The notes under the pieces were generated by a model, which saw nothing but the letters and a program-made list of their open reading frames with translations, was not told the DNA's origin and ran no database searches. DNA of 64,000 nucleotides from an uncultured Flavobacteriaceae bacterium (GTDB lineage: Bacteria > Bacteroidota > Bacteroidia > Flavobacteriales > Flavobacteriaceae): NCBI GenBank assembly GCA_947500585.1, contig CANMSN010000003.1:1-64000 (forward strand), written 5' to 3'. Positions 1-64,000 of the stretch are shown one piece after another (within the stretch, counting starts at the first letter, position 1; each line of letters opens with the position of its first letter). Both the position numbers and the translations under genes were made by a program.

Positions 1-77
1 AATCGTCTTTGTTCATTGTGTATAAAATTTAAAATTAATCAAAAATTAAACTTTACACACTTAATGAGATACTACCT

Positions 78-509
78 TCAAAACCCTTTTTCTATTTCTT
101 CGGTAGTATTATAAAACGGATCATATACATCTATGCCCCATTGCTTACGTTTATAAATCAGAGAAATAAATTCATTCTTATATTGAGAGCTTGTTTTAAT
201 TTTTTTACCAGATTTTGTATAAGTTATCAGATGAAAAATAATATTATCTCCTTCATTTGGTTGGTAATCAAAATCAAAGCAATTCTTTGAATTCATTTCA
301 TTACTAAAAAAATTGGCACTAAGTTCTTTACTAAATTCTTCAATAGGCTCCATAAGCATTCCATCCATACCAACCCACTCATTTTTTATAAATCGATATA
401 AAGTCCATTTAATCAATATAGGGTGATTCAAATTATCGTAAGCAAAAAACTCCTTTTTATTAATATTAGAACATGTACATAAATGTATTTTTGAATTCTT
501 CTTACACAT
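78..509 (-). CDS. hypothetical protein, 143 aa
   Basis: I do not recognise this protein. It is soluble in appearance: no signal peptide or membrane segment, with a Cys-rich start (C2, then CTC at about residues 11-13) and a mixed charged/aromatic body. It runs on the minus strand downstream of the GH26-like gene, with a 35-bp gap, so the two could be co-transcribed. The AT-rich composition matches its neighbours. It may be a lineage-specific orphan; the frame is open over its full length and starts with ATG, which is the main reason to call it. Confidence 0.55.
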   Translation of the reverse strand: MCKKNSKIHLCTCSNINKKEFFAYDNLNHPILIKWTLYRFIKNEWVGMDGMLMEPIEEFSKELSANFFSNEMNSKNCFDFDYQPNEGDNIIFHLITYTKSGKKIKTSSQYKNEFISLIYKRKQWGIDVYDPFYNTTEEIEKGF

Positions 510-544
510 TAGTTTTACATAGATAATATTGTATTATTTAGTTT

Positions 545-1696
545 TCACTCTCTATACCCTAATAGCTCAAACAATTCAGGAGATTGTTTTAAATAGTGCA
601 CTTTATTAGTTTCTGCGAACCAAGCTTTGGAAATCTTTTCATTATTGTATAGACGACCATCTTTCCAATCTGAAATACCGTTAATCTTCAAACTTACCCA
701 ATCTTCATTTATAAAACTTATGGCCTTAATATTTTTATTGTAGCTGAAACTAAAAAAATTAACAAACCATTTTTTCCAAACATCAACATTATCACCTTCA
801 ATGCCAAAAATTGGATTTGACTCTGCAATCATTACTGGCTTCTTATTTTGTTTTGCAAATTCAAGAACAGCATCACAATCAGGACCAAAGCCATTATCTT
901 TGTATCCATGGCCAAAAACCGAGATACCAACCCAATCTACATAGTCGTCACCAGGATACCATTGCGAAATCTTATAACCGTTATATGGTTTACTGGCATA
1001 TGAATGCCAAACAAATGCAATATTACCTGCCCCTTTTGCGCGTAATAAATCTACAATTCTTCTGTATGCTTTTACATATGTTGCTGGTTCGAGCTCATTA
1101 TGAATCCCGTCAAACTCGTACCCTATTCTTAGGTAAATTGGTCTTTGCGTTGTTTTTGCCCATTTCGCATATTTTTTTATTACTGTATCATAATCGCCAT
1201 CGCTTGTGTTTTTAGCAATATCCCATTTCCCAACCATCCATAAGGCACTCTGCACAACAGTATTTGAAAATTTATCAATCAACATTTGATGATTTTGAGT
1301 GCCTCCAGTTTCATTTTTAAAGGATTCTGTAACACCAGTAAATTCAGGGATTCCCCAATAAGCTGACCAACCTCCTGGGATGGGTTGGTTTGGAAAATGC
1401 TTCATATATTCATTTATACGCTCTAAAGTTTGCCCCATAATGAGTAACGTTTGTCCTTCAGGTGGAACAAATTTTGTGTTTTTATAGTCATAAACAAAAT
1501 TAGAATCAACATCCCTTTTTATCATTGAAATCATGTCTTTCACAGTCGGATTAACTTCAATTTGATTTTCTTCTTGCGACCAAGTAAATGGTGCAAAAAG
1601 ATAAATTGCAGCAGTAACTAAAAGCTTGAAACTTCTCAACAGGTTTTTTGAATATTGAGATATTCCTTGTTTTACACATTTAACTTGTTGCTTCAT
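545..1696 (-). CDS. secreted GH26-like glycoside hydrolase
   Basis: Likely acts on beta-mannan-type or related polysaccharides outside the cytoplasm. A long basic N-terminus is followed by a hydrophobic stretch (about residues 25-40) ending near WSQ, consistent with a signal peptide. The body has the (beta/alpha)8 pattern of clan GH-A: an RIGYEFDG segment places a candidate acid/base at E194, and VMIAESNP places a candidate nucleophile at E292. WxGxSVFG between them fits the barrel. Length (383 aa) suits a single catalytic domain without a binding module. Family assignment is from motif recognition; substrate is not determinable here. No SusCD pair is nearby, so it is not in a classical polysaccharide utilization locus. 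Confidence 0.75.
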   Translation of the reverse strand: MKQQVKCVKQGISQYSKNLLRSFKLLVTAAIYLFAPFTWSQEENQIEVNPTVKDMISMIKRDVDSNFVYDYKNTKFVPPEGQTLLIMGQTLERINEYMKHFPNQPIPGGWSAYWGIPEFTGVTESFKNETGGTQNHQMLIDKFSNTVVQSALWMVGKWDIAKNTSDGDYDTVIKKYAKWAKTTQRPIYLRIGYEFDGIHNELEPATYVKAYRRIVDLLRAKGAGNIAFVWHSYASKPYNGYKISQWYPGDDYVDWVGISVFGHGYKDNGFGPDCDAVLEFAKQNKKPVMIAESNPIFGIEGDNVDVWKKWFVNFFSFSYNKNIKAISFINEDWVSLKINGISDWKDGRLYNNEKISKAWFAETNKVHYLKQSPELFELLGYRE

Positions 1697-1909
1697 CTTT
1701 TGTTTAAAGTTTCAATAGTAGTTTATCTTCTTTACTACTAAAGTAATGATTCTATGGCTGTTATCTTAAAAAATGGTATCATTTAACATTTTAAAACTCA
1801 TCCAACAACACTGATATATAAATAAAATCATTTTCAAAAAAATGCAGAACGCAACCCTAATTTTATTTGGTAGCTCTTAAATATCCGTAATATAGTTAGA
1901 TGATATAAA

Positions 1910-2758
1910 TCAATCCTTAAGGGAAAAAGATAAAGAATTCCCCGTAAACTTTTGCGCCAAAACATCTATTGAAGATTCTTTAAGCTGTAAAACTCTTGGG
2001 TAGCCACCTGTGGTTTGACAATCACGCATTAAAATAATAAGTTTTCCAGATGGTGTTAATTGTACAGTACCAGGAAGCACTGCGGAAGTAATGATAGGTT
2101 TTAAATTATTTTGAAGGGTTTCTTCTAAATGATACGCCATTCGGTTATTATCTTTTGAAATTGTAAATGCTTTGGTTAATAATTGCGTTTTCTGATTTTC
2201 AGAAAGCAAATCAAATTCTAGACCTTTAAATACTTCTATATTATTGGAAATTAGATAAGACGAATCAAATCGGATACTCGCATGTTGTTTTATATTTGAG
2301 ACTAATATTTCTGAAAGGCTTAATTTATCATTTCTTTGAAGCATAAACTGCTTTGTAATGTTTTTGTACATACTTCTACTATGCATGACTGTTTCGGTTT
2401 TAAAACCACCTAAAACCCCTAAATAGCATCTAAATCCTATGTCTAATTTCCCGAAAGACAAAATATCATTAGGTTTTACAGTTATTATTTTATTGAGTTG
2501 AATAGGGTTATCATTTAATTTCGGAGACATGTCAGCTCCTGAAATAGCAATATATGTTGCTTTTTCAAACTTAAGTTTTGCACCAGTCATCGTCATTTCT
2601 AAAACAGCTTCGTTTTTATCATTTCCTAATAAAGCATTGACTAAATCAGAGGCTCTTTTATCCATAACACCAGAATAAGGTACGCCGTATTCTTGAAAAC
2701 CAATACGCCCAGTATCTTGAATTGTTGAATAAAAACCAGGATTTAAAACTGTAATCAT
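1910..2758 (-). CDS. pxpC: 5-oxoprolinase subunit C (KipA family)
   Basis: Subunit of the prokaryotic ATP-dependent 5-oxoprolinase PxpABC, which opens 5-oxo-L-proline (pyroglutamate) to glutamate in the cytoplasm. The start MITVLNPGFYSTIQDTGR and the following GVPYSGVMD are the family signature of the biotin-dependent-carboxyltransferase-like KipA/PxpC domain. At 282 aa it is close to the usual length. Its start overlaps the end of pxpB by 4 bp, and pxpA lies just upstream of that, so the order pxpA-pxpB-pxpC is an operon and supports the function. B. subtilis KipA is the anti-anti-kinase counterpart, but with all three subunits present the enzyme role is preferred. Confidence 0.9.
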   Translation of the reverse strand: MITVLNPGFYSTIQDTGRIGFQEYGVPYSGVMDKRASDLVNALLGNDKNEAVLEMTMTGAKLKFEKATYIAISGADMSPKLNDNPIQLNKIITVKPNDILSFGKLDIGFRCYLGVLGGFKTETVMHSRSMYKNITKQFMLQRNDKLSLSEILVSNIKQHASIRFDSSYLISNNIEVFKGLEFDLLSENQKTQLLTKAFTISKDNNRMAYHLEETLQNNLKPIITSAVLPGTVQLTPSGKLIILMRDCQTTGGYPRVLQLKESSIDVLAQKFTGNSLSFSLKD

Positions 2759-3483
2759 AATAGTAACTCACTTTCCATTTGATAAACATTGGCATCAACC
2801 AAAGTCTTAATATCACGATACGTTTTTAGTGACACAGGATAAAACTGAATACGATCTCCTGCTTTGGCAAAACAGGGTACTTCTTTTGAAACATCAAAAA
2901 AATTAATAGGAGAGTTTCCAATAATATTCCAACCTCCAGGACTTTCGTTTGGATATACACCAGTTTGATTTCCACCAATAGCAACTGCTCCTTTTTCTAC
3001 ATGTAACCTTGGCGACGATTTCCTCGAAATTTCGAGTGATTTATCTAATCCACCCAAGTATAAAAAACCAGGTAAAAAACCAATAAAATAAACTAAATAA
3101 ATAGCTTCAGAATGGCGCTTAATAATTTCTGCTTTTGAGATGCCTTTTTCTTGTGAAATCAACTCTAAATCTAGTCCAAATTCATCATCATAACACACAG
3201 GTATTCTCCATAAAAAAAAATCTGGTTTATTTGAGGTTTTATTTGCACTATAGATTTCTTCTATAACAGCTATTTCGTTATCTAAATTTTTAACACATTT
3301 ATTATATATAATTAATAACGAGTTATATGCGGTTTTTAATTCAAGTATTTGTTCAATACTATTTTGTTTTATTAAATCTTTAAAACTAATAATATCTTTA
3401 ATGATTTTTTCATCAATTTCAGCAGGCCATTCTACTAAAATAGCACGTTCGCCAAAGGATTTATATGTTAATTTATAGGACAT
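2755..3483 (-). CDS. pxpB: 5-oxoprolinase subunit B (KipI family)
   Basis: Cyclophilin-like KipI/PxpB subunit. Visible signatures are GFLPGFLYLGG at about residues 135-145 and the SPGGWNIIG segment near residue 187, both conserved in the family. Length 242 aa is normal. It sits between pxpA (6-bp gap) and pxpC (4-bp overlap), so the three products are probably made in fixed ratio. B. subtilis KipI inhibits the sporulation kinase KinA; there is no sporulation context here and the metabolic role follows from the complete pxpABC set. Confidence 0.9.
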   Translation of the reverse strand: MSYKLTYKSFGERAILVEWPAEIDEKIIKDIISFKDLIKQNSIEQILELKTAYNSLLIIYNKCVKNLDNEIAVIEEIYSANKTSNKPDFFLWRIPVCYDDEFGLDLELISQEKGISKAEIIKRHSEAIYLVYFIGFLPGFLYLGGLDKSLEISRKSSPRLHVEKGAVAIGGNQTGVYPNESPGGWNIIGNSPINFFDVSKEVPCFAKAGDRIQFYPVSLKTYRDIKTLVDANVYQMESELLL

Positions 3484-3489
3484 TAAAAT

Positions 3490-4230
3490 TTATCTGATTT
3501 CATATCCGTTTAACTCTAATTTTCGCTTTAAATTTTTAATCAAATCTACAGCTTTCGGATTATCACCATGAACACAAAAAGTAGCGGCTTCAATATCTAA
3601 TTCTGTGTTTTTAATAGTCTTTACTTTTTGAGTAGAAACCATCCTAAATACATGGTCAAAAACCAAATTAACATCCTCAATTAATGCATGAGGTTCGCTT
3701 CTAGAAACCAAGGTTAAATCTTCATTATAATTTCTATCAGCAAAAGCTTCATATGTAATTTGAATATTTTCCTTTAGCGCTAAATCTGCAATAACAGATT
3801 TATATGGCACATAAAGTTTAATGGGTAAAGCCAAACTTTTCATGACTTCAATAATAACGCTAGCAATACGCTTGTTAACAGCTGCTAAATTATAAAGTGC
3901 ACCGTGTGGTTTTACATGATGTAACAGTGCATTTTCTCTATTTAAAACTTTAATCAAATCCTCAATTTGATTTTTAATTGAAGAAAACAAAGCAGCAGAA
4001 GACATTTCCATAGGTTGTCGACCAAAATGCTCTTTATCAGGAAATGATGGATGTGCACCAATTTTTACGCGGTATTGTTTTGCAAGCTTTACAACATTTT
4101 GCATACTTTCAAAAGTACCCGCATGTCCACCACAGGCAATATTACAAGAAGCTATGTAAGGCATTAACAAAATCTCATTACCTATACCCTCTCCTACATC
4201 AACGTTTATATCTACAGTTTTAGAACACAT
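3490..4230 (-). CDS. pxpA: 5-oxoprolinase subunit A (LamB/YcsF family)
   Basis: LamB/YcsF-family subunit of 5-oxoprolinase. The start contains the family's acidic VDVGEGIGN segment and the NIACGGHAG motif near residues 30-38, followed by IGAHPSFPD, all expected in the TIM-barrel-like active site region. 246 aa is the usual size. It is separated by only 3 bp from the Nramp-related transporter gene upstream and by 6 bp from pxpB downstream. The linkage of a LamB/YcsF gene to an Nramp-like gene also occurs in B. subtilis (ycsF-ycsG), suggesting that the transporter feeds this pathway. Confidence 0.92.
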   Translation of the reverse strand: MCSKTVDINVDVGEGIGNEILLMPYIASCNIACGGHAGTFESMQNVVKLAKQYRVKIGAHPSFPDKEHFGRQPMEMSSAALFSSIKNQIEDLIKVLNRENALLHHVKPHGALYNLAAVNKRIASVIIEVMKSLALPIKLYVPYKSVIADLALKENIQITYEAFADRNYNEDLTLVSRSEPHALIEDVNLVFDHVFRMVSTQKVKTIKNTELDIEAATFCVHGDNPKAVDLIKNLKRKLELNGYEIR

Positions 4231-4233
4231 CTA

Positions 4234-5466
4234 CTAAAACAAATTTAAATTGAATACTTTATTAAGCGTAGCTAATGAAAGTAAGATACTAATTCCTAGA
4301 ATTAAAAACCCAAAAAAGTTATGCTTAATTGTGTTTTTATAGTCGCCCAAAACAGATTCTTTATTCATAATCCAAATTAGAAACCCAGCGATTACAGGTA
4401 ATAAAACACCATTAGCTACTTGAGCAAACTTTATAATTTCGATAGACTTTATTCCCAATGAAGAAAAGACAACACCTAAAATCAATATAAAGATCCAAAT
4501 AGCTCTAAACTTTTTGGCTTTCATGTTTGAAGACCATCCTAAACAACCACTAGTTACATAAGCTGCTGCTAAAGGTGCTGTTATAGCACTAGTAATACCT
4601 GCAGCAAACAAACCTATTGCTAAAAAATATTTTGCAAAACTCCCAAACAAAGGTTCTAAACCTTTTGCTAAATCTGCAGTATTGTTAATTTCAACGTTTT
4701 GTATTGAAGATGCAGAAATGATAACACACATAGACACCACTCCACCTAAAATAACCGCTATAATAGTATCCTTCCTAGCGAATTGTAAATCACTCTTAGT
4801 TTTCCACTTTTCTTTAACTAATGCAGCATGGAGGAATAGATTATAAGGCACAACAGTCGTTCCAATAAGTGCAATAATGGTTAACAAACTATCTTCTGGA
4901 AATTTTGGGATAAAAGCACCTTTTAAAATTTCTAATATATTCGGTTTAGTTATAATAGCGGTTATTAAAAACGCTAAACTCATCAGTATAACCAAGGTAA
5001 TTAATGCGCATTCTAAAACTTTGTAATTGCCCAGATACAATAATACAAATGCGATGGCACCAATAACAATGCTTAATACATTTATTGAAAAACCACCAAT
5101 ATTTAAACTAGGATTTCCAACAATGGTTTCTAAACCCAATACGCCACCAGTTATATTTCCCGCTTCGTAAGCAGCATTTCCTATCACAATAGCTGAAAGA
5201 ATAAGAAGAATAGCCAAAAACTTAAAAACAGGATGTTTTATTTCTGTTCTAATAATTTCCGATAACCCTTTTTGAGTAATGATACCTAATCGCGCTGACA
5301 TTTCTTGTAGAATAATAGTTGCGAAAATTGATAAAACCATTGCCCACAAAAGCGAAAAGCCAAAACCAACACCAGCCAACGTACAAACTGTTACCGTACC
5401 TGGACCAATAAACGCTGCTGCTATTAAAGGCCCTGGGCCGATGTTTTTAAACCAGTTTTTTATCAT
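4234..5466 (-). CDS. Nramp-related transporter with altered metal site
   Basis: Integral membrane protein with about 11 hydrophobic segments of the Nramp/YcsG family. I place the start at the second ATG (5464-5466), giving a 410-aa protein beginning MIKNWFKNIGPGPL, because this ATG overlaps the stop codon of the upstream DUF2891 gene, a usual coupling arrangement. The segment that is DPGN in metal-transporting Nramps reads GPGT (residues 21-24), and the MPHN segment reads VPYN (206-209), so the Asp, Asn and Met that bind Mn/Fe are absent. With pxpABC directly downstream it may carry 5-oxoproline or a related solute instead of metal. That substrate is inference. Confidence 0.85.
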   Translation of the reverse strand: MIKNWFKNIGPGPLIAAAFIGPGTVTVCTLAGVGFGFSLLWAMVLSIFATIILQEMSARLGIITQKGLSEIIRTEIKHPVFKFLAILLILSAIVIGNAAYEAGNITGGVLGLETIVGNPSLNIGGFSINVLSIVIGAIAFVLLYLGNYKVLECALITLVILMSLAFLITAIITKPNILEILKGAFIPKFPEDSLLTIIALIGTTVVPYNLFLHAALVKEKWKTKSDLQFARKDTIIAVILGGVVSMCVIISASSIQNVEINNTADLAKGLEPLFGSFAKYFLAIGLFAAGITSAITAPLAAAYVTSGCLGWSSNMKAKKFRAIWIFILILGVVFSSLGIKSIEIIKFAQVANGVLLPVIAGFLIWIMNKESVLGDYKNTIKHNFFGFLILGISILLSLATLNKVFNLNLF

Positions 5467-6590
5467 TCGGTTGTAGAATTTAGCGCGTAGATGGCAAAAC
5501 TCCCTAACCAATGCCCTCCCTCATAACTATCGCCAACAATACTTGGTAGCGAATAGTTTATATGATTGTTAGCAACATATTTTAAATGACTGTATTCTGG
5601 CAAACCTTCAGCAATTTTGTTTAAGCTCCATGCTCGCGAAAAATTAACACCGTCTAAATGCACCAATTGGCCATCTGTTCTATCTGAAACCTTACCAACT
5701 TCTAATTTGTAATCTTTATTTTTTAGTTCTGGTAAAAAATCATTTAACCATGTTTTAAACTCTGCTTCTGGCAATAAGCGCTTTATTAAAGCTGCTTCTT
5801 CCAAACATGGTGATAAAAAGTCGCTACCACTAGGTTCCCAGCTCATTGGGCAATTTTTATCATTTAAAAAGAAATATTTTGCTCTATTGGTAATAGCGTT
5901 TCTAAGTGTATCGTGTTTCACCGTTTCTGCATAATCATAAGCAAATGAAAGTCCGAAAGCCGTATTAGTATGCGTTCCCACGCGAAGTGGATAATTTAGT
6001 TTAGGTAGAAACTCAATATATTTTTCAATAATTAAATCGGTTAATGGCTGTAAATTAGTTTCTAATTCTCTAGCAATTGGCGCATCCCAAGTATGTAATT
6101 CTTCACCTAGTTTAAGTAACCACGCCCAACCATACGTACGCTCGTAAGATTTGTTGTGTTTACCATAGAAATATTTAACTTCGACTTCTATTTTCTCTTT
6201 AGAGATATTATTAAGTAACCGTTGTTTAATTTCCTCTGCTTTATCAATTTCTGGAAATTGTTTTAATAAACTTACCAAACTCCAATGGCCGTGAACTGCG
6301 GAATGCCAATCGAAACAGCCATAAAACGCAGGATGCAATTGGGTTGGCGACTTTAAGTCTTTACCACTACCCAAAGTTTGCGATAATCGGTTAGGATACT
6401 CAATATTCATGCAATGTAATGGTAATTCTACCAATGTATTTGCTGCTTTTAAATCTAGTTTTGGGATGTCTTGAATTGGTTTTGTAGTTGTAACCTCATC
6501 TAAAACTTGTTGCGTTTCATTTGGAGTTTGTTTTTTGTTGTTGCAGTTGAAAAGAATAACGACTAGTAAAATTATGATGTGTTTTTTCAT
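5463..6590 (-). CDS. DUF2891 family lipoprotein
   Basis: The N-terminus MKKHIIILLVVILFNC is a lipoprotein signal with lipidation at C16, followed by a polar linker. The remainder (about residues 45-375) resembles the DUF2891 family, with an alpha/alpha-toroid-like look and conserved FDWHSAVHGHW near residue 95, GTHTNTAFG near 205 and WEPSGSDFLSPCLEEA near 250. Such His/Glu-rich signatures suggest an enzymatic pocket, but the reaction is not known to me. It is the first gene of the run leading into the Nramp-like and pxp genes; the stop codon overlaps the next start. Location is probably periplasm-facing or on the cell surface. Confidence 0.75.
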   Translation of the reverse strand: MKKHIIILLVVILFNCNNKKQTPNETQQVLDEVTTTKPIQDIPKLDLKAANTLVELPLHCMNIEYPNRLSQTLGSGKDLKSPTQLHPAFYGCFDWHSAVHGHWSLVSLLKQFPEIDKAEEIKQRLLNNISKEKIEVEVKYFYGKHNKSYERTYGWAWLLKLGEELHTWDAPIARELETNLQPLTDLIIEKYIEFLPKLNYPLRVGTHTNTAFGLSFAYDYAETVKHDTLRNAITNRAKYFFLNDKNCPMSWEPSGSDFLSPCLEEAALIKRLLPEAEFKTWLNDFLPELKNKDYKLEVGKVSDRTDGQLVHLDGVNFSRAWSLNKIAEGLPEYSHLKYVANNHINYSLPSIVGDSYEGGHWLGSFAIYALNSTTE

Positions 6591-6932
6591 TTTATAAATT
6601 TAGGCTTAAATCTATTAAAGAAAAAGAATTTTATAAAAACTAAATACTCAAAATAGACTTTTAAATTATCAAACCATTCTTACTCACACGGTCACGAGCG
6701 AGACGCTCGCGCTCGCAGGGGAAATAGAAAGTCTCATGTAACTTGTAAACAATTATTATAAATATTGTAAGGTCTTGTTTTAACACTGAGCAATATGCTT
6801 AATCTAGCAAATAATATTTACTCCCGAACACTCCAAATTTCACGCAAAGGACCTCCTTTACTTGTAAAACCTGTCTGTTTCTAGTTACAGTCATCTAAAC
6901 TGTAATTAAAAATAATTACCTTCTTTAATTAA
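6591..6932. other. gene-free spacer with a GC-rich hairpin
   Basis: A 342-bp stretch without a convincing gene. The only conspicuous content is a GC-rich palindrome in otherwise AT-rich DNA: CGAGCG-AGA-CGCTCG at 6695-6709, followed by a second GCTCGC (6711-6716) that could pair alternatively. This is the style of dispersed intergenic repeat seen in Bacteroidota. It has no T-run next to it, so I do not call it a terminator. Confidence 0.5.
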
Positions 6933-7673
6933 TTAAAACGGTACGGGGAAAAAATTAACAGTTTTAAAATAAATAGTCAACAATATAATTAGGTTACCAT
7001 TAAAGCATATGAATCCAAGATCTAAAAAATCTTTTTCCAAAAGAAAAGTTTCATAATCTTCAATATTCTTCTTTCCAAAAAGAAAGGTTGTAATCATTAT
7101 AAACATAAAAATGTTTAACAATTTCAAGTACGAGATATCTTTCTTCAAAAACCTAATTTCAGTAGGGTTTAAAGTTTCTCCATTTTCAAAAAGCTTTGAC
7201 CAAGAAGGATCATAATTAACCGCTAAAACTTGTAATAATATAGCTGAATCTGGATACATTGTAAAAGAAGTAAATTCAAAACAATTATCAATGAAATTAA
7301 AATTTATCTCTGAAATTTTTATTTTTTTTGTTTTTTTTATTTGACAATCTATAAATAAGCCCTCACCTATAATACCTAGTATTAAAGGATTACTCTCTTT
7401 TATGTTGATCGGGTATTTTGAGTTATTCCAAATAATAAATTCACTTAAAACTACATCTCTTTGTATAGTAATTGAATCATTAAACACATACGATATGCCA
7501 AACTTTTTTGCTTCCTCATTAGATAATATAATATCAGCATTCCAAGTACCATATTTTATTCCAGTTGGGAAATACTGAAATAAATTACTGAAAATAAGAA
7601 TTAAAAATATTAAAATTATTGGCAAAAACCATCCTCTCTTATATTTAGTATAATCAAAATAATTTAACATCAA
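6933..7673 (-). CDS. membrane protein, paralog of the next gene
   Basis: Unrecognised family. A hydrophobic segment at about residues 15-33 is followed by an extracytoplasmic-looking domain of about 150 residues, then one helix near 185-200 and another near 225-240. The central part, NDSITIQRDVVLSEFIIWNNSKYPINIKESNPL, aligns by eye with the NDTISVTNNVNLYEIIFWNN region of the upstream gene, so the two are tandem paralogs with the same topology. Its start overlaps the upstream stop by 4 bp, indicating translational coupling. Base composition is very AT-rich. Function unknown. Confidence 0.65.
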   Translation of the reverse strand: MMLNYFDYTKYKRGWFLPIILIFLILIFSNLFQYFPTGIKYGTWNADIILSNEEAKKFGISYVFNDSITIQRDVVLSEFIIWNNSKYPINIKESNPLILGIIGEGLFIDCQIKKTKKIKISEINFNFIDNCFEFTSFTMYPDSAILLQVLAVNYDPSWSKLFENGETLNPTEIRFLKKDISYLKLLNIFMFIMITTFLFGKKNIEDYETFLLEKDFLDLGFICFNGNLIILLTIYFKTVNFFPVPF

Positions 7674-8404
7674 TAAAGGGTATAAGGAGGGTGATATGTA
7701 TAAATAACATAATAAAAAATTCTAAAAACTGATATAATTAACAATACAATTGGTATTAGAAGGTGCTTAAACTTTATTTTCTTTCTGGGGATTTTAATGA
7801 TTTTATATATAGATATAGTGGATAAAACAAACCAAATCAAAACCAATGCCCATCTTATATTATTTTTTATAGGTTCAAAAGGAAGTTCTACCTTTTTTAT
7901 TCTATGTTGAGGAACGTAACCTTCTATTATAGGAACACCAACATGATCTCCCAAGACAATAGCTTGAACTTTAAATCCGAAATTAGGCTCAAAATACTTC
8001 CACTTAATCTCATAATCAGTTCCCTTTTTCAAAAAATAGAAACCACTAATATCAGGATTAATAGATTTTACTATATCAAAATATACAAATTCATTGCCCT
8101 TGGGTGGTTTAATTATAAAAGGAACTCTTACATCACTTTCTTCAATCTCCTTTTTACCATTATTCCAAAAAATAATTTCATATAAGTTTACATTATTTGT
8201 TACAGATATAGTATCATTTATTATCATTGATATATTATCTGGCTTCTCTCCGTCATATCCAAACAACTCATTGTGTTTACTGATTGAATATACTGGTTCT
8301 TGCCACTCTTTTAATAGATAAGGAGTTATAAACTCAGTAATAATAGGGAATATTATTCCACCAATTATTAATAATATACAATCCTTAAATGTGATTTTTT
8401 TCAT
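7670..8404 (-). CDS. membrane protein, first of a paralogous pair
   Basis: Unrecognised family. One N-terminal hydrophobic helix (about residues 10-28), an extracytoplasmic domain of about 150 residues containing NDTISVTNNVNLYEIIFWNN, then two helices near residues 185-202 and 212-232. The central domain has the feel of a beta-sandwich with a conserved xxFWNNG turn, shared with the protein encoded immediately downstream. The 4-bp overlap of the two genes implies the products are made together and may form a complex. No neighbouring gene explains the pair. Confidence 0.65.
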   Translation of the reverse strand: MKKITFKDCILLIIGGIIFPIITEFITPYLLKEWQEPVYSISKHNELFGYDGEKPDNISMIINDTISVTNNVNLYEIIFWNNGKKEIEESDVRVPFIIKPPKGNEFVYFDIVKSINPDISGFYFLKKGTDYEIKWKYFEPNFGFKVQAIVLGDHVGVPIIEGYVPQHRIKKVELPFEPIKNNIRWALVLIWFVLSTISIYKIIKIPRKKIKFKHLLIPIVLLIISVFRIFYYVIYTYHPPYTLY

Positions 8405-8483
8405 TAATTAAATATTAATAGCAATATTTTTCATGCTTTTAAAAAAGTTTTTAGTTTCTACTCATTCTAATTAATTAAACTTA

Positions 8484-10019
8484 CTAACCCAACCACCCTT
8501 CTCTATCCAAACTCCTATACTGAATAGCTTCACCAATATGTGAACCATTAACAGTTTCAACACCTTCTAAATCAGCTATAGTTCTTGAAACTTTAAGTAT
8601 TCTATCATATGCGCGCGCCGATAAATTTAAACGCTCCATAGCCGTTTTTAAAAGCTGTTTGGAAGCGTCATCTAAAACACAATATTTTCGAATTTGTTTG
8701 GTATTCATTTGTGCATTATAGTGCACCACATCTGAATCCTTAAATCGAGTGGTTTGTATTTCTCTGGCTTTGGTAACGCGTTTACGAATTTCAACAGAGG
8801 TCTCTCCTTTTCTATCTTCACTTAGTTTTTCAAAAGGCACAGGCGTGACTTCGATATGAATATCTATTCTATCTAACAACGGACCAGAAATTTTACTTAA
8901 ATAACGTTGCATTTCGGCAGGACTTGATGTTACAGGTGCGTCAGGATCGTTAAAATAACCTCCTGGACTCGGATTCATACTCGCCACCAACATAAACGAC
9001 GACGGATACGTAACCGTAAATTTAGCTCTAGAAATAGTCACTTCTCGATCTTCCAAAGGCTGTCGTAGTACTTCTAGAACACCACGTTTAAATTCGGGTA
9101 ACTCATCTAAAAATAACACGCCATTGTGTGATAAAGAAATCTCACCAGGTTGCGGAAATGCGCCACCACCAACTAAAGCCACATCGCTTATGGTATGATG
9201 CGGACTCCTAAACGGACGTTGTGCCATGAGTCCCGTATCTTTTACGCGACCCACAACAGAATGTATTTTAGTAGTTTCCAGAGCCTCATGCAAAGTCATT
9301 GGTGGCAAAATACTTGGTAAACGCTTTGCTAACATGGTTTTTCCTGCTCCTGGTGGACCAATTAAAATAATATTATGTCCGCCAGCAGCTGCAATTTCCA
9401 TACAACGTTTAATCCCTTCTTGCCCTTTAACATCAGAAAAATCAAATTCTGGAAAATCTAGATTTTTATAAAACTCTTCTCGGGTATTAATAATGGTTTG
9501 CTCTAAAGGCTCACCCTTATCAAAATACTGAATAACTTGTTTAATATTATCAACGCCATAAACTTCCAATCCGTCAACAATAGCAGCTTCTTTTGCGTTT
9601 TGAGATGGTAATATAAAACCTTTAAATCCTTCTTCTCTAGCTTTTACAGCAATAGGTAATGCACCTCTTATGGGTTGTAAACTTCCATCCAAAGAAAGCT
9701 CGCCCATAATTAAATACTTTTCCAAATCTGGATCTTCAATCTGTTTTGATGCTGCTAGAATTCCTATGGCTAAAGTCAGGTCGTATGCACTTCCCTCCTT
9801 CCGTAAATCGGCAGGTGCCATATTAATAGTAATTTTTTTTCCTGGAATTTTGTAACCGTTATTTTGAAGTGCTGCTGCAATTCTATAATTACTTTCTTTA
9901 ATAGCGTTATCTGGTAATCCTACCAAATGATAACCAATACCTGAATCTACATTGACCTCAACTGTTATGGTTGTAGCTTCTACGCCAAAAACGGCACTTC
10001 CAAAAACTTTTTTAAGCAT
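8484..10019 (-). CDS. comM: YifB/ComM-family Mg-chelatase-like AAA+ ATPase
   Basis: Cytoplasmic AAA+ protein of the YifB/ComM family; ComM acts as a branch-migration helicase in natural transformation of some bacteria. The N-terminal ChlI-like domain (about 1-170) is followed by the AAA+ module with Walker A GPPGAGKTML near residue 220, Walker B VLFLDELPEF near 305, and a C-terminal MgChl-type domain ending LDREGWLG. 511 aa is the full family length. It stands alone, with a terminator-like hairpin between it and the upstream porin gene. The gene name is by family; a role in DNA uptake in this organism is not shown. Confidence 0.92.
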   Translation of the reverse strand: MLKKVFGSAVFGVEATTITVEVNVDSGIGYHLVGLPDNAIKESNYRIAAALQNNGYKIPGKKITINMAPADLRKEGSAYDLTLAIGILAASKQIEDPDLEKYLIMGELSLDGSLQPIRGALPIAVKAREEGFKGFILPSQNAKEAAIVDGLEVYGVDNIKQVIQYFDKGEPLEQTIINTREEFYKNLDFPEFDFSDVKGQEGIKRCMEIAAAGGHNIILIGPPGAGKTMLAKRLPSILPPMTLHEALETTKIHSVVGRVKDTGLMAQRPFRSPHHTISDVALVGGGAFPQPGEISLSHNGVLFLDELPEFKRGVLEVLRQPLEDREVTISRAKFTVTYPSSFMLVASMNPSPGGYFNDPDAPVTSSPAEMQRYLSKISGPLLDRIDIHIEVTPVPFEKLSEDRKGETSVEIRKRVTKAREIQTTRFKDSDVVHYNAQMNTKQIRKYCVLDDASKQLLKTAMERLNLSARAYDRILKVSRTIADLEGVETVNGSHIGEAIQYRSLDREGWLG

Positions 10020-10105
10020 ATATTTTGTTTACTGCTTAAATGTAAGAAATGTAATTGAAATTAAGTAAATGAAGTATCATGAATTAATAAATAACTTAGT
10101 TTTAA

Positions 10106-10137
10106 CAAAAAAAAGAATCCCGCCAAAAGCGGGATTC
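10106..10137 (-). terminator. rho-independent terminator of the nitrate uptake operon
   Basis: A perfect 9-bp stem, GAATCCCGC (10115-10123) and GCGGGATTC (10129-10137), with a 5-nt loop. On the minus strand it is followed directly by a T-run (the A-run at 10107-10114). It lies about 80 bp beyond the porin stop codon, so it closes the leftward nrt-porin transcript. Confidence 0.88.
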
Positions 10138-10214
10138 GTAAATCGGAATATAAATGCTAATCAACACTAAAACATTATGAAAATTATTTCCAATTTACCG
10201 ATGAACGTTTAATA

Positions 10215-11459
10215 CTATTTAGCTGTATTTAAAAATTTAGGCTGAATAATTAACATAGCCCAAGCCCAGTTTTGAGTAGACTTCACACCTGGTACATCAG
10301 CTATTTCACTAGGCTCGAAAAAATGAGAATAACCACCCACTAACTTGAATTCCTTAAATTGTTTTGCTATGACTAAATCTATTTCTGTTCCTAAGTCTTT
10401 ACCATCAAAAGCATCAACGTCTTCAACTTCTGAAAAGAAATGACCTGTTAAACTAACTGCCATTCCAGATATTTTAGTCGCTAGAGATACTTGTAAATCA
10501 TTTAAACCACCTGCATTTGCATGGTTTCCTACGTAAAATCTATCAATTAAACCATTGAATGCATGGTTAGTTCCGTATAATGGAAAGAAAGCAGCAGAAT
10601 CATCTGTTCTACCCGAAATAGTTTCATAACCAGCTCCTAATGTTAGCTTATCAGAAACTTTATAATTGGCTAATATGCTGGCTAAAAGTGCACCTTTTAC
10701 ATCTACTCCACCAAGCCTTTCTCCTTCTTGAAGGAATAGGTTAGCAGCTAAAGACAAGGCCTTTACTTTATAATCAGCGTGTAAACCAGCAGTGATTAAG
10801 CTAGACTTATTGGAACCATCTACGTTAGAATCTTGGAAGGTATTTACTAAACCTAAGAAAGAAATATTGAATTTTTCACCTTTACTATTTGCTCTTAAAA
10901 ACATCATATCTCTATAAGAAAATAACGCCGAAGTATTATATACTTCATCAAGTGTCGTATTTAAAGCTCCACCTAAATCTAAACTGAATTTATTTTTCTT
11001 GTATTTATATACAGCAGCATCGTGTGTTCTAGCCTGTTGTGCCCATCCTAGACCACCTAAAATTCTTTGATCGTCGTAAGACAATGGCTGGCGACCTAAT
11101 TTTAAACTAGACGATGCGCCTAATTTTAAATCTGCCCAAGCTTCTTGAACTCTAAAATTTCCGTTTCCATTGGTTGCAATTTGAGGTCTATCTCCAAATG
11201 CAAAAACTTCTTGAAAACTAGTGAATACCGTATAGGTTTCTGCAGTATATTTAGCTTTTAAAGCTGCTCTAACTGTTGTTCTAATAAAACCTTCATCGGC
11301 ATCAGTTGCTGTTTGCGCAGGAAACGTGCCTCCTGTAAAATTACCACCATTTCCAAAGTATTCTGAACGTGGTCTAAATTCGCCTTCTAATGTAAACTGC
11401 GCCTGTGCAAATTGAACTACCAATGCTACCAAGCATAATAAAATGTACTGCTTTTTCAT
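10215..11459 (-). CDS. outer-membrane beta-barrel porin of the nitrate operon
   Basis: Signal peptide at residues 1-20 (MKKQYILLCLVALVVQFAQA), then about 390 residues of alternating polar/apolar beta-strands typical of alginate-export/porin-like outer-membrane barrels; LGRQPLSYDDQRILGG near residues 123-138 is a motif I associate with that family. It is the last gene downstream of the nrtABCD-type genes on the same strand (137-bp gap) and is followed by a terminator, so it probably supplies the outer-membrane passage for nitrate or nitrite. That substrate is inferred from position alone. Confidence 0.8.
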   Translation of the reverse strand: MKKQYILLCLVALVVQFAQAQFTLEGEFRPRSEYFGNGGNFTGGTFPAQTATDADEGFIRTTVRAALKAKYTAETYTVFTSFQEVFAFGDRPQIATNGNGNFRVQEAWADLKLGASSSLKLGRQPLSYDDQRILGGLGWAQQARTHDAAVYKYKKNKFSLDLGGALNTTLDEVYNTSALFSYRDMMFLRANSKGEKFNISFLGLVNTFQDSNVDGSNKSSLITAGLHADYKVKALSLAANLFLQEGERLGGVDVKGALLASILANYKVSDKLTLGAGYETISGRTDDSAAFFPLYGTNHAFNGLIDRFYVGNHANAGGLNDLQVSLATKISGMAVSLTGHFFSEVEDVDAFDGKDLGTEIDLVIAKQFKEFKLVGGYSHFFEPSEIADVPGVKSTQNWAWAMLIIQPKFLNTAK

Positions 11460-11596
11460 GTTTCCCTGTTTTAAAAATTTGATTGTTTTTGAGTTTTTGT
11501 TTATAATTTTAGTTAATATTTGAATGTTATTTTCCTTCGCTCATAATTAAATTAACACAATTATGAGTTGTTTTTTTATTAAATATATATTCTTAA

Positions 11597-12430
11597 TTAA
11601 TGCTCTAAGAAGTCTATTAAATGCTTTCTGTATTTATAATAATCGTCGTGTTCTAGAACCGCTTTACGTGTTCTTGGTCTTTCAAAATCAATGCTTAAAA
11701 CATCACCGATTTTAGCTTTTGGTCCGCTAGTCATCATAACTACACGGTCTGCTAAAAAGATAGCCTCATCAACGTCATGTGTAATCATTACTGCTGTAAT
11801 TTTCTCTTTATTCCAGATTTCAATAAGAATATCTTGAAGTTCGCCACGTGTTAGAGAATCTAGCATGCCAAAAGGTTCATCAAGCAATAAAACTTTGGGC
11901 TTTATGGCAAAAGCACGAGCAATTCCAACACGTTGCTGCATACCTTGAGATAATTCGGATGCTTTTTTATTAAACGCACCTTCTAATCCTACTTTTTGCA
12001 AATAATGTTTTGCAATATCATTTCGTTGCCCTTTTGTAGCATGCGGAAATACTTGGTTTACACCTAACAATACATTTTGAAGCGATGTCATCCAAGGCAT
12101 TAAACTCGGAGATTGAAAAATAACGCCTCTATCTGGCCCTGGGCCTTTTATATGACTTCCCAAAACTGAAATATTACCACCTGAAATTGGATTTAAACCT
12201 GCTATCATTGAAAGCATAGTGGTTTTACCACAACCAGAGTGCCCAATGATCGTCACGAATTCCTCCTTCATAATCTGAAGATTTAAATCTTCCAATACGA
12301 CGTAATCACCTTTGGGCGTTGGGTATACTTTCTTAAGGTTTTTTAAATCCAACATAACTCTGGACGGTGGAAAAAGCCCATTATCTGTAAGTGTCTCTGA
12401 CTTTTTATTCTCTAATATTGTAGTGCTCAT
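11597..12430 (-). CDS. nrtD: nitrate ABC transporter ATPase, second copy (NrtD-like)
   Basis: ABC ATPase of the nitrate/sulfonate/taurine class. Walker A GHSGCGKTTM near residue 63, signature LSQGMQQRVGIARA near 158, Walker B VLLLDEPFGMLD near 180, and H-loop MITHD near 215. 277 aa with no fused solute-binding domain, unlike cyanobacterial NrtC. Immediately downstream (12-bp gap) of a second ATPase and of nrtB and nrtA, so the transporter probably uses a heterodimeric ATPase. The initial region (1-30) is a family-atypical Ser/Thr/Pro-containing extension. The expected substrate is nitrate or nitrite, judged from the nitrate reduction context. Confidence 0.88.
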   Translation of the reverse strand: MSTTILENKKSETLTDNGLFPPSRVMLDLKNLKKVYPTPKGDYVVLEDLNLQIMKEEFVTIIGHSGCGKTTMLSMIAGLNPISGGNISVLGSHIKGPGPDRGVIFQSPSLMPWMTSLQNVLLGVNQVFPHATKGQRNDIAKHYLQKVGLEGAFNKKASELSQGMQQRVGIARAFAIKPKVLLLDEPFGMLDSLTRGELQDILIEIWNKEKITAVMITHDVDEAIFLADRVVMMTSGPKAKIGDVLSIDFERPRTRKAVLEHDDYYKYRKHLIDFLEH

Positions 12431-12442
12431 AACTTTAGTTTT

Positions 12443-13288
12443 TTAAAAGCGTCCAACAAAACTTTTAGGTGCCAAATCTGGCAATTCGATTAAATCTTGT
12501 GCTTCAGATTTTCTTTCGTCACCTATATCCATCAAATACTCGATAATCGCATTTCTAGTTTTCTTAAAATTTGCATTATCGTTTAATTCTGTTTTATCTC
12601 TTGGGCGTTCAATATCAATTTTAAATTCTGGTCCTAAGGTTGCGTTAGGTCCTGGACGAAGCGGAATAATTCGATCTGCCATATATATACCTTCATCAAC
12701 ATCATTAGTAATTAATAACGCTGTACGCTTATCTTTTCCCCAAATATTTAGAATTTCATCTTGTAGATTACCACGAGTTAAGGCGTCTAAAGCTCCAAGA
12801 GGCTCATCCATAATAATCATCTCTGGCTTCATAGCTAATGCTCTAGCAACTGCAACACGCTGACGCATCCCACCTGATAATTCTTTTGGGCGTTTATTAA
12901 TTGCGGGGGTTAAACTCACCATCTCTACATAATCTGCAACGATTTCGTTCAATTCTTTTTTAGATTTCTTTGGAAAGGCTTCTTTAACAGCCATATACAC
13001 ATTTTGCCCTACAGTTAACCATGGCAACAATGAATAATTCTGAAAAATCACACCACGTTCATGACTAGTGCCTTCAACTGGTTCACCTTTAAACAAAACT
13101 TCACCTTTAGTTGGTTCTAACAAGCCATTAATTAAGTTTACTAAGGTTGTTTTTCCACTTCCTGTAAATCCAACAATAGCAACAAAATCACCTTCTTCAA
13201 TTGATAAATTAATATTAGAAAGTACTTCGGTAGCATTGTCACCTTGTCCGTAAGTCTTATAAATGTTATTTAATTCTAAATAGGCCAT
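12443..13288 (-). CDS. nrtC: nitrate ABC transporter ATPase, first copy (NrtC-like)
   Basis: ABC ATPase paralogous to the next gene. Walker [11 protein letters not shown] near residue 42, signature [14 protein letters not shown] near 138, Walker [13 protein letters not shown] near 160. The H-loop reads LITND, where the usual His is Asn, so this subunit may be catalytically impaired and work asymmetrically with the other ATPase, whose H-loop is normal (MITHD). 281 aa, ATPase domain only. It follows nrtB by 107 bp, a spacer made of short AT-rich repeats. Confidence 0.87.
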
Positions 13289-13395
13289 TTCAAAAATGTT
13301 TATTCGTTTATCTGTTTAATTGTTTATGCTCACTCATTCGTTTAACCAGTATTTACGATTACACGACTAAACAAATAAACAACTCAACATATTCA

Positions 13396-14505
13396 TTATA
13401 TCGCATCCGTTTTATCAAAAGACACCCAGTTTTGTATTGCTAGCATCAGTCGATCTAACAAAAATCCTATGATTCCAATAACAAACATGGCAACAATTAT
13501 TTTTGCGTTTGAATCGTTCGCTCCATTTTGGAATTCTTCCCAAACAAATAACCCTAAACCTGGGCTTTGTGCTAATAATTCAATAGCTATTAAAACCATC
13601 CACGCTACAGATAAGGTGATTTTCAACCCTGTAAATATTAGCGGTAAAGACGATGGTAATACTACTTTGAATATCTTTTGAAAATTTCCAAGCTTTAATA
13701 CTTTGGCTACATTGATATAATCTTTATCTACCGATGATACGCCCATAGCCGTATTCACCAAAGTTGCCCACATAGAACATAAGCCTACACTGATAAACGA
13801 TATAGTAAAAGAACTATCTTCGTTAGAATCTATCAATACTGTTTTTACAATCATAAAAACTAATAAGTACCAAACTACTGGAGATACTGGTTTAAAAATT
13901 TGAATAAACCAATTAAAAGCACTTTTCAATGTCGGACTTAATCCGATAAATATTCCTAATGGTACTGCAATGACTAAGGCTAATAAAAACCCTGCAAATA
14001 CTGTCTTTAAACTTCTAAATATTTGATCTACGAACGATGGTCTTCCCGTATAGGTAATAGGATCTTTTCCTTCTGCTAATCGCTTTTCATTTAAAGCTGC
14101 TGTTTTTTCTATAAAAGCGGCTTTGTCTGCACTAATTATATTGTGGTCTCTCAATAAAGATTGATACGATTCCCATACTTGAGCAGGAGACGGCAATGTA
14201 TTTGGCTGACAGCTAGAATCTTCGCCCAGAGCGATACAAGCAGCAACAGCATCTGCTGCTACTTGACCTTGCTCTTCTAAAGCTTTATTAATTCTAAACT
14301 CTGCTTCTATGTTGTACAAAGTCTTAGAACCCATGTGCCATAAACCAATAAATAATAAAATGGAAGCAATAGGCACAACTATTTTGCGCAGGAAGCTTAT
14401 AAAATCTTCCTTTTCTAGTTTTCCAGTAAATAAATCTTTAATTGTTCCTAAAAATCCTAAGCCCATAAACTTTGTTACTTTTCCTAATGTTACACTTTGC
14501 TTCAT
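13396..14505 (-). CDS. nrtB: nitrate ABC transporter permease with periplasmic insert
   Basis: BPD-type inner-membrane permease. A hydrophobic helix near residues 40-60 is followed by a hydrophilic, helical-looking stretch of roughly 100 residues (about 65-165) containing two Cys about 9 residues apart, then the usual five-helix core with an EAA-like loop near residue 265. Total 369 aa is longer than typical NrtB (about 270-280). The insert lies between the first and second helices and would be periplasmic, where it could contact the NrtA lipoprotein. Starts 28 bp downstream of nrtA. Confidence 0.88.
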   Translation of the reverse strand: MKQSVTLGKVTKFMGLGFLGTIKDLFTGKLEKEDFISFLRKIVVPIASILLFIGLWHMGSKTLYNIEAEFRINKALEEQGQVAADAVAACIALGEDSSCQPNTLPSPAQVWESYQSLLRDHNIISADKAAFIEKTAALNEKRLAEGKDPITYTGRPSFVDQIFRSLKTVFAGFLLALVIAVPLGIFIGLSPTLKSAFNWFIQIFKPVSPVVWYLLVFMIVKTVLIDSNEDSSFTISFISVGLCSMWATLVNTAMGVSSVDKDYINVAKVLKLGNFQKIFKVVLPSSLPLIFTGLKITLSVAWMVLIAIELLAQSPGLGLFVWEEFQNGANDSNAKIIVAMFVIGIIGFLLDRLMLAIQNWVSFDKTDAI

Positions 14506-14533
14506 GATGCTTTTTATTAAGTTACTTTGCTAA

Positions 14534-15928
14534 TTATTGTACAGCTGTATCTTTATTACCAATTTTAAAGCTATTGATATAAGAAATAGGATCTTTAGCA
14601 TCATAAGTTGTGCCGTCAATAAAATCAGATGTTGCTGGTTTATACCCGTCTGTTGTTGGAATATCTCCAGCTGGAATGTTTCCTTCTTCTACTAAAAGTT
14701 TAGCCGCTTTTGTCCAGATATCTGGTCTGTATATTTCCTTAATAGTTTCACCATACCATGCTGCTGCCTTAGCTTCAGGAATTTGTCCCCAACGTCTCAT
14801 TTGCGTTAAAAACCAAATACCATCTGAATAGAAAGGATATGTTGCATTGTACTTATAGAATACATTAAAGTCTGGCATATCACGTTTATCACCTTTTTCA
14901 AATTCAAACGTACCTGTCATAGAGTTTGCTAATACTTCTTCTGGAGCACCAACATATTGAGACATTGCTAATATTTTAACTGCTTCTGCTCTATTGCTTG
15001 GTTCATCTAACCATTTACCTGCTCTAATTAAAGCTTTTGTTACTGCAACTGCTGTATTAGGATAGTCTTCAACAAATTTCTTTGTCATTACAAATACTTT
15101 CTCTGGGTTATTTTTCCAGATATCATAGTTGGTAGTAACTGGGACACCTATGCCTTTAAATACAGCTTGCTGATTCCATGGTTCACCAACACAGTATCCA
15201 TAAATAGTACCTGCTTCAAGTGTAGCTGGCATTTGTGGCGGAGGTGTAACTGATAATAAAACTTCAGCATCAATTTGTCCTTGAACGTTATCTGCTGTAT
15301 ACATACCTGGGTGAATGCCTGCTGCAGCTAACCAATATCTTATTTCGTAGTTATGTGTAGATACTGGGAATACCATGCCCATTTTAAAAGGCTTACCAGA
15401 GTTTTTGTATTCTGTAATTACAGGTTTAAGCGCATCAGCTTTTATAGGGTGAATTGGCTTTCCATCAGCACCTTTAGGTACGTTTGGTTTCATTTTAGAC
15501 CAAACATCGTTTGATACTGTGATTCCATTACCATTTAAATCCATTGAAAATGGCGTTACTAATTCAGCTTGACGACCAAAACCTGCACCTGCAGCAATTG
15601 GCTGTCCCGCTAGCATGTGCGAACCATCTAATTGACCATCAATTACACGGTCTAATACGTTTTTCCAGTTTGATTGTGCTTCAACAGAAACGAATAAGCC
15701 TTCATCTTCAAAGAATCCTTTTTCTTTAGCTATTGCTAAAGGCGCCATATCTGTTAATTTGATGAAACCAAAAGTTAATTGTGGTTTTTCAATATCTAAT
15801 GTCTTTGTTTTTGAAGTTTCATCAACCACTTCTGCTGTTGATTCTTTCTTTTTATCTCCACCACCGCATGAGAAGAGCAATACGCTAAGCGAAAAAATCC
15901 AAGTTGTTTTTGTTAGTAAAGTTTTCAT
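14534..15928 (-). CDS. nrtA: nitrate-binding lipoprotein (NrtA-like)
   Basis: Solute-binding component of the nitrate/nitrite transporter. N-terminal lipoprotein signal ending LLFSC with lipidation at C21, then a GGGDKKKES linker and the CmpA/NrtA-type bilobed domain, including [22 protein letters not shown] at the start of the mature fold (positions near 50-70). 464 aa is normal. First gene of the uptake operon; a perfect 16-bp palindrome lies 23 bp upstream of its ATG, identical to the one before the globin gene, so it is likely part of the nitrate regulon. Bicarbonate (CmpA) or taurine binding are alternatives; the genomic context favours nitrate. Confidence 0.9.
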
Positions 15929-15950
15929 ATTTGTTGTTTTAGATAATTTT

Positions 15951-15966
15951 TAAGTATTAATACTTA
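15951..15966. promoter_or_regulatory. nitrate-regulon palindrome at nrtA
   Basis: TAAGTATTAATACTTA, a perfect 16-bp palindrome ending 23 bp before the nrtA ATG. A minus-strand TATATTTG (15975-15982), matching the Bacteroidota TAnnTTTG element, lies 8 nt further upstream. The same palindrome with the same 8-nt offset is found before the globin gene. An incomplete relative, TACGTATTAATAAAGA, is at 16137-16152. Confidence 0.8.
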
Positions 15967-16179
15967 TTTTTTGACAAATATATACGTAGATAGAAATCTA
16001 TTTTATGTTAATCTACACGTTAAATTAACTTTTTACACCATATTAAAAACTGCTAAAAAACAGTTTATTTATATAAATCATTAAAAAACAATAGATTGAA
16101 AAATACGTAATTCGAAATATAAACTAATACCACAACTACGTATTAATAAAGAATAAAATTATGGGAAAGAATTGTGAAG

Positions 16180-16887
16180 TTATTTATCTAATTGCTCTAA
16201 CCAAGCTTCCATTGATAAGCCAATGTATTTTTTATCATTACCATAAGGGTCTTCACCGCCTTTAAAGTATTCTGAAATAACTTTCATAGGAATTGTATCT
16301 TCCAATTTGGTGGCAACTTCATATTTATGGTTTCCATGAAAATCATGGCACTGTATACACGTAAACCATTCTTCTTTAGCTATTAACGTTTTATGGTCTA
16401 TATCTAAAGGATCATTTTCAACCTCCAAATCTTGATGACAATTCATACAGTAATCTATAGAAGCTACGGTTACACGTTCTTCATGATGCTCTGAATGACA
16501 TGTAATACATGTTGTTGCATCTATATTCTTAATAGCATCTTTAAAGCGCGGTTCTGAAAAACGGTGATTCGGGTGTCTGTCATTAGGACGATCATGACAT
16601 TGCAAACAATTATCAACTGTAACATCGCTAGTACCAAAGTCAACTCCATCTTCTCTAGCTCCAAAAGCATGTGCAGTATTTGATTGTATTTGCTGCATCA
16701 AATTACCCTTAGCATCGGCATGACAAGCCATACATTTTAGATCATTGTGTCCTGTATTCATTGGTCCGAGCGATATATAATCTTCAGACGCATCTAAAGT
16801 AAGAATGAAAAATAACGATACGCCTACTACTAAGCCTATAATAATTCCAAAAAACTGTCTTTTTCTTAACGGACTTACTTTAAACAT
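16180..16887 (-). CDS. membrane-anchored pentaheme cytochrome c
   Basis: 235 aa with one N-terminal helix (about residues 10-31) and a periplasmic domain holding five CXXCH motifs: C52-H56, C94-H98, C127-H131, C147-H151, C177-H181. Extra His residues (for example near 105-108 and 134-135) could be distal ligands. It resembles NapC/NrfH- or cytochrome c3-like carriers in size and topology, but I cannot assign a named family. It ends the globin-to-cytochrome gene run and lies 10 bp downstream of a flavin reductase gene. A role as periplasmic electron acceptor or donor is inferred from that arrangement. Confidence 0.85.
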   Translation of the reverse strand: MFKVSPLRKRQFFGIIIGLVVGVSLFFILTLDASEDYISLGPMNTGHNDLKCMACHADAKGNLMQQIQSNTAHAFGAREDGVDFGTSDVTVDNCLQCHDRPNDRHPNHRFSEPRFKDAIKNIDATTCITCHSEHHEERVTVASIDYCMNCHQDLEVENDPLDIDHKTLIAKEEWFTCIQCHDFHGNHKYEVATKLEDTIPMKVISEYFKGGEDPYGNDKKYIGLSMEAWLEQLDK

Positions 16888-16897
16888 ATAAATTACA

Positions 16898-17923
16898 TTA
16901 TAATTCTATAACTACAGATTCACTGACTGGATAACTTACACAAGTTAAAATTTCGCCATTATTTACAGCTTCTTCATCTAAAAAATGACCTTCTATCATT
17001 TTAATTTCGCCCGATACACATCGTGCTTTACAAGTAGAACACATACCTGACCTACAAGAATAGGGCAATACGATATTATCTGACATCGCTTGACGTAGTA
17101 TGGAAACATCGCCTCTAACTTTAATTTCATGAGAACTTCCGTTCACATTTAAGGTAACGTTACTAATTAAATCTTTACCTGTTAATTTAACCTGAGGTGC
17201 TTTAAATACTTCTATTTTTATTTTATCTCTGGTAACGTTATTATTTTTTAGAAGCTCTTTTACCTTTTCCATATAACCAAAAGGGCCACATATCATATAA
17301 ACATTATTTTCAAAATTCAAATGATGTTTAGAAAAAATAGTGTTCAAAAGCGTTTCTGAAATTAATCCTGAATGGTAATTTTCTTGCTCAACCTTACCTG
17401 ATGACAAAATATGTTCTACAGAAAAATTATTTGGGTATTTTTCAACTAATGCTTTTATGGCTTCATGAAAAATAATAGAATCAGGACTTTGATTTGCATA
17501 AATGAGCAATATTTTAGATTGGGTTTCAGTATTTAAAATAGACTGAATAATAGAGTATATTGGTGTTACACCACTACCTCCAGCAAAAAAAACATACTGG
17601 TTTTGCGCCGTTTTGGTAAGATCTAAATAAAATGATCCTGCTGGTTTATCAACTTCTAATTTATCGCCAATTTTTATAAAATCATGAACGTAATTTGAAA
17701 CTAACCCTTTATCTACACGTTTTACGGTAATTTTTAAATCTTTATCTGTAGTTGTGCTACTAAACGAATAGGCTCTTTTGTGAACAACACCTTCAATCGG
17801 GACATGTATCGTTAAAAATTGCCCAGGTTTGTATGATAGTTTGTTAAACAAATTACCATTTGTAAAAGCTAAAGTAACCGCATCATCAGTTTCTTTAATT
17901 ATATCCTTTATTTTTAACTTCAT
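16898..17923 (-). CDS. NAD(P)H reductase with FAD and plant-type 2Fe-2S domain
   Basis: Flavodoxin-reductase-like (PaaE/Hmp-reductase type) cytosolic enzyme: FAD domain about 1-100 with RAYSFSS near residues 50-56, NAD domain about 105-230 with FFAGGSGVTPIYSII, and a C-terminal 2Fe-2S ferredoxin domain with C290, C295, C298 and C328 (C-x4-C-x2-C-x29-C). 341 aa. Upstream by 21 bp is a small membrane protein with ferric-reductase-like heme histidines; downstream is a pentaheme cytochrome. It may deliver NADH electrons to that membrane protein, or reduce the nearby globin, giving a split flavohemoglobin. Confidence 0.88.
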   Translation of the reverse strand: MKLKIKDIIKETDDAVTLAFTNGNLFNKLSYKPGQFLTIHVPIEGVVHKRAYSFSSTTTDKDLKITVKRVDKGLVSNYVHDFIKIGDKLEVDKPAGSFYLDLTKTAQNQYVFFAGGSGVTPIYSIIQSILNTETQSKILLIYANQSPDSIIFHEAIKALVEKYPNNFSVEHILSSGKVEQENYHSGLISETLLNTIFSKHHLNFENNVYMICGPFGYMEKVKELLKNNNVTRDKIKIEVFKAPQVKLTGKDLISNVTLNVNGSSHEIKVRGDVSILRQAMSDNIVLPYSCRSGMCSTCKARCVSGEIKMIEGHFLDEEAVNNGEILTCVSYPVSESVVIEL

Positions 17924-17944
17924 AAACCAAACTTCTTAATTACC

Positions 17945-18424
17945 TTATTTATAATAGAACACCATACTTATATGAAAGACCATCATGATTGTTATAATTA
18001 GTGATAACGCTACATGAGTAATCATCCATCCTTTAAATAATAATTCACTATTATTTTTAATGACATCTAAATTAAAATAACCTATTAGTGTATTTGTAAA
18101 AAAGATGTATGATAATAACAGCAAGTAGCCATAACCCAATTCCATACTATGAAAATAGAAAAACAGCGGACTTAAAGCACCTATCCATTTATGTATAAGT
18201 GCCATTTTAACCGCATGTTTTCTCATTTTTTTAATAATCCTACTAAATGTTAGAACCCATTGAAATACAATAAGCAAAGCCAAAGCTAAACCAGACCACC
18301 TTTTGTACATTTCATCTAGCTGAAGGTTTTGTAGCCAAACCCAGTGCCAATTAAATATGTACTGTAAAAGATAAAGACATAGTAAAATAAGCCCTAAAAC
18401 TGTAGGGTTCTTAAAATATTTCAT
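17945..18424 (-). CDS. ferric-reductase-like membrane cytochrome b
   Basis: 159-aa protein with about four to five hydrophobic helices (about residues 8-26, 43-61, 80-116 and 131-156). Two His pairs with identical spacing are visible: H78-x13-H92 and H137-x13-H151, the arrangement that binds two b hemes across the membrane in NOX/ferric-reductase/MsrQ proteins. There is no FAD/NAD domain on the same chain; a matching reductase is encoded 21 bp downstream. I therefore read the two as a split transmembrane reductase. Family membership is by motif and topology, not by database search. Confidence 0.65.
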   Translation of the reverse strand: MKYFKNPTVLGLILLCLYLLQYIFNWHWVWLQNLQLDEMYKRWSGLALALLIVFQWVLTFSRIIKKMRKHAVKMALIHKWIGALSPLFFYFHSMELGYGYLLLLSYIFFTNTLIGYFNLDVIKNNSELLFKGWMITHVALSLIITIMMVFHISMVFYYK

Positions 18425-18478
18425 TCAGATAAAATTTAATAAAGAGAAGATTATTGCTCTTAAACTACTAGCAACTGC

Positions 18479-19288
18479 TTAATTTGCAGCTACTAATTTT
18501 TTCATAGTCTCATAAGAGGCTAATTTTCTAACACTATCTAGAAAAACCTCTGCTGTAGGCAAATAGTTCCCATCTGCTGGCCATTTTTCTCCAATTTCTG
18601 GTTTTTCGCTTTCTTTAAAATTATCAATCTCATCTAAATATTCAAGATAGATATCTACAGTACCTTTAGCATAGGAGTTTAAAACGGCTACGGTTTCTTT
18701 ATAAGACAGAGAATCTTTTGGATACTGCCATGTCGTTGCACCCATAACATCTCCTAATTTCCAATCAGATTTTGAAGTTTGCGGATGATCGTTATGACAA
18801 GTTACACAAGCACCTGCGCTTGCAAGATCTGCAAACATTGCGGTATGTAACTTTTGCTCTTCATCATAGAAAAATTTTGGCTCCTGATTTTCTTTTATTT
18901 CTTCAAATAATTCAGCTTGTTGTCCTTCAAACTTATTTGCTGCATTTATAGGAAAATCAGATCCTAAATACAAACCAAGTGGTACAGGGCTCTTTTTAAT
19001 ACTAGTAGCAACTCCTCTTAAAAATAATGCAGGTAATGGACCAGCTTCAACATCATCTTTTCTCCAATCTTCATCAAACTTCATACCCTGCTTTTTACCT
19101 CCACCAACAATGGCTTTAGTATATAATGTTCGTGTTACATCATTCTCTGTAGCAACCATTTCTAAAACTTCAGCTACAGAAAACACATTGTCTGAAGCAG
19201 TAACTTTTTCTTCTGGCACACCTCCACAAGACGTTAATAAGATACCAATAGACGTTAATAATATTGTGATTTTTAATATAGATTTCAT
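18479..19288 (-). CDS. DUF3365 (Tll0287-like) c-type heme lipoprotein
   Basis: Lipoprotein signal with lipidation at C21 (LLTSCGG), then a domain of about 250 residues with a single heme-binding CVTCH (C161-H165) followed by NDHPQTSKSDWKLGDVMGA, typical of DUF3365/Tll0287-like c-type heme sensor domains. Exported, anchored on the periplasmic side or outer membrane. It follows the globin gene by 21 bp and precedes the cytochrome b gene. It could sense redox state or NO, or act as a terminal acceptor of the neighbouring reductase. The role is inference. Confidence 0.82.
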   Translation of the reverse strand: MKSILKITILLTSIGILLTSCGGVPEEKVTASDNVFSVAEVLEMVATENDVTRTLYTKAIVGGGKKQGMKFDEDWRKDDVEAGPLPALFLRGVATSIKKSPVPLGLYLGSDFPINAANKFEGQQAELFEEIKENQEPKFFYDEEQKLHTAMFADLASAGACVTCHNDHPQTSKSDWKLGDVMGATTWQYPKDSLSYKETVAVLNSYAKGTVDIYLEYLDEIDNFKESEKPEIGEKWPADGNYLPTAEVFLDSVRKLASYETMKKLVAAN

Positions 19289-19309
19289 ATTCTGGAATTT
19301 AAAAGATTA

Positions 19310-19726
19310 TTAATAAGACGCTTTTATCATAACACTAGACATCGTTCCGTAAACGCTTGCCCAAGCATCTTTTACTTCTGGAGTAAAATCATCACCCAAA
19401 CCAGCTTCTAAAGTGCCTAATAATGCAGCTCCAACAGTATCGTAATGCGAAGGCTCTACTTTATATTCTACATGCCTTTTTCCAAGACCTTCCAAAACAG
19501 GTATTAAAGCCTCTATATTGCTTAAACCTGCTACTGCAGCTGCCAGCATGGTCATTAATTTATTTCCTTGTTCAACCATGGCTCCCTCTTTATCTGTAGG
19601 GAATAATGGCTTCAATTTTGGGTCTAATTCAAATAATTTAGAATAAAATATTTCAGCTGCGGCGGGAGCTATAGGTTTAACTTTTTCAAATGAATCTTGT
19701 ACGAGAGTAATAGTTTTTTGTTCCAT
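19310..19726 (-). CDS. single-domain globin (Vitreoscilla/Hmp-globin type)
   Basis: 138-aa globin without a reductase domain. The likely B10 tyrosine is Y28 (FYSKLF) and the proximal F8 histidine is H85 (LGKRHVEY), the same pattern as the globin half of flavohemoglobin Hmp. It probably binds O2 and NO and may detoxify NO produced during nitrite reduction, with electrons from the FAD/2Fe-2S reductase encoded three genes downstream. First gene of the redox run. A perfect TAAGTATTAATACTTA palindrome lies 44 bp before its ATG, linking it to the nitrate regulon. Confidence 0.9.
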   Translation of the reverse strand: MEQKTITLVQDSFEKVKPIAPAAAEIFYSKLFELDPKLKPLFPTDKEGAMVEQGNKLMTMLAAAVAGLSNIEALIPVLEGLGKRHVEYKVEPSHYDTVGAALLGTLEAGLGDDFTPEVKDAWASVYGTMSSVMIKASY

Positions 19727-19770
19727 AAAATTATTTTGTTAGGAAGATTATAATTGTTTTATCAATAAAA

Positions 19771-19786
19771 TAAGTATTAATACTTA
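19771..19786. promoter_or_regulatory. nitrate-regulon palindrome at the globin gene
   Basis: Perfect palindrome TAAGTATTAATACTTA, identical over 16 bp to the one at nrtA. A minus-strand TATTTTTG (19795-19802) matching TAnnTTTG lies 8 nt further upstream, the same offset as at nrtA. Confidence 0.8.
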
Positions 19787-19910
19787 CTTAATTACAAAAA
19801 TATATGGACTTCTTTTAATTAAGGATGCGATAAAACAGTAAAAAAAAACTTTTTATATTAGTTAAAAAACTGCTTTTACAACATGTTTTTATGAAATTTT
19901 ATAAAAAAAT

Positions 19911-20660
19911 TTAAGAATCTAAGTAGAAATTATGTTCGTTAATTTCCTTTTTAAGAAGATCGACATCGTTAATTCCAATTTTTTTTCCTCTGGCAGAAAT
20001 AAGGTTTTCTTTTTTTAAAATAGAAAATATTCTAATTACTTGCTCTTCAGTTGTACCTGCATAATCTGCGTACTCTTTTCTACTTAAAGGCAAATTTAAA
20101 AAGCCTTTTAAAGACCCAAACTTTCTATGAATATATAATAAGGTATCTATAACGCGTTCACGAACCGTCATTTGAGAAATAGACTTTACTTTAGATTCAC
20201 TTCTATTAAGCTCATTGGCATAAAAAAGCATTAAATCATAAGTAAATTTTGGATTGGTTAGCAATGTCTGCTGTAAGCTATTCTTTGAAAAGTAGCATAA
20301 TATGGTATCTTCCAAAGCGATGGCTCCTATTGAATAGTATTCTTCAGTTCCAAAACCACGATGCCCAATAATTTCCCCATCCTTAGCGAATCTTACTATT
20401 TGTTCTCTGCCGTTTATTCCTGTTTTAAATACTTTTACCTTTCCTTTTAAAATAAAAAACAAACCATTTACGGGAGCACCTTCCATAATAAATTGCTGAC
20501 CCTTTTTACAAGGAATGGTAGTCTTTTGATTAACTATTTCTGAGTTTTCTAAGGCTTCTAAATTCCTTTTTATTAGGCAAGTAGAGTTAACACATGCATC
20601 GCATGAAGTTGCTAATGCGTGTCTCCTTTTAATAGCATTTGATGTTGTGTAGTTTACCAA
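19911..20660 (-). CDS. FNR-like Crp/Fnr transcription regulator
   Basis: 249-aa cytoplasmic regulator: N-terminal Cys cluster, cyclic-nucleotide-binding fold (about 50-165), C-terminal winged helix (about 170-235). Cysteines C20, C23, C28 and C122 correspond to the 4Fe-4S ligands of E. coli FNR (C20, C23, C29, C122), with the third shifted by one residue, so an O2- or NO-sensitive cluster is likely. The recognition helix TTEEQVIRIF keeps the Glu and Arg of Crp/Fnr proteins but has Ile where FNR has Ser. It is transcribed away from the moeA operon and has two palindromic sites upstream of itself, suggesting autoregulation. It is the best candidate to bind the palindromes described here. Confidence 0.9.
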   Translation of the reverse strand: MVNYTTSNAIKRRHALATSCDACVNSTCLIKRNLEALENSEIVNQKTTIPCKKGQQFIMEGAPVNGLFFILKGKVKVFKTGINGREQIVRFAKDGEIIGHRGFGTEEYYSIGAIALEDTILCYFSKNSLQQTLLTNPKFTYDLMLFYANELNRSESKVKSISQMTVRERVIDTLLYIHRKFGSLKGFLNLPLSRKEYADYAGTTEEQVIRIFSILKKENLISARGKKIGINDVDLLKKEINEHNFYLDS

Positions 20661-20688
20661 TATTCTAATATCTATAGCAAATCAAATA

Positions 20689-20704
20689 TACGTATTAATA
20701 CTTA
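20689..20704. promoter_or_regulatory. nitrate-regulon site 1 upstream of the FNR-like gene
   Basis: TACGTATTAATACTTA, one base from the perfect palindrome. Its gene-proximal TA forms the first two bases of a minus-strand TATATTTG (20683-20690), so operator and -7 element overlap by 2 bp, as at nirB and the nitrate reductase gene. Confidence 0.75.
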
Positions 20705-20708
20705 TTTT

Positions 20709-20724
20709 TACGTGCAGATACTTA
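20709..20724. promoter_or_regulatory. nitrate-regulon site 2 upstream of the FNR-like gene
   Basis: TACGTGCAGATACTTA, exactly 20 bp (about two helical turns) from site 1. The flanks repeat as well (both copies are followed by TTTTTA), so the pair forms a tandem 20-bp repeat on one face of the DNA. Confidence 0.65.
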
Positions 20725-20848
20725 TTTTTACTGATTTGATAAAATCTATACGCTGTTTTATCAGAAATATAATATTCAACTAGAATTTTAAGTAAAAAAC
20801 GATTTATTCGTAATGAGAATTTATACTGCTTTTAAAATGAAGACTATA

Positions 20849-20874
20849 TCGTTATATTTGTATAGATATAACGA
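20849..20874. promoter_or_regulatory. ModE operator overlapping the moeA promoter
   Basis: Inverted repeat TCGTTATAT (20849-20857), 8-nt spacer, ATATAACGA (20866-20874): 9-bp perfect arms and a very close match to the CGTTATAT...ATAACG consensus of E. coli ModE. A plus-strand TATATTTG (20853-20860), matching TAnnTTTG, is inside it, so binding should block the moeA promoter. The ATG follows 6 bp later. A modE-like gene is second in the same operon. Confidence 0.85.
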
Positions 20875-20880
20875 AAATAT

Positions 20881-22059
20881 ATGATCTCTATTTCTGAAGC
20901 CATATCAATAGTTAAAAAACATGGAAAACCACTTTTAAAAGAAACTATAAAGTCTGTTGAAAAAGCAGGTGGCTATATTTTGTTTAAAAATGTTGTTTCA
21001 TCTATAAACATGCCGCCTTTTAGACAATCGGCAATGGATGGTTATGCTTTACATGTACATGATAGCTTGTCCTATAATTTAATTGGGGAAGTTAAAGCTG
21101 GAGATAGACATCAACCAGTTTTAAAATTTGGAGAAGCCGTTAGAATATTTACAGGAGCGCCCGTTCCAGATTCTGCAAATGCTGTTATGATGCAAGAGAA
21201 AGTAGAATCAGATGGTAATTCAATAACCATAGCGCATCAAATTCCTCTAGAGCATAATATAAGACCATTAGGAGAACAAGTCAAAACTGGAGATATTGCT
21301 TTAAAAAAAGGCACAAAACTAACTCCAGCGGCTATCGGTTATTTAATTTCCCTAGGAATTACAGAGGTTTCAGTATTTAAAAAACCTAATATTGCTATTG
21401 TAACTACAGGGGACGAATTAATTGAAGCTGGTCAAGATTTAACTTACGGAAAGATTTACGAAAGTAATTCTAAAATGCTTTTAAGCGCGTTGTATAATTT
21501 AAAGTTTTATGATGTAACACTGTACAAAGTTGAAGATGATTATAGTAAAACTATTGAAACCTTAGACACTGCAATCGGTAGTAATGACTTAGTGTTAATT
21601 ACTGGTGGAATTTCAGTTGGAGATTATGATTTTGTTGGAAAAGCATTAAAAGAACTAGGGGTTTCTGAACTTTTTTACAAAGTAAAACAAAAACCTGGAA
21701 AGCCTTTGTTTTTTGGTAAAAAAGCAGATACTCAAATTTTTGCATTACCTGGGAATCCTGCAGCTGCTCTATCGTGCTTTTATGTTTACGTGTATATAGC
21801 TTTACAAAAAATGATGAATCGAGAGGATTTAGAATTACCTAGAAATATGGCTAAATCGATATCTAATTTTGAAAAGAAAGGCGACCGCCCACAGTTTTTA
21901 AAGGCGATTTGTAATGATGATAACGTTGAAATTTTAGAAGGACAAAATTCATCAATGCTACAAACTTTTGCGTTATCTAATGCTTTGGTTTACGCTCCAG
22001 AGGATGTTACTGAAATTGAAAAAGGTGATATTATTGAAGTGATAAAATTACCTGTTTAA
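20881..22059 (+). CDS. moeA: molybdopterin molybdenumtransferase
   Basis: Inserts molybdate into adenylylated molybdopterin in the last common step of Moco synthesis. Characteristic segments: MPPFRQSAMDGYALH near residues 43-57, RIFTGAPVPDSANAVMMQE near 90-108, IVTTGDELIEAG near 174-185, ITGGISVGDYDFV near 240, and FALPGNPAA near 287. 392 aa, full length. First gene of the plus-strand Moco operon; the ATG sits just behind a ModE-type operator, so expression is probably shut down when molybdate is plentiful. A 7-bp gap separates it from the modE-like gene. Confidence 0.95.
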   Translation: MISISEAISIVKKHGKPLLKETIKSVEKAGGYILFKNVVSSINMPPFRQSAMDGYALHVHDSLSYNLIGEVKAGDRHQPVLKFGEAVRIFTGAPVPDSANAVMMQEKVESDGNSITIAHQIPLEHNIRPLGEQVKTGDIALKKGTKLTPAAIGYLISLGITEVSVFKKPNIAIVTTGDELIEAGQDLTYGKIYESNSKMLLSALYNLKFYDVTLYKVEDDYSKTIETLDTAIGSNDLVLITGGISVGDYDFVGKALKELGVSELFYKVKQKPGKPLFFGKKADTQIFALPGNPAAALSCFYVYVYIALQKMMNREDLELPRNMAKSISNFEKKGDRPQFLKAICNDDNVEILEGQNSSMLQTFALSNALVYAPEDVTEIEKGDIIEVIKLPV

Positions 22060-22066
22060 GGGAATT

Positions 22067-22405
22067 ATGGCATATAAAATAAAAAGTAGAATCTGGATTG
22101 AATCTGATGATAACGTACTTCTTGGTGAAGGTCGCGTGCATTTATTGAAAGCTATTCAAGAAACGGGGTCGCTTTCAAAAGCTGCCAAGTCCTTAAACAT
22201 ATCCTATAAAAAAGCATGGCAACTTATAGATTCCGTAAATAAATCAGCTGAAAAACCTGTTACTATAAATAGTGTTGGTGGCAAAGGTGGTGGTGGCGCA
22301 GAATTAACCGAATATGGAAAATCATTAGTTGAGGTGTTTGATGATATCAATAAAAACTGTTGGCAATTTTTAGATGAACAATTAGAGAAGATTAAGTTAT
22401 TGTAG
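22067..22405 (+). CDS. modE: ModE-type HTH regulator without molybdate domains
   Basis: 112-aa winged-helix protein equal to the N-terminal DNA-binding domain of ModE: RVHLLKAIQETGSLSKAAKSLNISYKKAWQLIDSVN is the typical helix-turn-helix, followed by a GGKGGGGAELTEYGKSLVEVF wing. The molbindin (TOBE) domains that bind molybdate in E. coli ModE are absent, so either another component signals molybdate or the HTH acts constitutively. A matching ModE-type operator lies upstream of moeA, 1.2 kb away, pointing to autoregulation of this operon. Confidence 0.88.
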   Translation: MAYKIKSRIWIESDDNVLLGEGRVHLLKAIQETGSLSKAAKSLNISYKKAWQLIDSVNKSAEKPVTINSVGGKGGGGAELTEYGKSLVEVFDDINKNCWQFLDEQLEKIKLL

Positions 22406-22497
22406 TTTATAAGTGAAAAGGCATTAGATAAAAGAACTCAGTAAAAATCGGTAAGAAAATGATAAACAACTAATAACAATTAACGAATAACCAATTC

Positions 22498-23238
22498 ATG
22501 CTTCAAACCGAAAACATATACCTTTTTCTGTTCATACTCCCCATAGTATCCTTTCTATATTCAAGTGTAGGACATGGTGGCGCCAGTGGGTATTTAGCGC
22601 TTATGGCGTTGTTTTCATTCGCCCCAGAAAGCATGAAACCCACTGCCCTACTACTTAATATTTTTGTGGCAGGCATCTCATTTTACTACTATTATAAGGC
22701 AGGTTATTTTAATAAAAAACTGTTTATACCATTTGCCATAGCCTCAATTCCTTTAGCTTATCTAGGTGGTACTTTGGAAGTTGAAGCTTCTGTTTATAAA
22801 AAAATATTAGCTGTATTGTTAATTTTTGCTATTCTGAAAATGTTGAACGTATTTGGAAAAGAAAAAGATACTATCAAACAGGTTAAACTTTGGCAAGGAC
22901 TTTTAGTTGGTGGTATTATTGGCTTTTTTTCAGGACTCATTGGTATTGGTGGCGGCATCATACTAACACCAATAATTTTGTTATTGCATTGGGGGAAAAT
23001 GAAGGAAGCCGCAGCAGTTTCTGCTCTTTTTATTTGGGTGAATTCTGCAGCGGGATTAATCGGTCAAGTGAGTAGCGGTGTTACTATTGAAAAAGAGTCA
23101 TTTTTATTAGTCCTTATTGCATTAATTGGTGGCGTTTTAGGTGGTTATTATGGCAGTAAAAGAATAAACAACCAACGTTTACGGTATATTTTAGCCTTTG
23201 TATTAATCATAGCTTGTGCTAAACTTATGTTCACATAA
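22498..23238 (+). CDS. TSUP-family (TauE/SafE) anion transporter
   Basis: 246-aa integral membrane protein with about eight helices and the repeated TauE/SafE signature: SSVGHGGASGYLALMALF in the first half and SGLIGIGGGIILTPIILLL in the second. The family moves sulfite, sulfonates and other small anions, direction uncertain. It sits inside the Moco operon between modE-like and mobA, its stop abutting the mobA ATG. No modABC molybdate transporter is visible in the window, so a role in molybdate or other oxyanion movement is possible but unproven. Sulfur supply or sulfite export connected to MPT synthesis is the alternative. Confidence 0.88.
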   Translation: MLQTENIYLFLFILPIVSFLYSSVGHGGASGYLALMALFSFAPESMKPTALLLNIFVAGISFYYYYKAGYFNKKLFIPFAIASIPLAYLGGTLEVEASVYKKILAVLLIFAILKMLNVFGKEKDTIKQVKLWQGLLVGGIIGFFSGLIGIGGGIILTPIILLLHWGKMKEAAAVSALFIWVNSAAGLIGQVSSGVTIEKESFLLVLIALIGGVLGGYYGSKRINNQRLRYILAFVLIIACAKLMFT

Positions 23239-23823
23239 ATGAAAGATAAAAGGGACATAACAGGTATTATTTTGGCAGGTGGAAAAAGCTCAAGAATGGG
23301 AACTGATAAAGGTTTTTTACTATTGAATGACAAACCTTTTGTACAATACAGTATTGATGCTTTAAAACCTTTGGTTTCAGAAATTATCGTTGTTTCAGAT
23401 AATCTCGATTATGATGTATTTGGATTAAAACGCGTAAAAGATATCAAAAAACATGCGGGCCCTGTAGCTGGTGTTTGTTCTGGTTTAGAGTCATCATCAA
23501 CAGAATATAATTTAGTTTTAAGTTGCGATATTCCTTTGATTACTTCAAAAATACTTCAAAAATTAATCGATAATATTGATGATATTTCGCAAGTTATTCA
23601 AGTTGAAAGTAATGGTAAAAGTATGCCTTTAATAGCCATCTATAAAAAAGAAGTTATAAACACTTTTAAATCCTTATTAAAAAATGATGAAAGACGTTTA
23701 CGCGTTGCTATTAAAAGCTGCATATCAAAAAATATTGTATTAGAAAAAGAACATGAGGTTTGCACTATGAACGTGAATACCAAAAATGAATTAAAAGTAG
23801 TTGAGCATGCATATAAACATTAA
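23239..23823 (+). CDS. mobA: molybdenum cofactor guanylyltransferase
   Basis: Attaches GMP to Mo-molybdopterin to make the MGD form used by nitrate reductase and FdhF-type enzymes. N-terminal nucleotide-binding LAGGKSSRMGTDKG near residues 11-24, and LSCDIPLIT near 95 for metal binding. 194 aa. Its ATG directly follows the transporter stop, and its 3' end overlaps moaD. A second nucleotidyltransferase of the same fold (49918-50538) lies next to the xanthine-dehydrogenase-type genes and is probably the cytidylyl counterpart. Confidence 0.92.
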   Translation: MKDKRDITGIILAGGKSSRMGTDKGFLLLNDKPFVQYSIDALKPLVSEIIVVSDNLDYDVFGLKRVKDIKKHAGPVAGVCSGLESSSTEYNLVLSCDIPLITSKILQKLIDNIDDISQVIQVESNGKSMPLIAIYKKEVINTFKSLLKNDERRLRVAIKSCISKNIVLEKEHEVCTMNVNTKNELKVVEHAYKH

Positions 23824-24040
23824 ATATTTTGGACAAATAGCTGAAATAACTCAAAAAGAAGCAGAAACTTTAGAGTTTTCTGGAAACTTAGTTTCTGATT
23901 TGTTAGAGGTTCTAAATTCAAAATATGAGAACTTAAAAAATAAAGATTTTAAAGTCGCACAAAATCAAGAATTGGTTTCATTTGAAACTGAATTATCAGG
24001 ACAAGATATAGCATTATTACCACCTTTTGCTGGGGGATAA
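23807..24040 (+). CDS. moaD: molybdopterin synthase small subunit
   Basis: Sulfur carrier of molybdopterin synthase: ubiquitin-like beta-grasp protein whose C-terminus ends PPFAGG, the Gly-Gly that is adenylated by MoeB and then thiocarboxylated. I use the ATG at 23807 (MHINIKYFGQIAEITQ), giving 77 aa, in preference to a TTG two codons earlier. It overlaps the last codons of mobA by 17 bp. Partner moaE and activating enzyme moeB follow. Confidence 0.93.
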   Translation: MHINIKYFGQIAEITQKEAETLEFSGNLVSDLLEVLNSKYENLKNKDFKVAQNQELVSFETELSGQDIALLPPFAGG

Positions 24041-24065
24041 ATTTATCCAGCAAGGTCTTATTTGG

Positions 24066-24120
24066 ACCTTGTAGGTTTCAAACAAAAGACCTACAAGGTT
24101 TTGAAACCTCGCAGGTCATC
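24066..24120. repeat. palindromic repeat between moaD and moeB
   Basis: ACCTTGTAGGT (24066-24076) and ACCTACAAGGT (24089-24099) are perfect 11-bp arms around a 12-nt loop. A second, overlapping imperfect hairpin runs from GACCTACAAGG to CCTCGCAGGTC (24088-24118). Both resemble the hairpin at 26829-26861 and look like one small dispersed repeat family. Confidence 0.7.
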
Positions 24121-24196
24121 TAAAGAGATAAAGCATAGTTAGATATTACAAAATAAAAAAGATAAACAGAAGAAAGATATTTCTACTTTAACAAGA

Positions 24197-25312
24197 ATGA
24201 CAGAAAGATACAACAGACATATTATATTATCAGAAATCGGGCAAGCTGGTCAGGATAAAATTTCCAACGCTAAAGTATTGGTTATTGGTGCTGGCGGTTT
24301 AGGCTGTCCTATTTTACAATATTTAGCAGCCGCTGGTATTGGCACACTCGGTATTATTGATTTTGATATGGTTGATATTTCTAATTTGCAACGTCAGGTT
24401 TTATTCGGAATGTCTTCACTTGGTAAAAATAAAGCTAAAGCTGCAAAAGCACGTTTAGAAGATTTAAATAATGACATTTCAATCATCGCTTATCCAGAAA
24501 AATTAACACATAAAAACGCTCTTAATCTGTTCAATCAATATGATATTATTGTTGATGGTTCCGATAATTTTGAAACACGTTATTTGGTAAATGATGCCTG
24601 TATTATTACCAACAAACCTCTAGTATTTGGAGCTATTTATAAGTTTGAAGGTCAGGTTTCAGTGTTCAATTATAAAAACGGCCCGAGTTATCGTTGTTTG
24701 TTTCCAAATCCACCAGAGAAAGACACTGTTCCAAATTGTTCTGAAATCGGTGTTTTAGGTGTGCTTCCCGGTATTATTGGAAGCATGCAGGCTAATGAAG
24801 TTTTAAAGATCATAATAGGTATTGGTAATGTACTTTCAGGAAAACTATTGTGCTATAATGCGTTAACGCTTCAAAATTCTATTCTAAAAATTAAAAGGTC
24901 AGAAAAAACGATTCAGTCTGTTTTAAAAGAAAAAGACAGTTTTCATAAGAAAGAAACCGATTTTAATTGTGAAATTGAAATAGAACCTATATCTATCGAG
25001 CATTTCTTATATGAAAAAAACATTCAATTTATTGATTTAAGAGAAGCACATGAAAAACCAAAAATTAAAGCATTAAACATTACATATATTCCCTTAAGCG
25101 TATTAAAAACAAGTGTGAATAAATTAGATAACACTAAAAAGAAAGCCCTTTTTTGTCAGTCAGGAATACGAAGTAAACAGGCTGTTAAAATATTGCAAGA
25201 ACTCAATATAAAAGACTGTTTCAGTATTATTGAAGGTGCTTCAGAAATAAAAAATAGAATAGAAAACCGTCATTGCGATGGAGGAACGACTAAAACAATA
25301 GCTTCAAATTAA
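24197..25312 (+). CDS. moeB: MoeB/ThiF-type adenylyltransferase fused to rhodanese
   Basis: E1-like enzyme that adenylates the MoaD C-terminus. ATP-binding IGAGGLGCPILQYLAAAG near residues 31-48, DFDMVDISNLQRQ near 55-67, VDGSDNFETRY near 125. A rhodanese domain (about 265-365) with active-site CQSGIRS could provide the sulfur. Two oddities: the MoeB zinc motif is incomplete (SYRC in place of a CxxC pair, and no second CxxC), and the last 15 or so residues (from about HCDGGTTK) are encoded by a dispersed palindromic repeat that also supplies the stop codon. 371 aa. Confidence 0.88.
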   Translation: MTERYNRHIILSEIGQAGQDKISNAKVLVIGAGGLGCPILQYLAAAGIGTLGIIDFDMVDISNLQRQVLFGMSSLGKNKAKAAKARLEDLNNDISIIAYPEKLTHKNALNLFNQYDIIVDGSDNFETRYLVNDACIITNKPLVFGAIYKFEGQVSVFNYKNGPSYRCLFPNPPEKDTVPNCSEIGVLGVLPGIIGSMQANEVLKIIIGIGNVLSGKLLCYNALTLQNSILKIKRSEKTIQSVLKEKDSFHKKETDFNCEIEIEPISIEHFLYEKNIQFIDLREAHEKPKIKALNITYIPLSVLKTSVNKLDNTKKKALFCQSGIRSKQAVKILQELNIKDCFSIIEGASEIKNRIENRHCDGGTTKTIASN

Positions 25313-25339
25313 ACAGATTATTTTGCACCTCGCAATGAC
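25268..25339. repeat. dispersed palindromic repeat overlapping the moeB 3' end
   Basis: GTCATTGCGA (25269-25278) and TCGCAATGAC (25330-25339) are perfect 10-bp inverted arms about 50 nt apart. The element contains the moeB stop codon. A related sequence, ending CCTCGCAATGACG, is inserted in frame in pabB (59614-59650). Confidence 0.75.
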
Positions 25340-25353
25340 AAAAAAATTAAACC

Positions 25354-25800
25354 ATGAAAGATAAAAAACCAATGAAAAGTGTTTTCAAAGAAGGTGCTAT
25401 CACCTCTGAGTTTATAGGAAATTCAATTTACAAACATCAAACAAAAACCAGTATAGGTGCACACAATATTTTCTTAGGTCAGGTTCGTGCAGATGATATT
25501 GATGGAAAAATCGTTTCAGCTATAGAATATACAGCTTATGAGGATATGGCAAATCAGAAATTCCATGAGATTAGAGAATCTGCATTTGAAAAATTCGAAT
25601 TAACATGTATGCATATTTACCACAGCCTAGGAACGGTAAAAGCTGGAGAAATATGCCTGTTTGTATTTGTATCATCACCAAGGCGAAAAGTGGTTTTTGA
25701 AGCTTTAGAATATATCGTAGAAGCCATTAAGGCTGATGTTCCTGTATTTGGAAAAGAGATTTTTGAAGATGAGTCTCATCAATGGAAAGTTAACTCTTAA
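25354..25800 (+). CDS. moaE: molybdopterin synthase large subunit
   Basis: Catalytic subunit that converts precursor Z to molybdopterin with MoaD thiocarboxylate. Family segments: GAHNIFLGQVRADD near residues 33-46, IEYTAYEDMANQ near 55, IYHSLGTVKAGEICLFVFVSSPRR near 85-110, and DVPVFGKEIFEDESHQWK at the C-terminus, including the active-site Lys. 148 aa, complete. Starts 41 bp after moeB, downstream of a repeat element. Confidence 0.95.
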   Translation: MKDKKPMKSVFKEGAITSEFIGNSIYKHQTKTSIGAHNIFLGQVRADDIDGKIVSAIEYTAYEDMANQKFHEIRESAFEKFELTCMHIYHSLGTVKAGEICLFVFVSSPRRKVVFEALEYIVEAIKADVPVFGKEIFEDESHQWKVNS

Positions 25801-25875
25801 AAATGTATTTTGATTAGTTGTCAGTCGTTAAGTCGCTTACAACTAAACAGCAAACAACTAAACAACAAACGATAA

Positions 25876-26787
25876 ATGGTAGACATCATACACAAAGTAA
25901 CCACATTAAGAACCGCAGTTGCTCAAGCTATTGTTAAGGTTAGTAAACCTGAAACCATAATAGCTATAGAAAACGATACCGTTCCTAAAGGCAACGTATT
26001 TGCTATGAGTAAAGCAGCTGGATTATTAGGCGTAAAACGCACTCCTGATATTCTTCCTGATTGCCACCCCTTACCTATTGAATTTACTGGTGTTGAATAC
26101 GTAACCAACGGATTAGAGATAGCAGTTTTATTTACTGTAAAAACAATCTATAAAACTGGTGTTGAAGTTGAAGCTATGCATGGTGCTAGTGTAGTAGCTT
26201 TAAACATGTACGATATGCTAAAACCAATTGATAAAGGTATAGAAATACATGCCATTAAACTTTTAAATAAAAAAGGCGGGAAATCTGATTATAAAGATAA
26301 ATTTAGAAAGGATTTAACCGCTGCAGTTATTGTGTGTTCTGACACCATTTCTGCTGGCCAAAAAGAAGATAAAGCTGGAAAAGCAATTATTGCAAAACTA
26401 GAATCGTGTGATGTTAAAATATCTGATTACATCATCATACCTGATGAAAAAGATATCATACAAGACAAAGCTAAATATTTTGAAAAACAAGGTGTTGATT
26501 TAATAATATATACCGGAGGAACTGGACTTTCAGGAAGAGATGTTACTCCCGAAGCTTTATTACCAATTCTCGATAGACGCATTCCAGGCATTGAAGAAAC
26601 GATTCGTAATTATGGACAAAACCGAATGCCCTATGCTATGCTTTCAAGAAGTGTTGCAGGAACTATAAATAATACTTTGGTATTGGCTTTACCAGGATCA
26701 ACAAATGGTGCAAAAGAATCGATGGATGCTATATTTCCATCGGTATTACATATTTTCAGAATTTTAAAAGGGGCTAGACACGATTAG
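25876..26787 (+). CDS. moaCB: fused cyclic pyranopterin synthase accessory MoaC and MoaB/Mog
   Basis: Bifunctional protein. Residues about 1-145 are MoaC (GVKRTPDILPDCHPLPIEF; VEVEAMHGASVVALNMYDM), which with MoaA makes cyclic pyranopterin monophosphate. Residues about 148-303 are a MoaB/MogA-type MPT adenylyltransferase domain (CSDTISAGQKEDKAGK; IYTGGTGLSGRDVTPEA; ALPGSTNGAKESMDA). The fusion is known in Bacteroidota. It accounts for two steps of the pathway that otherwise lack separate genes here. Confidence 0.92.
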   Translation: MVDIIHKVTTLRTAVAQAIVKVSKPETIIAIENDTVPKGNVFAMSKAAGLLGVKRTPDILPDCHPLPIEFTGVEYVTNGLEIAVLFTVKTIYKTGVEVEAMHGASVVALNMYDMLKPIDKGIEIHAIKLLNKKGGKSDYKDKFRKDLTAAVIVCSDTISAGQKEDKAGKAIIAKLESCDVKISDYIIIPDEKDIIQDKAKYFEKQGVDLIIYTGGTGLSGRDVTPEALLPILDRRIPGIEETIRNYGQNRMPYAMLSRSVAGTINNTLVLALPGSTNGAKESMDAIFPSVLHIFRILKGARHD

Positions 26788-26828
26788 TTTTTCGCGCAAA
26801 GACGCTAAGGCGCAAAGTAAACAGCAAT

Positions 26829-26861
26829 AGACCTCACAGGTTTTAAGAACCTGTGAGGTCT
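26829..26861. repeat. 14-bp-stem palindromic repeat before moaA
   Basis: AGACCTCACAGGTT (26829-26842), loop TTAAG, AACCTGTGAGGTCT (26848-26861): perfect 14-bp arms with no T-run, so more like an intergenic repeat than a terminator. It resembles the hairpins at 24066-24118. Confidence 0.75.
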
Positions 26862-26877
26862 GAATCAAAAAAAGAGA

Positions 26878-27885
26878 ATGAAAAAGAAACAAAACATACT
26901 TCAAGATTCACACGGTAGAGACCATGCCTATTTGCGTATTTCATTAATTGAGCGCTGCAATTTACGCTGTACCTATTGTATGCCAGAAGAAGGTGTGAAA
27001 CTCTCTCCTAAAAGTCATTTAATGACTTATGAGGAAATTTACGAAATTGCAAAAATCTTTGTAGATCATGGAGTTACCAAAATAAGACTAACTGGTGGCG
27101 AACCTTTAATTAGAAAAGATATTCCTGTAATTTTAGAAAAACTGGCTACACTTCCTGTGGAATTATCCATAACATCAAACGCTGTAATTATTGATAAATT
27201 TATTGATGTATTAAAAAAATATAATGTCAATAAAATTAACGTGAGTTTAGATTCTTTAGACGAAGGTAAATTTAAGCACATTACCCGAAGGCACGAATTT
27301 CAAAAAGTTTACAATAATATTTTGTTACTCGTTAAAGAAGGTTTTACAGTAAAAGTGAATGCCGTATTAATGAAAGGTTTTAATGATAATGAAATTATCG
27401 ATTTTATCAATTTCACTAAAGATTTACCCATTTCGGTTCGGTTTATTGAGTTTATGCCTTTTGATGGTAACAAATGGGATATGAGTAAAATGGTGTCTTA
27501 TGCAGAAGTGATGACCTCTGTAAATAACGCTTTTACAGAAGATAACATAGAACGTTTACAAGATGCCCCTAACGACACTTCAAAGAATTATAAAATAAAA
27601 GGTTATAAAGGATCTTTTGCTATTATAAGTTCAGTTACCAACCCGTTTTGCGATTCTTGTAATAGGTTACGATTAACAGCCAATGGGCAACTAAAAAACT
27701 GTTTATTCTCGTCTGGAGAATCTGATTTATTAACGACGCTTCGTTCAGGAAAATCTATTGAACCTATTATACAAAAAACTGTTCGAGCTAAGTTTAAAGT
27801 GCGTGGTGGGATGGATACTTTGGAGAAACTGCAAGAGCCCAAACTACACAATAACAACAGAAGCATGATTACTATTGGAGGGTAA
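26878..27885 (+). CDS. moaA: GTP 3',8-cyclase
   Basis: Radical-SAM enzyme for the first step of Moco synthesis. The N-terminal cluster motif is ERCNLRCTYCMP (C-x3-C-x2-C, near residues 22-33); the C-terminal 4Fe-4S motif is [19 protein letters not shown] (C-x2-C-x13-C, near 258-275); the protein ends with the Gly-Gly typical of MoaA. 335 aa, intact. The last 264 bp exist again, diverged by about 16%, at 34064-34327. The stop lies 4 bp from the convergent lipoprotein gene. Confidence 0.95.
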   Translation: MKKKQNILQDSHGRDHAYLRISLIERCNLRCTYCMPEEGVKLSPKSHLMTYEEIYEIAKIFVDHGVTKIRLTGGEPLIRKDIPVILEKLATLPVELSITSNAVIIDKFIDVLKKYNVNKINVSLDSLDEGKFKHITRRHEFQKVYNNILLLVKEGFTVKVNAVLMKGFNDNEIIDFINFTKDLPISVRFIEFMPFDGNKWDMSKMVSYAEVMTSVNNAFTEDNIERLQDAPNDTSKNYKIKGYKGSFAIISSVTNPFCDSCNRLRLTANGQLKNCLFSSGESDLLTTLRSGKSIEPIIQKTVRAKFKVRGGMDTLEKLQEPKLHNNNRSMITIGG

Positions 27886-27889
27886 TTAA

Positions 27890-29887
27890 TTATTCTAATA
27901 AGTCACCTTTAAATAAGCTAAGATAAGTTCCACTTGACCAAACTTCATGCTTTATTATATATGGAATTCCCTTGTGCACAAATGAGTTTATTGGCATATC
28001 TATTCCAAAAGTAATTCCTGGTTTTTGAATTTGATTCCACAAATGTGTTTCGAAATTAAAATTATAAGCCTCTTCTCCTACTAAATATAATTTATCATTA
28101 AATAAGAAAGACGAGGAGTGTTTTTTTGGCATAGGACTACTAGGTAGTTTTTCCCATTGAAAAGAATTTAAATTCATTTTCCAAAAATCATTATATAAAC
28201 TTCCATCTGAGCCATTAATAAAATACACATATTCATCAATAACTAATACATCTACGAATAATTCTCTATAATTACCTTTTTCAAAAGGAGTTTGAGTAAT
28301 ATTTGTCCAAGTGTTATTGTCGATATTAAAACACCATACCTTATCATTTAATCCAGAAAGGAAAAATACTTTATTATTATATGCAAATCCTTGACCATAA
28401 AAACTACTATCATGATTTGAAGGTAAATACGTTACTTCACCATTTGTAATATTTACTTTAAAGAAATTGTTTTCATATTGATTTTGGTGAAGACCATAAA
28501 TAGCATTATTATATTTAGAGTAAGTGAATTTAATACCAGAACTTGAAGAACCCAAAGCTAGTGGAGTTCCATCTATATTTATAGTTGCAATTTTGTACCA
28601 TTCATTAAGAAACTCATTAAATTTGTATAAATACCTCCTAGACGAACTATTAACAATATCTAAACCAACTGCTATAACATCATCACCAACACTTAAAATT
28701 TGATAATTTTCGTCAAAAATAAACCAACCGTATTTTATTTTATAAAATGGATTATTTACTTTTATCTTAACTTCTGATACAACTTCTATATCATTAATTT
28801 CCCACTTAATATAATTTTCTCTTTGGTCAAATAAACTACTTGTATATAAATAAAAGCGTAATGTCTCATTATCAATAATTTCTGGGTAATATTCATTATT
28901 ATCAATTAAAAACTTAGTTTTTCCTTCATAAGTTTTATTTACTTTAATATCAAAATACTCATTAGTATAAACTTCCATTGGAGTAAACGTAAACTTTGGT
29001 AAAGTGATGTTAAAGTTATCATAATCTATATATTGGTATTGAGCAAATAATCTTAATTGAGAATTAGTAAATTGTGATTCTAAAGGAATAATAACTTCTA
29101 TTTCATTCCTAGACGTTCTTAATAATTCTGCTTGAACACCTTCTATTGTAACATTTGTAAATTGTTTATTTAAATTAAAATGATCCCCTTTTATTTTTAT
29201 GGTATCTCCTATAAAAAAATCATTTGGTGAAATACTTGAAATTACTGGTGTATATAAAGTCAACAATGATTCATTAGATAGTTTTTTATTATATGCTTCT
29301 ATTTCTAATAAACTCCCATCGTTTGACGGGTAAGGTACTTTAAAAGTAATATTGCTTTCAGTAGCCGATATTATTTCAGCATAAGAACCTTTATATTTAA
29401 ACTCAATACGGTTTTTATCCGTTGGAAAATTTTTCCCACTTAAAACAACTGTATCACCAATATGAGCAAAATTAGGTGTACATTTTTCCAATATAGGAGT
29501 GGCACTTCCATTGGAAAAAAAAGTCTTTCTATCTCCTTTATAAGTATCTATATCTGTTCTAACATAAGCTGTATAGGCGTATTCTAAATCTGGATACAAA
29601 TCCTGTTTGATTTCTAAAGAATATTCTCCTTTTTTAGCTGGTAAATCAGCATGATGATTTACATTATAGTAAATATTTCCGCCACTTGTATATAGCTCAA
29701 ATCCATAATCTAATATTTTCTCTTGCCCAAGGCTTTTAATATTAGCTTCTAATTTAACGCCACCAGAACTATATACTTGACTATTTCCTGTTTCTACTAT
29801 TGGAAAAGGAGAACCACTATCTTCATCTTTAGAACAAGATAATATTAATACTAAAGCAAGTAGAACTAATATGTTTTTTATAGTCAT
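27890..29887 (-). CDS. IPT/kelch-like surface lipoprotein, paralog 3
   Basis: 665 aa with a lipoprotein signal (LVLILSC, C18). An N-terminal Ig-like region (about 30-130) is followed by two or three IPT/TIG-type repeats (about 130-370; phrases such as PNFAHIGDTVVLSGKNF and PNDFFIGDTIKIKGDHF) and a C-terminal beta-propeller-like region (about 390-665) with kelch-style repeats (NKVFFLSGLNDKVWCFNIDNNTW). Third and last of three tandem paralogs read leftward; 8 bp after the previous gene. Probably exposed on the cell surface. Function unknown; ligand or glycan binding is a guess. Confidence 0.82.
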   Translation of the reverse strand: MTIKNILVLLALVLILSCSKDEDSGSPFPIVETGNSQVYSSGGVKLEANIKSLGQEKILDYGFELYTSGGNIYYNVNHHADLPAKKGEYSLEIKQDLYPDLEYAYTAYVRTDIDTYKGDRKTFFSNGSATPILEKCTPNFAHIGDTVVLSGKNFPTDKNRIEFKYKGSYAEIISATESNITFKVPYPSNDGSLLEIEAYNKKLSNESLLTLYTPVISSISPNDFFIGDTIKIKGDHFNLNKQFTNVTIEGVQAELLRTSRNEIEVIIPLESQFTNSQLRLFAQYQYIDYDNFNITLPKFTFTPMEVYTNEYFDIKVNKTYEGKTKFLIDNNEYYPEIIDNETLRFYLYTSSLFDQRENYIKWEINDIEVVSEVKIKVNNPFYKIKYGWFIFDENYQILSVGDDVIAVGLDIVNSSSRRYLYKFNEFLNEWYKIATINIDGTPLALGSSSSGIKFTYSKYNNAIYGLHQNQYENNFFKVNITNGEVTYLPSNHDSSFYGQGFAYNNKVFFLSGLNDKVWCFNIDNNTWTNITQTPFEKGNYRELFVDVLVIDEYVYFINGSDGSLYNDFWKMNLNSFQWEKLPSSPMPKKHSSSFLFNDKLYLVGEEAYNFNFETHLWNQIQKPGITFGIDMPINSFVHKGIPYIIKHEVWSSGTYLSLFKGDLLE

Positions 29888-29894
29888 AATGTGT

Positions 29895-31877
29895 TTATAT
29901 CCTGTTTAAATCAAGTTTTACTAAATGTCTTACATATTGATAATCAATAGTCTCGAAATAAACATAATTATTATACTCAAACATTCCAATAACGACATAA
30001 TCTTCTGGGAATAAATCTAATATTTCGCTCCACGTATTATTACTAGTATCGTAAACTCTAAATTTATTTATTTCATATGGAGACGGTCTATCTTCAATTA
30101 TATAAAATTTTCCATCTTTAAAAAAGTATCTTCTTCCTATAAAATTGGTATAAGCATTTGGTACGTTAACATTCAAACTATTAAATCTACTACCATCAAA
30201 CTTATACATTTGTTGAGTATTGGAAGCTCTTCCTGTAATCATGTAGGCAAGATCATCTGTATATAAATTGAAATAAATAGATTGAAACTTATCAGGGACT
30301 AAATCTGGTAACTGTTCCCAAAGATTTGTGGTGACATCATATTTATAAAAGTCAACATAATCAATATTATCATAAGTAGTATTAGTACTTCCTCCTCCTA
30401 AAAAGATGCTACCTCCATTTACAGCAATTTGAGACATATACCTTTTACTTCCAGGGAAATCGAAAAGTTGTTCTATAATACCTGAAACCAAATTAATTCT
30501 ATAAAAATCACTACTCTCTCTATTAAAATAAAGATAGATATATTCACTATCTGTTTTTACAATAAATGGGGATATTTGATAAGGCAAGCTAACAACTTGT
30601 TCGTCATAAAAAGAGTTCTCTTCAACTGAATATTTAAATATTTTAAATTTAGTAGGATTATATTGATCTATACTATAAAGGTATATAACATCATTTATAA
30701 TTTGAAAATTCAGTACATCATTTTCAATGTCACTTTTAACCTTTATTGATGCATCTAATATCGAAATGGGATACTCAGGCGACTCAATTTCTGAGGTAAT
30801 CTCCACTCTTATTTTAGGTTCCCAATTTGAATAAATTCCAGTGGGTACTTCTACTCTTAATTGTCCGCCATCACCACTTAATATTTGTGCTTTTGTGTTT
30901 TCAAAGTAAACGGTATTCTTTCCTGCGATAGGATTAAAGTTTTCACCAATCAATATTATATCATCTAAAACATTAACATTTCTAGGATAATTAGTTACAA
31001 TGGGGTCATTTAGTGTAATTAAATCATTGGCTATAACTTCTTGCAAATTACTTATAACTCTAATTTCTGGAGTTTTGCTTTCTACTTCATTAGGTATTTT
31101 AATTTTAAGTGCTGTAGCAGATTTTTCAATAATATTTGCTTCAATATTATCTATATAGACCTTTGGACTGGTGTTGTAACCGTTTTCGAAATTTTCACCA
31201 TTTATAGTTATTTCATCTCCAAAAGTGATGTCTTTACTAGAAACTGATGTTATACTTGGCTTTAATAATTCAAAATTAAGTGATGATTCCAACTTTTTCC
31301 CGAAGTACTCAAAAGAAATTTTTGAAATAAAATCACCTTCATAATAAGGGACTGTACAAGATATTTTGTTTGACGTTATGACGTTAATTTCTGCTGTTTT
31401 ATTGTTAAAATAAATTCTAACATCATTTCGATCGTTCTCCTCTAATGCAACATCGGTTTCTATTTCTACAGTATCATAGAAATTACCTTTATTTGGGGAT
31501 ATATTTGACAAAGCTATTTGAGCACTTCCTGATGAAATGAAAGACTCTTGTAAGCCGTAAAAAACCTCGGTTTCTGTTTTGATATATGCTTGATAAGAAT
31601 ATTCTTGATTATAATACAATCCTTTTGTGATTGTAAAAGTATTTTCGCCTTCTTCAGGATTAGCCAGTATAGGTTTTATATTATTATTAATTATAAAACC
31701 TAACTCATCATCTTCATTAAAATTTCTGAAATCGCCTTTCAAAATAACACCTCCAGAATCTAGTGAAGTACCTTGTAATGTTACTACTGACGGTGGCACG
31801 TAATCCTCTTCGGTTTTTTCACAACTAAAGGTTACCCATACTAAAACAAAACTTATTATTTGTAAAAACTTTTTCAT
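29895..31877 (-). CDS. IPT/kelch-like surface lipoprotein, paralog 2
   Basis: 660 aa; lipoprotein signal MKKFLQIISFVLVWVTFSC (C19). Same domain order as its neighbours: an Ig-like start, IPT/TIG repeats (for example ITSVSSKDITFGDEITINGENF) to about residue 370, then a propeller-like C-terminal half with kelch-type blades. Its ATG overlaps the stop codon of paralog 1 by one base, so the three are translated as an operon. Sequence similarity to the others is clear in architecture but low residue by residue, suggesting an old duplication. Confidence 0.82.
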   Translation of the reverse strand: MKKFLQIISFVLVWVTFSCEKTEEDYVPPSVVTLQGTSLDSGGVILKGDFRNFNEDDELGFIINNNIKPILANPEEGENTFTITKGLYYNQEYSYQAYIKTETEVFYGLQESFISSGSAQIALSNISPNKGNFYDTVEIETDVALEENDRNDVRIYFNNKTAEINVITSNKISCTVPYYEGDFISKISFEYFGKKLESSLNFELLKPSITSVSSKDITFGDEITINGENFENGYNTSPKVYIDNIEANIIEKSATALKIKIPNEVESKTPEIRVISNLQEVIANDLITLNDPIVTNYPRNVNVLDDIILIGENFNPIAGKNTVYFENTKAQILSGDGGQLRVEVPTGIYSNWEPKIRVEITSEIESPEYPISILDASIKVKSDIENDVLNFQIINDVIYLYSIDQYNPTKFKIFKYSVEENSFYDEQVVSLPYQISPFIVKTDSEYIYLYFNRESSDFYRINLVSGIIEQLFDFPGSKRYMSQIAVNGGSIFLGGGSTNTTYDNIDYVDFYKYDVTTNLWEQLPDLVPDKFQSIYFNLYTDDLAYMITGRASNTQQMYKFDGSRFNSLNVNVPNAYTNFIGRRYFFKDGKFYIIEDRPSPYEINKFRVYDTSNNTWSEILDLFPEDYVVIGMFEYNNYVYFETIDYQYVRHLVKLDLNRI

Positions 31878-33859
31878 TAATTAAAAAATAGAGGATTTAG
31901 CTTAGAGATTTTGTTAGTTTCTGTTTTGTACATAATCCCGTTGTGAAAAAATATCCCATTCTCTGGACTGCCACCAGGAATATCTGAATATGTTTTCCAA
32001 GAGTTTGTATCTGCATCATATTCTTCTAAATATTGATTATAGTAATACCCTTTGTTAAGAAAACTAGTAGCATAAACTGCATTATAAATCCATGTTGAGG
32101 CTATTGGAGATGGTAAAGGCTCTCCTGGTGTAATTGTGTTGTTTATAGTATCGAAAATCCAAAAATCGGAATTTGCAGTACTTCTTTGTCCAGCCCCAAA
32201 ATAAATATTATTTCCTATTACAAAAGTTAGTGGTTTTTCTTTTGCTTGACTACTACTGGTAATTCCAGGGAAATTAATGACAAATTCCCAAGTATCATTT
32301 TGTATTGAGTAACGCCATATATCATCAAAATTCTTTGCAAAAATGCTTGCTCCTAAACCAAAATAAATATAATCACCAACAGTACTTATAAAACCTTCAC
32401 TTCTCAATTCTCCTGGGAAGGGAGCCAAAGTATTTAGTTCGTTAGTAAAAATATCATAACTTCTAAAAGTATTAGGGTCACTTTGATAATGAGAATAATG
32501 ATATAGTTTGTTCTTATTGAAAACTCTATGTCCACTATTAACTTCTTCAGGTATTCGTTCACCTGTTACATCATAAAACTTATTATCTTCAGAATTAAAT
32601 TTAGCAATCTTACCTTTAAATTCAACATAAGTCTCTCCTTGATAGTTATGAACTAAACCAACAGTATTATAATTTACTATAATCCAAGGCTCATTTATAC
32701 AAATTTCTGCTGGATACGTTACTTCGTTATCAAAATAATTAAGAACAATATCCTTTAAATTAAAGTCTTTATAATACGTGTCATAAACCCCCATCACTAA
32801 GCTATCTTTATATACTTCTTTGGGTGTAAATCTCGTGCCACCAATTGTAATGGTCAAAAAATTATTTAACACACTTCTTGGGAAATTAGTACCCTTTATT
32901 GTAAAATCCTTTTCAAAAGATATACATTCATCCGGAAATCCTGTTATAGCGGGCATTTTAAGCTCTAGCTTATCAGAAACATCTATAGTTTGATACTGAC
33001 TTGTGATTTGAAATTTAGGATGAAAATCATAATATATTCCAGAATTTATAAATTTTAGTTCTGTTCTTGAACTCTCAACAATTTCCAACTTATTGTAATT
33101 ACCATTAATACTCATAGTTAGCAAATTACGGAAAGCTTCTTTATGGAAATGGTCTCCTCGAATAGTTACAGTATCTGTATCATGAACTAGATATGGCTCC
33201 ATTGCATATACAACTGGAGTGTGCAATGAAAAATCATTATAAATAACTTCTTCCTCAGTTGTTTTTTTTACTTTTATTGAAGCTAAATGCTTTTCACCTT
33301 CAGGTTTGTGATAATATGGAACAATACATTTAATTAATGTATCTGATTTAAATATAATATCAGACTGACTTTGTTCAAAATATACACTTGGATTTTTTGA
33401 AAAATTTTCACCTCTAATATTTATTGTATCTAAAAGATGTGCTTTTGTAGGTTCTACACTCACTATATTTGGAATTGAGCTACCATTGGAAACAAAAGAT
33501 TTTTCTTCTCCAAAAATAAATTTGTTACTCGTGTACGCAACAGCATTATAATAATATACTTGGTCTTTCCTTAAATTATCTCTAAATGTTATTGTATAAT
33601 CTCCATTAAAATTACCGCTTAAATATTCTGAAATTTCTGGATACTCTAATGTACCACCCTCATAGTTTGAAAACACAAAACCATAATTTAGTGGTAATTG
33701 TACATCTTTTATTCTTCCTTTTAAAACAACACCTCCATTATCTATCAGTTCAGCAGAAATAGTTTCAACTTCTACATTATTATTATTAGGAGGCGTAACA
33801 TCCTTTTTTTCACAGTTAAATATTGTTAAAATTAAGGCAAGGAGAATTAACTTTTTCAT
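31877..33859 (-). CDS. IPT/kelch-like surface lipoprotein, paralog 1
   Basis: 660 aa; lipoprotein signal MKKLILLALILTIFNC (C16). IPT/TIG repeats with VEPTKAHLLDTINIRGENF near residue 135 and YLVHDTDTVTIRGDHF near 220, then a propeller-like C-terminal half (FGAGQRSTANSDFWIFD is a kelch-type blade). First gene of the three-gene leftward operon; about 200 bp upstream lies the duplicated moaA end. There is no TonB-dependent receptor or SusD nearby, unlike many surface lipoproteins of this phylum. Confidence 0.82.
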   Translation of the reverse strand: MKKLILLALILTIFNCEKKDVTPPNNNNVEVETISAELIDNGGVVLKGRIKDVQLPLNYGFVFSNYEGGTLEYPEISEYLSGNFNGDYTITFRDNLRKDQVYYYNAVAYTSNKFIFGEEKSFVSNGSSIPNIVSVEPTKAHLLDTINIRGENFSKNPSVYFEQSQSDIIFKSDTLIKCIVPYYHKPEGEKHLASIKVKKTTEEEVIYNDFSLHTPVVYAMEPYLVHDTDTVTIRGDHFHKEAFRNLLTMSINGNYNKLEIVESSRTELKFINSGIYYDFHPKFQITSQYQTIDVSDKLELKMPAITGFPDECISFEKDFTIKGTNFPRSVLNNFLTITIGGTRFTPKEVYKDSLVMGVYDTYYKDFNLKDIVLNYFDNEVTYPAEICINEPWIIVNYNTVGLVHNYQGETYVEFKGKIAKFNSEDNKFYDVTGERIPEEVNSGHRVFNKNKLYHYSHYQSDPNTFRSYDIFTNELNTLAPFPGELRSEGFISTVGDYIYFGLGASIFAKNFDDIWRYSIQNDTWEFVINFPGITSSSQAKEKPLTFVIGNNIYFGAGQRSTANSDFWIFDTINNTITPGEPLPSPIASTWIYNAVYATSFLNKGYYYNQYLEEYDADTNSWKTYSDIPGGSPENGIFFHNGIMYKTETNKISKLNPLFFN

Positions 33860-34057
33860 ATAAATTCAAATAGACATAAACTAAATAAGCCAGATATTGT
33901 AAAATTAAATCATTTGCAAAGTTATAATTAATTTCCTACCTAACTATAATTAATCGATGAAAAGTAAAATCTATAGTATGTAAAAATCATTCAAGCTAGA
34001 GCTACTTTACTAAACTATATTTAGACATCAAGATGATAAAAAAATGGATAATGTTGA

Positions 34058-34327
<270 letters not shown>

Positions 34328-34357
34328 ATTGTAAGCAAAATTACTTAGTAGGCTAGC

Positions 34358-35797
34358 TTAATTCTGTTTTAATAAAACCTTCTTTTCAAAGCTACTTTTA
34401 GGTGCTTCACAAAGTGAACATTCGTAAGTTTCTGGTAAATTGTCAAATGTTATTCCTGGAGCTATATCTTGTGTAATATCTCCGTAACTTTCATTATAAA
34501 TAGTTAGGCATTCTATACATTGGTAAACCTCTTCTTCAAAAACTTCTTTGTTCGATTCTAGAGATTTTTCTTCTTCGCGTTCTGTACCTAATTCTTCAAA
34601 ATACAACTGACTCAACTCCATTAACAACCCTGGCAACTCAACCATATCTACATCTTGCACATGCATAATGTATTCGTTTGTATTTGGATCAAAATTTTTA
34701 GCGTACAATAAATTATAAGTATCTCTTATTCTAAAATCACCTATAGCTTCGGGTTGCCTATTCTTCTCTATAACAATAGATGTAAAGTTATAAGTATCAC
34801 TATCATGATTGGTAATCCCGAACGTTAAACCATAAGTACTAATATCATTTTGATCGAAATTTGTTACCAAATATTTTTTTAGGTTAAGAGCTTCTTTATC
34901 ATTTACCGGTAAGTGCCAATTCATTTCTAACATAGAATGACGCACATTTATTCCATATTTTCCTAAAAACTTCTCCCATTGTAGTTTAGAGTTTTGAGGT
35001 ATCCCTTTAACAATAAAGGATTTCCAGGGTGTTATAGAGATTTTACCTATTTTATTTTCTGAACACAAATCGCACATCGCTTTCAGAAATTTTAAATCGT
35101 ATCTATTATTTCGCCAATATAACCCCAACCAATAACGATCTGTACCGATTCTGTTCATACCTTCGTAATACGGAAATGGGTAAAACGGAACTTCAAGAGG
35201 TTTATCTACCGTTCTATTATTTGTATCTACAGCATCACTTACTAAATCGAAAACCGTTTCAATAGTTTCGGGTTCTTCTTGTAAAATACTTTCAATGGCC
35301 AACTCAATCTTATCCATATCCCAACTATAAATGAGTGCAGGATACATTTGTGTTTTTTTCCAACCTGGTAATCTAAGGTATAAATACCAGTAATCTTCAT
35401 GATCTGAGGCTATAAAATTAACATTTCCAGTAAATAACGGCACCAAACGCTGTTTAGGATCTATAACATTGATACGTAATTTTGGGTTATGCTTAAATTG
35501 CTCTAGAACATACAAATAACGGTCGCTGGTAAGCCATGAGGTACTAGTTAAAATTTCAGCAGAAACATAGGACGATGCAATATTCTCAACTTTATCTTTT
35601 TTAGGTTGAACAAATTTGATTTTATCAAATTGGCTAAATTTAGTAGCATCAATTTCCTCAGGGAAAATAATATCTTGACGCGAACCAAAAGATATGGCAT
35701 CTAAACCCAAACCTTCGGCCGCTTCACAAATATATTTTAACTCACCTGGTGATAAAACACCACCGTTAATCATGAGTCTATATGGTTCTTTAATCAT
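34358..35797 (-). CDS. SiR/NiR-like protein lacking siroheme motif, with rubredoxin tail
   Basis: 479 aa. The N-terminal 400 residues resemble the ferredoxin-like half-domains of siroheme sulfite/nitrite reductases (LMINGGVLSPGELKYICEAAEGLG; GKISITPWKSFIVKGI near residue 250), but the C-x5-C/C-x3-C siroheme-4Fe4S motif is missing. The C-terminus is a rubredoxin domain with C427, C430, C460 and C463. Its ATG overlaps the stop of the nitrate reductase gene, so it is made with that enzyme and probably passes electrons to it or partners it. I know of no characterised protein with this exact layout. Confidence 0.75.
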   Translation of the reverse strand: MIKEPYRLMINGGVLSPGELKYICEAAEGLGLDAISFGSRQDIIFPEEIDATKFSQFDKIKFVQPKKDKVENIASSYVSAEILTSTSWLTSDRYLYVLEQFKHNPKLRINVIDPKQRLVPLFTGNVNFIASDHEDYWYLYLRLPGWKKTQMYPALIYSWDMDKIELAIESILQEEPETIETVFDLVSDAVDTNNRTVDKPLEVPFYPFPYYEGMNRIGTDRYWLGLYWRNNRYDLKFLKAMCDLCSENKIGKISITPWKSFIVKGIPQNSKLQWEKFLGKYGINVRHSMLEMNWHLPVNDKEALNLKKYLVTNFDQNDISTYGLTFGITNHDSDTYNFTSIVIEKNRQPEAIGDFRIRDTYNLLYAKNFDPNTNEYIMHVQDVDMVELPGLLMELSQLYFEELGTEREEEKSLESNKEVFEEEVYQCIECLTIYNESYGDITQDIAPGITFDNLPETYECSLCEAPKSSFEKKVLLKQN

Positions 35798-38700
35798 ACT
35801 AAAACTTTTGAATTTTGAAGTATTTCTCTAACCTCAGATTTACAACTTCCACAACCTAAACCTGCACCTGTAGTGTTACATAACTGTGTGAAATCGGTAC
35901 ACCCTTTTGCAATAGCGTCTTCAATATTACCCGCTCCTACTTGACTGCATGAACAAACGAGCTTTCCTAAAACAGGCACATCGTTTGATGAACCTCGGAG
36001 TAACTTATCACGCTTATCTGCCATTTCAATTTTACTTTCAATCATGGTTTTAAATTCGGCGAACTCATTTTTATCGCCCATTAAAACCGCACCAACGAGT
36101 AAGTCGTCCTTAACAATACACTTTTTATAATAGCGTTTTTTAATGTCGGTAAAAATTATTTCTTCATAACTTTCGTCATTTTCTGGCACATTAATATCGC
36201 CAATACTACATAAACTTAAATCGTTAAATTTTAAAATATTCATTAAAACGGAACCATTATACGAACTACTAATATCACCAGCTATAAAATTAGCTAGAAT
36301 AGTAGCCTGCTCTTCTGCTGCAGAAGTAATTCCGAATAATTGATTGTTATATTCAGCTATTTCACCAATAGCAAAAATGTCTGGATGTGACGATTGTAAA
36401 TGCTGATTCACCTTAACGCCTCTAGTACAACTTATACCATTTTCCCTTGCTATCTCTACATTGGGAATGGTTCCAATAGCGTACACAATAGCATTGGCTG
36501 TTATGAGTTTCCCACTTTTAAGCGTGATGTTTAAATCTCCCGTATCTTCATCATCAAACACTGTACTTACTTCATTATCAAAATAAATTTGAATCCCTCG
36601 TTCTTGAACATCCAAAGCTAATAACTTACTAGAAACTATATCTAATTGACGCTCCATTAAACGAGAACCACGCTGAATAATCGTGATTTTAGCATTTTTG
36701 TGCTTCATCGCCGCAGCTAATTCCAACCCAAGTAATCCGCCACCAACAATAACGACATGCTGTTCTTCTGGAGGTAAACCTGTTGCATCTAAGTAGGTTT
36801 TAAATTTATCGGCATCGCTTTTATTACGCATGGTAAAACGTCCCGGTAAATCTATTTGAACATCATTTGGAATAAAAGCGCGACTGCCTGTTGCCAGTAT
36901 TAATTTATCAAAGCTGTGGGCTTCTCCATTATTATCTGTAACCGATTTATTGTCTTTATCAACTTTAGAAATATAGGTTTCGGGATGCAAATGAACATTG
37001 AGTTTATTAAGCTCTTTGTTCTTTATTTTTAAAAGTTGTTCCCATGTTAATTCTTCGGTAACATATTCTGGTAACAAGACTCTGTTATAAAACAAATTAG
37101 GTTCTTTTGAAAACACATGAATTTCATCCGTTTCATTTTGTTCTCTGTAATTTTGTATAAATCTAAATGCTGCAGCACCTGCACCGGCTACTATTATTTT
37201 TTCAACTGCTTTTTTATATTTTGAAACTGAAACACGCGTGAACTTAAAATCTGGTTCTTTTGATACAGGATCTATGTGCGTATTGGTTAAATTATTAACT
37301 CTGTTTAAGTTACTTTGCATTTGTTTACCCCAATGCATTGGCATAAACACTACACCTTTTTTTATAGTATCTGTAACTTTAGCACGCATTCTTACCAATC
37401 CATTTTCACCCTTAATTTCTGTAATGTCGCCGTTTTTAATTTTATATAAAAAGGCATCTACAGGATTAATTTCTAAAACAGGTGTTGGATAATGCGTTTT
37501 TAACCTTGATACCTTTCCTGTTTTTGTCATGGTATGCCATTGATCACGCACACGACCTGTTGTTAAAATTAATGGAAACTCATTATTGGGTTGTACAGAT
37601 GTGTTGGCTATAGACGTTGGTAAATTAAATTGTGCTTTCTGTGTTGGCGTATAAAACTTTTTATCCTCAAATAACCTTGGCGTCCCTTCATGCCTGTGTT
37701 CTGGAACTGGCCATTGAAAAGTGCCTTCGGTTTTTAATCTATCGTAATTTAAATATGAGACATCAATATTAGTGCCTTTAGTCATTAATGCGTATTCATC
37801 ATAAATTTCGCTTGCATTACTATAATTAAAGCCTCTAAAGCCCATACGTTGTGCAAAATCGCAGAATATTTCAACATCTGGTCTGGCTTCTCCAGGAGCT
37901 TCAATTTCTTTGGGTAAATATGAAATGCGCCTTTCAGAATTCGTCATCGTACCTTCTTTCTCTAACCATGCTGCTGCAGGTAGTACCAAATCTGCAAAAG
38001 CTACGGTATCCGATTTATGAGAAATCTCTTGAACCACCACAAACTTTGCATTTTTCATGGCTTTTTCAATACGGTTCAAATTTGGCAGACTTACTAATGG
38101 ATTTGTACAAGCTATCCAAACCGCTTTCATTTTGCCACTTTCCATAGCATCAAACATTTCGGTAGCTGTCAATCCTGGTTTTGGATTGATCTTATCAACA
38201 CCCCAAAACTGAGCCACTTCCTGACGATGTTTCTCATTCATTAAATCTTTATGAACCGCCAATAAATTTGCCATTCCTCCTACTTCTCGTCCGCCCATAG
38301 CATTTGGCTGACCTGTTAATGAAAAAGGACCTGCTCCAGGTTTTCCAACCTGACCCGTAATTAATGATAAATTTAAAAGCGATACATTTTTATCGGTGCC
38401 TACCATACTTTGGTTTAAGCCCATCGCCCACATACTTATAAATCCTTTTGAAAGCCCAATAATATCTGCTGCTTTCTGAATGTCTTTTTCTGGAACACCA
38501 CATAATTTTGACGCTTGTTTTAAAGATGTTTTAAAGATTAAGTCTTTGTATTCCTTAAAGCCTTCAGTATGATTATTTATAAAATATTCGTCAATCAACC
38601 CGCGTTTATACAAGCATCTACCAATAGCATTGTATAAAATAACATCAGTTCCAGGGAGGAGTTGTAAATGTAAATCTGCAAAATTAGCTGAGTCTGTTTT

Positions 38701-39315
38701 ACGAGGATCTACAACAATAATTTTTACATTGGGATTATCTTCTTTGCGTTTTTCAATACGTCTAAACAAAATAGGATGACACCACGCAGGATTTGCGCCT
38801 GTAATTAAAAAAGTATCTGCCAATTCAATATCGGCATAAGAAATTGGCACACTATCTTCTCCAAAAGTTTTTTTATAACCAACAACCGCTGAACTCATAC
38901 ACAAACGTGAGTTGGTATCAATGTTATTGGTACCTAAAAAGCCTTTAGTTAGTTTATTCGCTATATAATATTCTTCTGTTAAACTTTGTCCAGACACGTA
39001 AAACCCAACACTATCTGGTCCGTGTTTTTTTATAATTGATTTAAAAACGCTTGCTGCTCTATCTAAGGCATCGTCCCAACTTACGCGCTCGCGAGGATGA
39101 GAACGACTCCAACGCATTTCTGGGTAAAGAATCCTATCTGAAGTATCATTAGCTACGTAATGCAGATTCATGCCTTTAGAACACAACATGCCTTTATTTA
39201 CAGGATGATCTTTATCGCCTTCAACCAGCACCTTGTTATTACTGTCTTTTTTTACAATAATACCACAGCCTACACCACAATAGGAACATGTTGTTTTTAC
39301 TTCATTCTTAATCAT
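35794..39315 (-). CDS. nasA: assimilatory nitrate reductase fused to flavin reductase and BFD domain
   Basis: 1173 aa. The N-terminal 4Fe-4S motif has C10, C13, C17 and C45; the bis-MGD molybdenum domain runs to about 690, with a putative Mo ligand in NSRLCMSSAVVGYKK. Then an FAD/NAD(P) pyridine-nucleotide oxidoreductase domain of the NirB/NasB type (about 705-1110; IIVAGAGAAAFRF, VVIVGGGLLGLELAAA), and a C-terminal BFD 2Fe-2S domain (CSCSQVGAGN, GCGSCKSEV). It thus combines NasA and NasB in one chain. Transcribed leftward with the rubredoxin-tailed gene. An operator of the nitrate type lies about 175 bp upstream of the ATG. Confidence 0.92.
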   Translation of the reverse strand: MIKNEVKTTCSYCGVGCGIIVKKDSNNKVLVEGDKDHPVNKGMLCSKGMNLHYVANDTSDRILYPEMRWSRSHPRERVSWDDALDRAASVFKSIIKKHGPDSVGFYVSGQSLTEEYYIANKLTKGFLGTNNIDTNSRLCMSSAVVGYKKTFGEDSVPISYADIELADTFLITGANPAWCHPILFRRIEKRKEDNPNVKIIVVDPRKTDSANFADLHLQLLPGTDVILYNAIGRCLYKRGLIDEYFINNHTEGFKEYKDLIFKTSLKQASKLCGVPEKDIQKAADIIGLSKGFISMWAMGLNQSMVGTDKNVSLLNLSLITGQVGKPGAGPFSLTGQPNAMGGREVGGMANLLAVHKDLMNEKHRQEVAQFWGVDKINPKPGLTATEMFDAMESGKMKAVWIACTNPLVSLPNLNRIEKAMKNAKFVVVQEISHKSDTVAFADLVLPAAAWLEKEGTMTNSERRISYLPKEIEAPGEARPDVEIFCDFAQRMGFRGFNYSNASEIYDEYALMTKGTNIDVSYLNYDRLKTEGTFQWPVPEHRHEGTPRLFEDKKFYTPTQKAQFNLPTSIANTSVQPNNEFPLILTTGRVRDQWHTMTKTGKVSRLKTHYPTPVLEINPVDAFLYKIKNGDITEIKGENGLVRMRAKVTDTIKKGVVFMPMHWGKQMQSNLNRVNNLTNTHIDPVSKEPDFKFTRVSVSKYKKAVEKIIVAGAGAAAFRFIQNYREQNETDEIHVFSKEPNLFYNRVLLPEYVTEELTWEQLLKIKNKELNKLNVHLHPETYISKVDKDNKSVTDNNGEAHSFDKLILATGSRAFIPNDVQIDLPGRFTMRNKSDADKFKTYLDATGLPPEEQHVVIVGGGLLGLELAAAMKHKNAKITIIQRGSRLMERQLDIVSSKLLALDVQERGIQIYFDNEVSTVFDDEDTGDLNITLKSGKLITANAIVYAIGTIPNVEIARENGISCTRGVKVNQHLQSSHPDIFAIGEIAEYNNQLFGITSAAEEQATILANFIAGDISSSYNGSVLMNILKFNDLSLCSIGDINVPENDESYEEIIFTDIKKRYYKKCIVKDDLLVGAVLMGDKNEFAEFKTMIESKIEMADKRDKLLRGSSNDVPVLGKLVCSCSQVGAGNIEDAIAKGCTDFTQLCNTTGAGLGCGSCKSEVREILQNSKVLV

Positions 39316-39628
39316 TTATGCAGTGTTTTTTTACTAATTAAAACATTAAAATTATACAAAACAAATACGGGTTTCATTATTCTGAATACCATAAAAAATG
39401 AAGTTCTAAATTTTGAAATCTACATTTTTTGTAAATGAAAACTTCAGAATAAGAAGTGATGCTATATATAATTTCATTCAATCAAAACTACGTATAAATA
39501 CTTAATTTTAAAAATAAAAATACGTATTTAAAGATAAATATGAGATTAATAGTTTTGGTTTGAGGGTTTTGAGGATTTGGTAAAATGATTATTGAAAATT
39601 ATAGGTTTTTAATTATTATCTTTAAATC
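39316..39628. other. divergent promoter region of nitrate reductase and serine-hydrolase-like gene
   Basis: A 313-bp gene-free spacer between the two divergent genes. It holds one nitrate-type operator (39489-39504) and an AAATACGTATTT palindrome (39518-39529), which is at best a weak relative. Nothing else distinct is visible. Confidence 0.5.
39489..39504. promoter_or_regulatory. nitrate-regulon operator upstream of nitrate reductase
   Basis: TACGTATAAATACTTA. Its gene-proximal TA is shared with a minus-strand TAGTTTTG (39483-39490), matching TAnnTTTG, the same 2-bp overlap found at nirB and the FNR-like gene. It lies about 170 bp from the ATG, leaving a long leader. Confidence 0.72.
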
Positions 39629-40819
39629 ATGAATTTTAGAAACAAAGTAATAAAACTGATATTTTATATTAATATGGTATTGGTTTGCCTGATTTCTTGT
39701 AGAAATTCGGATTCTAAACCCAAAAACGATTATAAAAGCTTTATAAATATTAAGATTGATACTTTGGCTAATCGATATCTTCAGTTGAATAGATTTAGCG
39801 GTACAATTTTAGTAAATAAAGGAGATTCTTTAATTTATAGTAATCATTTTGGTCTAGCAGATTATGAAAACAACCTGCCATTTACAAACGCAACTTCTTT
39901 CAAAATAGGAGGACTATCCAAGCTATTTACTGCCAAAATAATTCAAAAATTAATAAGTGAGAATAAATTAAAACTGGAAGATTCCCTATCAAAATATCTT
40001 CCGACAACGAAAACTTATAAGACCATAGAAGATTTAATTAATACTGATTCATTAAACATAAATTCTAATTATAACTTTTTAGGAGAGCTAATTGAAAAAA
40101 TAAGCGGAGAAAGCTTTCAAACTAATATTGACAATTATTCAAAGCAAATTGGTTTAAATAACACCTATTACAAAAATGATAATAAGAATTTAGCAATCGG
40201 TTACCTTTTTAGTAATTACAGAGGAAAAGGAAATGAGTTACACATGTCGCCATCTTACAATTTACAAGAAGCTTTTAGTAGTTTTGGTATAAAATCTAAT
40301 GCTAAAGATATATTAAAGATTATCGATTATGACAAATCTATTGATATTCATGGCTACATAGAAAATGATGGTTTTAGCTATTCTGTTGTAAATAATCCTC
40401 AAACTGAAATATCTATTATTGTCCTGAGCAACCGCAGACATCCAGTAACTAAAGAAATTTCTAATGCGATAAATTCAATTATAGAAGAAAAAGAATACAG
40501 ACTACCGCTATTAAGAAAACCATTTAAAATAAACACAAGTCTACTTAAAAACTATTCGGGAACTTATATTATAAATGAAAATATAAGCTTCGACGTTGTG
40601 ACTGAAAATGACAGCCTCTTTGTTTTGATGGGAGAAAATAAAATCAATCTAATTCCACAAAGCTCAAATCAATTCTACATGACACAATCTGATGCAGCAA
40701 TGCGATTCATAAAAGATTCGACTGGCATAGTCTCCGAAGTTATTCTTTTGGATGGCTTTTTGGATGGGAATTCAGTAAAAAGAGTATCTAATAGTTCTAA
40801 ATCAACTGAAACTCCTTAG
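39629..40819 (+). CDS. beta-lactamase-like lipoprotein without catalytic residues
   Basis: 396 aa with a lipoprotein signal ending LISC (C24). The body is a class C beta-lactamase/serine hydrolase fold (FSGTILVNKGDSLIYSNHFGLADYE; FKIGGLSKLFTA; NFLGELIEKISGES). In active members the SxxK motif reads GSxSK; here it is GGLSK (residue 95 is Gly in place of the nucleophilic Ser), and the YxN tyrosine appears as Asn. It is therefore probably a binding or scaffold protein, not a hydrolase. Its 3' end overlaps the narL-like gene by 23 bp on the opposite strand. No link to nitrate metabolism is obvious. Confidence 0.8.
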   Translation: MNFRNKVIKLIFYINMVLVCLISCRNSDSKPKNDYKSFINIKIDTLANRYLQLNRFSGTILVNKGDSLIYSNHFGLADYENNLPFTNATSFKIGGLSKLFTAKIIQKLISENKLKLEDSLSKYLPTTKTYKTIEDLINTDSLNINSNYNFLGELIEKISGESFQTNIDNYSKQIGLNNTYYKNDNKNLAIGYLFSNYRGKGNELHMSPSYNLQEAFSSFGIKSNAKDILKIIDYDKSIDIHGYIENDGFSYSVVNNPQTEISIIVLSNRRHPVTKEISNAINSIIEEKEYRLPLLRKPFKINTSLLKNYSGTYIINENISFDVVTENDSLFVLMGENKINLIPQSSNQFYMTQSDAAMRFIKDSTGIVSEVILLDGFLDGNSVKRVSNSSKSTETP

Positions 40820-41456
40820 CCTTATTGCTAAGTTCCATTAAGTTCTTAACTTCAAGTTTTTTCATTAAATTAAAACGGTGTACTTCAGCAGTACGCTTGC
40901 TAATTTGAAGTTCATCAGCAATATCTTTATTATTCTTAAGCTGTAAGACCAAATTAAGTATTTGTTTTTCGCGTTTAGTTAAGTTAAACGGATCTTCTTT
41001 TAATATTTGCTCAGGCTTAGTTGCTGTATTGGTATTTCCATTCACAAAATTATTCATTATGATAGCAGAAACATCACCTGAAAAATATTTACCTCCAGTA
41101 GCCACTTTATTTATCGCCTTTAAAAACTCTTCTTTACTAGCTCCTTTTAACAAATAACCGTCTGCTCCAGCCTGAATAGCTTGTACAACATATTCTTCAG
41201 AATCATGCATCGACAAAACAAGTGTTTTTATATTTGGGTAAGACTTACTCATTTCCGAAACAACCTCAATACCATTCATTTCTGGCATTCTAATATCAAC
41301 AATCAATACATCGGGATTGCTTCTTTCAACAACAATTAAGGCTTCCTTCCCGTTAGAGGCTTCATCAATCACCGTAATACCACTTTGGTCTTCTAATAAG
41401 GCTTTTATACCGTCTCTAACCAAAACATGGTCGTCTGCTAAAGCTACATTGATCAT
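40797..41456 (-). CDS. narL: NarL/LuxR-type response regulator
   Basis: 219 aa: receiver domain (phospho-acceptor D54; acidic D8, D9; IVDIRMPEMNG) and a C-terminal LuxR-type HTH (about 150-215; LTKREKQILNLVLQLKNNKDIADEL). It pairs naturally with the NarX-like kinase encoded about 660 bp upstream. One nitrate-type operator lies 46 bp before its ATG, within the end of the RidA-like gene, suggesting its own regulated promoter. By position in the nitrate cluster it probably controls nitrate or nitrite genes. Symbol given by analogy only. Confidence 0.88.
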   Translation of the reverse strand: MINVALADDHVLVRDGIKALLEDQSGITVIDEASNGKEALIVVERSNPDVLIVDIRMPEMNGIEVVSEMSKSYPNIKTLVLSMHDSEEYVVQAIQAGADGYLLKGASKEEFLKAINKVATGGKYFSGDVSAIIMNNFVNGNTNTATKPEQILKEDPFNLTKREKQILNLVLQLKNNKDIADELQISKRTAEVHRFNLMKKLEVKNLMELSNKAKEFQLI

Positions 41457-41502
41457 ATCTATCTATGAATTTTAAGTATTATGTATCAAAAATAATAATT
41501 TT

Positions 41503-41518
41503 TAAGTAATACTACGTA
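41503..41518. promoter_or_regulatory. nitrate-regulon operator upstream of the narL-like gene
   Basis: TAAGTAATACTACGTA, an exact match in the reverse orientation. A minus-strand TATTTTTG (41487-41494), matching TAnnTTTG, is separated from it by 8 nt, i.e. exactly 10 bp further than at nirB and the nitrate reductase. It overlaps the last codons of the RidA-like gene. Confidence 0.7.
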
Positions 41519-41901
41519 TTTTTCGATTTTAGTGCAGTAACTTGAATTTCTATTTTCATTTTTTCATCTGCAAGTCCTGCTGAAAACATAGTTGCTGCAG
41601 GTTTAATGTCTCCAAAGTACTTTTTTAATACTGGCCAACATTTTTCGAAAAGGCTTACATCTGGTAAAATATAAGTAACTCTTACTATATCTGATAATTT
41701 AGCATCTGCCTTTTCAAGTGTGTTTTTTATATTGACTAAACATTGTTCAGTTTGCTCAACGATATCATCACTAATAGTCATTGTATTGTAATCGTAACCT
41801 GTAGTTCCTGATACAAACACCCAATTATCTTGTACAACTGCTCTTGAATATCCTATATTTTCTTCAAAACTTGAACCTGAACTTATTAGTTTTCTTTTCA
41901 T
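41512..41901 (-). CDS. RidA/YjgF-family protein lacking the catalytic arginine
   Basis: 129 aa, complete RidA fold. Family segments SGTTGYDYNTMTISDDIVEQTEQCLVNIKNTL and VRVTYILPD are present. In RidA enamine/imine deaminases an Arg precedes the final beta-strands; here the corresponding stretch is IKPAATMFSAGLADEKMKIEIQ, without that Arg, so classical deaminase activity is doubtful. It lies between the two-component genes, on the same strand, after a 218-bp repeat-rich gap. Confidence 0.85.
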   Translation of the reverse strand: MKRKLISSGSSFEENIGYSRAVVQDNWVFVSGTTGYDYNTMTISDDIVEQTEQCLVNIKNTLEKADAKLSDIVRVTYILPDVSLFEKCWPVLKKYFGDIKPAATMFSAGLADEKMKIEIQVTALKSKNT

Positions 41902-42025
41902 TATCGTAATTATAATACTTGTTAGGTAGAGCGCAGTCGAAACCTGTTTTTTTAATAGCTAATATCGCAAAACCTTTCGACAGCAATCTAGGGGGACAAA
42001 AATAAAGAATTTTGATTCCCGTTTT

Positions 42026-42060
42026 CACTTCGACTTCACTTCGACTTCGCTCAGTGACCG
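42026..42060. repeat. dispersed repeat CACTTCGACT...GCTCAGTG
   Basis: Two tandem copies of CACTTCGACT (42026-42035 and 42038-42047) run into TCGCTCAGTGACC. A related element is found at 56961-57007 at the start of the adenine deaminase gene. The rest of the gap between the kinase and RidA genes (41902-42119) holds no gene that I can see. Confidence 0.65.
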
Positions 42061-42119
42061 CTCGAAAATCATAGCTTCAAAAGTAACTACGAGGTAAAAC
42101 CTCGAGGAATTCTTTTCGA

Positions 42120-43934
42120 TTAAACCAAAGGGATATTTAAAGTAACCCGAGTGCCTTTACCCGCTTCCGAAGTTAAAAACAAACGTCCATCAATATATTT
42201 AATGCGTTCTCGCATAAACGTCATACCCATACCACCATCTCCATTTTTTACATTTTTAACCTTTTTGGGATCAAAACCTTTTCCATTATCATCTATTACA
42301 ATACTTAAAATATCTTCGCTGTGTGTTAATGACACCAAAATATGTGTAGATTCTGCATATTTAATAGCATTATTAATAGCTTCTTGAGTAATACGATATA
42401 TGTTTATTTCTGTCAATGATTCTAAACGCTCATTAAAATCTGTTCTATTGAATAACACAATCTCTTTCCCTGTAAGTCTTGTTAATTCTTTTACTAATTT
42501 ATTAAGTGCAGGTACAATACCATGATCGGCAAGTTCTGGTGGTGTTAAGTTAAACGTTGCGGTTCTTACACCTTTTATAATATTGGTTGTTAGCTCTTTA
42601 AGATGATTTATTTTAAGTGCTGTTTTATCAATATCTGAAATATCAATGCTTTCTAAATTATACTTTAAACCTGTAAGCATTTGCCCTATACCATCATGAA
42701 CATCTTTCGCTATACGGTTTTGCTCTTTTTCTTGATTTTCTATAATCTTACTTGATATAATTTTTTGCTGACTCATTTTTTCCTCATAACTGTAAGTCGT
42801 TAAGCGCTCTATTTCTAATTGCGCCTCTTTTCGCTTCGTTATTTCTGAGCCTATTATCAATAATTCTGTTTTTTCTTCAATCGGGCTATACGGTATAATT
42901 GCCATTTCTAACCAAACATCTGTATTATCATTTATGGTTGCTTTTACTTCGCCTTGCCAACCTGTTTTTTTATGTTTTAAAATTAAATCTTCTATGGCTA
43001 GTTGCTCATTTTTACGTCCTGAGAGCACTTCTGAAATGCTCAAATTCGTACTAAATTTATTAAATTTAAAGAGACGCGAAAACTTTTTTCCCATATGGAT
43101 AATAATACCATCTGGTTGAACTCTAGCAAACAATAAAGTTTCATCCATCGCCTGACTTAAAGCACGGAGTTCTTTTATAGATTTCTCTTTAGCAATACTC
43201 AGTTTATCTGCATCAAAAGCCATTTTTTTAGCTGTTCTTTCAGCTTTTAATAATTCTGCTAAAGTGTTTTTTACAGATTTTGCTGCTGGCCAGAATATAA
43301 ACAGAAATTCACCCAGTAAAATTATAAGTGTTAATGCAGTAAGCCAAAGTTCTAAATTACGCAACCAACTTACCTTTTCGTCAGCTTCAAAATCATATTG
43401 ATTTACAATTTTATCCATCATTAAAAGAAATTCTCCTTCCTTTGCTTTTATACTTTCAATCTCTTCTGTAAAAGCACTAACTGGCATAGGTGGAACATTC
43501 TCAAGCTTTGTTATAATGGATTCTGAAGCATTACTAATAGAACTAAATGATAGGTTTAAACTTTGAAACATGCGTATCACTTCAATACTATTCTTTCCTG
43601 GTAAACCTAAACTGTCATTTCCTCTTTGAAGGGCATGATGTGACAATCGCCAAAGTGATAAGGTTTGTTTTAATTTATCTTTTATGAGGATTCTGTTTTC
43701 AATATTTGGCTCTGTTGATAGTAAAAGAATCTCTTTTGTTAATTTCTGACTTAACATACGCTGTCTTCCAGCGACATTAATAACCGTAGAGTCACTTTGT
43801 TGAGATTTTAAGTGATTACGAATTAAGAGTTGACTAATAATAACGGAAAGCGCAATGGTGCTTAAGGCAATTACATACAAACGGCTCAGTTTATCAAACG
43901 TACGTTGATCTAAAGAATTACCGTTTTTAGTCAT
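42120..43934 (-). CDS. narX: NarX-like sensor histidine kinase with PilJ-type sensor domain
   Basis: 604 aa. TM1 at about 18-38, periplasmic helical PilJ/NarX-like domain (about 40-190), TM2 at about 196-216, a PAS-like domain (about 255-370), then HisKA_3 (phospho-acceptor H413 in KDVHDGIGQ) and HATPase_c (DDNGKGFD; GDGGMGMTFMRERI). Residues 51-64, VINVAGRQRMLSQK, resemble the P-box of NarX/NarQ that binds nitrate, so this is a plausible nitrate/nitrite sensor. It is read in the nirB-nirD-DUF4202 direction (10-bp gap), and its likely partner is the NarL-like regulator. Confidence 0.85.
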   Translation of the reverse strand: MTKNGNSLDQRTFDKLSRLYVIALSTIALSVIISQLLIRNHLKSQQSDSTVINVAGRQRMLSQKLTKEILLLSTEPNIENRILIKDKLKQTLSLWRLSHHALQRGNDSLGLPGKNSIEVIRMFQSLNLSFSSISNASESIITKLENVPPMPVSAFTEEIESIKAKEGEFLLMMDKIVNQYDFEADEKVSWLRNLELWLTALTLIILLGEFLFIFWPAAKSVKNTLAELLKAERTAKKMAFDADKLSIAKEKSIKELRALSQAMDETLLFARVQPDGIIIHMGKKFSRLFKFNKFSTNLSISEVLSGRKNEQLAIEDLILKHKKTGWQGEVKATINDNTDVWLEMAIIPYSPIEEKTELLIIGSEITKRKEAQLEIERLTTYSYEEKMSQQKIISSKIIENQEKEQNRIAKDVHDGIGQMLTGLKYNLESIDISDIDKTALKINHLKELTTNIIKGVRTATFNLTPPELADHGIVPALNKLVKELTRLTGKEIVLFNRTDFNERLESLTEINIYRITQEAINNAIKYAESTHILVSLTHSEDILSIVIDDNGKGFDPKKVKNVKNGDGGMGMTFMRERIKYIDGRLFLTSEAGKGTRVTLNIPLV

Positions 43935-43944
43935 ATTTTTCTAT

Positions 43945-44529
43945 TTAAGAAATCGCTTGTTTTACTAAAGCTAAACTTTTATCAGAAAATGGTAGTTTTA
44001 ATACTGCTTCATGGCCTTTGTTAGACATTTTTACCCAAGTTTTTTTCAAGATATCTATGATCTTTTCTTCGCTGTGCTTTGCAGCAAACTCTTCAAAATA
44101 ATAATCTAAAAAAACAAGGCAAATAGTATCTTCTAATATTTGGGTTTCTTCGTTCTTTTTAATGAGTTTTTTATTAATTAAAAAAGACACTCTATCTATA
44201 AATTGATTATCGAAACCTACTTGTTCAAGAATTTCTGCTGTTAATTGCGCGTGCATTTTTTTTAAAGTTTCTCGCCATTTTAAATAGCCTACCCTATCCA
44301 TTGGGTATTCGTCTCTAGCTATTTTCCAACGACAGATATGTTGTGCTCTTGCTGCTATTTGAAGTGCCTTAGAAGCATTTGGATTAAACTGCAACAACTT
44401 TCTTGTCATCCGTTGCGAATACAATAATTCCTTTGGATAATCTAAACCAGTAACTTGGTAGGTATTTACATCTTCAGAATTTTTCTTATCAATTAGTGCA
44501 ATGGCAGTTTCGAATCTTGTAGGCTTCAT
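43945..44529 (-). CDS. DUF4202 family protein
   Basis: 194-aa soluble, mostly helical protein, which I recognise as DUF4202. Conserved-looking His/Arg-rich segments (AARAQHICRWKIARDEYPMDRVGYLKWRETLKKMHA near residues 60-105, LEDTICLVFLDYYFEEFA near 133-150) suggest a metal- or nucleotide-binding helical bundle, possibly HD-like. It lies between nirD (10 bp) and the sensor kinase gene (10 bp) on the same strand, so it is part of the nitrite reductase operon. Function unknown. Confidence 0.82.
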   Translation of the reverse strand: MKPTRFETAIALIDKKNSEDVNTYQVTGLDYPKELLYSQRMTRKLLQFNPNASKALQIAARAQHICRWKIARDEYPMDRVGYLKWRETLKKMHAQLTAEILEQVGFDNQFIDRVSFLINKKLIKKNEETQILEDTICLVFLDYYFEEFAAKHSEEKIIDILKKTWVKMSNKGHEAVLKLPFSDKSLALVKQAIS

Positions 44530-44539
44530 TTTTCATGTT

Positions 44540-44917
44540 TTAATCTGAAAAGCCAATATACACATTTTCTGCTTCAATTTTTACTGGATATGTTGCAATA
44601 GCATCCATGTCTCCATTCAAATTTTCACCGTTTTCTAATGAAAATGTTTTTTTATGCAACGGACAAGCAACCTTTGGAATTCCCTTGTGATCTCCAATCA
44701 TACCACGAGACAACACCATTTCCATTTTATGCGGACAAATATTTTGGCAAGCATACCATCTATTTAACCTAGCAAAATTAAAAACAGCAATCTGTTTGTC
44801 TTTGTATTTTACACAAGCACCACCATCTATTGGAAAATCATTTACTGATGCTGCTTTAAACCAAACTTTTACATCTTCTTCTTTGGTAGTCTTATATTTT
44901 TCTAGGATTTCTTCCAT
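44540..44917 (-). CDS. nirD: nitrite reductase small subunit, Rieske type
   Basis: 125-aa Rieske-fold partner of NirB. The cluster ligands are present as CPH (near residues 60-62) and CPLH (near 85-88), so unlike E. coli NirD this one can hold a 2Fe-2S cluster. It follows nirB by 26 bp in the same direction. Localised in the cytoplasm. Confidence 0.9.
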   Translation of the reverse strand: MEEILEKYKTTKEEDVKVWFKAASVNDFPIDGGACVKYKDKQIAVFNFARLNRWYACQNICPHKMEMVLSRGMIGDHKGIPKVACPLHKKTFSLENGENLNGDMDAIATYPVKIEAENVYIGFSD

Positions 44918-44943
44918 GCTTACTTTAAATTTTGTGTATTAAA

Positions 44944-47460
44944 TTAGTTCCAAGGTTGTGGCATTTTTTGCTCTCTCATTGGAACAAATACTAAGCTATC
45001 ATCATCTTCTTCGCTATTAACAAAGTGATTAAAACGCTTCATCATTTCTGGGTCGTTTACTGCTTGCGTCCATTCACACTCAAACTTATTAACCAAGGTT
45101 TCCATTTCTTTTTCTAAATCTTCAGCAATACCTAGTTTATCATCAATAATAACTTCCTTTAAATAATCTAAACCTCCCTCTAGCCTTTCTTGCCATGCAG
45201 CAGTACGTTGTAAAGGTTTTGCAGTACGCATGTAGAACATTAAATATCTATCTAAATATTTAATTACAGTATCATTATCAATTTGTTCTGCTAATAATTC
45301 TGCGTGTTTAGGATTTGCACCTCCATTGCCTCCAACATAAAGATTCCAACCGCCTTCAACTGCAATTAAACCAAAATCTTTTCCACGAGCTTCAGCACAC
45401 TCACGAATACATCCTGAAACGCCTCCTTTAATTTTATGCGGTGCACGAATACCTCTGTAACGATTTTCTAGTTTGATACCAAAACTGACACTTTCATCCA
45501 TTCCGTAACGGCACCACGTAGAACCTACGCAGGTTTTCACTGTACGTAAAGATTTGCCATAAGCATGTCCACTTTCAAAACCATGACTAATTAATTCTTT
45601 CCAAATTAAAGGAAGCTGACTTAATGTTGCACCAAATAAATCGACACGAACACCTCCTGTAATTTTAGTATATAAATCGTATTTCTTGGCTATTTGCCCC
45701 AGAGCAATTAATTTATCTGGTGTAATTTCACCACCTGGAACTCTAGGAACAACAGAATAAGTTCCGTTACGCTGAATATTTGCTAAAAATCTATCATTAG
45801 AGTCTTGAATGGCATATTCCTTATTAGCAGTATCCGCATGAATTGTAGCCATTAATGACGCTACAAGCGGTTTACATAATTCACACCCGTGACCGCCATT
45901 TCCATGGCTATCTAAAACTTCATTAAACGTTGTATATTCTTTTACTTGAATAATTTTATAAAGATCTTGTCTGTTATAATCAAAATGCTCACAAATTGAA
46001 TCTTTAACTTCAATACCTAAAGATTTTAATTTAGCATTTGTTAAATCGCTAACCATTGGCTTACAGCCACCGCAACCAGTACCAGCTTTGGTAAAACTTA
46101 CCACATCACCCAAGTCTTTAGCCTCACCACTTTCAATAACACCACAAATCTGTCCTTTTGTAACACTTTCGCACGAACATATTTGAGCACTGTCTGGTAA
46201 ATCCATGACATCGCCAAATGAAGCGCCTCCTTCACTTGACGGTAATATTAATTGTGATGGATCTTCTGGAATAGCCATACCATTCAAATAAATTTGATGT
46301 AACATACTATAATCTGATGCATCGCCTACTAAAATACCGCCTAGTAGTTTTTTACCATCTAGACTTACATTAATACGTTTATATAAATGTTGTGTTTTAT
46401 TTTCAAAAATGATGGAATGTCCTTTTGACGCAGGCATAAACGGTTCTCCAAAACTAGCCACATCTACGCCTATTAATTTCAATTTGGTAGACATATCAAT
46501 TTCACCAGGCATTAAAGACGCTGCATTTCCAATAATTTGATCTACAGCAATAGCTGCCATTTCATAACCTGGAGCAACCAAACCATAAATCATTTGGTTG
46601 TAAAGTGCTATTTCTCCAATGGCATATATATTTTCGTCTGAGGTTTGCATTTTATTATTTACCACAATGCCTCCGCGAACACCAACCTCTAAACCACAAG
46701 CTCTTCCTAGTTCGTCACGCGGACGAATACCTGCAGAGATAATGAGCATATCTACATCTAACATATCGTCTTCGCCAAATTCCATACCTACGATAGCTCC
46801 ATTTCCTAAGATCTGGTTGGTTGCTTTACTTAAGTGAATATTTAGTCCGATAGATTCTAACTTTAATTTTAAAACCTGACTACTTCTTGAATCTAATTGT
46901 CTTGGCATTAATTTAGGCGCAAATTCTACAACATGAGGTTCTAAACCCATATCTAAAACCGCTTTACCAGCCTCTAAACCTAACAATCCGCCACCTAGTA
47001 TAGCTGCTCTTCCACCTGATTTAGATGCATTTATTTTAGCTGCATAAGCTAGCATACCTTCTAAATCCTCAATGGTTCTGTATACAAACACGCCTTCTTT
47101 TTCTACGCCCTTAATTGGAGGTACAAAAGGAGACGATCCAGTAGCTAGCACTAAATAATCATAAGAAAACTCACGATCTTTAGCCGTAGTAATTGTTTTG
47201 GAAGTTCTGTTGATGTCTGCAACGCGCTCGCCAGTAATTAAGTCAATATTATTATCTGCATACCATTCTGCTGGTGCCATCTCTAAAGCTTTAGCATCCT
47301 GATTTTCAAAATATTCACTTAAGTGAACGCGATCGTAAGCGGGTCTGGGTTCTTCACCAAATACTGTGATTTTAAAATCTTTACTTTCAGATTGCACTAC
47401 AAACTTTTCACAAAATTTATACCCAACCATACCGTTGCCAACCACAATGACTTTTTTCAT
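44944..47460 (-). CDS. nirB: nitrite reductase (NADH) large subunit
   Basis: Six-electron reduction of nitrite to ammonium in the cytoplasm. 838 aa, family length. The FAD/NAD domain (about 1-400) starts VVGNGMVGYKF; the BFD 2Fe-2S domain has CSCESVTKGQI and GCGGCKP near residues 420-460, with a second BFD-like HGCELCKP near 510; the siroheme/4Fe-4S motifs are CVGSTWC (C-x5-C) and GCIREC (C-x3-C) near residues 640-685. First gene of the operon with nirD, DUF4202 and the sensor kinase. A nitrate-type operator lies 22 bp before its ATG. Confidence 0.96.
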   Translation of the reverse strand: MKKVIVVGNGMVGYKFCEKFVVQSESKDFKITVFGEEPRPAYDRVHLSEYFENQDAKALEMAPAEWYADNNIDLITGERVADINRTSKTITTAKDREFSYDYLVLATGSSPFVPPIKGVEKEGVFVYRTIEDLEGMLAYAAKINASKSGGRAAILGGGLLGLEAGKAVLDMGLEPHVVEFAPKLMPRQLDSRSSQVLKLKLESIGLNIHLSKATNQILGNGAIVGMEFGEDDMLDVDMLIISAGIRPRDELGRACGLEVGVRGGIVVNNKMQTSDENIYAIGEIALYNQMIYGLVAPGYEMAAIAVDQIIGNAASLMPGEIDMSTKLKLIGVDVASFGEPFMPASKGHSIIFENKTQHLYKRINVSLDGKKLLGGILVGDASDYSMLHQIYLNGMAIPEDPSQLILPSSEGGASFGDVMDLPDSAQICSCESVTKGQICGVIESGEAKDLGDVVSFTKAGTGCGGCKPMVSDLTNAKLKSLGIEVKDSICEHFDYNRQDLYKIIQVKEYTTFNEVLDSHGNGGHGCELCKPLVASLMATIHADTANKEYAIQDSNDRFLANIQRNGTYSVVPRVPGGEITPDKLIALGQIAKKYDLYTKITGGVRVDLFGATLSQLPLIWKELISHGFESGHAYGKSLRTVKTCVGSTWCRYGMDESVSFGIKLENRYRGIRAPHKIKGGVSGCIRECAEARGKDFGLIAVEGGWNLYVGGNGGANPKHAELLAEQIDNDTVIKYLDRYLMFYMRTAKPLQRTAAWQERLEGGLDYLKEVIIDDKLGIAEDLEKEMETLVNKFECEWTQAVNDPEMMKRFNHFVNSEEDDDSLVFVPMREQKMPQPWN

Positions 47461-47482
47461 AACTACGTATTTTACACAAAAC

Positions 47483-47498
47483 TAAGTAAAAATACTTA
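47483..47498. promoter_or_regulatory. nitrate-regulon operator at nirB
   Basis: TAAGTAAAAATACTTA with perfect outer arms. Its gene-proximal TA is shared with a minus-strand TAGTTTTG (47477-47484), matching TAnnTTTG. Additional TACGTA half-sites are nearby at 47464-47469 and 47527-47532. Confidence 0.78.
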
Positions 47499-47626
47499 TT
47501 TTTGTATTCAGAATCAATCTGTTTTTTACGTATTTTATGAATTTTTAATGATTTCCTAAATTGAGATACCAATAATTAAATAAAAAGTAAAATACTAAAG
47601 CTGGATGATGATAAATATGAATAATT

Positions 47627-49921
47627 CTAAGTTTTATGAACAGTAATTCGAATACTTTTTGAGGCTGGAGTTTTGGCTGTGTGTGCAAAACTATCTAACG
47701 GTACTAAAACATTAGTTTCTGGAAAATACGTAGCACAGCAACTTTTAGGAATATCATAACCAATGACTTTGAAGTTATTTACTTCTCGAATTACACCATT
47801 AAACTCAGATTTTAAATTAACAACTTGATGTTCTTGTAAATTCCGAGATGTCATATCGTCTCTGTTCATGAAAATAATGCGTCGTTCATTAAAAACACCG
47901 CGGTATCTATCGTCTAAACCATAAATAGTGGTGTTAAATTGGTCATGACTACGAATAGTCATCATAATTAATTCGTCTTTTTTTAGCTTCCATTTAGGTA
48001 GTTTATTAATGGAAAAATTAGCTTTTTTAGTTTTAGTATTAAACTTTCTAATTCTTGCTCCATTAGGTAAATAAAATCCTGATGGGTTTTTTAATCTCGT
48101 ATTATAGTCATCAAATCCTGATACCACTTCTGCAATGTCATCTCTAACTAAATTGTAATCATCTTGATAATCAAGCCAATTTATTTTAGATCGCCCTTTT
48201 AAAGTAGCATGTGCGACTCCACAAACCACAGCAACTTCACTTAAAAGTTTATCTGAACAAGGTTCTAAGACCCCTTTTGTAGAAGAGACAATACCCATAG
48301 AATTTTCGACACTCTGAACTTGAATACCTGTTTTCTGATAATCTTTTTCTGTTCGCCCTAAACATGGAAAAATAAGCGCTTCTTTACCTGTAACTAAATG
48401 CGAACGATTCAACTTAGTGCTTACATGCACCGTTAAATTACAATTTGCTAAGGCTTGTGCTGAATATGCAGTATCTGGAACAGCAGATATAAAATTACCT
48501 CCTAAACCGAAAAACACTTTAGCCTTTTTCTCATACATGGCTTTAATTGAATCTATTACTGAATAACCATGTTTTGTAGTTGGTTTAAATCCGTATTTAT
48601 TTTCAATTTTATCTAAAAAAGCTTGTGGTGCCGACTCCCAAATACCAACCGTTCTATCGCCTTGCACATTAGAATGTCCACGGACAGGACAAGTACCTGC
48701 GCCTTCTTTTCCAATACTCCCTTTTAACAATAATAAATTTACAACCTCACGAATGTTATCTACAGCATTTTCGTGCTGTGTTAAACCCATGGCCCAACAA
48801 ATAATGATTTTCTTTTTATTTAAAATTAAGTTGAATGCTTCATCGAAAATAGCTCTAGATACGCCTGATGCTTCTAGACAGTCTTCAAAATTAAATGTTT
48901 TTAAATCTGAAATAAATTCATCTAATCCACTGGTATACTGTTCTATAAATTCTTTATCGAATACATTACCGTCTTGTTCTTCTTTTTCTAATAATTTCAA
49001 CAATAATGCTTTAAAAAAAGCAACATCGCCATTTATTGTAATGGGTACAAAAACATCTGATAATTTTGTGCCTCCAGTTAACATTTTAATAGGACTTTGA
49101 GGATCTGTAAATTTCATCAATCCAGCTTCAGGCAGTGGGTTAATAGCAATTATTTTACCACCGTTCTTTTTAGTCTTTTCTAAAGCAGATAACATTCTTG
49201 GATGGTTAGTTGCTGGATTCTGACCAATAACCATAACCAGTTCTGCTTTATATAAATCGTCTAAAGTGACTGAGCCTTTGCCTATACCCAAGGTTTCTGA
49301 TAGCGCACTTCCACTGGCTTCATGACACATATTTGAACAATCAGGTAAATTTGCCGTACCGTATTCCCTAACAAACAATTGATATAAAAATGCTGCTTCA
49401 TTAGTTGTTCTGCCAGAGGTGTAGAACACAGCTTCATCTGGGTTATCAAGCGCATTTAAGTGCTCCCCTACTTTCTTAAAAGCTGCTTCCCAAGAAATAG
49501 GTTTATAATGCGTTGCACCTTCTTCTAAAAACATAGGTTCTGACAAACGACCCGACTTCCCTATTTGAAAATCTGACCATGTCGCTAATTCATCAACAGC
49601 ATGTTGAGCGAAAAAATCAGCACCTATAGTTTTATTTTGTGCTTCTTCCGCAATCGCCTTCATTCCATTTTCACAATATTCTCCTAATGCTGAACGCTCA
49701 TCATCTGGATCTGGCCACGCACAACCTGGGCAATCAAATCCGCCTTTTTGATTTATTTTAAGTGATAGTTTTAATGCATCACCTGTATTCATGTATTGAT
49801 TGGCATGACTTATAGAGGACTTAATAGCACCTAAACCAACCGTATTTTTTGGTGGTTCTTGTGTTTTTAAATTGGTGAAATGTTCTGGTGTTTTTGCTTT
49901 GTCTTTAGCTTTTAAACTCAT
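47627..49921 (-). CDS. FdhF/YdeP-family molybdopterin oxidoreductase
   Basis: 764 aa, bis-MGD enzyme of the formate-dehydrogenase-H-like/YdeP subfamily. CPGCAWPDPDDERSALGEYCENG near residues 69-91 is the typical modified N-terminal Cys region; the putative Mo ligand is in NMCHEASGSALSETLG; VIGQNPATNHPRM follows. The physiological reaction of YdeP proteins is unsettled; formate oxidation is only one option. It overlaps the mocA gene by 4 bp at its start, so the five genes to 54203 look like one leftward operon of molybdoenzymes. Confidence 0.88.
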   Translation of the reverse strand: MSLKAKDKAKTPEHFTNLKTQEPPKNTVGLGAIKSSISHANQYMNTGDALKLSLKINQKGGFDCPGCAWPDPDDERSALGEYCENGMKAIAEEAQNKTIGADFFAQHAVDELATWSDFQIGKSGRLSEPMFLEEGATHYKPISWEAAFKKVGEHLNALDNPDEAVFYTSGRTTNEAAFLYQLFVREYGTANLPDCSNMCHEASGSALSETLGIGKGSVTLDDLYKAELVMVIGQNPATNHPRMLSALEKTKKNGGKIIAINPLPEAGLMKFTDPQSPIKMLTGGTKLSDVFVPITINGDVAFFKALLLKLLEKEEQDGNVFDKEFIEQYTSGLDEFISDLKTFNFEDCLEASGVSRAIFDEAFNLILNKKKIIICWAMGLTQHENAVDNIREVVNLLLLKGSIGKEGAGTCPVRGHSNVQGDRTVGIWESAPQAFLDKIENKYGFKPTTKHGYSVIDSIKAMYEKKAKVFFGLGGNFISAVPDTAYSAQALANCNLTVHVSTKLNRSHLVTGKEALIFPCLGRTEKDYQKTGIQVQSVENSMGIVSSTKGVLEPCSDKLLSEVAVVCGVAHATLKGRSKINWLDYQDDYNLVRDDIAEVVSGFDDYNTRLKNPSGFYLPNGARIRKFNTKTKKANFSINKLPKWKLKKDELIMMTIRSHDQFNTTIYGLDDRYRGVFNERRIIFMNRDDMTSRNLQEHQVVNLKSEFNGVIREVNNFKVIGYDIPKSCCATYFPETNVLVPLDSFAHTAKTPASKSIRITVHKT

Positions 49922-50538
49922 CTATCTTTAAAATTTGCCTTCAATAGCTTTTCATAATCTTCTTTAGAGTCTAAATCTACATTTTTTACTGAAGGTATTA
50001 AAGCTTTGATTTCAGATTTATTTTCCTTCATCATATTTTTTGCGCCGTAATCATCATTCAGATAGGAAAGCTTTTTAAAGTACGTTTTATCAAAAATGGC
50101 TGGCACACCAAGCTTTTTATTATCATATAGAGTAGCGATGATTTTTTTATTTTCAGTTGAGAAATTCAATATTAATTCATTCAAATATGCAACTGCTATA
50201 AATGGTTGATCTACCAATTTTATTAAAACACCATCAATTTTTGTTTCTTTTCCTAAAAGATAATCTACAGAAAAAGCTATAGATTTTCCTAAACCAAATT
50301 TCCAATCTTTATTATTTAATATCGTAATAGGAAAATGCTTAATCTCTTCTCGAATAAGTTCGTAATTAGCACCTAAAACCACAATAACCTCATCAGTATT
50401 TAACTTTAACGCTTTTTGTATAGCATGAGAAATTAAAGTTTCTGAACCCCATTTTAAAAGTTGTTTTGGTTTTCCCATTCTACTAGAACTTCCAGCAGCA
50501 AGAATAACTACAGCTATATTCGAAGAATTAAGAGACAC
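49918..50538 (-). CDS. mocA: MocA/MobA-like molybdopterin nucleotidyltransferase
   Basis: 206 aa with LAAGSSSRMGKPKQLLKWG at the N-terminus (nucleotide binding), and LIKLVDQPFI near residue 110. It resembles MocA (CTP:molybdopterin cytidylyltransferase), which makes the MCD cofactor of xanthine-dehydrogenase-type enzymes, and it lies beside xdhC and the iorAB-type genes. The MGD-making MobA is encoded separately at 23239-23823. Specificity cannot be settled by eye. Confidence 0.82.
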   Translation of the reverse strand: MSLNSSNIAVVILAAGSSSRMGKPKQLLKWGSETLISHAIQKALKLNTDEVIVVLGANYELIREEIKHFPITILNNKDWKFGLGKSIAFSVDYLLGKETKIDGVLIKLVDQPFIAVAYLNELILNFSTENKKIIATLYDNKKLGVPAIFDKTYFKKLSYLNDDYGAKNMMKENKSEIKALIPSVKNVDLDSKEDYEKLLKANFKDR

Positions 50539-51563
50539 TAATGATTAGAATGAATTCTACCTGTTTTTTTACTCAACGACATAGGTTGTTGCTTTCTAAT
50601 AACACTTAAAATTTCTGAAATCACTGAGACTGCAATTTCCTGTGGTGTCTCTGCGCCTATATTTATTCCTGCTGGCCCGTGAATAATATCTAAAAAACCT
50701 AAATTAACATCAGGGCAATATTCCATAAACTGAGACAGCAAATCATCTCTTCGTTTAGCAGGACCCAAAAGCCCGATATATGAAGGATTAGTGTCTTTTA
50801 AACTGACTAAATACCTTAAATCGTTTGCAAAATTATGAGTCATTATAACGATGGCTGTTTCATTATCTATAGCACTCACATCCATTTGCTCTGGTGTGGT
50901 ATTAAAAAAAGTATTTGCTCCTGGAAAATCCTTTATAGATTTAGCTTCAGAAACACCCGCAAAAATAGTGACTTCCCAACCTGTATAATTTGCCAATTTA
51001 CAGACTTGAACGGCATCATGTTCTGCGCCTATAATGACTAATTTAAAACATGGCGGTATCATCTGTTTGAAAACTGAAAGATTTGATTCTTTAATTACTG
51101 CTTTAGAATTTGAAATAGAAAAAATAAAATTATTGATTTTAATTTCAGAGCCTATTCCCAAAGCAGAGCCTTGCTCTTTTTTATAATACGAATGTACTTC
51201 AAAAGAATCTCTACTTTTTAAACAACTAGAGAAAGCTTCCAAAAAAGTGTCACTAGGATTAAAAATTTCTAACAGAATATATAGAATCCCTTCACAACCT
51301 AAACGGTATCTACCATCATAAGTCATCATTTTAGATTTACCAGTCTTAAAAACCGTTTCTGATTGTAGCACAATTTCCTTTTCGACACAACCACCACTAA
51401 CGGCACCAACCATTTTATCATTTTCAAGAATCAACATTCTTACTCCTGGTCTGCGATAAGACGAGCCATCCAAGGCAACAACAGAAGCCAAAAGCGTTTT
51501 TATACCGCTTTGATTTGCTGATTTAGCTTCTTCTACTATGTTTTTAAATTCGTGAGTCATCAA
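50538..51563 (-). CDS. xdhC: XdhC-family molybdenum cofactor insertion chaperone
   Basis: 341 aa. XdhC/CoxI proteins bind Moco, protect it and insert its sulfurated form into xanthine-dehydrogenase-type enzymes. N-terminal segment SYRRPGVRMLILENDKMVGAVSGGCVEKEI and a Rossmann-like C-terminal domain with IIGAEHDAV and LLGPAKRRDDLL near residue 255 are visible. Directly downstream (3 bp) of the large-subunit gene. Confidence 0.9.
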   Translation of the reverse strand: MMTHEFKNIVEEAKSANQSGIKTLLASVVALDGSSYRRPGVRMLILENDKMVGAVSGGCVEKEIVLQSETVFKTGKSKMMTYDGRYRLGCEGILYILLEIFNPSDTFLEAFSSCLKSRDSFEVHSYYKKEQGSALGIGSEIKINNFIFSISNSKAVIKESNLSVFKQMIPPCFKLVIIGAEHDAVQVCKLANYTGWEVTIFAGVSEAKSIKDFPGANTFFNTTPEQMDVSAIDNETAIVIMTHNFANDLRYLVSLKDTNPSYIGLLGPAKRRDDLLSQFMEYCPDVNLGFLDIIHGPAGINIGAETPQEIAVSVISEILSVIRKQQPMSLSKKTGRIHSNH

Positions 51564-51566
51564 ATA

Positions 51567-53720
51567 CTAACCAATCACTTTTTCCAAGGGCATGTTACTC
51601 ATATAAGGCTGTTTGTAAAGTCGTTTTCCAGTGGCTTTATAAATAGCATTTGCAACTGCTGCCCCAACAGGTGGTAAAGTTGGCTCTCCAAGCCCCGTAG
51701 GATCCATATCGCTTTCCACAAAATGAACATCTACTTTAGGTGTTTGTCCCATTCTAATTAATTGATAACTATCAAAATTATTAGATTGTGGTGTTCCGTC
51801 TTTAAAACTAAAATCACTATACATGCTATGTCCAATACCATCAAGAACGCCTCCTTTTATCTGGTTTAGAGCGCCTAACGGGTTTACTACAACCCCACAA
51901 TCTACAGCAACAGTTACTTTTTCTACTACAGGATTACCATTATCTAACCTTATGTCTGCAATCTCAGCTACATGTGTGTTATGACAATAGTAAACAGAAA
52001 ACCCTTGGTAAACACCTTCATTTGTTTTACCCCAATTCGATTTTTCAACAGCTAATTTTATAACGCCTTGAAGTCTTTCTGGACTGTAATCTATATTTGC
52101 GTCAGTATTACGTTTTGCATTATCTAATAAATCCATATGTAATTGGATTCTGTCTATTCCTAATGCTTCAGCAACCTCATCAAAAAAACTTTGTTCAGCA
52201 CTTGCTAAAAAGTTAGTATATGGTGCTCTCCAAGCTCCAGTAGTAATATTACTTCTATAGTTACCAACATCTATTTTATAATTTGAAACGGCTCCGGCTG
52301 GAAAAAAACTTGCCATAGCTCCCCACATATTACCATTTATTGATGCTTGACGCATTTGATAACCTGTTAATGCTCCATTTTTTATAGCTGCCTTAAATCT
52401 ATACTTCGTGGCGGGTCTATAAATGCCCGCAGACATATCATCTTCTCTAGAAAAAACCACTTTTATGGGTTGCTTAGCTAAATTAGAAATTTCTGCAGCT
52501 TCCATAGCAAAATCGCCATATAAGCGTCTTCCAAAACCACCACCCATTCGGGTCATTTCTAATGATATGTCACTTTCATCCCGCTCTAACATTCTAGCAA
52601 CACGTTTAGCAGTTCCAGCTGGCGTTTGAATCGGGCCAACTAAATGAATTTTATCTGCAGTAACATTTGCAAAGAAATTCATGGGTTCCATACAGTTGTG
52701 TGGTAAAAATGGTGACTCGTAAGTTCGTTCTAATACTTCATCTGCATTAGCAAATGCATCCTCTACATTACCATCGCTTCGGAGTGTTTTAAGCTCTTTG
52801 CTATCTAATATTTCAAATAACTTTTCATCATGAAACGCTGTGTTTTCTGCTTCCGAATCTTGTTCCCAATTTGCTTTTAAAGCATTTTTGCCTTTCATAG
52901 CTGCCCAAGTAGTATTTGCTAAAACAGCTATTTTATCTCCAAATCTTATAACATCTGTTACTCCAGACACGCCTTTTGTTGCGGTATCATCAAACGATTC
53001 TAATTTTTGACCAAATGCTGGCGGTCTTAAAACCGAAGCGTATTGCATGCCTTCTTCTTTATAGTCCAATCCAAATAAAGGCTTGCCAGTAATAATTTTA
53101 TCAATATCAACATTGCCTTTACCTTTTCCAATAATTGTAAAATCTTTAGGGTCTTTTAATTTTACATCTTCTGGCACTTCTAAACTTGCAGCTTCCTTTA
53201 CAACATCGCCGTAACCAAGAGTTTCTCCAGTAGCGTTTGTAATAACACCTTGTTTTGCTGAACATTCCGAAGCATCGACACCCCATTTTGCAGCGGCGGC
53301 ATTAATAAGCATCTGTTTTGCTGTGGCACCTGTTTGCCTAAGTGGCAACCATCCATGACGGATAGATTGACTACCTCCTGCTACCTGACGCTGGTAGTTT
53401 TTATTATCTAAAACGCCTTGTTGTACATAAACATCTTCCCAAGCCACATCTAATTCTTCAGCAATTAACATAGGCATTGATGTTTTTACGCCTTGACCAA
53501 TTTCTGGATTTGGTGAAAATATAGTCACTTTGCCTTCATCAGATATTTTGATAAACGCGTTAAAATCATTAAAATTTAATTGACTAATATCTACTGGTGG
53601 TTCAACATCAGCTTTACAAGCATTGAATAAGTTAAAACCTATTATCATACCACCACTGGCTAAAACTGATGATTTCAAGAACGATCTTCTACTGAATGTT
53701 ATTTGTTTTGAAGGTGTCAT
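51567..53720 (-). CDS. iorB: isoquinoline 1-oxidoreductase-type molybdoenzyme large subunit
   Basis: 717 aa with a Tat-type signal: SRRSFLKSS near residues 10-18 and a hydrophobic stretch after it, so the enzyme is exported folded with its cofactor. It matches xanthine-dehydrogenase/aldehyde-oxidase molybdopterin subunits of the IorB type: GGGFGRRLYGDFAMEAAEIS near residue 390, GAWRAPYTNFLASAEQSF near 500, GLGEPTLPPVGAAVANAIYKATG near the C-terminus with the active-site Glu. Substrate unknown: isoquinoline, aldehydes or N-heterocycles are all possible. Follows the 2Fe-2S subunit by 21 bp. Confidence 0.88.
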   Translation of the reverse strand: MTPSKQITFSRRSFLKSSVLASGGMIIGFNLFNACKADVEPPVDISQLNFNDFNAFIKISDEGKVTIFSPNPEIGQGVKTSMPMLIAEELDVAWEDVYVQQGVLDNKNYQRQVAGGSQSIRHGWLPLRQTGATAKQMLINAAAAKWGVDASECSAKQGVITNATGETLGYGDVVKEAASLEVPEDVKLKDPKDFTIIGKGKGNVDIDKIITGKPLFGLDYKEEGMQYASVLRPPAFGQKLESFDDTATKGVSGVTDVIRFGDKIAVLANTTWAAMKGKNALKANWEQDSEAENTAFHDEKLFEILDSKELKTLRSDGNVEDAFANADEVLERTYESPFLPHNCMEPMNFFANVTADKIHLVGPIQTPAGTAKRVARMLERDESDISLEMTRMGGGFGRRLYGDFAMEAAEISNLAKQPIKVVFSREDDMSAGIYRPATKYRFKAAIKNGALTGYQMRQASINGNMWGAMASFFPAGAVSNYKIDVGNYRSNITTGAWRAPYTNFLASAEQSFFDEVAEALGIDRIQLHMDLLDNAKRNTDANIDYSPERLQGVIKLAVEKSNWGKTNEGVYQGFSVYYCHNTHVAEIADIRLDNGNPVVEKVTVAVDCGVVVNPLGALNQIKGGVLDGIGHSMYSDFSFKDGTPQSNNFDSYQLIRMGQTPKVDVHFVESDMDPTGLGEPTLPPVGAAVANAIYKATGKRLYKQPYMSNMPLEKVIG

Positions 53721-53741
53721 TTGATTGTGTTTACAGGTTGA

Positions 53742-54203
53742 TTAACTTAATTTTTTAGAGGCCACTTTTACAGCTTCTTCAATACTATTGTATGCAGCAC
53801 ATCTACAAATATTACCATGCATGGCGTTTCTAATTTCAGAATCGTTTGGGGTTGGATTATTATTTAAAAACGCAGAAGCCGTCATAATTTGTCCTGCTTG
53901 ACAATAACCGCATTGAGGTACATCTACTTCTTTCCATGCTTCTTGTACAGGATGATCTCCGTTTTCTGAAAGTCCTTCAATGGTAGTAATACCCATACCT
54001 TCTGCTTGTGAGACTTGAAGTAAACAACTTCGCATCGCAGTTCCATTTACATGAACCGTACAAGCACCGCATTGCCCAATACCACAGCCAAACTTTGTTC
54101 CTACTAAATCTATTTGATCTCTTAAAACCCACAATAAAGGGGTGTCCATGTCTGTTTCAACAGTATGGCTTTTCTTATTGATTTTTAAATTGAATGTTGG
54201 CAT
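53742..54203 (-). CDS. iorA: 2Fe-2S subunit of IorAB-type oxidoreductase
   Basis: 153 aa, two 2Fe-2S clusters: N-terminal plant-type motif CGIGQCGACTVH near residues 40-51 and C-terminal CGYCQAGQ near 97-104 with NICRCAAY near 130. Carries electrons from the molybdenum subunit to an external acceptor. First gene of the leftward operon with the large subunit, xdhC, mocA and the FdhF-like gene. Without its own signal, it probably travels with the Tat-exported large subunit. Confidence 0.92.
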   Translation of the reverse strand: MPTFNLKINKKSHTVETDMDTPLLWVLRDQIDLVGTKFGCGIGQCGACTVHVNGTAMRSCLLQVSQAEGMGITTIEGLSENGDHPVQEAWKEVDVPQCGYCQAGQIMTASAFLNNNPTPNDSEIRNAMHGNICRCAAYNSIEEAVKVASKKLS

Positions 54204-54281
54204 GATCTTGTATTTGAAGAATTTATTACAGTGGTTATAATTTCACTCTTCTAAAAATACAAAAAAATAAGACGTATTATG

Positions 54282-55253
54282 TTAATGAGATTCTTTTAAC
54301 ATAGTTTTAATAAAATCTAAAGCGCGTTTTTCATTGTAGTAGATGTTGCCTTTATCAATAAAGCCTGCATGTCCGCCATATTGAGGCATTTCAAGATAGA
54401 GATTTGAGTTATTTTTAGCTTCTCTAATTGGGTAGCACTCGGGCGATAAAAACGAATCGTTTAATGCATTAATAATTAATGTTGGCGTTTTAATATGGGG
54501 TAAAAATTGCAAACAACTGCTTTTAGTATAATAATCTAAAGCATCTTTAAAACCATGTGCTTTGGACGTATAAACATTATCAAAATCTAATAGTGTTTTA
54601 ATCTTATTTATGTCTTCAAAACGTAATTGCTCTGGAAATAGTTCCTGCTTTTGTTTTAGGTGTTTTATTAAATCTTTTAGAAACCTATCATGAAATGGTT
54701 TATTCTTTATTTTATGAAGTTCTTTACAAGATCCATACAAATCACAAGGCACAGAAACAGCAATGGATGCTTTAACTTCATCAGGAATATTATCTTGCTC
54801 TCCTAAATATTTTAAAATAACATTAGCACCTAAGCTAATGCCTTTAAGATAAATTTCTGAATAGCCTTTTTTTGAAATTGCATATTGAACAACCGCTTCT
54901 AAGTCTTCGGTTGCACCTGAATGGTAACTGTAATAATTTAAGTTGTTTTCACCACTACACCCTCTAAAATTAATACATACAGCATCTACATTGTTATTGT
55001 TAAAATGCTTTGATGTTCCCGTCATGTAAGGGCGTTGTCCATGACCTTCTAAACCATGCAACAGAATAACAAGTTTATTGCTTTTTTCTTCAGAGAAACT
55101 CCAATCTAAATCTAGAAAATCACCGTCTGATAAGGTGATGCGTTCGCGTTCTTGTGTTATAGAAACACGACGTACCAACCCTGAATACACTGTTGCTATA
55201 AATCCGTTCTTGAAGTAAAATGGCGGTTTGTAGGTTGACTCTAGTATTGGCAT
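54282..55253 (-). CDS. YheT-family alpha/beta hydrolase
   Basis: 323 aa, cytoplasmic. LHGLEGHGQRPYMTG near residues 60-75, nucleophile region GISLGANVILKYLGE near 140-154 (GxSxG), acid N-ALNDSFLSPE near 265, and GGHAGFID near 300 supplying the catalytic His. These match the YheT/ABHD1-type family, thought to hydrolyse esters. No operon partner is obvious. Confidence 0.88.
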   Translation of the reverse strand: MPILESTYKPPFYFKNGFIATVYSGLVRRVSITQERERITLSDGDFLDLDWSFSEEKSNKLVILLHGLEGHGQRPYMTGTSKHFNNNNVDAVCINFRGCSGENNLNYYSYHSGATEDLEAVVQYAISKKGYSEIYLKGISLGANVILKYLGEQDNIPDEVKASIAVSVPCDLYGSCKELHKIKNKPFHDRFLKDLIKHLKQKQELFPEQLRFEDINKIKTLLDFDNVYTSKAHGFKDALDYYTKSSCLQFLPHIKTPTLIINALNDSFLSPECYPIREAKNNSNLYLEMPQYGGHAGFIDKGNIYYNEKRALDFIKTMLKESH

Positions 55254-55316
55254 TTATTTGGTTACTGGTTGTTAGTTATTGGTTATAGTTTATGGTTACT
55301 AGCTATGGTTATAGTC

Positions 55317-56963
55317 TTACCCAAACTCCAATGAAGTGAATTCAAAATCTGTTCCATTAAACAAGCCTTTATCGCTTAGTTTTAATGATGGAATAACTAA
55401 TAGTGCCATAAAAGACAAAGTCATGTAAGGCGCATGCAAAGTAGAACCTAATTGTTTTGCCATCTTATCTAGTTTAGCATAATCAGCTCCAATAGTTTCT
55501 CCATCTTTATCACTCATAATACCTGCAACTGGAAGCGAAACTATTTTTTCTTCTGAATTAGAAACCGCACAGATTCCACCTTTATTTTCAATGATTAGAT
55601 TTACAGCCTTACATATAGCTTCATCTGAAACACCAACAGCAATTATATTATGTGAATCATGACCAACCGAACTAGCAATAGCACCTTCTTTTAAACCGAA
55701 ATTCTTAATAAAGGCAATAGCAGGCTTTTGATCTTGGTATCTATTAACAACTGTCATTTTTAAGATATCTGTTTCGGTATTTGAAACTAGATTTCCATTG
55801 TCAATTTTTGCTTTTTCAATTAATTCATTGGTTACCAATTGCCCTTCCAAAGCTTCAATAACTCTTATTCTTTTTGCGGATGACGCTATCTTGAAATCTG
55901 AAATATCTTTTTTATTACAATTGAAATTATTTAGGTTTTCAAATGCAATAGTTTCTATTAATGATTGCCCTTTATCAAATACCAATTCGCCATTAATATA
56001 CGTTTGAATCGTTTTAAAGGCTTTTAAATCTTCTACAACTATAAAATCTGCAAAATCGTCAACTTGTAATAAACCTACATCTAAATTATAGTGCTTAACT
56101 GGATTAATACATGCCATTTGCAACACTTTAAACACATCCATTCCTTTTGCAACGGCTCTTGCACATAGTTGATTAATATGACCTAATATTAAATCGTCTG
56201 GATGTTTATCATCACTACAAAACATCATCATTTCAAAATGTTCAGGAAGTAAATCAATTAGTGCTTCAAAATTTTTAGCAGCACTCCCCTCTCGGATTAA
56301 AATTTTCATGCCTTTTTGAAGTTTCTCTAAGGCTTCCTCATACGTAAAGCATTCGTGATCTGTTGAGATTCCAGCTCGTATATATTTTAAAATATCTTTT
56401 CCTCTTAGCCCAGGCGCATGACCATCAACTGGTTTGTTATAATATTTTGCCCAAGCAATTTTTTTCATTACTTCTTCGTCATCAAATAAAACACCTGGAT
56501 AATTCATCATTTCTGCCAAATACTTAATATCGGGATTTCCAAGTAATGTTTTAATACCATCAGAATCAATAACTGCACCAGCAGACTCGAAAGTAGTAGC
56601 AGGAACACATGATGGTGCACCAAAATTGAACTTAAACGGTACTTGTTTTCCATTTTCAATCATAAACTCTACACCGGTAACGCCTAATACATTAGCAATT
56701 TCATGTGGATCTGAAACCGTAGATACCGTTCCGTGCTTAACGGCTAATCGAGCAAACTCACTAGGCACTAACATAGAGCTTTCGATATGAATATGGGCAT
56801 CGACAAAGCCTGGAAGTATGTAATGATTTACATTGTGTTCTTTTTCAACAATAGATGTAATTCTGCCATTTTCAACGGTGATTTCACCTTTAAAAATATG
56901 CTTGTTTTGTATGTCTACTATTTGGCCTCGTATTTTCAATCCTTTATATAGTTTGTGAGACAC
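55317..56963 (-). CDS. ade: adenine deaminase, with GTG start inside a repeat
   Basis: 548-aa amidohydrolase converting adenine to hypoxanthine. Segments: [23 protein letters not shown] near residues 47-69 (metal HxH), [10 protein letters not shown] near 85, DDKHPDDL near 250. C-terminal [12 protein letters not shown] near 430 is also conserved. The start codon appears as GTG (56961-56963) and is part of a dispersed CACTTCGACT repeat; an in-frame stop lies nine codons earlier and there is no early Met, so the repeat seems to provide the start. Confidence 0.92.
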
Positions 56964-57007
56964 TTCGACTAACTTCGGCTCCGCTCAGCACAAGTCGCTC
57001 AGTGTGA
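56961..57007. repeat. dispersed repeat at the 5' end of the adenine deaminase gene
   Basis: CACTTCGACTAACTTCGGCT continues into CCGCTCAGCACAAGTCGCTCAGTG. Related to 42026-42060. Its first three bases form the GTG start of the adenine deaminase gene on the minus strand. Confidence 0.65.
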
Positions 57008-57012
57008 CAACA

Positions 57013-58326
57013 TTATTTTAATTCTATTTTTAAAATTTGTTTTGTGTTTTCTGTTACTCGAAATCTGTTATCTGCTCTTCTACCTATCACCCAAACAATA
57101 GCATCATTAGAACATAATAACCAGGTGTTTTCTTTTTCTAAAAGTGAGAATTTTTCGTCTTTAAAATACTTACTCAACTTCTTTTTACCCGTCATCCCTA
57201 AAGGATAAAACACATCGCCTTCTTGTTTTTTTCTTAATACTAAAGGAAACTTTAATTTGTCTTGATCAACATATATTTTCTGCTGATTTGACTCTGAAAT
57301 CGCATCTGCTTCATCAAAAAAAAGAACTCCAAATGGTGTTTCTTTTTTTATTTCATTCTCAGAGATTGTAATTATATCATGGTCTTCAGAAGAGATTGTA
57401 CTTAATAACAATTGATCTCTATTTTTTATAAGTCGGTGTGTACTGGATAAGACTTGTTTTCCAGTTTCAGCATCTAATAAATCAACCATATCATTCCACT
57501 CCGTAAAGCCAAAACTTTTAAAAACTTCAAATAAATAGGCCTTTGGATTATTTACTTTCTTGAATTCTGAAATTTTGAACGCTATATGCGCTTCATCCAT
57601 AGTTGTTATGGCGCGCTTTAAAACCGCATTTGTGCTTTCTTTAACAATATCTGCGGTATCGTTTAAATTATCTATGGTGTTTTGAAAACTTTGTAATAAA
57701 CTTGGATTGATTTCCTTTAGAATCGGCACAACGTCATGTCGTAGTTTGTTTCGTAAATATTTAACTGATTTATTACTGCTATCGTCTCGCCATTTAATAT
57801 TATTTTCTTTGGCAAACGCTTCAATTTGTTCACTTGAAAACGGTAATAACGGGCGTACAAGTTTTCCATTTATTTCTGGAATACCTGTTAAGCCTTCCAA
57901 CCCTGTACCACGAGTAAAATTGATTAAAAACGTTTCCAGATTATCATCAGCATGGTGTGCTGTTAAAATATAATCGAATTGTAATTGCTCAGCGAGTTCT
58001 GTAAACCAATCATAGCGTAATGCTCTTGCTGTCATTTGAATGGAACGTTTGTTCTCTTTTGCGTAAGCTTCTGTATCAAATCGTTGTGTAAATACTTCAA
58101 TATTTAAATCTTCGGCGAGTTCCACTACAAAATCTTCATCGGCATCGCTTTCGTCGCCTCGTAAATTAAAATTGCAATGTGCTAAAGATATATTTAACTG
58201 TAATTGATGACATAAAAGGGTTAACACCACACTATCAATACCTCCAGAAATGGCAATGAGGAGTTTGCTTTCGGTTAAAAACTGAAGTTTATTTTTAATA
58301 TGCTTTTGGAAATTAGATATAGTCAT
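57013..58326 (-). CDS. tilS: tRNA(Ile)-lysidine synthetase
   Basis: 437-aa essential enzyme that modifies C34 of tRNA-Ile(CAU) to lysidine. PP-loop motif SGGIDS at residues 27-32, NFNLRGDESDADE near 53-65, TAHHADDNLETFLINFTRGTGLEGL near 120-144. The full-length C-terminal domain with GMTGKKKLSKYFKDEK and IVWVIGRRADNRFRV is present. Confidence 0.95.
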   Translation of the reverse strand: MTISNFQKHIKNKLQFLTESKLLIAISGGIDSVVLTLLCHQLQLNISLAHCNFNLRGDESDADEDFVVELAEDLNIEVFTQRFDTEAYAKENKRSIQMTARALRYDWFTELAEQLQFDYILTAHHADDNLETFLINFTRGTGLEGLTGIPEINGKLVRPLLPFSSEQIEAFAKENNIKWRDDSSNKSVKYLRNKLRHDVVPILKEINPSLLQSFQNTIDNLNDTADIVKESTNAVLKRAITTMDEAHIAFKISEFKKVNNPKAYLFEVFKSFGFTEWNDMVDLLDAETGKQVLSSTHRLIKNRDQLLLSTISSEDHDIITISENEIKKETPFGVLFFDEADAISESNQQKIYVDQDKLKFPLVLRKKQEGDVFYPLGMTGKKKLSKYFKDEKFSLLEKENTWLLCSNDAIVWVIGRRADNRFRVTENTKQILKIELK

Positions 58327-58346
58327 TAGTTAAAAGTCACAAGGCA

Positions 58347-58700
58347 TTAGTTGGCTAGTTTACTTATTAGCGAATTAAGCATTTTTTCTACTTCTTTTGA
58401 TAACGAATTAATTTCATCGAGCGCTGATTCATCGACAAAACTCAAATTTAAAGCAACTTGCAATTGAGTTTGCATTTCATACAAAGAACCTCTAGCTATG
58501 TTTAAAAATCGAATATAATCTTTGGTATAATTTCTACCATAACCCTCGGCAATGTTTGAAGGAACAGAAACAGAACTTCTTTTTATTTGGGAAGTTAACC
58601 CAAATTTTTCATTATCAGGAAATAGCTTAGAAATTTTATATACTAAAGTTACTATATCCATGGATTTTTGCCAAACAATTAAATCTCTATAACTATTCAT
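58347..58700 (-). CDS. four-helix bundle (rRNA IVS-associated type) protein
   Basis: 117-aa helical protein of the family often found inside 23S rRNA intervening sequences (S23/IVP). The start YRDLIVWQKSMDIVTLVYKI, then FGLTSQIKRSSVSVPSNIAEGYGR near residues 35-58, is the signature. Here it is a free-standing gene between tilS and pabB, not in an rRNA. The family's function is uncertain. Confidence 0.92.
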   Translation of the reverse strand: MNSYRDLIVWQKSMDIVTLVYKISKLFPDNEKFGLTSQIKRSSVSVPSNIAEGYGRNYTKDYIRFLNIARGSLYEMQTQLQVALNLSFVDESALDEINSLSKEVEKMLNSLISKLAN

Positions 58701-58776
58701 ATTATAAACTTACAACTTTAATATCTATTTTTTTAACTAGCCTCTTTTGCCTTAAACCTTCTGCCTTTCAACTTAA

Positions 58777-60069
58777 TTAATTCTCTAAAACCTCCCTCAT
58801 AGCTTTAGCCTTAACCAAACACTCCTCGTATTCTTTTAATGGATTACTTTTGGCAGTTATGGCTCCACCAACCGAATAGGACACGTATTTCTTGGTTGCG
58901 TTATATAAAATGCTTCTTATCACAACATTAAAATCGAAATTGTTTTCTGGTGAAAAATAACCAACGGCTCCAGAATATAAACCACGTTTGGTTTCTTCTA
59001 AGGCTTCGATAATTTTCATTGCTGAAATTTTTGGTGCCCCCGTCATACTGCCCATGGGAAAAGTACTTTTAATAATATCTACAGGGTGTGTGTTTTCTTC
59101 TACTGTTGATTTTACCGTAGAAATCATTTGATGTACTTGATCAAACGTGTAAATTTTACATAATTCTTCAACCTTTACACTGCCTTTAAGTGCTGTTTTA
59201 GATAAATCATTACGTACCAAATCTACAATCATGATGTTTTCACTACGCTCTTTTTCGTCATTTAATAAATTGGCTTTAAGCTGTTCATCTTCCCTTAAAT
59301 CATCTGAACGTCTTGCAGTCCCCTTTATAGGCTGTGAAATAACCGACTGAGCTTCCTTTTTTAAATAGCGTTCTGGCGACGCACAAAGCACATAGTTATC
59401 ATACATTTTTATGAACGAAGCAAATGGTGGTTTTGAAATCGTATTGAGTTTGGTATAGGTTTCTAAAGGGTTTATGGTGGTGTTTTCAGCATAAAATTCC
59501 TGACAAAAATTAGCTTCATAAATATCGCCGCGGTGAATATGTTCTAATACACTATTTATTTTTTCAAAATAGTCATCTTTGTGTATTTGGAGTTTGATTT
59601 TGATATTGTTTGACGGATTGCCACGTCGTGCCTCCTCGCAATGACGAATGGCTTTTAAATCGTCTTCTAACTCATCATCTACATAATTTAAATATTGAAT
59701 TTCAACAGTATCTCCCTTAAGTAAAAAGAGTTTTTTAGGCTGAAAAAAGTATAAATCAGGAAATTCTAACGCATCAAAATTATGAGATTGTAAATCTTCA
59801 ACATCGTTTTTTAAATCGTAAGTTAAATAGCCAAAAACCCAATCGTTTGCATTAGTTTGATACTCTTTTAGTTTTTCAAAACCTTCATAATAGTCGGTTT
59901 TAATACCAGTAAAAGCATCAACAGCTAAAACAGCATCATAACTAGCGTATTTCTGCTTATAATTATTAGAATCTAACCAAACTACGTCATCAAATTGTTG
60001 CGCCCAAATGAGAATTTGATTCTTAAATTTTTCGATATCCTCGAAAGTATGAATATATTTTGTCCTCAA
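58777..60069 (-). CDS. pabB: aminodeoxychorismate synthase component I, with repeat insertion
   Basis: 430-aa chorismate-utilising enzyme producing 4-amino-4-deoxychorismate for folate. C-terminal catalytic segments: QPIKGTARR near 255, [32 protein letters not shown] near 340-357, [12 protein letters not shown] near 363. The start codon reads TTG, with no nearby ATG. Residues about 141-155 ([14 protein letters not shown]) are encoded by an in-frame dispersed palindromic repeat also found at the moeB end; these lie in a loop region before the catalytic half, so function may survive. Confidence 0.93.
59614..59650. repeat. palindromic repeat inserted in frame in pabB
   Basis: GGATTGCCACGTCGTGCCTC followed by CTCGCAATGACGAATGG, a typical Bacteroidota dispersed repeat (CCTCGCAATGAC shared with 25328-25339). 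It is translated in pabB as [14 protein letters not shown] without breaking the frame. Confidence 0.8.
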
Positions 60070-60149
60070 TTAAAAGTATTAAAGAGCAAAGTTACTTAGA
60101 ATACTTAAAAAATTAAGACTTTTGTACATTAGTTTAAATATTCAAATGC

Positions 60150-61040
60150 ATGTACACTTTAGAAAATGATATCCTTAAAATAACCGTAAACCAAATTGGC
60201 GCAGAACTTTGTAAAATTAAGTCTGTTAAACATCTCACCGATTTTATGTGGGATGCAAATCCTGAAGTTTGGGGAAGCTTTGCGCCTAACTTATTTCCTA
60301 TTATTGGCGCCTTAAAAGAAGACACTTACACTTTTGAAAACCAAAAATATACGCTACCAAAACATGGTCTTATTAGAAATAATAAAGATGTGAAACTATT
60401 AGAACAAACCCCACATAGTTTAACTTTTGGCTTAAGCTATTCTGAAGATTCACTAAAAATTTATCCGTTTAAATTTCAGTTTGCTATCACATATACCTTA
60501 AACGATAATGGTATTGACGTATTACACACCATTAAAAATTTAGATGATAAAACTATGTATTTCTCGGTTGGCGGACATCCTGCTTTTAAATGTCCTGTTT
60601 TTGAAAATGAAAATTATGACGATTATACTTTAGAATTTGAACATGTTGAAAACTCTAAAACACATCTCATTAATATGAAAAATGGGCTTATTTCATCCAA
60701 TACCAAACCCATCTTTAATGATACAAAAACCCTTAAATTGACACATGAATTATTTAACGCAGATGCACTTATTTTCAAAGATTTAAAATCCAAAAAAATA
60801 ACACTTAAGAGTAATAAAAACGGCGAGATACTAACCGTTAGTTATCAAGATTTTGAGTATTTAGGCATTTGGGCAAAACCAAACGGAAACTATGTTTGTA
60901 TAGAACCTTGGCTTGGTATTGCCGATAGCGAAACTACCAACCAAAACTTAAAAGACAAGGAAGGCATTTTAAAACTCGACCCCAATAAAACATTTAAAGC
61001 CGCCTATACTATTGAAATACATAACAGCCATTTAGCCTAG
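60150..61040 (+). CDS. aldose 1-epimerase family protein (LacX-like)
   Basis: 296 aa, galactose-mutarotase-like beta-sandwich. FPIIGALKEDTYTFENQKYTLPKHGLIRN near residues 50-78 contains the conserved HG, FSVGGHPAFKCP near 140-151 has the active-site His, and EPWLGIADSE near 252-261 has the catalytic Glu. LacX-like members lack a defined substrate. Divergent from pabB with an 80-bp spacer. Confidence 0.9.
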   Translation: MYTLENDILKITVNQIGAELCKIKSVKHLTDFMWDANPEVWGSFAPNLFPIIGALKEDTYTFENQKYTLPKHGLIRNNKDVKLLEQTPHSLTFGLSYSEDSLKIYPFKFQFAITYTLNDNGIDVLHTIKNLDDKTMYFSVGGHPAFKCPVFENENYDDYTLEFEHVENSKTHLINMKNGLISSNTKPIFNDTKTLKLTHELFNADALIFKDLKSKKITLKSNKNGEILTVSYQDFEYLGIWAKPNGNYVCIEPWLGIADSETTNQNLKDKEGILKLDPNKTFKAAYTIEIHNSHLA

Positions 61041-61081
61041 ATAGAATTTTAAGCTTAACTTTGCCAGCTAAATAGCACGTT

Positions 61082-62434
61082 TTGACTTTTGAAGATTTAA
61101 ATTTAAACACACCGCTTTACAACGCCTTATCCGATTTAGGCTTTACAACACCTACGCCCATTCAAGCTGAGGCTTTTAATGTTGTGGCTTCTGGTAAAGA
61201 TATGGTTGGTATTGCACAAACAGGTACAGGAAAAACCTTTGCCTATATGTTGCCCATTTTAAAAAACTTACCGTTTTCAATGCAAGAAAACCCGAGAGTT
61301 TTAGTTTTAGTGCCAACACGTGAGTTGGTTGTGCAGGTAGTTGATGAAATTGAAAAGCTTTCAAAGTATATAAACAATCGTGTATTGGGAGTTTATGGTG
61401 GCACCAATATTAATACCCAAAAACAAGCCATTGCTGAAGGTATCGATATTTTAGTAGCCACACCAGGTAGACTTTACGATCTAGCATTAACCCATGTTTT
61501 AAAACTAAAATCCATACAAAAATTGGTGATTGATGAAGTAGATGTCATGCTCGATTTGGGCTTCAGGCATCAGCTGATTAATATTTTTGACATCCTTCCT
61601 GCTAAGCGCCAAAACATCATGTTTTCGGCAACCATGACGCAAGATGTTAATTTACTAATTAACGATTTCTTTAAAAGCCCAGAGCAGGTTTCTATTGCGG
61701 TTTCTGGTACACCGCTTGAAAATATTTCACAAACGCGTTTTAATGTTCCTAACTTTTACACCAAAGTCAATCTTTTAACACATCTGCTACAGGATACCGA
61801 AACTTTTAATAGGGTTTTAATTTTTGTGGCTTACAAAAAAATGGCCGATCGGTTGTTTGATAAATTAGATGAACGCTTTCATGATGAGTTATGTGTCATA
61901 CACTCTAACAAAACACAGAATTACAGACTGCGAAGCATTGAACAGTTTAGAGCTGGCGAAAACCGCATATTAGTGGCTACCGACGTGATGGCACGCGGAC
62001 TGGATATTGATAATGTAAGCCATGTTATTAATTTTGATACGCCTGATTTTCCTGAAAATTATATGCATCGTATTGGTAGAACAGGTCGTGCGGAACGTAA
62101 AGGCGAATCTATTGTGTTTTCCACAGAAAAAGAACAAGATGCTATTGATCGTATTGAAGATTTAATGCAGATGAACATTCCGTTATTAGAACTTCCTGAA
62201 ACTGTTGAAATTTCTAAAGAACTTCTTGAAGAAGAACGCCCTCAAATAAAAGAGCGTAACAACCCTATAAAACGCAAGGACGAAGATGCACCAGGGCCAG
62301 CATTTCATGAAAAATCTGAAAAGAACGCTAAAGAAAATTTAGGCGGCTCTTATAAATTTAAAATTGCTGCCAAATATAAAAAGCCAAAAACTAGAGGCGA
62401 TAAAAATTATAATAAGCGGAATAAAAGGAAATAG
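61082..62434 (+). CDS. DEAD-box RNA helicase (motif II DEVD)
   Basis: 450-aa ATP-dependent RNA helicase. Q motif TTPTPIQAEAF near residues 21-31, Walker A AQTGTGKT near 45, PTRELV near 79, motif II reads DEVD rather than DEAD (VIDEVDVMLDLGF near 155), SAT near 183, HRIGRTGR near 322. A lysine-rich C-terminal tail (about 380-450) may bind RNA. The start is a TTG codon (61082); no ATG lies upstream in frame. Likely ribosome assembly or RNA turnover. Confidence 0.92.
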   Translation: MTFEDLNLNTPLYNALSDLGFTTPTPIQAEAFNVVASGKDMVGIAQTGTGKTFAYMLPILKNLPFSMQENPRVLVLVPTRELVVQVVDEIEKLSKYINNRVLGVYGGTNINTQKQAIAEGIDILVATPGRLYDLALTHVLKLKSIQKLVIDEVDVMLDLGFRHQLINIFDILPAKRQNIMFSATMTQDVNLLINDFFKSPEQVSIAVSGTPLENISQTRFNVPNFYTKVNLLTHLLQDTETFNRVLIFVAYKKMADRLFDKLDERFHDELCVIHSNKTQNYRLRSIEQFRAGENRILVATDVMARGLDIDNVSHVINFDTPDFPENYMHRIGRTGRAERKGESIVFSTEKEQDAIDRIEDLMQMNIPLLELPETVEISKELLEEERPQIKERNNPIKRKDEDAPGPAFHEKSEKNAKENLGGSYKFKIAAKYKKPKTRGDKNYNKRNKRK

Positions 62435-62694
62435 ATTTTAGTATTCAGTCGCAATTTGCCGTTAGTTACGTTTTCAGTAATCGTATTTTAGTTAATTTGG
62501 TTTTTGTCCTTTTTAGTGGATTCCTGTCATAGTTTATCTTGAGTGTTAGTCGAAAGGCAAGAATGACAAACCACCCAAAACTCGAGATTTCTGGGAAAAC
62601 CATATTTATTATTTAAGTATTTAACACTTAAAAACACATATATTTCTTACTTTTACTTAGTCACTATTAACAAGTTTCATTATAAATATTACGA

Positions 62695-64000
62695 ATGTCT
62701 GATTACGATTTTTCTACTTTAAGCCCATTAGATTTTGAAAAATTAGCCTGTGATTTAATGAATGTTTATTTTAATTATGAGATAGGTCAATTTCAAACAT
62801 TCAAAGCTGGTAGAGATAAAGGCATAGACTTGTTATTTTCAACACCAAAGAATGATTATGAAATAATAGCTCAAGTAAAACATTATGTTAAATCCCCATA
62901 TTCTAAATTTATATACGATTTAAAAAATATTGAAAAGGATAAAGTATTTCAGCTCAAACCAAATACGTATTTAATAATCACATCACTAGAATTAAGTCAT
63001 CAAAATAAATCAGAAATAAAAAAAATTTTTGAACCATACATCACTTCTTTGGATTATATTTTTGGTAGAGAGGATTTAAATAAATTAATAAGAAATAATA
63101 AGACCGTTGAAGAGAAACATTACAAACTCTGGTTTTCAAGTTCTATTATTCTAAATAAACTATTAAGTTATAAATTTAAGGGAAGGAGAAACGAATTTAC
63201 AAATAATGTTTTAAAAAAGAAGTTTAGGTTATTCGTTATAACTAATGATTTTTTTAAAGCTAAACTAAGTTTACAAAAAAATAGATTTATAATTTTAACA
63301 GGCGAACCTGGAGTTGGTAAGAGTACATTGTCAGACATGATAATCTATGACTTTATTAAACAAGATTATCAATTAAATATTATTTATGATGATATCAAGG
63401 AAATTGAAATCAATTTATTAGATGACGATTCGAAACAGCTATTTTATTTTGATGACTTTCTAGGGCATACTCAAGAGGAAATTAATAAATCAAAGTCTGC
63501 AGAAAATGCATTGATAAGAATTACTAGTAGAATTGAAAATCTAGAAAATAAATTTTTAATTCTAAATACAAGAAAATTCATACTAACTTCTTTCTTAGAA
63601 GATTCTGAAAGATTCAGAAAATTCAACCCTTTAAGATCTGAAACTAAAATTGAATTAGTTTCTTATTCATATTCTACTAAAAGGAGAATGCTTGAAAATC
63701 ATATTCTTGAGTCTAATTTGAATGAAAACCAAATAAAAACAATAAAATCCTTAGCTCATCAAATATGCTCACATCAAAATTTTACACCTAGACTAATTGA
63801 ATTTTTCACAGATTCTGAAGTATTAAAACTAAATTTAGATGATTACGAAAGCTTTATTTTAAATAATCTAAAGAATCCAAAAGAAATATGGAATCATGCA
63901 TATTCATACCAAATAACTGATTATGATAGATTCTTCTTGAATACCCTTTTTAGTTTAAAAGGAGAAGACACAATACAAAGACTAGAAAAAGCTTATAATA
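62695..64000 (+). CDS. Mrr-type nuclease/STAND ATPase protein, cut by the window edge
   Basis: 435 codons are visible, starting ATGTCTGATTACGAT, and the frame stays open to the window end. Residues about 1-130 look like a restriction-endonuclease fold of the Mrr kind: GRDKGIDLLF (D45) followed by QVK (Q60, K62), the PD-(D/E)XK pattern. A P-loop ATPase follows with Walker A GEPGVGKS at residues 203-210 and a Walker-B-like LFYFDDF (D253, D254), typical of the STAND class (nSTAND3). The combination is seen in Avs-type anti-phage proteins and related defence genes. The C-terminal sensor part is beyond the edge, so the class is unresolved. Confidence 0.78.
   Translation, partial: MSDYDFSTLSPLDFEKLACDLMNVYFNYEIGQFQTFKAGRDKGIDLLFSTPKNDYEIIAQVKHYVKSPYSKFIYDLKNIEKDKVFQLKPNTYLIITSLELSHQNKSEIKKIFEPYITSLDYIFGREDLNKLIRNNKTVEEKHYKLWFSSSIILNKLLSYKFKGRRNEFTNNVLKKKFRLFVITNDFFKAKLSLQKNRFIILTGEPGVGKSTLSDMIIYDFIKQDYQLNIIYDDIKEIEINLLDDDSKQLFYFDDFLGHTQEEINKSKSAENALIRITSRIENLENKFLILNTRKFILTSFLEDSERFRKFNPLRSETKIELVSYSYSTKRRMLENHILESNLNENQIKTIKSLAHQICSHQNFTPRLIEFFTDSEVLKLNLDDYESFILNNLKNPKEIWNHAYSYQITDYDRFFLNTLFSLKGEDTIQRLEKAYN

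Follow-up and report, generated by a model that had tools for sequence, protein, structure and literature searches.

Five co-directional genes occupy positions 16180-19726 of the window, by which we mean the whole 64,000-nucleotide stretch of DNA analysed. They are flanked by an FNR-like regulator on one side and a nitrate transporter on the other. A first-pass annotation, made from the sequence alone, had proposed that they encode a NOX-like transmembrane electron conduit linked to nitrate, and had named the five products. All five open reading frames were found there on the minus strand, in this order of transcription:

19310-19726, minus: globin gene, first in the operon, 138 aa (Pfam Globin PF00042, 4.6e-19)
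18479-19288, minus: DUF3365/Tll0287 (sCache_heme) lipoprotein gene, 269 aa (PF11845, Tll0287-like, formerly DUF3365)
17945-18424, minus: gene for a membrane protein with five transmembrane (TM) helices, predicted diheme b-type, 159 aa
16898-17923, minus: FAD/NAD(P)H/plant-type 2Fe-2S reductase gene, 341 aa, without a TM segment
16180-16887, minus: anchored pentaheme c-type cytochrome gene, 235 aa

The same annotation knew of no described system with this gene set, and our search of open-access papers likewise returned no description of it.

Operator and association with nitrate genes

The cassette shares candidate regulatory sites with the nitrate genes around it:

19795-19802, minus: probable -7 promoter box TATTTTTG of the five-gene operon (TAnnTTTG consensus)
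19771-19786, unstranded: palindromic operator TAAGTATTAATACTTA before the globin gene, exact, 8 nt 3' of the TAnnTTTG box
15951-15966, unstranded: exact operator copy upstream of the NrtA gene, again immediately 3' of a TAnnTTTG box
20689-20704, unstranded: operator copy with 1 mismatch, before the FNR-like gene
47483-47498, unstranded: weaker operator copy with 2 mismatches, before nirB
19911-20660, minus: FNR/CRP-type regulator gene adjoining the operon, candidate regulator, with an N-terminal CxxCx4C
11597-15928, minus: NrtABCD nitrate ABC transporter, the cassette's neighbour (14534-15928, 13396-14505, 12443-13288, 11597-12430)

The operator consensus is the palindrome TAAGTA-N4-TACTTA. 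Judged against the published consensus and position of the TAnnTTTG box (PMC9723704), it probably sits over the transcription start of both the globin and NrtA units, a placement that would point to repression. Allowing one mismatch at most, it was present in 31 of 40 globin upstream regions and in none of 40 shuffles; allowing two, it was present in all NirB upstream regions (11/11). An operator common to the cassette and nirB, as had been claimed, is therefore present, with nirB carrying the weaker copy. The cysteine motif of the FNR-like regulator is found in 48 of 48 full-length homologs. The operator was also weighed as a canonical NarL 7-2-7 site, a reading set aside because the half-sites are oriented in the opposite direction.

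Nitrate is assigned as the probable substrate of NrtABCD from gene context (NasA, NirBD and a NarX/NarL-like pair). The cassette occurs in 23 of 299 Flavobacteriaceae genomes, all of them within the 53 that encode NrtA (P=4.4e-20, a value that ignores phylogeny), and the DUF3365 lipoprotein is found in the identical 23. This co-occurrence and the common operator support the nitrate link. Conservation of the five genes together, which had been set as a check, held: their order is kept at 20/20 loci of named relatives and, in the family sample, by 22 of 23 genomes. The cassette is absent from 30 of the 53 NrtA genomes, and the NrtA tree implies at least seven gains or losses among nitrate assimilators. 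A phylum-wide sample of 395 genomes contained no true family member except in the window's own genome; matches elsewhere were weak and C-terminal. Cu-nitrite reductase is encoded in 4/23 cassette genomes versus 4/30 other NrtA genomes; because there is no association, a denitrification link was rejected and NO from denitrification is not the cassette's driver. The choice of nitrite reductase was also rejected as a marker of cassette carriers, a NirA-rubredoxin protein match being present in all 53 NrtA genomes.

Cofactor motifs of the five proteins

The membrane protein carries two H-x13-H motifs, H78/H92 and H137/H151. Every one of the 38 distinct homologs (38/38) has all four histidines, a result on which the conduit proposal had been made to depend. 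H78/H137 are predicted to ligate an inner heme and H92/H151 an outer one. The AF2 model (pLDDT 88) has five TM helices, the number also given by the charge pattern, which places the N-terminus inside by the positive-inside rule. On the model, the histidines fall in register with H69/H129 and H82/H142, the heme ligands of SpNOX (PMC11031084). The VIA-align score against SpNOX is middling (Z 7.9; NOX5, Z 7.1), and comparable scores were obtained for b561, bc1 cytochrome b and designed bundles; a Foldseek search with the model found nothing at E<=0.001. Pfam gave no match for the window's own protein, Ferric_reduct (PF01794) included. PF01794 is weakly matched by 41 of 42 family members, at best with E 4e-5 and 24.1 bits, below the gathering score of 28 bits. 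Profiles of the membrane and pentaheme proteins found nothing among PDB sequences. NOX proteins are defined by six TM helices, H-x12-14-H bis-His pairs in TM3 and TM5, and a C-terminal fused FAD/NADPH dehydrogenase (PMC5676040). The cassette protein has the paired histidines (H78/H92, H137/H151) on five helices, and its reductase is a separate open reading frame. Its similarity is to the core of ferric reductases and NOX proteins, and the helix number and missing fused dehydrogenase place it outside the NOX definition. The term "NOX-like" is thus apt only for a resemblance of the heme core, given the sub-cut-off Ferric_reduct score, the middling and non-unique fold match, the five helices in place of six and the detached dehydrogenase.

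The reductase contains FAD_binding_6, NAD_binding_1 and Fer2 domains. Among NCBIfam models it comes nearest to PaaE, with 254 bits against a cut-off of 420.8, and to Hcr, with 172 bits against 383, and so falls short of both. The cysteines of its 2Fe-2S cluster (C290, C295, C298 and C328) are invariant among homologs, and the protein would form the cytoplasmic electron entry of the conduit. The pentaheme protein has an N-terminal TM anchor (residues about 13-31) followed by five CXXCH motifs, and matches multiheme Pfam families. All five motifs are invariant in 36/36 homologs along with six further histidines, which suffice to make bis-His ligation of every heme possible. Its AF2 model reached a pLDDT of only 50. 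It is not a DmsE-type decaheme cytochrome, having five CXXCH motifs against ten hemes and 31 bits against the TIGR03508 cut-off of 192.

The sole exception to the cassette order among the 23 genomes, G629, is a fused variant. There the reductase, a TM helix and the pentaheme cytochrome form one 571-aa protein, adjoined by the DUF3365 and membrane genes, and no globin is present. The fusion suggests the polarity of the conduit, with the reductase inside and the c-hemes outside. The locus also defines a putative conduit core made up of the reductase, membrane, pentaheme and DUF3365 proteins.

The DUF3365 lipoprotein belongs to PF11845 (4.4e-8, 34.1 bits; gathering cut-off 24.1). It has a lipobox cysteine (Cys21) and one CXXCH (161-165), the latter invariant in 38/38 homologs. 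Across these homologs conserved cysteines are limited to the lipobox and CXXCH, so the protein lacks an axial Cys ligand, the feature that marks the stand-alone redox class of sCache_heme proteins. In a search of PDB sequences with its profile, the one hit was ToxS, a chance match. One tested DUF3365 domain of the signalling type, lacking the axial Cys, binds NO tightly, and redox rather than NO roles have been proposed for stand-alone DUF3365 proteins (PMC12889525).

The nearest solved structures to the globin are single-domain globin-like proteins and Vitreoscilla Hb. Alignment places Tyr28, Gln53 and His85 at what we take to be B10, E7 and F8, the residues of Hmp-type globins. A one-chain flavohemoglobin (Hmp; NCBIfam cut-off 432 bits) is not encoded here; the separate open reading frames score 79 and 139 bits. 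Full flavohemoglobin above the cut-off is found in only 2 of the 53 NrtA genomes. The cassette globin family is present in 22/23 cassette genomes and, as a single-domain protein, in just 2/30 other NrtA genomes. Because the globin is absent from G629 and occurs alone in nitrate clusters (in L122 and L126, both without the reductase), it is a partner and not part of the wire.

Proposed electron path and competing explanations

Synteny, histidine conservation and the natural reductase-TM-pentaheme fusion make the transmembrane conduit well supported; the first-pass interpretation as a whole is partly supported, its role in O2, NO or nitrite handling being conjectural. In the explanation we favour, at roughly even confidence, NADH drives a diheme-b/pentaheme-c conduit that serves nitrate assimilation, and NO is handled by the globin and by the heme of the DUF3365 protein. 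NAD(P)H would reduce the FAD of the cytoplasmic reductase. From the reductase's 2Fe-2S centre, electrons would enter the membrane protein one at a time, reaching first its inner heme b (H78/H137) and then the outer one (H92/H151). The five bis-His c-hemes of the pentaheme protein would form the outer part of the wire and deliver electrons to the c-heme of the DUF3365 lipoprotein or another periplasmic acceptor. The conduit would be accessory to assimilatory nitrate reduction, its likeliest job being control of NO or related nitrogen oxides arising from nitrate and nitrite reduction. The globin may clear NO from the cytoplasm, and in the periplasm it may be bound or reduced by the DUF3365 heme. 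The gene set, cofactor motifs, histidine conservation, synteny, fusion, co-occurrence and operator are the direct base of this model, from which we infer the direction of electron flow, heme occupancy, terminal acceptor and NO role. Several observations count against it: the sub-cut-off Ferric_reduct matches, the lack of any enzyme domain of known periplasmic activity among the five genes, the redox role proposed for stand-alone DUF3365 proteins (PMC12889525), the NrtA genomes without the cassette (30/53) and the missing Cu-nitrite reductase association.

It is possible, if unlikely, that the conduit serves redox maintenance or metal reduction and has no special NO role. Like MsrQ/Fre or a ferric reductase, it would supply periplasmic electrons for repair, or for Fe(III) reduction to satisfy the iron demand of nitrate-assimilation enzymes. 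The Ferric_reduct-like membrane protein fits this, as do the redox roles assigned to stand-alone DUF3365 proteins (PMC12889525) and MsrQ with Fre, a two-protein analogue that supplies periplasmic MsrP (PMC5676040). However, the cassette has no MsrP-like or metal-binding partner, and the globin in 22/23 genomes and the nitrate co-regulation would go unexplained. A split flavohemoglobin, in which the globin is the main partner of the reductase as a cytoplasmic NO dioxygenase, with the membrane and c-heme proteins forming a side branch, seems to us quite unlikely. Globin and reductase each resemble one half of Hmp, the full protein is nearly missing from NrtA genomes, and Bjgb/Flp of Bradyrhizobium is a precedent (PMC4724949). 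Yet G629 keeps the other four genes without a globin of the cassette family and tethers the reductase to the membrane by fusion, the reductase differs from Hmp in having a 2Fe-2S domain and matches PaaE and Hcr with higher scores, and L122 and L126 have the globin without the reductase.

The DUF3365 lipoprotein could instead be a periplasmic NO or redox sensor set by the conduit, reporting the nitrosative state without removing NO. The NO-binding signalling domain lacks the axial Cys as the cassette lipoprotein does (PMC12889525), but the latter stands alone without a transmembrane or output domain, the cassette has no kinase, and five-heme wiring is unusual for sensors; we regard this as improbable. 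Very improbable is a complex that oxidises periplasmic or quinol-derived electrons for nitrate or nitrite reduction, or forms superoxide as a NOX does. The core resembles SpNOX and NOX-type proteins reduce O2 (PMC5676040), but the pentaheme cytochrome would pull electrons off O2. Inward feeding is unnecessary, because the window's assimilatory NasA comes fused to a pyridine-nucleotide reductase module of its own, and NirB has such a module as well.

If the favoured NADH-driven model is right, cells of a widespread marine group bypass quinones and send electrons from NADH directly to hemes in the periplasm, and nitrate assimilation, usually viewed as cytoplasmic, is tied to periplasmic redox and NO chemistry. 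The cassette may shield nitrate-using marine flavobacteria from nitric oxide. A bolder and doubtful extension is that it forms a new type of NADH-powered transmembrane nitrogen-oxide reductase. A split ferric-reductase-like diheme core would feed the pentaheme cytochrome and a lipid-anchored sCache_heme acting as periplasmic NO (or nitrite) reductase, guarding flavobacteria from a by-product of their own nitrate assimilation. For the orphan DUF3365 heme domain, the cassette provides a conserved set of operon partners in which functional tests become possible, and the membrane protein offers a compact, naturally occurring model for the heme core of NOX proteins and ferric reductases.

Comparison with known systems

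As in SpNOX, histidine pairs in TM3 and TM5 of the membrane protein would hold two hemes, and on the model the histidines of the two proteins are in register; the cassette protein differs in its five helices, the lack of a fused dehydrogenase and the multiheme acceptor proteins in its operon. MsrQ (YedZ)/Fre feeding MsrP is alike in its arrangement: a membrane heme protein of ferric-reductase type, which the cassette membrane protein resembles, a flavin reductase that is a separate protein in the cytoplasm, and an acceptor in the periplasm (PMC5676040). The cassette reductase, however, adds a 2Fe-2S domain, electrons would be taken up by an anchored pentaheme cytochrome together with a c-heme lipoprotein, and the genes, which include no MsrP, are part of nitrate assimilation. 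NapC/NrfH, DmsE/MtrA and ExtN/ExtO are alike in their anchored or periplasmic multiheme c wiring, and the pentaheme protein is weakly similar to the DmsE and ExtN/O models. It scores far under the curated cut-offs, and the expected electron source of the cassette is NADH, by way of heme b, and not quinol.

The narK-bjgb-flp-nasC genes of Bradyrhizobium also place a single-domain globin and an FAD/NAD reductase in a nitrate-assimilation cluster, where the globin and flavoprotein have been shown to detoxify NO (PMC4724949). They lack a membrane diheme protein, pentaheme cytochrome and DUF3365 protein, and Flp is required for growth on nitrate (PMC4724949), whereas 30/53 flavobacterial NrtA genomes do without the cassette. 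Within the sCache_heme/Tll0287 family (PMC12889525), the cassette lipoprotein is a member by its PF11845 score and invariant CXXCH, but it has a lipid anchor, is without the axial Cys that marks the stand-alone redox class, and is fixed in an electron-transfer operon, a context absent from the main text of that study.

Gene content, conservation and nitrate linkage

The features of the window considered here are:

16180-19726, minus strand: five-gene cassette, transcribed from the globin through the DUF3365 lipoprotein, the membrane protein and the reductase to the pentaheme cytochrome
34358-39315: 1173-aa fusion of nitrate reductase with a pyridine-nucleotide/rubredoxin-reductase module and a BFD domain, then a siroheme reductase-rubredoxin fusion (479 aa)
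40797-43934, within the nitrate cluster: LuxR-type response regulator and a histidine kinase whose sensor domain is of the PilJ (NarX/NarQ-like) type

The five ORFs lie on one strand where the first-pass annotation had read them, in the order it gave. Pfam searches of the window proteins matched Globin, Tll0287-like (PF11845), the FAD, NAD and 2Fe-2S domains of the reductase and, for the pentaheme cytochrome, multiheme c families; no Pfam family was matched by the 159-aa membrane protein. The synteny predicted by that annotation holds, as genome contigs keep all five genes together and in order in 20 of 20 named loci, spanning Tamlana, Seonamhaeicola, Flavivirga, Algibacter, Aestuariivivens, Aquimarina, Flavobacterium and uncultured Flavobacteriaceae. 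In the family sample, the membrane protein is present in 23 of 299 genomes, 22 of which have the ordered globin-DUF3365-membrane-reductase genes, and the DUF3365 profile picks out the identical 23.

All 23 fall among the 53 genomes with NrtA, the nitrate transporter component (chance 4.4e-20 assuming independent genomes, which these are not). An FNR-like regulator gene lies directly 5' of NrtA in many cassette-free genomes, and in most carriers the cassette stands between the two. The distribution of the cassette on the NrtA tree takes 15 changes, of which well-supported branches force no fewer than 7, and carriers and non-carriers stand as close neighbours, so the cassette is gained and lost as one unit, inside nitrate assimilators only. 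Relatives of the siroheme reductase-rubredoxin fusion occur in 53/53 NrtA genomes, although the window also has NirBD.

A candidate shared operator

The palindrome TAAGTA-N4-TACTTA (at most one mismatch) lies upstream of the globin (31/40), NrtA (43/52) and the FNR-like gene (33/47), against 0-1 matches in shuffled upstream controls. An operator common to the cassette and nirB had been proposed, and all 11 NirB upstreams contain a copy that deviates at two positions or fewer. Upstream-region searches did not find it before the four inner cassette genes or NrtBCD. In most globin and NrtA upstreams it begins 7-10 nt 3' of a TAnnTTTG box. Because this flavobacterial box occupies -12 to -5 (PMC9723704), the palindrome would overlie the first transcribed bases, a position that suggests repression. 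Candidate binders are the adjacent FNR-like protein, whose CxxCx4C is kept in 48/48 full-length homologs, and the NarX/NarL-like pair at 40797-43934. Some relatives have a TACGTA-type palindrome before the LuxR-type regulator gene. A second recurrent stretch, TAAAAGA...CAT, perhaps an activator site, lies further 5', some tens of nt from the promoter box, in globin and NrtA upstreams at many loci.

A predicted transmembrane electron conduit

The AF2 model of the membrane protein has five TM helices (pLDDT 88); judging by the distribution of charged residues, both its N-terminus and its 2-3 loop, which has 6 Lys/Arg, face inside. VIA-align superposes residues 34-159 on SpNOX 26-150 (Z 7.9, 115 residues, 21% identity). 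SpNOX ligates its inner heme by H69/H129 and its outer heme by H82/H142 (PMC11031084); H78/H137 and H92/H151 are offset from these by 8 to 10, so the His pairs match within the limits of the reported aligned range. This structural match does not settle the question by itself, since cytochrome b561, bc1 cytochrome b and designed bundles score about equally. Among Pfam families, Ferric_reduct is the one that most members (41/42) resemble, all below its cut-off (best E 4e-5). None of the four predicted ligands, H78, H92, H137 and H151, is substituted in any of 38 distinct homologs, as the first-pass annotation had anticipated. Other Bacteroidota (L056:4724-8788, L027, L029) build the same design from different parts. 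There, a TM protein of 320-330 aa that likewise carries two H-x13-H and is similar at its C-terminus has a cNMP/4Fe-4S protein on one side and multiheme c proteins on the other, with an FAD/FHA protein close by.

In one genome (G629, L055:9214-10929), a single 571-aa ORF joins reductase, TM helix and five-heme domain, as read from hydropathy and CXXCH positions, with the DUF3365 and membrane genes after it. Such a fusion suggests that the reductase faces inward and the c-hemes lie outside. This operon is far from nitrate genes, NrtA being nonetheless present, and a genome search found no cassette-family globin, which sets a four-part core (reductase, pentaheme, DUF3365, membrane protein) apart from the globin. 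The fusion and the invariant heme motifs support the proposed conduit, and we consider it probable that the cassette forms one. By domain order, electrons would pass from NADH through FAD, 2Fe-2S, two b hemes and five c hemes to the DUF3365 heme.

Nitric oxide and comparison with known systems

The proposed NO handling by the globin is a weaker case; a NO role for the cassette is possible, at slightly under even chances, and we infer it from four lines. A DUF3365 domain without axial Cys binds NO tightly, in the one, signalling-type protein tested (PMC12889525); in the cassette's DUF3365 protein the only conserved Cys are that of the lipobox and the two of CXXCH. In Bradyrhizobium, the globin and flavoprotein of the nitrate operon detoxify NO (PMC4724949). 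Among NrtA genomes the cassette-family globin accompanies the cassette nearly always, and full flavohemoglobin is almost absent. Comparison of NrtA genomes gave no association of Cu-nitrite reductase with the cassette, leaving assimilation as the likely NO source. Two NrtA genomes have the globin without the cassette, both within the nitrate cluster: L122 (G614) and L126:8300-8773 (G583), where it is either flanked by the FNR-like gene and NrtA or placed ahead of the nitrate reductase. A second globin of this family, ~60% identical, lies outside any nitrate cluster in the window's own genome (contig C6, L125:6157-6609).

There is a modest chance that the cassette is a nitrogen-oxide reductase of new type. 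Five CXXCH and six more His are retained in 36/36 homologs of the pentaheme protein, which would suffice for bis-His ligation of every heme and would suit a wire rather than an enzyme. The open-access literature searched yielded no description of the gene combination, the reductase-pentaheme fusion or the tie to nitrate assimilation; taken singly, the parts resemble the known MsrQ/Fre, SpNOX, sCache_heme and Bjgb/Flp.
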